29,206 bases of DNA from a virus. The stretch spans positions 1 through 29,206 of IMG/VR virus record IMGVR_UViG_3300032304_000490; one strand, given 5' to 3'. Below, piece by piece: positions 1 to 29,206 of this stretch; position 1 is the stretch's first letter; each line of letters begins with the position of its first letter. A model generated the notes under the pieces. The model searched no databases and was not told where the DNA came from. It worked only from the letters and a program-made list of their open reading frames with translations. A program made the translations under genes and the position numbers.

Positions 1-373
1 TCTTGCATCAGCGATTGTGCCAGAAGTAATCTGTGAAGTATCAATTGCGATAGCTGCGCCAGTGTATGCAGTAATATCACCATAAGCATTATATGTGATA
101 GAAGTGATTGTATTAGCAGCAGCTAAACCACCAGTTACAGTTGTCGATGTATTTGCTTGTGATGCAATACTTGTGCCATCATAAACAAGTCTTTGACCTG
201 CTGTGAATGTTGTTTGATTTGTACCGCCTCTAGCGATTGGTAATGTACCAGAAGTAATCTGACCAGCACCGATTGCAATCGCAGCACCTGTAGCGGCAGT
301 TACTCTTCCATATGCATCAACTGTGAGTGATGAAATAGTATTTGCAACAGCAAGACCACCAGTTAAAGTGTAA
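1..373 (-). repeat. 76-codon direct repeat in long tail-fibre shaft
   Basis: Sequence from 1 to about 145 recurs imperfectly at about 229-373 with a constant offset of 228 bp (76 codons). Both copies encode a unit of the form TGGLAxANTIxS, YGxxTAxTGAAIAI, QITSGT. The left copy is cut by the window edge, so more units may follow. Confidence 0.75.
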
Positions 374-1455
374 GTGCTATTTGCAAGGGTCTGCAATGCA
401 CCTGTTCCATTACCGATAAGAATTGCACCACCAGTAAATGTACCTGCGCCAGTACCACCGTCTGCAACTGCGATATCAGAAGTTAATCCTGAAACTGTAC
501 CACCAGTAATATTTGCAACTAATGTAGCGGTAGAATATGTTGTTGGGTCTAAAGAGTTTGCTGCTGATGGTATTACTGTACCGCCAGTTAAAAGTTTATA
601 TTTACCAGAGTCAGATGCATCACGGAACAATGCGGTGTATTTTGTTGATCCATCATTGTATTGACCAAAGAAACCAATATCAACTGCATCAGCTGCGTTG
701 TTTGCGGCAAGTTGAATTAATGAATCTTCAACTTTCATTGTTTCAACATCTTGTGTGATTGTGTTACCAGAAATAACTAAGTTACCTGTAACTGCCAAAT
801 CACCAGAGATTGTACCACCAGTTGTTCTGAAGACTGTATTGTCAACATCAACTAAGATTGAGTTATTAGCATCAACCGCAACAGTTGTAATACCATCACG
901 ACCAACGAATGTTAATGTTTCGCCACCAGCAACTGTACCTGTTCCTGTATCACCTGCAATACCAAAACTTGTTGAGATTGCCACATTGGCAGCAGAAGTC
1001 AATCGACCTTTTGAATCAACAACGAATGTAGGGATTTGTGTTGCACCGCCGTATGTGCCGGCAGAAACACCTGTTGAACCAAGTGTTAATGGAATGTTTG
1101 CATTTGCAGAACCGTCAATTGAGACTGTACCGTTGGCATCACCAGAGACACCAATTGTTCGTGCAGTCTGCCATGCAGCCGCAGTATTCGCATTACCAAA
1201 CAAAGAGGCTCTAACTGCTGTTGCAGAGAAGATACCTGATGAATCTCTTCTAACAATTGTAGAGACTGTATTTGCACTAGTAGCACCATCTACTAGGTCT
1301 GTATAGTATTTACCACCAATTGCGATAACTTGATTACCGGCAAGACCAATAAAAAGTTTGTTTGAACTATTAGAATACGCTGGTTCTGCAACATTCAGCG
1401 ATACTGGTGTTGCTGTACTTTCAGAATATTTTAGTTGAATTACGGTATTTGCCAT
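1..1455 (-). CDS. Long tail-fibre protein (3' end outside window)
   Basis: A frame that is open from an ATG at 1455 to the left edge, giving 485 residues without a stop. It starts MANTVIQLKYSESTATPVSL, then AEPAYSNSSNKLFIGLAGNQ, GGKYYTDLVDGATSANTVST and IVRRDSSGIFSAT, a typical N-terminus of long tail fibres of marine T4-like phages. It continues with shaft sequence (WQTARTIGVSGDANGTVSID, GGTISGDLAVTGNLVISGNT, QDVETMKVEDSLIQLAANNA, DIGFFGQYNDGSTKYTALFR). Near the left edge a 76-residue repeat begins (LTGGLAVANTISSLTVDAYG, SGTLPIARGGTNQTTF) and is seen nearly twice. The distal receptor-binding end is not in the window. A late-promoter box and Shine-Dalgarno AAAGGG precede the start. Confidence 0.85.
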   Translation of the reverse strand, partial: MANTVIQLKYSESTATPVSLNVAEPAYSNSSNKLFIGLAGNQVIAIGGKYYTDLVDGATSANTVSTIVRRDSSGIFSATAVRASLFGNANTAAAWQTARTIGVSGDANGTVSIDGSANANIPLTLGSTGVSAGTYGGATQIPTFVVDSKGRLTSAANVAISTSFGIAGDTGTGTVAGGETLTFVGRDGITTVAVDANNSILVDVDNTVFRTTGGTISGDLAVTGNLVISGNTITQDVETMKVEDSLIQLAANNAADAVDIGFFGQYNDGSTKYTALFRDASDSGKYKLLTGGTVIPSAANSLDPTTYSTATLVANITGGTVSGLTSDIAVADGGTGAGTFTGGAILIGNGTGALQTLANSTYTLTGGLAVANTISSLTVDAYGRVTAATGAAIAIGAGQITSGTLPIARGGTNQTTFTAGQRLVYDGTSIASQANTSTTVTGGLAAANTITSITYNAYGDITAYTGAAIAIDTSQITSGTIADAR

Positions 1456-1493
1456 TTTCTGCCCTTTGTTAGGTTTCTTATTATTTTATTGTC

Positions 1494-1501
1494 TATTTAT
1501 G
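1494..1501 (-). promoter_or_regulatory. T4-type late promoter box before long tail fibre
   Basis: CATAAATA on the minus strand in the 57-bp gap before the long fibre gene, 38 bp before its ATG and followed by Shine-Dalgarno AAAGGG. Confidence 0.65.
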
Positions 1502-1512
1502 CGAATAGTGAT

Positions 1513-1761
1513 TTAGAAACTACCGCCTACTATTGAAGTTACTGTGACTTCAGCTGTTATTGTTTTACCTTCAAATTTACCATTTGCAGAACTAAAAACT
1601 AATCCTTGACCATCGGCAACATTGGCAACATCAACATTCGTTAATGAACCTAATGAAATATTAGACGATGGGGCAACTACTACTGATGCAACAGTAGTCT
1701 TTGATGGTTTGATAGTTACAGCTGAAGCTGCACTAGTAGATACTGTGACTGTGGTTGCCAT
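1513..1761 (-). CDS. Small virion protein, probably fibre-related
   Basis: 82 residues, starting MATTVTVSTSAASAVTIKPS. The second half (ISLGSLTNVDVANVADGQGL, then VFSSANGKFEGKTITA) is a motif that recurs in phage fibre proteins, where the LGSL..V.DGQ.LV.....GKFE pattern forms a small repeated beta unit. Here it stands nearly alone. Function unknown; it may cap, join or extend the long fibre encoded next. It is coupled to the gene upstream by a TAATG overlap. The stop lies 12 bp before a late-promoter box that serves the long fibre gene. Confidence 0.65.
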   Translation of the reverse strand: MATTVTVSTSAASAVTIKPSKTTVASVVVAPSSNISLGSLTNVDVANVADGQGLVFSSANGKFEGKTITAEVTVTSIVGGSF

Positions 1762-2093
1762 TATCTTGTAACTGAAGGCAGAATTGTTGCAATTCCTTCA
1801 ACTACCCTTGTCTTAATACTTGTAGGACTAGTCATCACTAAATCGTAAAAATATCTTCCTGGAGTTAGATTTGCAGTATTGGCAGAAGTCATTGCCATAG
1901 TAATTTCACCATTAGCAGCATTACTGATTGTAACAGTAAAAGAATTGGCTGTCGTAGAATAATACGACTTTCTCATTTGTGCTGCTGCGGTATAGGATGT
2001 TAGATTCTGTGCGGCACCTGTTCCATCATTAACAGTAATGGTGGTGGTGAAATCAGCATTTTGCTCAATTGTTAATTCTGCATATCCAGCCAT
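1761..2093 (-). CDS. Small beta-sandwich virion protein
   Basis: 110 residues, starting MAGYAELTIEQNADFTTTIT. The alternation of strands (NLTSYTAAAQMRKSYYS, FTVTISNAANGEITMAMTSA, LTPGRYFYDLVMTS) and the ending TRVVEGIATILPSVTR match a small Ig-like protein type found among structural genes of many tailed phages, where it is thought to be an accessory tail or baseplate component. I know of no assigned function. It starts a new transcription unit: an ACTAAATA late-type box lies about 28 bp upstream, directly after a terminator, and a Shine-Dalgarno GAGGA precedes the ATG. Its stop overlaps the next ATG by one base. Confidence 0.7.
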   Translation of the reverse strand: MAGYAELTIEQNADFTTTITVNDGTGAAQNLTSYTAAAQMRKSYYSTTANSFTVTISNAANGEITMAMTSANTANLTPGRYFYDLVMTSPTSIKTRVVEGIATILPSVTR

Positions 2094-2120
2094 TGGAGTC
2101 CTCTAAGTGCGTTGATACCC

Positions 2121-2128
2121 TATTTAGT
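2121..2128 (-). promoter_or_regulatory. Late-type promoter box (CTAAATA variant)
   Basis: ACTAAATA on the minus strand, 23 bp after the terminator stem and about 28 bp before the ATG of the 110-residue beta protein. CTAAATA is a variant of the late box seen in marine T4-like phages; the placement directly after a terminator supports it. Confidence 0.5.
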
Positions 2129-2148
2129 CAAACGGGGTATTAAGGGCA

Positions 2149-2175
2149 ATAAAAAACCCTGCCGAAGCAGGGTTT
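2149..2175 (-). terminator. Rho-independent terminator with UUCG loop
   Basis: On the minus strand, a perfect 9-bp stem (AAACCCTGC / GCAGGGTTT) closes on a TTCG tetraloop and runs into six T residues, then ATTG. It lies 20 bp after the stop of the WNESTTSW gene and before the promoter of the next unit, exactly where transcripts of the second adhesin cassette should end. It is the only convincing terminator I found in the window. Confidence 0.9.
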
Positions 2176-2195
2176 ATTTGAGTGATGATTGCGAG

Positions 2196-2528
2196 TTATT
2201 CTACTATATCCCAAGAAGTCGTAGATTCATTCCAACGATATGATTTATTATCTTCCATTGGATATGGAGTTGGTGGTTCCCAAGACCAAGTTGATTGATT
2301 TAATGTCCAACTTGGATAAGGTTGTTGGCCATAGAATACATCGTTTTCTCTATCGTATATGTAACCAATACTAGCATAATTTCCTCTTAAAGGTGTTCCA
2401 CCTAAAAGATGTTGATTACCTCTAGTATTATACGAAGTTTGAATCCATTCACCATCTTGTAGTGGTGTAGTATCACAAACAATAACAGTAACAACTTTAT
2501 TATCTAATATTTTTGCGTAATGTGCCAT
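2196..2528 (-). CDS. Small conserved phage protein with W-rich C-terminus, copy 2
   Basis: 110 residues, starting MAHYAKILDNKVVTVIVCDT. It is a paralogue of the 131-residue protein at 12870-13265: WIQTSYNTRG, GTPLRGNYASIGYIYDREND, YPSWTLNQSTWSWEPPTPYP and the ending YRWNESTTSWDIVE align. It lacks about 20 residues after the first strand compared with copy 1. Function unknown; the family is common among tail genes of marine T4-like phages. It is the last gene before the terminator at 2151-2175, so it ends the second adhesin cassette. The Shine-Dalgarno is weak (GAAAATAAAATG). Confidence 0.74.
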   Translation of the reverse strand: MAHYAKILDNKVVTVIVCDTTPLQDGEWIQTSYNTRGNQHLLGGTPLRGNYASIGYIYDRENDVFYGQQPYPSWTLNQSTWSWEPPTPYPMEDNKSYRWNESTTSWDIVE

Positions 2529-2542
2529 TTTATTTTCAGTAA

Positions 2543-3358
2543 TTAATTGATTGAGTATGCAGAACCATAAGCGGAATATTTAATGTAAACATAACCTGAT
2601 CCACCAGCGCCACCGGGAGCAAGTTGGAATCCACCGCCACCGCCACCGCCACCACTATTTGCATTAGCAGCTGAACCAGGAGTATTACCACCAGTACCTG
2701 CACCACCTCTGCCTGCGCCGCCAACACCGCCATGAGCATTTCTTCCATAACCTGATGGAGCTTGAGCGCCACCACCACCACCACCGCCAGCATATACTGT
2801 GTATGAACCAGTAATTTCAGATGTAAATCCTCCATCACCACCTACAGCATCTTGTAAATCTGAAGAACCGGATGCTCCAGCACCTTTTCCGCCTGTGCCA
2901 CCTCGTTGAACTGATATAGGCTCATTTGTTAGACCAGCGCCGCCGCCTTGAGCGCCGTCACCTGATGCACCACCATAACCACCATAAGCAATAAGTGCTC
3001 CAAATTGTGATTGACTACCTGGAGTTGGGCCTGGACCAGTATCACCACCACCACCTGCACCAACTGTTACAGTAACAGCTGCGCCAGGAGTTACAGGATA
3101 AGCTGCGTTGTAATAAACACCACCGCCTCCACCTCCTCCAGCTAAATTTCGTCCACCGCCTCCACCACCACCAACTACAAGAACTTGAACTTGTGTAAGT
3201 CCTGTTGGAATTGTATATGTGCCAGGACCAGGAGTTGAAGTAAATGCTTGAGTGCCAGCACCAACAGCAGTAATAATATTTAATCCTATTGGAAATTGCC
3301 CACCTACTGGTCTAGCAAAACTTCCGTTCGATTGAGATAAAGAATATTTAATTGGCAT
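2543..3358 (-). CDS. Glycine-rich phage adhesin, copy 2
   Basis: 271 residues. The N-terminus (ARPVGGQFPIGLNIITAVGA) matches the adhesin at 13292-14185. It is followed by FTSTPGPGTYTIPTGLTQVQ and VLVVGGGGGGG, then about 170 residues of glycine-rich repeats (TVTVGAGGGGDTGPG, SQFGALIAYGGYGG, ITGSYTVYAGGGGGGGA), closing with GGSGYVYIKYSAYG and the ending YSIN shared with copy 1. Same family as copy 1 and as the inner domain of the 714-residue protein. The sequence between the glycine runs differs from copy 1, as expected for host-contacting loops. Coupled by TAATG to family P copy 2 upstream; the WNESTTSW gene follows 14 bp later. Confidence 0.82.
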   Translation of the reverse strand: MPIKYSLSQSNGSFARPVGGQFPIGLNIITAVGAGTQAFTSTPGPGTYTIPTGLTQVQVLVVGGGGGGGRNLAGGGGGGGVYYNAAYPVTPGAAVTVTVGAGGGGDTGPGPTPGSQSQFGALIAYGGYGGASGDGAQGGGAGLTNEPISVQRGGTGGKGAGASGSSDLQDAVGGDGGFTSEITGSYTVYAGGGGGGGAQAPSGYGRNAHGGVGGAGRGGAGTGGNTPGSAANANSGGGGGGGGFQLAPGGAGGSGYVYIKYSAYGSAYSIN

Positions 3359-3696
3359 TAGGAAATCTCCACACCGAAAGCTGAAATTGAAACACTAGAT
3401 GATGATGCGTTTGCAGCTAAAATACAACCAGTTTGTAGTGTGACACCAAAATTTAAATTAACTGTATCACTAGCAGGCAATAAACCACCACGAACAATAT
3501 AGTATGTGTTAGCTGCAGGTGAAGCATAGTTAGCAGGAGGCATAACAGCAATACTATATGATAGATTTGATGCTGTTTGATTTGTTACAAGAATGGATGA
3601 TACTACCGCACTTGTAGAAGCAGGAACAACATACACATTACCTTGTGTATTTGCAGTTGGATTTAACTGACCAAGAATTTTATATGCATTTGCCAT
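3358..3696 (-). CDS. Small virion beta protein, family P copy 2
   Basis: 112 residues, starting MANAYKILGQLNPTANTQGN. It matches the 110-residue protein at 14185-14517 from end to end (NVYVVPASTSAVVSSILVTN, YIVRGGLLPASDTVNL, ending FGVEIS), and it also resembles the C-terminal domain of the gene directly before it, so two family P units lie back to back here. Small beta protein of unknown function, probably part of the fibre/adhesin complex. Both ends overlap their neighbours by one base (TAATG), so it sits in a tightly coupled translation unit with the fusion protein and the glycine-rich adhesin. Confidence 0.72.
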   Translation of the reverse strand: MANAYKILGQLNPTANTQGNVYVVPASTSAVVSSILVTNQTASNLSYSIAVMPPANYASPAANTYYIVRGGLLPASDTVNLNFGVTLQTGCILAANASSSSVSISAFGVEIS

Positions 3697-4232
3697 TATA
3701 CTATTTCGACTCCATATACATGAACTGAAACACCAGCAGCACCTGAACCAGCGTTACCGCCTGTTGTATTAGCGGCAACAACTGTATTTGCAGCTAACAT
3801 TATTCCTGGTTCAAAAACATAAGTGTCGGCTGCAGGTATATTTAAACTTTTTAATATATAATGTTTTGTTGCTAAAGACTCAGTAGAAGGTCTAATAGAA
3901 ATATCCACATTGACTGAAAGGGGGTTTTGATTACAAATAGTTAACGAGTGAATCGTTGCACTTGTAGCAGATGGAACAACATAGACATTCGATAATGTGT
4001 TGGCAGTTGTTGCAATTTGCCCTAAAATTTTAAAACTTGTAATGCCGTTTGTTAATACTGCTAAATTTGTTCCAGATGTTGCTAAAGTTCCGTTTGCAGC
4101 TGGAACTGTACCAGTAATCTGAGTGTTGGCAACAGAGATGATTTTAGCTGCCGTGATTGTGCCATCAGCAATGTCGGCCGCTACGACTGCGTTATTTGCG
4201 ATTGCATTTGTGTTTATTCTGGATAATGGCAT
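3696..4232 (-). CDS. Fusion of fibre-shaft module with family P domain
   Basis: 178 residues. Residues 1-65 are shaft sequence (NTNAIANNAVVAADIADGTI, IISVANTQITGTVPAANG) like the N-terminal part of the jelly-roll fibres. Residues about 66-178 (FKILGQIATTANTLSNVYVV, ATSATIHSLTICNQ, HILKSLNIPAADTY-like core as HYILKSLNIPAADTY, ending VYGVEIV) match family P, the 110-112 residue proteins. It therefore links the fibre class to the small beta proteins and supports a virion location for the whole family. A late-promoter box lies only 5 bp before the ATG and no clear Shine-Dalgarno is seen, so translation may be near-leaderless or depend on longer upstream transcripts. Its stop shares a base with the next start (TAATG). 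Confidence 0.72.
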   Translation of the reverse strand: MPLSRINTNAIANNAVVAADIADGTITAAKIISVANTQITGTVPAANGTLATSGTNLAVLTNGITSFKILGQIATTANTLSNVYVVPSATSATIHSLTICNQNPLSVNVDISIRPSTESLATKHYILKSLNIPAADTYVFEPGIMLAANTVVAANTTGGNAGSGAAGVSVHVYGVEIV

Positions 4233-4237
4233 GGCTT

Positions 4238-4245
4238 TATTTATT
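4238..4245 (-). promoter_or_regulatory. T4-type late promoter box abutting a start codon
   Basis: AATAAATA on the minus strand, only 5 bp before the ATG of the 178-residue fusion protein in a 70-bp gap. The context (ATAAATAAAGCCATG) closely resembles that before gp8 (ATAAATAAAGACTATG). Confidence 0.5.
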
Positions 4246-4302
4246 CTCTATTCTGTTTAAAATGCTCTATGCACTCTGCAATTGTTTTGATAACTTTATA
4301 TT

Positions 4303-4332
4303 TTATTCGTCAGCAGGTTCTGGAGTATTACC
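4303..4332. repeat. 30-bp identical repeat, copy A
   Basis: Identical to 11438-11467. It encodes the last nine residues (GNTPEPADE) and the stop of the 50-residue protein copy 2. Confidence 0.88.
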
Positions 4333-4455
4333 AGCAGCAAGCCAAGCGAGGTATTCTGGATTATCTAATGAAACTGAAATAAAAGAACCATCTTCATTAG
4401 TTTTAGATGCTCCAATTACTTCGCCTGTTGTTGGTGTTTTATACAATTTCCACAT
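4303..4455 (-). CDS. 50-residue acidic phage protein, copy 2
   Basis: A complete 50-codon frame, starting MWKLYKTPTTGEVIGASK and ending in NPEYLAWLAAGNTPEPADE. Same length, same place behind a jelly-roll fibre gene and same ending as the protein at 11438-11590. The N-terminal 30 residues differ strongly, while the last 30 bases of DNA are identical. It begins 1 bp after the fibre stop (TAATATG), implying coupled translation. Function unknown. The constant C-terminus with a variable N-terminus suggests that one end binds a shared virion part and the other fits the particular fibre. Confidence 0.72.
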   Translation of the reverse strand: MWKLYKTPTTGEVIGASKTNEDGSFISVSLDNPEYLAWLAAGNTPEPADE

Positions 4456-4456
4456 A

Positions 4457-5833
4457 TTATATCTCCGCACTTAATATTAATCTACCATTTGTATTTCCAT
4501 CGGTTCTTGCCACATAATATCTTCCAGCAGAAATACCAGCGCCAACATTACCTTCCAGTTGAGCTACATTTGGAGTTGAATTTGTTGCGTTCAATGCCAT
4601 TGATGACCATATATAAGTTGCAGAGAAATCGGTCATTGCAAAATGACTTTGTGATGATAAAGTCAAAGAAGATGGTTTTGCTCTCATAGTTACGGGAAGT
4701 TTAACAATGCAATGTGCAAAATTTGCCGTTGAAGCATTTGCCATTCCATCAGATAAATTGGCATATGCGGAATCAGCTGAACTAAAAGCAAAACAATACC
4801 TCTGACACTTTCTAAGTGTTGTTCCAATATCTTCAAATTCAAAAGGTGTAGCTACTGGTCCAACTTCCCATTGAATACCAGTAAATGCAATATAGTTACC
4901 AACACGGTTTGCAAGGTTTAATTGTCCTGCAGCTCTAGTATTATCGGCACCAGCTGATGTTCCCCATGTTGTTTGTAATGTTCCACCAGCATAATCACTA
5001 CCTGAACCGAACCAGAATGCTAACTCCATTGAGCGAGCATTATCATTATCTAGTTGACCTGTTGTGTCCGCAGGAAATGTAATGGTTTCTTTTTCCCATG
5101 TGTCAACAGCATTAATTGTATATGACCTACTGCAAGCTCTGCTATTATCATTATCACGCATTTCAGCAATATATGTTCCAGTATTACTTGATTTTACCCA
5201 AAATGAAACAGTAATTTGTTCTGCTCCAGATGTTCCTTTTTTAATGGACTGCATCATCTGTCCTTCCATATCTTGTTTGAATAACAGATATGAACTTGAT
5301 GGAGGAGATGATTGTGCTGATGTGCAAATCAAATTAGCAGATTTAACTAATCCTGTTGATGTTGGACCATTAGATTCGACATTCATTGTCCAAGTTCCCA
5401 AAGAACCTGAAGTAATTTTCCATCTGTCAGCGGTTAAAATTGAATCGTTTGTTGTGATGCCAGTTACAGATGTATTTCTTTGTGCAATTTGCATAGCACC
5501 ATTAAAAATTAAATTTCTATTACTTAATGGACGCCCACCAGCATTTAAATAATTCTCAACAGCACCAGTTTGAATTGCTGAGTTAGCAATAGTATTTGCT
5601 GTGATTACAGAGCCGTTAACAGAGGCAATCTGTGAGCTAATGATGTTACCACTAATCTTTGTGTTTGCAACAGAAAGAATCTTATCGTTAGTGATTGCAG
5701 TAGCACCAATAGAGTTGGCAACATCGATACCTGTTGTGTTAGCAGAAAATAAAGTTGTGCCTGTATTAGAACGGACAATAAAAGTATTGTCTGTATCTGT
5801 TGTTATGTTGCTGACGATTAATGTTCCGGCCAT
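4457..5833 (-). CDS. Tail-fibre protein with jelly-roll carbohydrate-binding-like domain, copy 2
   Basis: 458 residues. The N-terminus MAGTLIVSNITTDTDNTFIV is an attachment segment common in phage fibres. It leads into the shaft module LSVANTKISGNIISSQIASV and NGSVITANTIANSAIQTGAV, nearly the same as in the 414-residue protein at 11593-12837. Then NRNLIFNGAMQIAQRNTSVT opens the jelly-roll domain (VSFWVKSSNTGTYIAEMRDN, WEKETITFPADTTGQL, GIQWEVGPVATPFEFEDIGT). The C-terminal 120 residues are unlike those of the paralogue apart from general beta character, as expected if the receptor-contacting end differs. A late-promoter box lies 22 bp before the ATG and overlaps the stop of the upstream gene. 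Likely a receptor-binding fibre or fibre segment. Confidence 0.8.
   Translation of the reverse strand: MAGTLIVSNITTDTDNTFIVRSNTGTTLFSANTTGIDVANSIGATAITNDKILSVANTKISGNIISSQIASVNGSVITANTIANSAIQTGAVENYLNAGGRPLSNRNLIFNGAMQIAQRNTSVTGITTNDSILTADRWKITSGSLGTWTMNVESNGPTSTGLVKSANLICTSAQSSPPSSSYLLFKQDMEGQMMQSIKKGTSGAEQITVSFWVKSSNTGTYIAEMRDNDNSRACSRSYTINAVDTWEKETITFPADTTGQLDNDNARSMELAFWFGSGSDYAGGTLQTTWGTSAGADNTRAAGQLNLANRVGNYIAFTGIQWEVGPVATPFEFEDIGTTLRKCQRYCFAFSSADSAYANLSDGMANASTANFAHCIVKLPVTMRAKPSSLTLSSQSHFAMTDFSATYIWSSMALNATNSTPNVAQLEGNVGAGISAGRYYVARTDGNTNGRLILSAEI
5553..5618. repeat. 66-bp shared module, copy A
   Basis: Matches 12650-12715 at 62 of 66 positions, including an identical 38-bp run. It lies in the shaft region of the 458-residue jelly-roll fibre (NGSVITANTIANSAIQTGAV). 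Confidence 0.8.
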
Positions 5834-5855
5834 AATTCTCTCTTAATTTATATTG

Positions 5856-5863
5856 TATTTATC
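5856..5863 (-). promoter_or_regulatory. T4-type late promoter box before jelly-roll fibre copy 2
   Basis: GATAAATA on the minus strand. The stop TGA of the DUF7483-like gene shares two bases with the box (TGATAAATA), and the ATG of the 458-residue fibre follows 22 bp later. Confidence 0.62.
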
Positions 5864-6941
5864 AGCGGGCGTTGGCGTATTTAAATGGTGCTTCGGCAAA
5901 AGCAGCATAGATGTAGGTACCTGTTCCAATTCCACCATCCGCTCTTATTTTAATTCCATTTGATACAAAGTCTATTGGATTATCTGTTCCACCACCACCA
6001 TCACCTGTACCAGAACCACCATAAGTTGAATTACCAAACGCATAATAATTTCCACCATTAGATCCAGGTCGTTTACTATCATAAATTAACCAGTTTCCTG
6101 TAGAATCGATGCGTTTAACTATAAAAAATGCTGGCCTAAATCCACAGTATAAAAATGCATTATTTGTTGTAGTATTACCAACATATGAACCAAATTGTGA
6201 ATATCCTGGAATTTCCGCCCAACAGTATGCAATATTATTGATTCCATTTTCGTTTACAGCAACAACATTTCCTGGACTGCCAGCAGTTGCAAAACCAAAA
6301 GTTGTATTACTACTTAAATCACCCAACACACCATCACCTACTGAAGCAGCAGATGTTTGTGCATTTGTTACATTCAAAAATGAATTATATGTGCTTGTAT
6401 GACTTTTATGTTTAACATGCCAGTAGTCTCCACCATTTCGTTCTTTAGTTATAATCATAGCAGGAACTGCATCCAATCCATGACCTACTGTTGCAGAACT
6501 AGAACCATTTCCTGTCCAAGTTACAATACTAAATCCTGCCGTTGGATTCGCAGATACTTGTGCCGATATTGTACCATTAGTATTTGTTACTGCTGCGCCG
6601 CCGTTTTTCCAAATCCAATCAATGTAATTAAGACCCGATTTATTTACATTTGATGAATCGGTAGAACCAGCTCGAGTTGTAAATCCATTGGTATCTATTG
6701 ATTGAACCCAACCACCAGAACTACCAAGATTATCACCATCAGTAGAATTTGTTGCTATTAAGTTGGCAGTATTTCCACGCATATTATCAGAAAGTGAATG
6801 CCAATTCACATTATCTCTTGCTTTTGTCCAAATTAAACCTGGTTGAAAACTTAAATCTGTAACAACAGCAGAAGGTGACACACCATTACCTGCTCTTGCA
6901 CGAACATCAAAATGATTGGATGGTTTTGTAATTGCTGGCAT
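5862..6941 (-). CDS. DUF7483-like virion protein, probable split-off C-terminal part
   Basis: 359 residues, starting MPAITKPSNHFDVRARAGNG. Recognisable stretches are FQPGLIWTKARDNVNWHSLS, WKNGGAAVTNTNGTISAQVS, FSIVTWTGNGSSSATVGHGL, PAMIITKERNGGDYWHVKHK, YCGFRPAFFIVKRIDSTGNW and the ending YIYAAFAEAPFKYANAR. In many marine phage proteins this domain is fused behind LamG and SPRY, after a junction like PPSGFKSLNTxNLP. Here the preceding gene ends exactly at that junction (SGFKSLNTFNLP) and this one begins 2 bp later (TAATCATG) in another frame. It therefore looks like fission of one ancestral gene into two coupled genes. Probably a surface-binding or fibre-tip protein acting with its neighbour. 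The stop TGA overlaps a late-promoter box. Confidence 0.8.
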   Translation of the reverse strand: MPAITKPSNHFDVRARAGNGVSPSAVVTDLSFQPGLIWTKARDNVNWHSLSDNMRGNTANLIATNSTDGDNLGSSGGWVQSIDTNGFTTRAGSTDSSNVNKSGLNYIDWIWKNGGAAVTNTNGTISAQVSANPTAGFSIVTWTGNGSSSATVGHGLDAVPAMIITKERNGGDYWHVKHKSHTSTYNSFLNVTNAQTSAASVGDGVLGDLSSNTTFGFATAGSPGNVVAVNENGINNIAYCWAEIPGYSQFGSYVGNTTTNNAFLYCGFRPAFFIVKRIDSTGNWLIYDSKRPGSNGGNYYAFGNSTYGGSGTGDGGGGTDNPIDFVSNGIKIRADGGIGTGTYIYAAFAEAPFKYANAR

Positions 6942-6943
6942 GA

Positions 6944-9088
6944 TTATGGCAGATTAAAAGTGTTGAGGGATTTGAAGCCGCTTGGTGGGGTGTAGGTGAA
7001 TGCTCTTTGGCCAAAGTTTAAATCTGTAGTCATTGTTCCAGAACCAACATACATTGAAATTGCTGGTAAGAATGTTCCACTTAAACTACTATAAGCGGTT
7101 CCTTGACTTATACCATTTTTATAGAATGTGAGTGTTCCAGTATCCATATCTAAAGCAACACCAATTATATCATTAGTAGTAAATGCAGACCCATAAGCTA
7201 CGCCACTAGAATTGTTATATCTATATCCGTCATTAGCGTTATAACCATATCCAGTTGCAACATTACCTATATACGAACTTAATGGAACAGACACAGAGGC
7301 TATTCCTACCATTGTAAATTTAGAAGATGCAGGAGCATCATTGATTGTATATTCCCAATACCATTTACCAGAACTAATACCAAAACTAGCCCTTGCAGAA
7401 GTCCAATTTGTTGCACCTGAAGTTGTTTTCAAATTTCCATTTGACATAGTTATTGTGTCGGTGTCTAGTGGATTCATCACACAATAATTACTTGCAACTG
7501 CACTTCTTGTTGGCGAATCAATCATTGCATCATATGTATTTGAAGTTGGTGAAGTGTATGATAGAATAACGATACCTTGAGAACCAGAACCGCCAGACAA
7601 TGTGCCTGTTGTATTGTAAGTACCACCAGAACCACCACCACCGGATCCGTATCCAGTCGCATTAGAGCCGTTACTATTGTTTGTACCACCGGCACCACCA
7701 ATACTTGAACCACCAGAACCGCCTGGACCAGGAGAACCTGAATATGCACCACCGCCACCACCACCAGCATATGTTACCGGTGAACCAGATATTGATGATG
7801 TGAAACCTGCACCACCATTACCACCTTGATTGTTTGGTGATGCTGAACCAGCGCCACCTGCACCACCACCGCCTGCACCAGAAGATGTTGTTGAACTTCC
7901 GCCTGCAAATCCTTGTCCTGGTGTTGCAGCACCTCCAGTGCCAGAGACAGAAGAACCGCCGCCTGAACCGCCTGCAGCACCATCACTACCTGCAACACCT
8001 GGAGCGCCACCGCCACCACCGATTGCAGTTATAGTTGCGAATACAGAATTCGATCCGTTTGCGCCTCTTGTTCTACCAGAACTTCCAGTACCACCAGTAC
8101 CTACTGTAAGTGTATATGCTGTTCCTGGAACAATAACTAATGATCCGTTTGCAACACCACCGGCACCACCACCGCCTGAACCACTATCATACATTGTCGG
8201 ACCAGCAGAACCACCGGCACCACCGCCTGCGACTACCAAGTAATTAACAGATGTAACACCTAATGGTGCAATCCAAGTGCTACTACCTGTAGTTGTGTAA
8301 CTCTTAATAGTAGTTGGTGTTGATACATCGATGTTGTTTGGTGTCCAGTTGTTTCCGTTACCAGAAGAATCTTTACCAATTGCAGCAGCCGTTGCAGCTG
8401 ATGTATCTGCAAACTTCAAATAGTAACCGTTTGTGCCGTATGTACCTGCAAACTTTTTAGGAATCCATTGACCTGTTGCACCATCTGTTTTACCAAATGA
8501 AGATGGAGTTAATTGTTGGCCATCAATGAAATTGATTTCGGTTAAGTAGCCGTCATGAAAATATGTTGGTGTGCTACTAAAATAATTTACACCTAGAGTG
8601 TGAAGAACATTGTTGTTTATATTAAAATCGTCATTTTGTGTTGGATTATTTGATGTGGCAAATGAAGTTATTTCAGAACCATTTACATACATCTTCACTC
8701 GATTTGCAGCAGTTGCTTGAGTTGTATCTAACGCAACCACAATATGGTACCAAGCTGCTGGATCACGAAACACTTGGCTAGTTTGACGATAGACTGTGTT
8801 CCAATTTTTAAAAAGTAATTGGTCATCGTCAAAACGAATAACACCATAACCAGCATCAGTATTAGCAGACCAAGCAGTAAGCAATCCTCCATATTGGACA
8901 AATGATCCTCTTTTAACCCATCCACTCCAAGTCCAAGTCTTGCGATTGGATGCACTAGCAGGAGTTCTACTTAAATAAGCACTATTTGCCGCACGAAATC
9001 TTAAACTATTCTTAATAAAATAGCCTAAGTTGGCTAATCCACCAAATTGTTTTAAACTACCGCCACCAGTTGTACCAAGAAAAGGCAT
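6944..9088 (-). CDS. LamG - glycine-rich - SPRY virion protein
   Basis: 714 residues with three parts. Residues about 25-215 are a LamG-like jelly roll (SLRFRAANSAYLSRTPASAS, TWTWSGWVKRG, AWYHIVVALDTTQATAANRV, VKMYVNGSEITSF) followed by GYYLKFADTS and SSGNGNNWTPNNIDVST. Residues about 270-512 are a glycine-rich domain (VNYLVVAGGGAGG, SNSVFATITAIGGGGG, SISGSPVTYAGGGGGG, GIVILSYTSP). Residues about 540-710 are SPRY-like (SSGKWYWEYTINDAP, IIGVALDMDTGTLTFYKNGI, FTYTPPSGFKSLN). LamG/SPRY proteins are common in marine phages and usually read straight from NNID into a YDSMxDSPT-like sequence; here the glycine-rich domain sits exactly in that linker. LamG and SPRY are binding folds, so a host or surface ligand role is likely. 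Start has Shine-Dalgarno AAGGA. Confidence 0.83.
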   Translation of the reverse strand: MPFLGTTGGGSLKQFGGLANLGYFIKNSLRFRAANSAYLSRTPASASNRKTWTWSGWVKRGSFVQYGGLLTAWSANTDAGYGVIRFDDDQLLFKNWNTVYRQTSQVFRDPAAWYHIVVALDTTQATAANRVKMYVNGSEITSFATSNNPTQNDDFNINNNVLHTLGVNYFSSTPTYFHDGYLTEINFIDGQQLTPSSFGKTDGATGQWIPKKFAGTYGTNGYYLKFADTSAATAAAIGKDSSGNGNNWTPNNIDVSTPTTIKSYTTTGSSTWIAPLGVTSVNYLVVAGGGAGGSAGPTMYDSGSGGGGAGGVANGSLVIVPGTAYTLTVGTGGTGSSGRTRGANGSNSVFATITAIGGGGGAPGVAGSDGAAGGSGGGSSVSGTGGAATPGQGFAGGSSTTSSGAGGGGAGGAGSASPNNQGGNGGAGFTSSISGSPVTYAGGGGGGAYSGSPGPGGSGGSSIGGAGGTNNSNGSNATGYGSGGGGSGGTYNTTGTLSGGSGSQGIVILSYTSPTSNTYDAMIDSPTRSAVASNYCVMNPLDTDTITMSNGNLKTTSGATNWTSARASFGISSGKWYWEYTINDAPASSKFTMVGIASVSVPLSSYIGNVATGYGYNANDGYRYNNSSGVAYGSAFTTNDIIGVALDMDTGTLTFYKNGISQGTAYSSLSGTFLPAISMYVGSGTMTTDLNFGQRAFTYTPPSGFKSLNTFNLP

Positions 9089-9098
9089 TATCTATTCC

Positions 9099-9857
9099 TT
9101 AAGCGTATTGGGTTTGTGAACCTAATACTGTGTATGTATTTGCTGCTGTCTTAATAATTGTGAAAGCATACAAGTCGATTGATGTAGCATTACCCGCAGA
9201 TGGTGCAGAACCGCCTTGCCATTTTGGTGTAACAGAAGTGCCATCAACTTGAAATGCGGATTGATAGAATGTGTTTGCAGATAACTGAGTTGCCAAATAA
9301 GCAACAGTCATGCTCTCACCAGTTGACATGATTGCATCTAGTCTTGTAGATGAGTTTGCACGGACATTCATTGTCCAGTTGGCTGCATTGTTAGCAGTAT
9401 AGAAATTAATTGAGTTCTCAAGCACATTAATGTTTTGTGTGCCAGTCAATGCAGTTGCAGTAATGTTTGCATTTTCGATTACTGAACCAATGTCAATACC
9501 TGTATTAAAGGTAAATGCCTTGGTTGTATTTGACCAAGTGAGTGTCTTGTTAGTAGAACCTCTAATTGTGATACCAGCACCGTCTGCAAGAGCATCAGTA
9601 GGAGCAGCAGAGTTGGCAATCTCAATGTTCTTGTCTGCTACAATAAGATTAACAGTATTAACAGTAGTTGTTGTACCAGAGACAGTTAAGTTACCACCGA
9701 TAGTTGCATCACCCATAGTTAAGAATGTTGATTGCACATTCATCGGCAATCCCACATTCCAAGATGCACCGCCTATAGTGATATAGGTAGTCTCACCAAT
9801 GTTAAATTTTAACTGTGATTCACCTTGTATGGTGTCTGTTTTAATTTTTCCGGCCAT
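9099..9857 (-). CDS. Tail-fibre-like virion protein
   Basis: 252 residues, starting MAGKIKTDTIQGESQLKFNI. It holds the fibre-shaft motif GDATIGGNLTVSGTTTTVNT, followed by NLIVADKNIEIANSAAPTDA and DGAGITIRGSTNKTLTWSN, a very common unit in fibre proteins of marine T4-like phages. The C-terminal half (NVRANSSTRLDAIMSTGESM, then FQVDGTSVTPKWQGGSAPSA and YAFTIIKTAANTYTVLGSQT) is also a known recurring end domain, so the protein looks complete. Its role is structural, either a fibre segment or a small distal fibre. It is preceded by an AAAGAGAAA ribosome site 12 bp after the upstream stop and has no promoter of its own. It ends 10 bp before the LamG/SPRY gene. Confidence 0.75.
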   Translation of the reverse strand: MAGKIKTDTIQGESQLKFNIGETTYITIGGASWNVGLPMNVQSTFLTMGDATIGGNLTVSGTTTTVNTVNLIVADKNIEIANSAAPTDALADGAGITIRGSTNKTLTWSNTTKAFTFNTGIDIGSVIENANITATALTGTQNINVLENSINFYTANNAANWTMNVRANSSTRLDAIMSTGESMTVAYLATQLSANTFYQSAFQVDGTSVTPKWQGGSAPSAGNATSIDLYAFTIIKTAANTYTVLGSQTQYA

Positions 9858-9869
9858 ATAATTTTCTCT

Positions 9870-10292
9870 TTAAAATACTGTAAAGGTTGAGTTGTTCGAA
9901 ACCATTAGTGTGACATTATTTGCTATAGAAATTGGTCCAGCCGCACTTGCATTGTAACCATCACTAATAGTAGTATTCGTTGTTAATATTTGTGGATTAA
10001 TTCTTATCAATCCATATGTATCTGCTGCCAGATAAGGTGTTGTTACTACAGAACCACCAAGGTAAATAACTTCAACATTGTCTGTGCCAGTTGGCGGTGC
10101 AGTTGAAAATACTATTTGACCATTGATTACTGCATATGAATCAGTCTTCTGTTTAACACCAGTGATAAAGACTAATACGGAAGCTTCATTGCCATACTCA
10201 TATGACAAATTGAAAGTTGTGGTTGTATTATCGCCAGAATAAAACTGACTTCTAATTGCACCACTTACTGGTTGATTGCCAAGATATGCCAA
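9870..10292 (-). CDS. Small fibre adaptor protein (TTG start)
   Basis: 140 residues, reading (M)AYLGNQPVSGAIRSQFYSG. The N-terminal 85 residues form a beta domain ending FSTAPPTGTDNVEVIYLGG, related to the domains of the 259-residue fibre protein at 14519-15298. The rest (YGLIRINPQILTTNTTIS, then ASAAGPISIANNVTLMVSN and TFTVF) matches the short beta tail common to many marine phage fibre proteins. The start is TTG: an in-frame TAG lies four codons upstream, there is no in-frame ATG near the conserved AYLGNQ sequence, and a Shine-Dalgarno AGGA lies at proper distance. A late-promoter box is 22 bp upstream. Probably a structural fibre component; exact place unknown. Confidence 0.75.
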   Translation of the reverse strand: MAYLGNQPVSGAIRSQFYSGDNTTTTFNLSYEYGNEASVLVFITGVKQKTDSYAVINGQIVFSTAPPTGTDNVEVIYLGGSVVTTPYLAADTYGLIRINPQILTTNTTISDGYNASAAGPISIANNVTLMVSNNSTFTVF

Positions 10293-10314
10293 GGTGTTTT
10301 CCTATGTTGTTCTT

Positions 10315-10322
10315 TATTTATG
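10315..10322 (-). promoter_or_regulatory. T4-type late promoter box before the TTG-start adaptor gene
   Basis: CATAAATA on the minus strand, overlapping the TAA stop of the S74 fibre gene and 22 bp before the TTG start of the 140-residue protein. Confidence 0.62.
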
Positions 10323-11403
10323 ACTCAAGCGCCACGATGCGGGCGGTTAGTGCGGTAATTGTTGCGGCTTGTGTGTCGTTTATAATTTTAAGTTCTTTAA
10401 TGGATGCCACAAGCAATGGAATTACATCGGTGTAAGACATCCCAAGTTTTCCCTCTGGTGAAAGATTTGTAGCTTCTGGTAATACTGCTTGAACATCTTG
10501 GGCAATTAAAAATGGATGTTTTGTTTTATTTTCATCATTTATGTAATTGCCAATAACAGTTCTCAATGTAGCAACTTTTGTCATTGCATCTTGTATTGGA
10601 ACTAAATTTTCTTTTACTGTTTCATCAGATACAAATTGCCAGGATGTTCCACCATCTACTATGTAAGCACCAGTACCTGCTTGATTATAAATGATGTAAT
10701 TGTTATTTGAGTCTGGACCTGATTGCCAAAATTTATTAGCAGCGGCACCTGCATTCCTTAATGCGGTTGATGCATTAGTGCCCCAATCTCCATTTTGAGA
10801 AAGTCCGCCATTACTAGTAATACGGAAACGCTCTGTGTTACCACCAGCATAAAACAACATAGCCGCTGAATTTAAAGCAACACCCGAACCTGCAATAGCG
10901 CAACCTCCAGTTGTAGACTCTCCAGAAGTAAATAAAAGTCTTGGACCATCTCCAGCAGTTGTACCGGGATGATTTAATCTAAATGTTGTAACAGCACCAG
11001 TGCCACTTGTGCTTGAATTGACAACATCCAATTTAACACTAGGACTACTAGTACCAATACCCACATTACCATTAGCGTCAATTCGAACATCTTCCGTACC
11101 TGCGGTATGGAATGATATAGCGTTTGCAGAAGGAACTCGGATGCCTGTTGTACCAACAGAATCTAAATTTAAATTACCAGAAATAATTGGAGTCGTTAGA
11201 GTGACACTAGGTGCAATCTGTGAGCTAATAATGTTACCAGTGATTGCAGTATTCGCAACACTTACCGCATTGTTTGATGCGCCAGTGATAACACCATTGC
11301 TATCAAATGTCAACGAAATGGTGTTAGCAGAACCACCAACGGTAACTGATGTTATATTATTCGATACTTGGAATAATGCCGGTGATACACGGGTTAAAGC
11401 CAT
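10318..11403 (-). CDS. Tail fibre/spike with C-terminal S74 intramolecular chaperone
   Basis: 361 residues. The N-terminal 100 residues are shaft sequence (VSVANTAITGNIISSQIAPS), then GTEDVRIDANGNVGIGTSSP, a motif common in phage fibres just before the head, and a middle beta region (RFRITSNGGLSQNGDWG). Residues about 259-361 form a peptidase S74 chaperone domain: SDETVKENL matches the family's self-cleavage motif, with Ser259 and Lys264 as the likely catalytic dyad, followed by FLIAQDVQAVLPEA and a C-terminal coiled coil (LVASIKELKIINDTQAATIT). In this family the chaperone folds the trimeric fibre and then cuts itself off. A late-promoter box lies 24 bp upstream of the start; the stop codon overlaps the promoter of the next gene. 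Confidence 0.87.
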   Translation of the reverse strand: MALTRVSPALFQVSNNITSVTVGGSANTISLTFDSNGVITGASNNAVSVANTAITGNIISSQIAPSVTLTTPIISGNLNLDSVGTTGIRVPSANAISFHTAGTEDVRIDANGNVGIGTSSPSVKLDVVNSSTSGTGAVTTFRLNHPGTTAGDGPRLLFTSGESTTGGCAIAGSGVALNSAAMLFYAGGNTERFRITSNGGLSQNGDWGTNASTALRNAGAAANKFWQSGPDSNNNYIIYNQAGTGAYIVDGGTSWQFVSDETVKENLVPIQDAMTKVATLRTVIGNYINDENKTKHPFLIAQDVQAVLPEATNLSPEGKLGMSYTDVIPLLVASIKELKIINDTQAATITALTARIVALES

Positions 11404-11427
11404 TTGATATTCTCTCTATTAATCTTT

Positions 11428-11435
11428 TATTTATC
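11428..11435 (-). promoter_or_regulatory. T4-type late promoter box before S74 fibre
   Basis: GATAAATA on the minus strand, 2 bp after the stop of the 50-residue gene and 24 bp before the ATG of the S74 fibre gene. Confidence 0.62.
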
Positions 11436-11437
11436 TG

Positions 11438-11467
11438 TTATTCGTCAGCAGGTTCTGGAGTATTACC
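11438..11467. repeat. 30-bp identical repeat, copy B
   Basis: Identical to 4303-4332. It encodes the last nine residues and the stop of the 50-residue protein copy 1. Confidence 0.88.
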
Positions 11468-11590
11468 CTCAGCAACCCACTTTAAATAGGCTTGGTAGTC
11501 TGTGTTTTGTTCGTCAAGTGGAATGGATGCACCTTTTAAGGTATTAAAAATTCCGACTACTTGGTCATTATGTTTTAGTAATTGATACAT
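11438..11590 (-). CDS. 50-residue acidic phage protein, copy 1
   Basis: A complete 50-codon frame, starting MYQLLKHNDQVVGIFNTL and ending in WVAEGNTPEPADE. The motif TDYQAYLKWVAEGNTPEPAD is widespread at the end of small phage tail proteins. Reasons to accept it despite its size: it starts 2 bp after the stop of the jelly-roll fibre; the other jelly-roll fibre (4457-5833) is followed by a second gene of exactly the same length and ending (4303-4455); and it fills the space up to a late promoter. The last 30 bases are identical to those of the second copy. Function unknown; it is possibly a fibre assembly factor or tip component. Confidence 0.72.
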   Translation of the reverse strand: MYQLLKHNDQVVGIFNTLKGASIPLDEQNTDYQAYLKWVAEGNTPEPADE

Positions 11591-11592
11591 TT

Positions 11593-12837
11593 TTATAACT
11601 CCGCATCAGCTGTGAAAGAATAATAATATCCATAGCCTTGGTTAAAAGCAGATGTAGATGAGTATGTGTACAAGAATCCAGCTGGGTTTAAATATAAAGC
11701 AACAGCCGCTATTTTTGCTGCATTATCAATTCTATAAACATTACCTGCTGAACCGTCTTGGTAATACATAACAACTGTAGGTGCTGTGCGTTTTCTTACA
11801 CTAAATGGCTTTCCTTGACAAAATGCAACAGCACCTCCAAATGTTGTGCCGCCAACACCTACAACAATTTGTTGTCCATCATATTGGGCATTATTTCCAA
11901 AATCAGCAGAAGTTTCAAAATACCGCTGACACAAAGCCAACTCAGTACCATAAGGTCTGTAATCAAATGATGTTGCGGTACTGCCTACCTCAAATTGCGT
12001 ACCTGTGATGTACCAAGTAGCACCATTGGTAGCGACTAATTTAGTTTCGCCTGTAACACTTTGGTAGTCTCCAGCAACCCAAGCGTTTGCCGTATTTAAA
12101 TAAGTAGAGCCTGTACCAAGCGACCAACGAATAACAACTCCTCTACTATTATCTGTTACCCATGTTCCAGTTGTATCTCCAGCAATAGTAATTTTTTTTT
12201 GTTCCCAAGTATTAGCAGAAGAAATTGTGTAACTAAATGGGTATGCTCTTGCGTTACTTTGACTTTCTAAAGCGCCACCAAAAGTTCCTGTTAAAGAACT
12301 GCGAACCCAAAAAGACAATGTGACAGTCTTTGCGTTTGCAGTCCCCCACATTAAATCGGCAATGTTATAACCTTCAATTTGTTGGTCTACTTCATAAGTA
12401 TCTCCCGCACCAACAGTTGTAGCCGCTAAAGATGTAGCAATAATAGAATTAACAAAACCAGCACCAGTAGGGACTGTTGAACTTTGTTGCAAACTAACCT
12501 TACTACTGTTTGATACAACCAATCTAAATCTATCTACTGGATAACTAACATTGGTATTAACTGCACTTGTGCCTCGCTGTGCAATAACCATCGCACCATT
12601 GATGATGCGGTTCCTCATACCAAAACTCAATCCAGTAGCATTCATATAGTTCTCAACAGCACCAGTTTGGATTGCTGAGTTAGCAATAGTATTTGCTGTG
12701 ATTACAGAACCATTGACTGCTGCAATCTGAGATGCAGTAATTAAACCAGTAATAGCAGTATTTGCAACAGATACAATATCAGCCGCCGCTACTGCACCGT
12801 CTTGTATAATACCACTTGTAATTTTTTGAATAGGCAT
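11593..12837 (-). CDS. Tail-fibre protein with jelly-roll carbohydrate-binding-like domain, copy 1
   Basis: 414 residues. Residues 1-68 are fibre-shaft sequence (IVSVANTAITG, NGSVITANTIANSAIQTGAV), then FGMRNRIINGAMVIAQRGTS opens a domain found in many phage tail fibres, with TVTLSFWVRSSLTGTFGGAL, WEQKKITIAGDTTGTW and WYITGTQFEVGSTATSFDYR. The pattern of an elongated beta sandwich with TVTLSFWVR and FEVGS resembles carbohydrate-binding modules. The C-terminus (residues about 300-414) differs from the paralogue at 4457-5833 and may be the variable binding part. A late-promoter box 20 bp upstream and a weak Shine-Dalgarno suggest independent late expression. It is followed 2 bp later by a 50-residue gene, as is its paralogue by 1 bp. 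Confidence 0.8.
   Translation of the reverse strand: MPIQKITSGIIQDGAVAAADIVSVANTAITGLITASQIAAVNGSVITANTIANSAIQTGAVENYMNATGLSFGMRNRIINGAMVIAQRGTSAVNTNVSYPVDRFRLVVSNSSKVSLQQSSTVPTGAGFVNSIIATSLAATTVGAGDTYEVDQQIEGYNIADLMWGTANAKTVTLSFWVRSSLTGTFGGALESQSNARAYPFSYTISSANTWEQKKITIAGDTTGTWVTDNSRGVVIRWSLGTGSTYLNTANAWVAGDYQSVTGETKLVATNGATWYITGTQFEVGSTATSFDYRPYGTELALCQRYFETSADFGNNAQYDGQQIVVGVGGTTFGGAVAFCQGKPFSVRKRTAPTVVMYYQDGSAGNVYRIDNAAKIAAVALYLNPAGFLYTYSSTSAFNQGYGYYYSFTADAEL
12650..12715. repeat. 66-bp shared module, copy B
   Basis: Partner of 5553-5618, in the shaft region of the 414-residue jelly-roll fibre, in the same orientation 7.1 kb away. Confidence 0.8.
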
Positions 12838-12857
12838 TTAGTCTTTACTCTTTGTAT

Positions 12858-12865
12858 TATTTATG
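12858..12865 (-). promoter_or_regulatory. T4-type late promoter box before jelly-roll fibre copy 1
   Basis: CATAAATA on the minus strand in the 32-bp gap between the WNEETTSW gene and the 414-residue fibre gene, 20 bp before its ATG. Confidence 0.62.
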
Positions 12866-12869
12866 ATGA

Positions 12870-13265
12870 TTATTCTACTGTAACCCAAGAAGTCGTTTCT
12901 TCATTCCAAACATAATATTTACCATCATCTGGTTCAGCAATTGGTGCTTCCCATTGGCAAGTCTGTTCATTTAGAATCCATGATGCATAATGTTTTGGAG
13001 GAATGAAGGCATCTTTTTGTGGGTCGTATACACCACCAATACCAGCATAATTTTTTCTCAATGGAGTTCCATTTAAATTATGTATGCCATGAGAAGTATT
13101 GTATGAAGTTTGTTTCCAAATAGTATCTTGCCCATGAATTGACTTTAAGTAGGCAATTCCTACTTCTTCAGATTCATTGCCATTCTCATCCAAACAGTTG
13201 TGGTTATCAACCTTTGAAACATGAATTACTTCATTATCTAAATTTAATTTTGCAAAATGCGCCAT
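12870..13265 (-). CDS. Small conserved phage protein with W-rich C-terminus, copy 1
   Basis: 131 residues, starting MAHFAKLNLDNEVIHVSKVD. This is a protein type common in marine T4-like phages. Conserved parts are IWKQTSYNTS, GTPLRKNYAGIGGVYDPQKD, PPKHYASWILNEQTCQWEAP and the ending YYVWNEETTSWVTVE. The tryptophan-rich C-terminus probably forms a small beta unit; function unknown, and it is usually found among tail and fibre genes. The paralogue at 2196-2528 is 110 residues long and lacks about 20 residues in the N-terminal third (around LDENGNESEEVGIAYLKSIH). A good Shine-Dalgarno (AAAAAGG) precedes the ATG. It follows the glycine-rich adhesin in both cassettes. Confidence 0.75.
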   Translation of the reverse strand: MAHFAKLNLDNEVIHVSKVDNHNCLDENGNESEEVGIAYLKSIHGQDTIWKQTSYNTSHGIHNLNGTPLRKNYAGIGGVYDPQKDAFIPPKHYASWILNEQTCQWEAPIAEPDDGKYYVWNEETTSWVTVE

Positions 13266-13291
13266 CTTAACCTTTTTCTACAAAATAATGT

Positions 13292-14185
13292 TTAATTAAT
13301 ACTGTACACATTGGCATTTGAAGTAAACACTCCATCACCAGTAAATGTATGTATAGTGTATAAGGTTGGTCCTGAACCAGATGTTGTTACGGATCCGCCT
13401 GTTGCACCTTGAGCGCCAAGATATCTGACAATAACCCTACCGCCACCACCACCACCTTCTGAATAATGTGCACCGCCGCCAATATTTGGTGCACCGCCAC
13501 CTGAACCAGAAGAACCAGGCCCACTATTACCAAAAGCGCCACCACCGCCTGCATATGTCACTGGAGAACCAGAGATAGAAGATGCTCTTCCGGATCCACC
13601 AGGACCACCAGTAGCAAAGCCACCAGATGAAGTGCCAGCACCGCCAGCACCTCCACCACCACCGCCATTGTAACCACCGCCTCCAGGTTTACCACCACCA
13701 GGAAAACCATATCCTGTTCCAAATGGAGAGTTTCCTGGACTACCTGGTTGCAGAGCAGGACCGCCTGTTGCACCATTTGTTAATCCGCCGCCGCCACCTG
13801 ATCCACCTGCACCACCTTGTTGTCCAGGTTCACCAGTAACACCAGCCCCACCACCAATTGCAGTAACGATACCAAAAACACTATTTGATCCCTGACTACC
13901 AGCTGCTCCTCCACCACCGACTGTTACTGCAAGTCCGGTTCCTCTTGTGAGAGTATAAGCTGACCCTTCAACGAAACCGCCGCCACCGCCACCACCACCG
14001 ACAGAACCACCGCCACCTGCAACGACTAAGAATTCGACAGTTAGTGGTCCACCAGCTTGTGTTTGATTTAAACCTACTGGAAATTCATAACCAGCTGGTC
14101 TGATACTAACACCAGTTGATACACCGTTTCTTAAACCAGATGCACCAGAAGCTCTGGCAACACCGTTGGCAGTTTTAACACTCAT
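13292..14185 (-). CDS. Glycine-rich phage adhesin, copy 1
   Basis: 297 residues. The N-terminus (IRPAGYEFPVGLNQ) precedes a beta strand (TVEFLVVAGGGG), then about 200 residues of glycine-rich repeats with runs such as GGGGGGGG and motifs SNSVFGIVTAIGGG and SISGSPVTYAGGGG, closing with GGGGRVIVRYLGAQG and a short tail ending NANVYSIN. This is the glycine-rich domain of phage tail proteins; by analogy with glycine-rich adhesins of T4-like phages (gp38 of T2/S16 type) it may fold as packed polyglycine helices with variable loops contacting the host surface, but that structural comparison is inference. The paralogue at 2543-3358 has the same start (RPVGGQFPIGLN) and the same ending (YSIN). The start is coupled to family P copy 1 by a TAATG overlap. 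Confidence 0.82.
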   Translation of the reverse strand: MSVKTANGVARASGASGLRNGVSTGVSIRPAGYEFPVGLNQTQAGGPLTVEFLVVAGGGGSVGGGGGGGGFVEGSAYTLTRGTGLAVTVGGGGAAGSQGSNSVFGIVTAIGGGAGVTGEPGQQGGAGGSGGGGGLTNGATGGPALQPGSPGNSPFGTGYGFPGGGKPGGGGYNGGGGGGAGGAGTSSGGFATGGPGGSGRASSISGSPVTYAGGGGAFGNSGPGSSGSGGGAPNIGGGAHYSEGGGGGGRVIVRYLGAQGATGGSVTTSGSGPTLYTIHTFTGDGVFTSNANVYSIN

Positions 14186-14517
14186 TAGGTAATCTCCGAA
14201 CCAAAGATAGAGAATGATACATTAGGGCTACTTGAATTAGCTGCAACGACAGTTGTTGCGTTTGCAGTTAATCCAATAGTTAAGAAGATTGTGTCAGCAG
14301 CAGGTACCGTTGCGCCTCTAACGATAAAGTCTGCCGCAGAAGCTGAAGCTGCAAATGTTGGCATCACCATTAAACTGTATGATGCGTTTGTTGCTGCCTG
14401 ATTACAAATTGCGATTGTTGAGATTACTGCTGAAGTTGCCGCTGGCACAACATACACATTGGTCTGCGTATTTGCAGATGGGTTGATTGCGCCAAGTCGT
14501 TTATAAATTTGTGCCAT
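14185..14517 (-). CDS. Small virion beta protein, family P copy 1
   Basis: 110 residues, starting MAQIYKRLGAINPSANTQTN. It aligns by eye along its whole length with the 112-residue protein at 3358-3696 (YKILGQLNPTANTQGNVYVV) and with the C-terminal two thirds of the 178-residue protein at 3696-4232. Shared marks are NVYVVPAATSAVISTIAICN, an IVRGATVPAADTI core and the ending FGSEIT. Function unknown; the beta pattern and the position directly before a glycine-rich adhesin suggest an adaptor or capping protein for it. The Shine-Dalgarno CAGGA overlaps the stop of the upstream fibre gene. Its stop shares a base with the next ATG (TAATG), exactly as in the second copy of this gene pair. Confidence 0.72.
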   Translation of the reverse strand: MAQIYKRLGAINPSANTQTNVYVVPAATSAVISTIAICNQAATNASYSLMVMPTFAASASAADFIVRGATVPAADTIFLTIGLTANATTVVAANSSSPNVSFSIFGSEIT

Positions 14518-14518
14518 T

Positions 14519-15298
14519 TTACATTCCTGATAACATTAAAATATTTGGGATTGGATCTGTTACTAAAGTCACATTCGTTGCTGATGTGATACGACCCTGT
14601 GCATCAACTACAACAGATGCCAAGTTAGCTGCATCACCATATGTTCCGGCAGTAACTCCTGTTGCAGTCATTTTTGCAGAGGTAATAGTTCCATCTGCTA
14701 ATTCTGTTGCGGTAACTGAACCTGCCTGCAATGCAGTAACAGTTGAAGTTGTTCTAAATCCGATATGTTTTACTACAACATTTGCACCACTATCTGGTGT
14801 ACCTGTAAAGGTAATTGTATTGCCGGATAAAGTATAGTTTGTTGGTGCAGTTTGAATAACACCATCAACTGAAACAATCAATGAGTTTGCAGATGCAGGT
14901 GTTTCTGTAAGTGTTACTGTTGTTCCTGTACCGTTTGCAGTAAAGGTATCAACAGTAAATTGTCTAATATTGTTTGCGAGTTTTGCGTATGTGATTGAAC
15001 CATCTGGAACATATGCATAGTTTGATGTAGCAGAACCACGGTAAATAACATAGATGTTATTAGTACCTGTTGGTGGTGCTTCTGTAAAGTTTAATGTGTA
15101 ACCATTAACTGAATAAGCAACAGTTGGTTCTTGCTTAACATTCTCAACATAAACATCAATGTCTGTTGGACTTACAACTTGTCTTGTAAGAGTAAATGCC
15201 GTAGTTGAAGCATTACCATTGAATCGCTCAGCGTCTAACTGAGGGACACTAGCTCTTGTTGGGTCGTAACCAGGTGCGACTGCGCCAATGTATGCCAT
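14519..15298 (-). CDS. Tail-fibre protein with two adaptor-type beta domains
   Basis: 259 residues, starting MAYIGAVAPGYDPTRASVPQ. Two related beta domains follow: residues about 25-90 (FTLTRQVVSPTDIDVYVENV to EAPPTGTNNIYVIYRG) and about 112-182 (VTLTETPASANSLIVSVDGV to TPDSGANVVVKHIG). The first also resembles the domain in the 140-residue protein at 9870-10292 (FSTAPPTGTDNVEVIYLGG). The C-terminal part (ATELADGTITSAKMTATGVT and ASVVVDAQGRITSATNV) is shaft sequence of the type found in long phage fibres, but the protein stops soon after (PNILMLSGM) without a head domain. It probably acts as a fibre base or connector. It follows the homing endonuclease with no gap, so before the endonuclease arrived it presumably lay next to the 108-residue protein. 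Confidence 0.75.
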   Translation of the reverse strand: MAYIGAVAPGYDPTRASVPQLDAERFNGNASTTAFTLTRQVVSPTDIDVYVENVKQEPTVAYSVNGYTLNFTEAPPTGTNNIYVIYRGSATSNYAYVPDGSITYAKLANNIRQFTVDTFTANGTGTTVTLTETPASANSLIVSVDGVIQTAPTNYTLSGNTITFTGTPDSGANVVVKHIGFRTTSTVTALQAGSVTATELADGTITSAKMTATGVTAGTYGDAANLASVVVDAQGRITSATNVTLVTDPIPNILMLSGM

Positions 15299-15952
15299 TT
15301 ATGCTAATTCCTGTTGTAATTTTAATTCTTTACGCTTCATATGAGCATCTCTCATTTTTTGTTTTGTTTCATCGGAATGTTTTTTACCTAACATATTCTT
15401 AATACTATCTGGATTATTTTTTATAAATTCTTTTCTGCGTTCAGAAATTTTTAATATGTGTTCTTCCGATTTCTTTTTTCCACTTAATGCAATAGATAAT
15501 TTTTGATTCCATTCATCACCACGAGGATTATTTAGATACGCTTTTTTACCACTTTCTGATAATTTTAATCTTGTTTCTTCAGAAACTATTCTGCCTGAAT
15601 TTGCTTTTGAAACTCTTTTTCGTCCTTCTTCAGACATAAAAACTTTATTACCACCATCACGAACATTATATCCTTTTGGAACCAAACAATCATAAGATTG
15701 TATTAATTTGGTTTCCATCATATCCATATATTCACCTTCTTGGCAATATAAAATAATTTCAAAATCAAATCCATCAAAACTATATTTTTTTATAGCTCTT
15801 CTAACAACAGATTGTGAACCTTTTTTATCATCAGACTTTTCACATCTTCTGTGTTCATTCAATCTTCTTTTCAAATGTTTTGATTGGCCAATATAAACTT
15901 TACCACTTTCTTTGTGGATTAATTTATAAATGCCAGTATCAAATAAAATCAT
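15299..15952 (-). CDS. GIY-YIG homing endonuclease with NUMOD3 repeats
   Basis: 217 residues. Residues 1-90 form a GIY-YIG nuclease domain: GIYKLIHKESGKVYIGQS gives the two name motifs (the second as VYIG), followed by the catalytic arginine region KRRLNEHRR and a candidate metal-binding glutamate in METKLIQSYD. The C-terminal half has NUMOD3-type DNA-binding repeats (SEETRLKLSESGKKA, GKKKSEEHILKISERRKEF, GKKHSDETKQKMRDAH). This is the layout of free-standing phage homing endonucleases such as the T4 Seg family, which cut related phages lacking the gene and spread by repair. It is richer in A/T and lysine than the structural genes beside it, a sign of independent origin. Its start overlaps the upstream gene (ATGA). 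Its stop directly abuts the next ATG, and its own last codons (CAGGAA) may supply that gene's Shine-Dalgarno. It appears intact. Confidence 0.92.
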   Translation of the reverse strand: MILFDTGIYKLIHKESGKVYIGQSKHLKRRLNEHRRCEKSDDKKGSQSVVRRAIKKYSFDGFDFEIILYCQEGEYMDMMETKLIQSYDCLVPKGYNVRDGGNKVFMSEEGRKRVSKANSGRIVSEETRLKLSESGKKAYLNNPRGDEWNQKLSIALSGKKKSEEHILKISERRKEFIKNNPDSIKNMLGKKHSDETKQKMRDAHMKRKELKLQQELA

Positions 15953-16275
15953 GCAATTTCCAAAAGTGACGCTATCACATCTAATGAACCGTTGGCGCTT
16001 GTTGTTACTTTTAAAACATCCGCAGCCTGTAGAACGACTTTTTGGTCACCGCCGATAGGAACTAGAGTAGACCCTGTGAGTATTGGTGCATTAGAAATGA
16101 TTGAATAATCTACAGCAGAACGAGTTATATACACATTTGCTGTAACTGTTCCTGCTGATTTATTCGAAAGTGTTAACCCGATGAGGGTTGTTTGTGTCGC
16201 AGATGGGCAGGTGTAAACTGTGTTTCCACTAGTTACAATATTTGCCGCCACATTTGATTTAAAAGTATTTGCCAT
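15949..16275 (-). CDS. Small virion beta protein, distant family P member
   Basis: 108 residues, starting MANTFKSNVAANIVTSGNTV. The pattern (short N-terminus, then VYTCPSATQTTLIGLTLSNK, a central beta stretch and a final SLLEIA) resembles the 110-112 residue proteins at 14185-14517 and 3358-3696, where NVYVVPAATSAVISTI is followed by FGSEIT or FGVEIS. Together these suggest one small beta-sandwich fold used repeatedly in this virion; similar short proteins occur in other marine T4-like phages without known function. Two tandem late-promoter boxes precede the gene, with a Shine-Dalgarno AAGGGA. The last four bases (ATGA) overlap the homing endonuclease start, so the endonuclease is translated in coupling with it. 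Confidence 0.68.
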   Translation of the reverse strand: MANTFKSNVAANIVTSGNTVYTCPSATQTTLIGLTLSNKSAGTVTANVYITRSAVDYSIISNAPILTGSTLVPIGGDQKVVLQAADVLKVTTSANGSLDVIASLLEIA

Positions 16276-16296
16276 TTAGTAGTCCCTTAGATACTC

Positions 16297-16304
16297 TATT
16301 TATG
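16297..16304 (-). promoter_or_regulatory. T4-type late promoter box (second of two)
   Basis: CATAAATA on the minus strand, 21 bp before the ATG of the 108-residue virion protein and immediately after another box. The spacing to the Shine-Dalgarno AAGGGA is normal for late genes. Confidence 0.65.
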
Positions 16305-16312
16305 TATTTATC
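16305..16312 (-). promoter_or_regulatory. T4-type late promoter box (first of two)
   Basis: GATAAATA on the minus strand, overlapping the stop of the 191-residue fibre-like gene. A second box follows directly, so the 108-residue gene and the homing endonuclease behind it may have two start sites 8 bp apart. Confidence 0.6.
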
Positions 16313-16883
16313 CTAGTGCGATAGAAAAAGCAAGTGCAGTACCTTCAGCAGCGGTAATTCTATCATAAATTGCTGTATTTGCCGTGCCAACTAGAGTTGT
16401 GATATTCGCAGTCGCCACAGTTAATGTATTTGTTACATTAGCATTACTTAGTGTAGTATTTCCAGAGACATATAGAGTTCCAGAAATATTACCCGTTGTT
16501 ATATTACCAGTAGTTATTGTTCCAGTTGTGATTGTCGCAGTTGTAATCTGTGCAACATTCGCAGTAAGTGTATTCGTTACATTTGCATTACTTAATGTGG
16601 TGTTACCAGTAACAAATAAAGTATTGCCGACATTGATAGAACCATTTGCATTGATATCATCGAAACCAATTGTGTCGAGAACAATGTTACCTGATACAGT
16701 AAGATTGCCAGAGATTGTAGTATCACCAACGACATTGAGTGTATTGCCTACAACAAGATTTGTGTTGGCATAGAAAGTTCCACCAATATTATCAGTAAGA
16801 TTATTGGCGACTGTGATTAAGTCTTGTGTTCCAATCAGCCATTGTTGGAAAGTATTGGCTGTTGTTAAGTATTTAATTGCCAT
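16308..16883 (-). CDS. Short repetitive tail-fibre-like protein
   Basis: 191 residues, starting MAIKYLTTANTFQQWLIGTQ. After an N-terminal segment (QDLITVANNLTDNIGG) similar to many phage fibre-like proteins, the sequence is almost entirely asparagine/threonine-rich beta repeat (VGNTLNVVGDTTISGNLTVSG). A 48-residue direct duplication contains NTTLSNANVTNTLT twice, separated by a short-period stretch (TTGTITTGNITTGNIS). It ends in ALAFSIALG with no recognisable receptor-binding head, so it may be a short fibre shaft, an adaptor, or the remains of a longer fibre. The start overlaps the stop of the upstream gene by 11 bases, and its stop codon overlaps a late-promoter box for the next gene. Confidence 0.7.
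   Translation of the reverse strand: MAIKYLTTANTFQQWLIGTQDLITVANNLTDNIGGTFYANTNLVVGNTLNVVGDTTISGNLTVSGNIVLDTIGFDDINANGSINVGNTLFVTGNTTLSNANVTNTLTANVAQITTATITTGTITTGNITTGNISGTLYVSGNTTLSNANVTNTLTVATANITTLVGTANTAIYDRITAAEGTALAFSIALG
16420..16622 (-). repeat. 48-codon direct duplication in fibre-like gene
   Basis: Two imperfect copies of a roughly 59-bp stretch (16420-16478 and 16564-16622) are offset by exactly 144 bp, keeping the frame. Both encode NTTLSNANVTNTLT. Between them lies a short-period threonine/glycine/isoleucine repeat. Confidence 0.75.
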
Positions 16884-17112
16884 TTAACTTTCCTGTATTA
16901 ACTAATTGAACTAACAAATTTTTAATTTCTGACATATCTTCTTCTAATTTTGTCAAACGGTCTTTGTTTTGCACTTGTTCTGCTTGTTGCTTCTTTGCAA
17001 TTTCTCTTTTCATAAGATAATCATTTAGACCAGCTTTATCTGTATTTAGAATCGCTTTGGAATGAATATCCCTGATTAGAGAAGTATCTTCTATTCTAAC
17101 ATGTTGACCCAT
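16873..17112 (-). CDS. Small conserved phage protein with C-terminal coiled coil
   Basis: 79 residues, starting MGQHVRIEDTSLIRDIHSKA. Proteins with this kind of N-terminus follow the DUF4815 gene in other T4-like marine phages; function unknown. The middle is charged (MKREIAKKQQAEQVQNKDRL) and the C-terminal third (TKLEEDMSEIKNLLVQLVN) has heptad spacing of leucine and isoleucine typical of a coiled coil, so it probably oligomerises or docks on a partner. I chose the ATG at 17112 because the stop of the DUF4815 gene and this start form TAATATG, which suggests reinitiation. A TTG at 17136 would add 8 residues but lies inside the upstream gene and looks less likely. The last 11 bases overlap the next gene. 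Confidence 0.7.
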   Translation of the reverse strand: MGQHVRIEDTSLIRDIHSKAILNTDKAGLNDYLMKREIAKKQQAEQVQNKDRLTKLEEDMSEIKNLLVQLVNTGKLNGN

Positions 17113-17113
17113 A

Positions 17114-20100
17114 TTATGCGCCAGAAGGTAAAGCAATTGCTCTCAAATCTCTTACTCTTGGAACATCTGTTGTATCTGAACCAGACATGACAATCTTAAT
17201 AGAAAAAGTTTTGAACGAGTTAAATGCAGTTGAACCAGAAGTGTAGTTCACAGAATTATTTGCAGCGGAAGAAACTCCTGGTGCAAAAGACAATTCTCTG
17301 TAATCTTTTTTATTGGTAGAAACAAAGTTTGCATTACCCAATTGAGTCATCAATTGATAATTTTTGTTGTCAAATACATCGGAATCTGATCCAGACAATA
17401 TCTTATAATAAACATTAATGTCTGCGCCAGTTGGCTTATAGGCAGTTAAGTAAACTCTTAGGTCGCCTGAATCAAATCCATCGGCAAGAGTAACTCTTCT
17501 TGTCATATATCTAACGGCAGAATTACCACCAGTTTTCTTGTCTTCACCATTGTATGTAACGGATGCACTTGAACCACCACCGGATCCTGGAGTTATTGTA
17601 ACTGTTGGTGATGTTGTATAACCAGAGCCGCCATTTGTTACAACAATACCTGTAATGGCATTTGATACAACTGTGGCAGTTGCAACTGCGCCTGAACCGC
17701 CACCGCCAGTGAATGAAACAGTCACATCAGCAGAGTTTGCATATCCAGAACCTGTATTTGCAATTAGGAAACCAGAGTTCAATAGTGGAAGATTGTTAAT
17801 ATAGTTATCAACAAAAATTGTACCAAATCGTGTTACATCCAATATTGGAGAAACATCGGGATTTGATGTTGATATTGTTGCCTTCAAAATGAAACTTGTA
17901 TTGCCTGTTGTTGGATTTAACACACGGCGACCATTACCATCATCCATTGTGTAATCTTCTTTTGGATTAAAAGTTACAAAACTTGTTAGTCCACCAATTG
18001 ATTTTTCAGACAAGAATGAATAATTCAATGTTGTATTTGCCATTGTCACATCAGAGGTAATTGTATGAATTAAATCATACGCAAGATTTGAAGATGGCTT
18101 ATCAATTAAAAATTGTGTTGTTGTTGGAGAAGTGCTAAATGTTTTTCTGTAAATTCTAAACATGATATCTAGATTTTGATCCGCACTCCAAGTAGAACCA
18201 TTTTGTGATTGGAAGAATGAACCTCCATATGGTTGTTCAGATATCTGTAAACCAGAAACTAAATCTAGTTTGCCAACTTCACCAACATATGCTTCATATC
18301 CATTTGAATTCGACAATAGAACAAACGCATGTTCACCAGGTATCATGTAAATTGGTGTATCAAACACAAAGTCTGTATATTTTGTCGCATCATCCAAATC
18401 AGGAGAATCGGTCACATTAACTTTATCTGGAGTTAGTGTAACTGAACCGTATGGATAAACAGTTGTTGAAGATGGGTAACCATTAACAGTAGGTCTTAAT
18501 TGTAATGTTACTGGAGAAGTATCGTGTTTAGTTTTAAAACAAACTCTAATCTTCTCAACAAAAATGCCTTGTGAATATTGTCCAGGTGCAATTAAGAAAG
18601 TTTGTGCAAGTGGATCCCACCAACCGGCAACTGGAACATCATTTACACTAGTTGTTGTGGTAACTCTACTGTCATTAACAGAAGTTCTTTGAATTACAGG
18701 TTGAACTGTTGAAACAATTGTGTTCTCTGTTGTTTGTAATAAACCTTGTGCAAAGAATGATGCATCACCATTTGTTGTTGATGAAGGAATATCACCAGTT
18801 GAAGTATTGATTAATCTGAATAGTTTTTCACCTGTTCTAAATGTAGAAGCAGGAATATTCAAAATACCAGCAACATCACCAAATCTAGTAGTTGTTAATC
18901 TACCAATTGAGTATACTGAAGTTGCATCAGGTGTTGTTGTCCATGCAGAAGATATTGTTGCAATTCTAGTAGCGGCCGCATATGAACTAATTGTTCTTTG
19001 TTGACCAGCACCAGTACCAGAAACAATAGAGACTATGTTACTATTTGATGTATTTCCATAGTAACCTTCATTGTTTGCACCAGTTGCATCAAATGCTAAA
19101 GTAATTGATGTTGAAGTAGCAGCATTTGCAAATCCGGAATAGTGTTCGTAACCAGCAATTCTAATACTTGTACCTGAGATATTACCAATTACATTTGCAT
19201 TTGCAAGATTTAAACCACTTGTTGGAACAAGATTGGCAATAAAGACAGAATTGTTTGATGATTTTACAACAATAGCAGTTGCGTTGTTTGTAGAAGTGTT
19301 ATTGTTGAAAATTCTAATTGTTTCAGTATTTGCAGTCTTTGTGCTAAATCCTAAATTGTTAGATACAAGAGTAATTTTATTTGCTCTGGCAACATACTGT
19401 TCTACTGAAGTACCATCAAAGTATGGATATAAAACTGTATCTGGTTTAAAGTCTGTTGCGGTAAATAGAACAGACTTAGCTCTCATGTAAGGAATAACAG
19501 ATACATCCACAACACGGTCACCAATAGATTGTGTGATTGTTTGTGGAACTGCTTTAGAAAGAATACCACTTCTAGTTTGAGCGGTTGAAGTTGTTGTAGT
19601 TGTTCTTTGGAAGTTTTGTTCCAAGATTCTACCAGAACCAACAAATTGTGTACTTGTTGATGTTCCAGTCCATTGAGTTTCCCAATTACCCCATTCGTAC
19701 TCATACCCAGCAGAGCTGAGACCATTCATTATTAGGTCCCAAGCATCTTTATCACCACCAATATTGACTAAAACATCTGCCTTCTTTGTAGTATCAACCC
19801 AAACATCTGAAGATGGATTCAATTGAACTTTACCAATGTAGTTAACCACATTGAATGGGTTAATGTTAATTGATTTGGATGCTAATGGTTGATTTACAAA
19901 TGTCGTATTACTAGCCGCAACAGTAACAAATGGACCTGTCTGTAAATAATTTGAAGAATTGGCGCCATCAAATGTTAACATTCTTGATGAAATGTTAAAT
20001 GTTGGTCTGAGTTCTTGATTCTTTGGATCGATTGCGCCTGCATACTCAATTGAGGTAACATCAGCGACTGAATGTCCTTTGAATGAATCTACAATAATAC

Positions 20101-23080
20101 CATTTTTAAATCTTGGTAAGTTTGTGCTATCGAGAATGGTCAAGTCTTGTTTGTTTACAGCATCTTGTTCTAGTAACGACAATGATGTGTAATACTCTAA
20201 ATTCTCAACTCTTTTTTCAATCGTACCAATGTCTCGCATTGTGTAACGGCGATTATTAATATACTCAACAGAGATATCTGAAGTGTTTGCAACATAAGCA
20301 GGTTCTGTTAAAATATAAAGATTCATTGCATCATCTTTATTTTTTGCTTGAACAGGTACTAATGAAGGTGTTCCTTGAATAACATCAAATGTTCTATTCT
20401 TATTAAGAACAACAGTATCAACTCTTGGTAAATAATAAGAGTAATCAAGGAGTATATCAGAACCATTTTCTGGTATTTTTGGACCAGTAGTTGAAGAGTC
20501 AACATCAAATGTTGTTGTTACAGTTGATGAATCTAATGCGTTTGTAGCATTTTTTCTAATTGGTCTAAAGTCTAAACAATCTCTTAACTTATATTCTGTT
20601 CCAGTAGTTGGTGAATTAAATGTTGGTATAGAACCATATGTTGGATAAGAATCTACTGAGAAGAATCCAGCACCGGATGAAGAATATCTGTTATATCTTA
20701 CAACTAATGGACCATTTGGTGCAGAGTAACCAGATTTTAATTTAATTGAAGAGTGGTCATAGTATGAGTTTTTCTGACCATCATCTAATGTGTACCTTGA
20801 AGTTACATCGGTATAACCAGTGTTTGAAACGGCAGCACCATTAAAATCATAAACTGAAATTAATTCAACAACATCTGAAACATATAAAGACTGTTCAGTA
20901 CCTGGTGTTTTAACAACATTATTCGCTTGAATTGTTGTTTGACTTGTCGTTGCATTTGCATAAACAATTACACCATTCGTGTTGATTGATTCACCACCAG
21001 ATGTTTGAATTGTTGCATTTGCCGAAACTAATGTTTTTGTTTTTGCCGGACTACCAGATGCCAATGTGTAATTAATAGTTGCAATAATATTTGCAGTCAT
21101 ATTGTTTGCATCAACAATTGTTAATTTTCTAGTTGAAGTATTAACAGTCGTAATCTTATCGGCAGGAATAGTTTGACCTACTGCATAAGGAGAAGTACCA
21201 GCGGATGTAACAACAACTTGATAACTTTGTTGTTTTGCAGTTGTTGTATTGGCAGAATTTAATGATTCACCAGAACCAACAGACAAGGCAGGAGAATCTG
21301 AAGCCACAAAAGTTTGTGCTTCATACAATCTTCTATAAGAGAAGAAGAAATCTGAAATCGTGCTTGGTGTAATGTATTCTTGACCTAAATTGAAAATAAT
21401 AGGTTCAAAAGAAACATCAGTTAGGTAAGAATCATCGTAAGTTGATGCTGTATCTTTTGACCTTGCATCAATATCGGCAGAGTTGATTCTTGTTGTACTT
21501 GAGAATTTTGCCAATGATTCAACATCATTGAATTCGAAGTCTATTGACCAAACTGAAGTATTGTTTGGTGTTGTTATGAAATTACTTCCAAGAGTAATTA
21601 ACTGATTCGTTGCATCAAATCCCGTAATGAATTTTGGTGCTTCGGTTGAACCAGGACCAGATGTGATTCTTAGTTTGGCACCTTTGTATGCATCAGTTAC
21701 AGAGGAGAAGATTTGACCTGCCGTTGTGTTACCAATCGTAACATTACCAGAATTTGCAGACCTGATTGTTCCTGTCAATGATCCAACATCAACATCAAAC
21801 AAGAATGTTTTATATGAATAAGTTGTTGAGTTTGAAGTGTTTGAAGCAGAATCAAACGAAACAGATTTAACTCTTGCAGTACCAATTTTAGTATTGGTGA
21901 TAGATGCAGTAGAAGTTAAATTGATAGATGCATTTGGAACACAATGTAAATCAACAGTAGTTAAATCATTGATTGGCCAAGTACCATAGTGACCAGTTGT
22001 ATAAATGAAATTACCATAGTCAACAGAAACATCTTTGTTTTGAATCGCTTCAGTTGTTCTTGGTTTAGGAATAGTTAATGTTGTTGGTGCAATTGTTTCA
22101 TACTCATAACCAAACACATATGCTTTTCCTGGTGACAAAATAACATCCATGTTTGCTGTGTTGGATGAATTTGTTTGTAGAGATAAAGTAAATGGGCGAA
22201 CTGTGTAGTTACCAGATTCGTCATAAGTTCTTCTAGCAAAAGTATCTTCCAATACTGAATAAATTGGATATCTGTTGCTTCTTGTCAACACACCATTTTC
22301 TACTCTTGCCAATTCAATAAATTGAGTTGTGTCAATAGAAGCAAGTGTTCTTGTTGCGAGTGTTAAATCAATTTTAAATCTATCACCACCTGGTGCTTGA
22401 TAGTTCGAAGCATCTTGTGCTGGGTCAAGTAGTGATGTATCAGAAGAAGATTTGACAATACTTTCGGTAATTTCAAAACCAATTCTTGCATTTGCAGTTG
22501 TGCTAGAATATTTTGATGTAGCGATAGTTTGTTGGTCATTTTTAACAAAGAAACCATCGTAGTAATATACACCTTCGGTAACAGAAAAAATCTGACCTGT
22601 GCCTACACCAGATGTAGAAATGTTAGCGAATGCTGGAGATGTTTCATAGGTAAGAATTGTATCACCAGAAACAAATGCATCACCATATAATTGTTTAACT
22701 AAAAGAGTTTTTGGTTCACCAGTACCTGAATCAGCATCATATACTTTAATTACTTCTGCTCTTTTTGTTGGTATTTGTAAATTATCAACAATTGTTGCAC
22801 CCACAAAATTATCGGTGTTAACAGTTGTTCCACTATAAGTGGAATCTAATTTAAGGTAAGTAGCATCTTGAAGATATGTTGTACCACCGGTTACTACTGA
22901 ACCATTTTTGAAAATGTGGTTACCAAATCTTTCAACTTGTTTTTGTAGGATTGATTGTGCTTGAGTTAATTCACGAGCTTGAACAGCATATCCAGGTTTG
23001 AATAATACACGAAGAAATTTCTTATCTTCATTGTAATCATCATAATATGGATTCACATTAAAATTGGTATTGATACTCAT
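17114..23080 (-). CDS. Giant baseplate/tail structural protein with DUF4815
   Basis: 1988 residues, by far the largest protein here. The N-terminus (NPYYDDYNEDKKFLRVLFKP, then GYAVQARELTQAQSILQKQ and ERFGNHIFKNG) is the hallmark of DUF4815 virion proteins found after gp8 in marine T4-like phages, in the place of T4 gp9/gp10. A conserved helical segment (DIGTIEKRVENLEYYTSLSL) lies near residue 950. Around residue 1490 comes WWDPLAQTFLIAPGQYSQGI, then GEHAFVLLSNSNGYEAYVGE, resembling the conserved C-terminal half of the family. Two GxGY repeats (GSGYANSADVTVSF and GGSGYTTSPTVTITPGSGGG) sit near residues 1770-1840. The start has a strong Shine-Dalgarno (AGAGGA). Probably a large peripheral baseplate component that holds fibres; the exact role is not known from sequence. 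Confidence 0.8.
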   Translation of the reverse strand: MSINTNFNVNPYYDDYNEDKKFLRVLFKPGYAVQARELTQAQSILQKQVERFGNHIFKNGSVVTGGTTYLQDATYLKLDSTYSGTTVNTDNFVGATIVDNLQIPTKRAEVIKVYDADSGTGEPKTLLVKQLYGDAFVSGDTILTYETSPAFANISTSGVGTGQIFSVTEGVYYYDGFFVKNDQQTIATSKYSSTTANARIGFEITESIVKSSSDTSLLDPAQDASNYQAPGGDRFKIDLTLATRTLASIDTTQFIELARVENGVLTRSNRYPIYSVLEDTFARRTYDESGNYTVRPFTLSLQTNSSNTANMDVILSPGKAYVFGYEYETIAPTTLTIPKPRTTEAIQNKDVSVDYGNFIYTTGHYGTWPINDLTTVDLHCVPNASINLTSTASITNTKIGTARVKSVSFDSASNTSNSTTYSYKTFLFDVDVGSLTGTIRSANSGNVTIGNTTAGQIFSSVTDAYKGAKLRITSGPGSTEAPKFITGFDATNQLITLGSNFITTPNNTSVWSIDFEFNDVESLAKFSSTTRINSADIDARSKDTASTYDDSYLTDVSFEPIIFNLGQEYITPSTISDFFFSYRRLYEAQTFVASDSPALSVGSGESLNSANTTTAKQQSYQVVVTSAGTSPYAVGQTIPADKITTVNTSTRKLTIVDANNMTANIIATINYTLASGSPAKTKTLVSANATIQTSGGESINTNGVIVYANATTSQTTIQANNVVKTPGTEQSLYVSDVVELISVYDFNGAAVSNTGYTDVTSRYTLDDGQKNSYYDHSSIKLKSGYSAPNGPLVVRYNRYSSSGAGFFSVDSYPTYGSIPTFNSPTTGTEYKLRDCLDFRPIRKNATNALDSSTVTTTFDVDSSTTGPKIPENGSDILLDYSYYLPRVDTVVLNKNRTFDVIQGTPSLVPVQAKNKDDAMNLYILTEPAYVANTSDISVEYINNRRYTMRDIGTIEKRVENLEYYTSLSLLEQDAVNKQDLTILDSTNLPRFKNGIIVDSFKGHSVADVTSIEYAGAIDPKNQELRPTFNISSRMLTFDGANSSNYLQTGPFVTVAASNTTFVNQPLASKSININPFNVVNYIGKVQLNPSSDVWVDTTKKADVLVNIGGDKDAWDLIMNGLSSAGYEYEWGNWETQWTGTSTSTQFVGSGRILEQNFQRTTTTTSTAQTRSGILSKAVPQTITQSIGDRVVDVSVIPYMRAKSVLFTATDFKPDTVLYPYFDGTSVEQYVARANKITLVSNNLGFSTKTANTETIRIFNNNTSTNNATAIVVKSSNNSVFIANLVPTSGLNLANANVIGNISGTSIRIAGYEHYSGFANAATSTSITLAFDATGANNEGYYGNTSNSNIVSIVSGTGAGQQRTISSYAAATRIATISSAWTTTPDATSVYSIGRLTTTRFGDVAGILNIPASTFRTGEKLFRLINTSTGDIPSSTTNGDASFFAQGLLQTTENTIVSTVQPVIQRTSVNDSRVTTTTSVNDVPVAGWWDPLAQTFLIAPGQYSQGIFVEKIRVCFKTKHDTSPVTLQLRPTVNGYPSSTTVYPYGSVTLTPDKVNVTDSPDLDDATKYTDFVFDTPIYMIPGEHAFVLLSNSNGYEAYVGEVGKLDLVSGLQISEQPYGGSFFQSQNGSTWSADQNLDIMFRIYRKTFSTSPTTTQFLIDKPSSNLAYDLIHTITSDVTMANTTLNYSFLSEKSIGGLTSFVTFNPKEDYTMDDGNGRRVLNPTTGNTSFILKATISTSNPDVSPILDVTRFGTIFVDNYINNLPLLNSGFLIANTGSGYANSADVTVSFTGGGGSGAVATATVVSNAITGIVVTNGGSGYTTSPTVTITPGSGGGSSASVTYNGEDKKTGGNSAVRYMTRRVTLADGFDSGDLRVYLTAYKPTGADINVYYKILSGSDSDVFDNKNYQLMTQLGNANFVSTNKKDYRELSFAPGVSSAANNSVNYTSGSTAFNSFKTFSIKIVMSGSDTTDVPRVRDLRAIALPSGA

Positions 23081-23089
23081 TTATTTCCT

Positions 23090-24703
23090 CTAGAATCTAA
23101 CCACAAGTTTGATATTTTCTGCTTGTCCATCTTCTCTTTGTGTCTTTGTAATATTTTCAACATATAAAATGTCACCAGTATAAGGTTGAAATTCGGGTGT
23201 ATTTTTAGAAATAATAATTCTAGAAGCACCAGAAGTTACACCAACTAGTGGTAAACCGATTGTAGCCGTTCCTCTAACCTTAGACAACTTAACTTCATTC
23301 GAAGTTTGTGAATTAAGATAACCGTAAAAATTTGCATCAGTAGAAGAGTTTCCCTGATACACATATTCATCTAATGTATAACTTGCACCAGCAACCAATC
23401 CCAAGTTTGTAGTCTGTGAGATTACAGAATTAGCGGTTGTTTGCGTTACACTAGAAGTATTGCCATATTTATGCGGATTGGCCAAGAGTCCATACTGTCT
23501 GAACGATGTATTTGCGGAAATTAATCCACCCTCAGTAGTATCTATCTCACCAATCCTGACTGCCGCCATTATATTTGACGCATTTAATTCTTTTGCTGGA
23601 TTATAAGCATGCCCAAATTTTGGTGAAACAATAACTCTTGCCGTTGCACCAGTTCCAGACCCATAGATAAATGCGTTTGCTCTAGAATAACCAGTTCCAA
23701 TTGTTGTAACTGTTACTTTTGACACATTTGCGTTTGCAGAAGAAACGCCAGATATTGTGTTTGATAATGTCGCAGAAGCTGCAACACCAGTGCCATCCCC
23801 ATCAATGTAAACTCTAGTTGAAATTGTTACATTTCCTGTAGCAGCCCCACCAGCAGCAGTTGTAGTTGTTGAGAGTGTAATTATTCCCGTTGCAGTTGCA
23901 GTTGCGGTAATATAAGAACCTGTTGGAATACCTGTTCCAGAAACAGACATATTGACAAGATTTGCGATTGTTGGAATCTGAAACACACTCAGAACTCTGG
24001 CAGTATTTGCAAATTGCAATGTTGTTTGACCAGAAGTATATGCACCAACTACGATGTTTGATGCTTCTCTGTAATTTGTTCCGTTTGCAGTAACAATAAC
24101 TCGGTTCAACTCACCATCAACAACACCCGTATTATTGACATTGTAATCTAGTTGATTCGTTGAAGTTGGAGCTGGCATCCAATCAACAGTTAAAAATTTG
24201 TTTGATGGTTTAACATTATACATGTATTTCCACAAATACCCATCAGCAGTAGCAATATTACCATTTGAAGTTGTATAGTCACCAGAAGGTTCTACTGTTG
24301 AATTTGCAGATGAATTATTAGACATGCACTTATAGACATTTCTGGCAGTCGTAATAACATACATTGGTTTTAAACTCTGTGCAGAATTTGATGACAATAA
24401 AGTGTCTGCATCAATAGTATCATCATAATTTCTGTATTTTGAATTTGCAGTCCAAGTAATTTTTGGTACAACAAGTTCAACATCATTTGCAGTTACCTTT
24501 TTGCCAGCATAGATGTTATCCCAAACTTGTTTCTCCGTTGAGATAGTGTCGGTGATAGAATCTGGCGAAGCCTCGTTTGCATAAGGCACATGGTTGCCAA
24601 CAAAAATATAAAGAACGGGATCTGTGTTTCCCGAATTATACACCGCATTGCGCCAAAGCTTTGCGTTGTTGTAACCTAATTTTTTCTTTGTGATAGATGG
24701 CAT
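23090..24703 (-). CDS. 8: Baseplate wedge protein gp8
   Basis: 537-residue baseplate wedge protein of the gp8 type, a dimeric wedge component in T4. Recognisable parts are the N-terminus (MPSITKKKLGYNNAKLWRNA), the stretch VITTARNVYKCMSNN near residue 115 and ATADGYLWKYMYNVKPSNKF near residue 155, typical of gp8 in T4-like phages. It is longer than T4 gp8 (334 residues). Much of the extra length is in the middle and contains threonine/alanine-rich beta sequence plus GTGYSRANAFIYGSGTG and GTNYREASNIVVG, the repeat type seen in the neighbouring baseplate proteins. A late-promoter box lies 6 bp before the ATG and overlaps the stop of the preceding gene. The stop TAG is followed directly by the Shine-Dalgarno of the DUF4815 gene. 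Confidence 0.85.
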   Translation of the reverse strand: MPSITKKKLGYNNAKLWRNAVYNSGNTDPVLYIFVGNHVPYANEASPDSITDTISTEKQVWDNIYAGKKVTANDVELVVPKITWTANSKYRNYDDTIDADTLLSSNSAQSLKPMYVITTARNVYKCMSNNSSANSTVEPSGDYTTSNGNIATADGYLWKYMYNVKPSNKFLTVDWMPAPTSTNQLDYNVNNTGVVDGELNRVIVTANGTNYREASNIVVGAYTSGQTTLQFANTARVLSVFQIPTIANLVNMSVSGTGIPTGSYITATATATGIITLSTTTTAAGGAATGNVTISTRVYIDGDGTGVAASATLSNTISGVSSANANVSKVTVTTIGTGYSRANAFIYGSGTGATARVIVSPKFGHAYNPAKELNASNIMAAVRIGEIDTTEGGLISANTSFRQYGLLANPHKYGNTSSVTQTTANSVISQTTNLGLVAGASYTLDEYVYQGNSSTDANFYGYLNSQTSNEVKLSKVRGTATIGLPLVGVTSGASRIIISKNTPEFQPYTGDILYVENITKTQREDGQAENIKLVVRF

Positions 24704-24709
24704 AGTCTT

Positions 24710-24717
24710 TATTTATG
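24710..24717 (-). promoter_or_regulatory. T4-type late promoter box before gp8
   Basis: CATAAATA on the minus strand, matching the T4-like late consensus recognised by the phage sigma factor gp55. It overlaps the stop of the gp7-position gene and ends 6 bp before the gp8 ATG, so a transcript from it would have almost no leader. Confidence 0.55.
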
Positions 24718-27250
24718 TCAGTATAATAGCAGTTTGTGCATTTGCAGTTGTTGTAAATGCTGAAGAGACCGCAAGGTTTGTATTACTTATAATACTAGAA
24801 ACAGTTCTAATTACATTGTTTACAGAAATGTTTGAACCAATTGTCAAAATGCCTCTTGAGTTTGAAACATTAAATTTAGTATTTGAACCAATAACATAGA
24901 TTGAGTTGTTTCCAACATTTACTGTTCCTGCAATTGTATTTGAAGAAGTTGTAGAAATGGTAATTGTGTTTGCAGTAAATGATGTATCTTTATTCAAATC
25001 GGCATAGTTTACAAATCCAGCTGGATGCAATAGTTGTTTCAATATCTTTTTGTATTTTGTAAACTCTGTTGTTGAAGCGGTTACATATGCGTAATCAACA
25101 TAGTAATTTCTTCCTTGTAATTTTCTCTCTGAGGTTGACAAAATAGAATCTGAAGTTGTCCATCTTCCAGGCAATGAAATATACACATTTTCAATTACAG
25201 CGGATGCAGTTGCAGTTCCATCTCCAGAACCTGTTAAGTCTACTTGTGGAATATATTGATAACCAGAACCACCACTCACAACTTTAATTGATATGATTTG
25301 ACCAGGTTGTGTATTTCCAATGAATGGTGTAAGTGATTCACCATCACCCATCAATGCAGAGATTTGAACATTTGCACCAGTTGCGCCAGCATTTGATGAT
25401 GCAACAGTTAATGCTGGAAAATTACCTTGAGTATATCCTTGACCACCAATTAGATAGTCACCATATTTACCAACTTTTTTAGCAGTTGCAGCTGAAGTCC
25501 AATTGACATTCACATTTGCATATGTGCTGTTTGAAATTGCATTAATATATCTTGATTCATTGTTGATTATGATTCTATCACCAACTCTAATTTCTGTGCC
25601 AAATTGTGTGCCTGTACCAACAATAAATGGACTGTTGTTTATCACATTTGCAGTACCAGAAACTCTTGATGGTTGAATTTCAATTTGTGTAATTGTACCA
25701 TTTGCATTAACTGCTTTAACTGCTGCAGCTGCACCACGCCCAAATGTTCCGGATGGATTAGAACCGACAACAACTTCATCACCAACTAGATAATTTAAAC
25801 CACCATTATTGATTTTAATTCTACCAACTGAAGCAAAATCTTTAATTCCAAATGCAACACTATTTGCAGTAAATGTTGGTGAATTGGCATCTAATGTTGG
25901 AGAAATTGCAGTCGATGTATTTGAAAATAGAACAATAACATTTGATATTGGACCTAAATTTGTTAAAGTGAAATAACTCAATGCATCAGCTATAACAGTT
26001 GAAACATTCTCACCTGTTGGAATTACTGTTGCAGGAAATCCATAATCAGATGCAGAAATTAATGTGTTTGCATATGTTGAAATGGCATCGTTTGAAATTG
26101 TAAAAGTATTTTGCGATGAATTGGCAACACCAGTTGTGTCAACACCATCGACAGCAAGGTCTAAAGAAAACGGACTAATTCCAGAAACTGCAATATCGCC
26201 ATTTAGTTCAAATCCTGCGCCACCATAGTTTACAACAATACCATCAATATAACCCTCAACAATGTCATCGACTTGAGCAACAGCATCAACCGCAGCGCCA
26301 CCACCAGTAACAACTACAACATCACCAACATTATAACTTGCACCACCATTAATAACATTTATTCTGTTAACGATTGAGAAACTGTCGGCAGTTAAATTAA
26401 TTAAATTATTATCATCATCAAATATTGTTGATTGTATTTCTTCACCATTTGAAAAAGTACCAACTAATGTTTTGTCATTGATAAACAATTCATACGGGAA
26501 TCCAAGATTCAATTGGTCTGTGATAATCCTCTTTACCGCTTTTTCAACAATCGAAGTTGCACCAGAAGTTGCACCAGTAATTTGCCTATTTGTAAGTAGA
26601 GCAATATCAAAATTTGTGTATACTACCTTAATTTCTGAGTTAGCAGAAGGCGCAATTTTAAAAATTAATTTCTTAGATTCTTTGCGAATGTAATAATCGG
26701 TACTGAATGTTTTTAAAGTGCCGTTGACATAAACTTCCACTTCATCATTATTGACTTGTTGTGCTAAAGAAAAACTTGTATTGCCGGTTGCAGTATAAAC
26801 ACTTCTTACATCGGTATCAATTCTAAGAATACTATCAACTGTCCATTTACCATCAGATGCCCTAAGAATATTATTTTTAGGATAAATGACTTCTAATTCT
26901 TCCGAGAACAATAATCTGAATAATAATTTAAAAGACTTCTCTGAACCTTTAGAGAGGTATAAAGGTAAAACATTTTTGATTAGAAGTGCTTTATCTACTG
27001 CAACATCTTTTGGTAAAAATGTAGCATATGAATTGTAGAATTGTTGTTCGAATTCTTCAATCGATGAATCAACATCCGATAGATTTTTTAAATCTTTTGC
27101 TTTTGCAGTTAAATCATTTATTTGAGTGCCTTGTTTTGTTTCAAGGTACTCATAATATGCCTCTAAGAAAGTAATGAAAAGGGGATACTCTTCCCGAATG
27201 AATTCAGGAACCTGACGATTAATCAGTAGAGAGACTTTATTATCAGACAT
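24713..27250 (-). CDS. Baseplate wedge protein in the gp7 position
   Basis: 845-residue protein between gp6 and gp8, the place of gp7 in T4 (which is longer, about 1030 residues). The N-terminus (VPEFIREEYPLFITFLEAYY, then a charged helical stretch to about residue 110, including LPLYLSKGSEKSFKLLFRLL) resembles baseplate proteins of marine T4-like phages. The rest is beta-rich with at least five glycine repeats: GGASYNVGDVVVVTGGG (about 26300-26350), GGAGFELNGDIAVSG (about 26170-26240), NGGLNYLVGDEVVVG (about 25740-25830), GGQGYTQGNFPALTV (about 25350-25450) and GGSGYQYIPQVDLTG (about 25200-25290). The start ATG shares a base with the gp6 stop and has no clear Shine-Dalgarno, so translation is probably coupled. 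The gene name gp7 is inferred from position only. Confidence 0.75.
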   Translation of the reverse strand: MSDNKVSLLINRQVPEFIREEYPLFITFLEAYYEYLETKQGTQINDLTAKAKDLKNLSDVDSSIEEFEQQFYNSYATFLPKDVAVDKALLIKNVLPLYLSKGSEKSFKLLFRLLFSEELEVIYPKNNILRASDGKWTVDSILRIDTDVRSVYTATGNTSFSLAQQVNNDEVEVYVNGTLKTFSTDYYIRKESKKLIFKIAPSANSEIKVVYTNFDIALLTNRQITGATSGATSIVEKAVKRIITDQLNLGFPYELFINDKTLVGTFSNGEEIQSTIFDDDNNLINLTADSFSIVNRINVINGGASYNVGDVVVVTGGGAAVDAVAQVDDIVEGYIDGIVVNYGGAGFELNGDIAVSGISPFSLDLAVDGVDTTGVANSSQNTFTISNDAISTYANTLISASDYGFPATVIPTGENVSTVIADALSYFTLTNLGPISNVIVLFSNTSTAISPTLDANSPTFTANSVAFGIKDFASVGRIKINNGGLNYLVGDEVVVGSNPSGTFGRGAAAAVKAVNANGTITQIEIQPSRVSGTANVINNSPFIVGTGTQFGTEIRVGDRIIINNESRYINAISNSTYANVNVNWTSAATAKKVGKYGDYLIGGQGYTQGNFPALTVASSNAGATGANVQISALMGDGESLTPFIGNTQPGQIISIKVVSGGSGYQYIPQVDLTGSGDGTATASAVIENVYISLPGRWTTSDSILSTSERKLQGRNYYVDYAYVTASTTEFTKYKKILKQLLHPAGFVNYADLNKDTSFTANTITISTTSSNTIAGTVNVGNNSIYVIGSNTKFNVSNSRGILTIGSNISVNNVIRTVSSIISNTNLAVSSAFTTTANAQTAIILT

Positions 27251-29206
27251 TAAATTGCAGAGAGTTCAGTTGTTACGGATGAAATATCAGCATCATCAAG
27301 TGTGATGATTGTATTTTTTGATGATTTAATAATACCTTTTTCAGATTCAATTGTCAATCTGATTAGTCCATCCGTTGGAACAACAGATAATATTCTAATA
27401 TCATTTATTGTGACTGTACCAGTAATGTAATTAATTGTTCCAATTTGTTCATTTATAGTTTGTTTTTCTGCATTGTCATCATAATAAATTGTTCTTAGGT
27501 AACCAAATCTGCCATCTAATACAGCAATTGCAGAGCCGCCATAACCATCACCACCACTAATCGTGACGATTGCTCTGGTGTAATTAATGCCTCGATTTGT
27601 TACTTCGATACCCTGTATTCTTCCATTTACAATTATAGCATTTGCAACTGCACCAGTTCCGTCTCCAGTAATTGTTACTGTCGGTGCTGTTGTGTATCCA
27701 TTTCCGGCGTTTGTAACTTGAATTTCAGAAATGCCTGTAAATGATTCTGGTACTTCTTCGAATAAAACTGTTCTTACTACACCTTCAACATCAAAAATTC
27801 TAAACTCTGAAGAAGTTAATTTATTTGTTGTTGTGCCACGATGCAACAAAGCATTGAAATTAATTGTGTATGTAGTTGATGCACCTAAAGTAGGTTCAAA
27901 TCTTTTTTGCAATCTCAATACTGTTTCAGAACCAGTAATTGCATTTAAATCAACACCATCAATACTATCTTGTAATTTAGATAATACAAATGTTGAATCA
28001 AATTTATTTAAATTGGTATCTCTATAAACCAACACAGCATTTCTAATTGAAGTTTTTATTGCTTCTGGTGTTAATGATGTTTTCTTTTTGTCATATTCAA
28101 CATAGTTTTCAACAAGCAAATACAGATACTCAGGATTTCTAATCTCTGCACTAACGGCAACAATTGCTTTTGGTGAAATAATTTCATCAATGATTCTTTG
28201 TTTTTCTGTTTCAGAGATAAAATAATTTTCTTTTGGTTTTAATGAAATATAAACTTTACCATATGTTGGTGGAGTTTCTTCTTCACCACCCCAAACAGAT
28301 AAAGAATCAATACTAGGATAATTTTTCTTTAGATATGATTCATAGTCTTTAACAGTTACCAATCTGTTTTGTGTAGTAAACTGTGCAGCTGCGCCAAACT
28401 TGATATCATCAACAGATTCTCTTACTGCACCGCCTGCAGCTGGAGAAACCGGATCAATAACAAAACTTGTAATTGACTCCGCTAAAGAATCTGAAATACC
28501 AGAAGTTGCAACATAATTATTTGCTTTGTTTGCGGCCGTTCCGTTTGTTCTTAAATAAGTAACATTCACTATCGCACCATCAGGTAATGATTTACCAACT
28601 GCATTATTACCAAAGTAGATTTGATATTTACCAGACTTGTTTTCTTGTAGATAATAAACTTCTGAACTGACACCAACATCCAAGATATCAGAAACTAAAT
28701 TGTAAACTGTAAGTTGTGTATTTCCAGAAGATGGTGCAACTTGAACTTTAATAGTTGTTGTATCAATGTTTGCATCAGGCAAAGTAAATACTTGTTTTGG
28801 ATTTGATGCAGAGTTGTGAGTGAATCTATAAGTGGTTAATTGACCTTCATAGATTTCTAAATTTTCAAAATAATAAGTTGAATTTGCTTTAGTTACAGTT
28901 GTATCTTCTAATACAACAAAGTTATATGGTTTACTATCAATTTGATTTGATAAGAAACCAAATCCAGCTGGTAATGTTAATGTTCCACTTGTTGATGTTG
29001 CTGAGTTTGCCGTAAAATTAATCGTTGCAACGGATGCTCTTGTTGAATGTGGTGTATAACCTAAAGTCTTAGCATGAGAGATGACAGAATCTCTTAATAT
29101 AGCAGTATCTAAAAATGATTCATTAGCAACCATGTTTAGATAGTAGGCATTGTAATGGGTATTGTAAGCAAGAATATCCAATAGAATATTCAGACCAGAA
29201 CCTTCA
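27250..29206 (-). CDS. 6: Baseplate wedge protein gp6 (5' end outside window)
   Basis: Baseplate wedge protein of the T4 gp6 type, which forms the inner ring of the baseplate. The reading frame has no start in the window: it stays open to the right edge, where it reads EGSGLNILLDILAYNTHYNA, a signature typical of the N-terminal part of gp6 in T4-like phages. 651 residues are visible; T4 gp6 is about 660, so probably only a few tens of residues are missing. A TTG at 29181 is internal, not a start. Towards the C-terminus (about 27520-27725) lie two copies of a glycine/beta repeat of the GNGYTTAPTVTITG type, which also occurs in the next three genes. The stop overlaps the next start by one base (TAATG), implying translational coupling. 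Position just before the gp7-position gene and gp8 fits T4 order. The family call is from sequence memory, not a search. Confidence 0.88.
   Translation of the reverse strand, partial: EGSGLNILLDILAYNTHYNAYYLNMVANESFLDTAILRDSVISHAKTLGYTPHSTRASVATINFTANSATSTSGTLTLPAGFGFLSNQIDSKPYNFVVLEDTTVTKANSTYYFENLEIYEGQLTTYRFTHNSASNPKQVFTLPDANIDTTTIKVQVAPSSGNTQLTVYNLVSDILDVGVSSEVYYLQENKSGKYQIYFGNNAVGKSLPDGAIVNVTYLRTNGTAANKANNYVATSGISDSLAESITSFVIDPVSPAAGGAVRESVDDIKFGAAAQFTTQNRLVTVKDYESYLKKNYPSIDSLSVWGGEEETPPTYGKVYISLKPKENYFISETEKQRIIDEIISPKAIVAVSAEIRNPEYLYLLVENYVEYDKKKTSLTPEAIKTSIRNAVLVYRDTNLNKFDSTFVLSKLQDSIDGVDLNAITGSETVLRLQKRFEPTLGASTTYTINFNALLHRGTTTNKLTSSEFRIFDVEGVVRTVLFEEVPESFTGISEIQVTNAGNGYTTAPTVTITGDGTGAVANAIIVNGRIQGIEVTNRGINYTRAIVTISGGDGYGGSAIAVLDGRFGYLRTIYYDDNAEKQTINEQIGTINYITGTVTINDIRILSVVPTDGLIRLTIESEKGIIKSSKNTIITLDDADISSVTTELSAI

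Follow-up and report, generated by a model that had tools for sequence, protein, structure and literature searches.

Which genes of a host-recognition region belong together, and are exchanged together, is the question raised by a viral locus in which five gene families are present twice with changed order. Phages change hosts through exchange of receptor-binding parts, and to our knowledge few rules of this exchange have been established for T4-like aquatic phages whose hosts are uncultured bacteria. The DNA analysed, called here the window, is the whole stretch of 29,206 nucleotides of IMG/VR record IMGVR_UViG_3300032304_000490. The region of interest belongs to a T4-like aquatic phage (Kyanoviridae-type) and is its hypervariable cluster for host recognition, with fibre genes within positions 1761-16883 and a phrog_358 gene at the place of VrlC (17114-23080); the neck-gene side of the cluster lies beyond the window and was observed in phage Melnitz instead. 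The host recognition cluster of pelagimyophages and cyanomyophages has already been described as a hypervariable island of fibre genes behind the VrlC gene (PMC7029224), as found here; it was published as a variable island, however, and a structure of promoter-adhesin-partner units was not found described in the available part of that source. A phage collection searched with the DNA of the region gave no near match, and comparisons were made with a sample of 220 related virus loci.

A sequence-only reading of this DNA had proposed two sets of five genes, and all ten were open on the minus strand at the positions given below (S50_2 starts with the ATG at 4455). In order of transcription the features were:

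16297-16312, minus strand: two copies of the late-promoter motif NATAAATA at the head of the unit P3-(endonuclease)-g14519-P1-Gly1-W1
15949-16275, minus strand: P3, a third P-family protein (P profile E 1.6e-27; phrog_1276), missed by the sequence-only reading
15299-15952: homing endonuclease, likewise missed
14519-15298, minus strand: fibre-type protein (g14519), backbone side with P1; matches Phage_T7_tail (N-terminal) and tail-fibre PHROGs weakly
14185-14517, minus strand: P1, small jelly-roll (8 strands) preceding the adhesin (AlphaFold2 pLDDT 88)
13292-14185, minus strand: Gly1, the set 1 glycine-rich adhesin, overlapping P1 at TAATG (phrog_2295; Gly profile E 6e-35)
12870-13265, minus strand: W1, tryptophan-rich partner of Gly1 (phrog_7759)
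12858-12865, minus strand: late promoter, 28 nt upstream of F1
11593-12837, minus strand: F1, jelly-roll tail fibre (phrog_4492), C-terminal D-A-E-L (GCG GAG TTA TAA)
11438-11590, minus strand: S50_1, 50-residue putative tail-fibre chaperone or cap, ribosome-binding site GGAG within the last codons of F1
11428-11435, minus strand: late promoter ahead of the next gene
10318-11403: Peptidase_S74-type fibre gene
6944-9088, minus strand: 714-aa protein with a SPRY domain and a third Gly_rich_2 domain, outside both sets
5856-5863, minus strand: late promoter, 30 nt upstream of F2
4457-5833, minus strand: F2, jelly-roll tail fibre (phrog_4492), C-terminal S-A-E-I (GCG GAG ATA TAA)
4303-4455, minus strand: S50_2, 50-residue putative chaperone or cap for F2
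4238-4245, minus strand: late promoter, 13 nt upstream of P2f
3696-4232, minus strand: P2f, fibre hinge fused to a P domain
3358-3696, minus strand: P2, P adaptor with TAATG overlap at both ends
2543-3358, minus strand: Gly2, glycine-rich adhesin (Gly_rich_2 PF21722, E 4.8e-21)
2196-2528, minus strand: W2, partner of Gly2 (phrog_7759, E 1.5e-29)
2154-2175, minus strand: intrinsic-terminator-like hairpin right after W2 (9-pair stem, T-rich tail), closing the P2f-P2-Gly2-W2 unit

Several further fibre-type genes between set 1 and set 2, and the third Gly_rich_2 domain, had also been passed over. Two units, as first proposed, is too low a number: up to three P/Gly/W series were found in a relative (locus L006), and candidate adhesins in the window exceed the two sets.

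The five families were all homologous between the sets, with protein identities of 40-55% (P1/P2 55%, W1/W2 53%, 50-residue genes 47%, F1/F2 40% globally and 43% over 301 aa); the P, W, fibre and 50-residue pairs each scored far above 200 shuffles, and the Gly1/Gly2 pair reached z 7.9 against equal-composition shuffles. The junction types claimed earlier were confirmed, with the TAATG overlap between P and Gly in both sets and gaps of 2 and 1 nt between fibre and 50-residue gene. By blastn, set 1 matched set 2 in patches only, mainly at the fibre hinge (141 nt at 81%), in W (254 nt at 69%) and at the 3' end of the 50-residue gene (42 nt at 93%). Recent duplication was rejected because DNA similarity was merely patchy, and as read from the sequences the two sets are diverged paralogs, that is, ancient copies. 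Raised synonymous identity at the fibre hinge was limited to F1/F2 of the window itself and was not seen across genomes. The sets would represent independent, anciently diverged series of units, which would explain the free order of their blocks.

The motif NATAAATA has been described as the late promoter in T4-like cyanophages (PMC2984593). Late motifs (TATAAATA/NATAAATA) occurred 10 times on the coding strand of the window and 0 times on the other (98 vs. 4 over 15 loci), and 8 of the 10 lay 13-37 nt ahead of gene starts, as expected of T4-type late units. The form NATAAATA was found ahead of 8/8 F genes, 0/8 S50 genes and 0/26 Gly genes behind P. This pattern of motifs indicated that each block forms its own transcription unit, with a T4-type late promoter at its start. 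Behind the promoter, a unit would carry the gene of a receptor-binding protein and then a small partner gene whose translation signals lie within the adhesin gene or shortly after it, and two types would exist: jelly-roll fibre plus S50, and glycine-rich adhesin plus W, preceded by one or more P adaptors.

For the first type, 112 of the 113 distinct S50 genes in all loci lay directly behind an F-type fibre; an F gene preceded 84/85 non-edge S50 genes in the S50-anchored sample, and this neighbourhood was counted 34 times vs. 3.2 expected. The ribosome-binding site of S50 is formed by the terminal codons of the fibre, GCG/TCG-GAG, and the C-terminus of all these fibres is accordingly [ASI]-E-[LIF]. 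Alanine codons were GCG in 86% of cases in the fibre tail vs. 11% in the body (p=6e-56), and the share of GAG was 84% vs. 31%. Within genomes carrying two F-S50 pairs, S50 similarity followed the last 110 residues of the fibre (14/17 contrasts, p=0.0002, uncorrected for earlier tests and still significant after tenfold correction), physical linkage being a possible contributor since the fibre 3' end adjoins S50; the value for the fibre core was p=0.33, equally uncorrected, and the signal with the tip sat in the N-half of S50. These are refined figures: in an initial round of five covariation tests with a single statistic, fibre tip vs. S50 alone was significant (p=0.0056).

In locus L134 the S50 domain was fused to Phage_tail_APC (PF16778), and in L140/L141 an APC-like protein, as read from sequence, stood behind the same AEL-ending fibre. 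The S50 proteins of the window contained no recognisable Pfam chaperone domain such as PF16778, and the S50 profile had no detectable match in the PDB to the solved Pam3 chaperone, the fused APC part giving the sole PDB match. S50 follows the fibre and bears no chaperone domain of Pfam, so it would work like a chaperone without being filed as one. Most likely, S50 is a minimal intermolecular chaperone for the tail fibre or a cap that binds it transiently; its N-terminal half would fit the distal tip of the fibre. S50-like genes were very common in virus contigs, with at least 586 confirmed relatives; these were sought with a single S50 protein, the S50 alignment being too variable for a profile scan.

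In the second type, 104 of 106 distinct W genes in the 220 related loci sat behind a Gly gene, and the Gly to W neighbour count was 106 vs. 14.7 expected. Gly2 exceeded the gathering score of PF21722 (76.3 bits vs. a cut-off of 24.3); Gly1 had no match to this family and was recognised solely by phrog_2295 and the Gly profile. The predicted model of W1 was a confident compact fold (pLDDT 96.6) with no match in the PDB, known chaperone folds included. Covariation of W with Gly within genomes was not significant (p=0.16-0.33), the glycine-rich alignments being unreliable. W probably serves the glycine-rich adhesin much as S50 serves the fibre, and would occupy for the glycine-rich tip the slot that S50 has for the fibre. 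An apparent W fusion in L080 (a 223-aa reading frame) was rejected as read-through upstream of the true start, because the match begins at 2334.

P behaved differently. P1 was 82% identical to its counterpart in L006, and the adhesin behind it reached at most 57% in partial matches; P3 shared 80% identity with its positional counterparts in L006 and L011. The phage collection gave 0 tblastn matches to P1. Compared with the PDB, the P1 model resembled generic viral jelly rolls only (alignments for the structure models were built from window and virus-contig rows only), and membership of W or P in solved fold families was dropped after this comparison. P-Gly covariation within genomes was not significant (p=0.13). 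We infer that P is a backbone-side adaptor able to precede either adhesin class; its jelly-roll would join the adhesin to the fibre or baseplate side, mostly staying with the backbone.

Among the 220 loci, blocks recurred and permuted in many unrelated contexts. Neither flank was homologous in 66-72% of the locus pairs with S50 55-90% alike; in pairs with similar S50, downstream flanks were homologous in 8-10% only and F was present in 99%. Melnitz and Melnitz-3 showed >99.9% identity on either side of exchanged stretches. In one of these, Gly tip, W, F and S50 of Melnitz corresponded in Melnitz-3 to another tip, an 85-aa gene, a 182-aa fibre-type gene and a Phage_tail_APC chaperone, the 3' junction being the stop of S50/chaperone; in the other, Gly-W was exchanged for a 220-aa fibre-type gene and a 74-aa gene. 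Identity resumed within the 3' half of S50 in L012/L016 (two pairs), L155/L214 and L215/L224. Sequences of these near-identical phages indicated joint replacement of adhesin tip and partner, the crossovers falling within the partner gene or at its boundary. The four Melnitz strains, including Melnitz-3 with its different units, shared one host range across three strains (PMC9004378). The transfer of blocks and the co-occurrence of their families, both suggested earlier, held for adhesin and partner, near obligate in both unit types; P does not belong to the transferable unit as a fixed member.

We therefore favour, at a probability of about 75%, a host-recognition cluster built of short late units in which an adhesin and its small partner are exchanged together, S50 being a minimal chaperone or cap, W likewise, and P an adaptor. 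A new specificity would come from a joint swap of distal adhesin and partner; one crossover would fall in the conserved 5' part of the adhesin and the other at the partner gene or within it, and each unit would recognise a host. A bolder version, to which we give slightly less than even odds, makes S50 and W new adhesin-specific partner families, with S50 the smallest tail-fibre chaperone known, wired through its ribosome-binding site, and W a new fold; there homologous recombination would use the constant 3' end of S50 as its joint, and the true exchange unit of receptor specificity in aquatic phages would thus be the fibre tip with the client-binding half of S50. Less probably, though by no means far-fetched, S50 and W could be structural virion parts, tip caps or collars kept on the fibre (cf. 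phage Mu Tfa, S16/T2-type gp38), and not transient chaperones. W is often last in its unit, behind the glycine-rich adhesin as gp38-like tips are behind gp37, its model is confidently compact, and some chaperones, e.g., Mu Tfa, stay fibre-bound (PMC10579305); the APC fusion in L134 and the APC-type replacements in L140/L141 and Melnitz-3 argue against this, as do the 50 residues of S50, about the size of a chaperone client-binding domain, and Pam3 gp25, a functional analogue of S50 undetected in virions (PMC9608196).

We consider it unlikely that the conserved A-E-L end of the fibre is a peptide tag for S50 instead of a by-product of the ribosome-binding site. E-[LIF] did end 113/113 distinct fibres before S50, including the L158 fibre missed by the F profile, and L185, L133 and L138, where S50 starts further downstream, retained E-L in codons without GGAG; the codon choice is nevertheless extreme (GCG, TCG, GAG), and CGGAG persists even where the residue changes between A and S, which points to a constraint on the RNA. 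It is quite improbable that physical linkage and operon streamlining alone hold the blocks, with no functional pairing of adhesin and partner: phage late genes are generally packed, adjoining genes of <1.5 kb recombine together, and covariation strongest at the adjacent fibre end is also expected from linkage, but linkage stops sharply at the downstream flanks, W and S50 almost never occur without their own adhesin class, and partner type switches with adhesin type in the Melnitz replacements. We give just as little credit to the model of the sequence-only reading, a transferable P/Gly/W unit of three genes with P dedicated to the glycine-rich protein. P preceded Gly 47 times vs. 13.8 expected, TAATG coupled 25/48 such junctions, and the diverged stretch between conserved flanks in L048/L096 spans P, Gly, Gly and W; against it, P shows much stronger conservation than the Gly behind it, lies on the unchanged side in Melnitz, directly precedes F in L128, L129, L130 and L134, and is followed by an unlabelled gene in 37/105 non-edge cases.

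That no description of such blocks existed was too strong a statement, as fibre-plus-chaperone modules crossing unrelated phages (PMC10579305) and the host recognition cluster itself (PMC7029224) have been published. In the Alteromonas phage A5/V22 module (PMC10579305, PMC7289586) an adhesin likewise adjoins its cognate chaperone or cap and is found in unrelated phages; that chaperone is of ~22 kDa, whereas here one genome carries several units, the partners are much smaller, and crossovers fall inside the partner gene. Pam3 gp24, with a glycine-rich distal domain, is also followed by its chaperone gp25, in which the N-terminal beta domain that binds the client (residues 1-55) is variable and the C-terminal part conserved (PMC9608196); unlike S50, of ~50 aa behind a jelly-roll fibre, gp25 has 162 aa and its own trimerisation domain. 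The polyglycine adhesin gp38 of T2/S16 type would resemble Gly in being a glycine-rich receptor-binding tip protein encoded behind the fibre; Gly differs in often having W downstream and the P adaptor upstream. Transfer of fibre plus chaperone was already known, and the wiring, the minimal chaperone and the W family are the new details. Exchange of hook and helper together would refine a known viral route for changing host attachment. With such a unit grammar (late promoter, adaptor, adhesin, cognate partner, recurring crossover points), readers of metagenomes could delimit receptor-binding units and choose the helper to express alongside each adhesin, and could explain why fibres of this kind may fail if expressed alone. 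In public annotation, S50 and W mostly appear as 'hypothetical protein'.

The window, a single IMG/VR virus record of 29,206 bases (37% G+C), matched in its layout Melnitz (Kyanoviridae), a phage of Methylophilales in which the neck genes come next, and presented the following features:

Right half of the window: T4-like baseplate proteins (matches to phrog_219 and phrog_438)
Right half of the window: 1988-aa gene at the VrlC place (phrog_358)
1761-16883 (left part), all on the minus strand: row of fibre-type genes
2175-2154: terminator-like hairpin, closing the second P/Gly/W unit

The VrlC-to-neck-genes stretch of pelagimyophages and cyanomyophages is described in PMC7029224 as a hypervariable host-recognition cluster. 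At the left edge of the row, an LtfC-like gene (1761-2093; phrog_1084 and phrog_3304, 'L-shaped tail fiber protein assembly') had a similar gene at a comparable place in Melnitz (locus L002, 22131-22466) and a 71% identical counterpart in related locus L008. Within the row, a stand-alone DUF7483 protein (5862-6941; PF24299, E 5e-96) was located directly behind a Gly_rich_2/SPRY protein, and homologs of both also adjoined in related loci L019 and L026.

The sequence-only reading had described a cassette of five families present twice: P, Gly (glycine-rich adhesin), W (tryptophan-rich small protein), F (jelly-roll fibre) and S50 (50-residue gene) in set 1, and F, S50, a P fusion, P, Gly and W in set 2. 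This observation is real, largely as noticed, and is of an already known kind, the fibre-plus-chaperone exchange module, to which the region adds a new, small family of chaperone-like proteins as well as clear genetic wiring. The ten genes were all found where that reading had placed them, and the families were homologous between sets. Their similarity clearly exceeded chance for P (55% identity, z 29), for W (53%, z 23), for the fibre (40%, z 28) and for S50 (47%, z 10), with a weaker signal for the Gly pair, whose composition is biased (z 7.9). That reading had overlooked several more fibre genes, a homing endonuclease of the GIY-YIG type, a third P gene (P3) and a further Gly_rich_2 domain. 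The set copies are ancient, P1 being nearer to the gene at the equivalent place in related locus L006 (82%) than to P2 (55%). The GIY-YIG/NUMOD3 endonuclease gene (15299-15952) lay between P3, which it overlapped by 4 nt, and a fibre-type gene ahead of P1 (g14519), and was missing at this place in relatives, L006 among them, P3 being followed there directly by the g14519 counterpart. F1 (11593-12837) and F2 (4457-5833) shared about 60 nearly identical nucleotides, synonymous sites included, at hinge codons about 40-60, in contrast with 40% identity elsewhere in both fibres; this resembles the outcome of gene conversion or of recombination within the genome, and a shorter patch was common to the S74 fibre (10318-11403). 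The two S50 genes of the window shared a 42-nt 3' patch at 93%, and the hinge and S50 patches flanked divergent fibre tips and S50 N-halves.

Scans of virus contigs with P1, W1, F1 and one S50 protein yielded 220 loci, over which families were labelled with profiles made in this analysis. F stood directly before S50 in 84 of the 85 non-edge S50 genes of the S50-anchored sample, the sole exception being preceded by a different protein likewise ending in S-A-E-L, and Gly directly before W in 104 of 106 distinct cases. Adjacencies exceeded those in shuffled gene order for Gly to W (106 observed vs. 14.7 expected), F to S50 (34 vs. 3.2) and P to Gly (47 vs. 13.8). Gly was frequently found without W, and P without Gly; therefore, the dependence runs from partner to adhesin. 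In locus pairs with S50 genes 55-90% alike, neither 1.5-kb flank was homologous in 66-72%, thus indicating that fibre and S50 units occur in many contexts; for Gly-W at 55-65% W identity the figure was 70%, and the share was smaller in closer pairs, in keeping with the relatedness of their genomes. The expectation that the sub-blocks travel as blocks was borne out for F-S50 and Gly-W. Both mutual orders of P/Gly/W and fibre/S50 were seen, mostly one block without the other, and the proposal of two transferable units held as to kind and failed as to the place of P and the count of two. P was mostly kept with the backbone and found ahead of either adhesin type, and our best guess is therefore a putative adaptor or collar; its predicted structure (pLDDT 88) was a jelly roll of eight strands that weakly resembled generic viral jelly rolls. 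The W model (confidence 96.6) found nothing better than E 0.8 in the PDB, and its virus matches were solely uncharacterised phage proteins; we infer its role from its position.

S50 began 0-2 nt past the fibre end in most cases. The fibre C-terminus was E-[LIF] in 113/113 distinct fibres, mostly A-E-L or S-E-L. Its codons were skewed: GCG accounted for 86% of Ala codons against 11% in the bodies of the fibres (p=6e-56), TCG for 84% of Ser codons against 4%, and GAG for 84% against 31%, placing CGGAG about 6 nt upstream of the S50 start. This is a constraint at the RNA level; the window instances are GCGGAGTTATAAAAATG and GCGGAGATATAATATG. P ended in G-x-E-I, often also bearing GGAG where a TAATG overlap joins it to Gly. 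NATAAATA, known from the literature as the late promoter of T4-like cyanophages (PMC2984593), occurred 10 times on the window coding strand and 0 times on the opposite one; it lay 13-37 nt ahead of P3, F1, the S74 fibre, gene g9870, F2 and the P fusion. Among 15 T4-like loci it preceded 8/8 F genes, 0/8 S50, 0/26 Gly behind P and 0/13 P behind P. Judged by these signals, the sub-blocks are transcription units or the terminal parts of such units, and this accounts for their free order.

S50 is best read as a putative minimal chaperone or cap, because of its fusion to or replacement by APC proteins, its tracking of the fibre tip and the position behind fibres that chaperones are known to take (PMC7289586, PMC9608196, PMC10579305). 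An S50 domain was fused to PF16778 Phage_tail_APC in one locus (L134), and in two others (L140 and L141) an APC-like protein, as read from sequence, followed an A-E-L fibre. In 17 within-genome contrasts, S50 similarity followed that of the last 110 fibre residues (14 positive, p=0.0002), with no tracking of the fibre core (p=0.33); the tip signal was stronger for the S50 N-half (p=0.0001) than for its last 22 residues (p=0.02). Linkage may contribute to this tracking.

Natural REPLACEMENTS were seen in Melnitz and Melnitz-3, which were >99.9% identical on either side of a series of replaced stretches. One had its start some 97 codons into the adhesin that follows a P gene and its end exactly at the S50 stop (Melnitz) or the Phage_tail_APC chaperone stop (Melnitz-3), exchanging Gly tip, W, fibre and S50 for another tip, an 85-aa gene, a 182-aa fibre-type gene and the APC chaperone. 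Another exchanged Gly-W, from adhesin start to W stop, for a 220-aa fibre-type gene and a 74-aa gene. The Melnitz paper (PMC9004378) reports nine genes differing in length at this region and, on three strains, no difference in host range. In three further locus pairs, L155/L214, L215/L224 and L012/L016 (the last for both of its fibre-S50 pairs), identity returned abruptly within the S50 3' half. The diverged stretch of L048/L096 comprised P, Gly, Gly and W, ending just past W; P can therefore form part of a replacement. A third Melnitz-3/Melnitz replacement (L002 20525-22054 and L003 about 23831-25288) was an exchange within a 1.6-kb fibre-type gene that affected its distal part: roughly the first 50 codons were similar, and identity returned at the stop.
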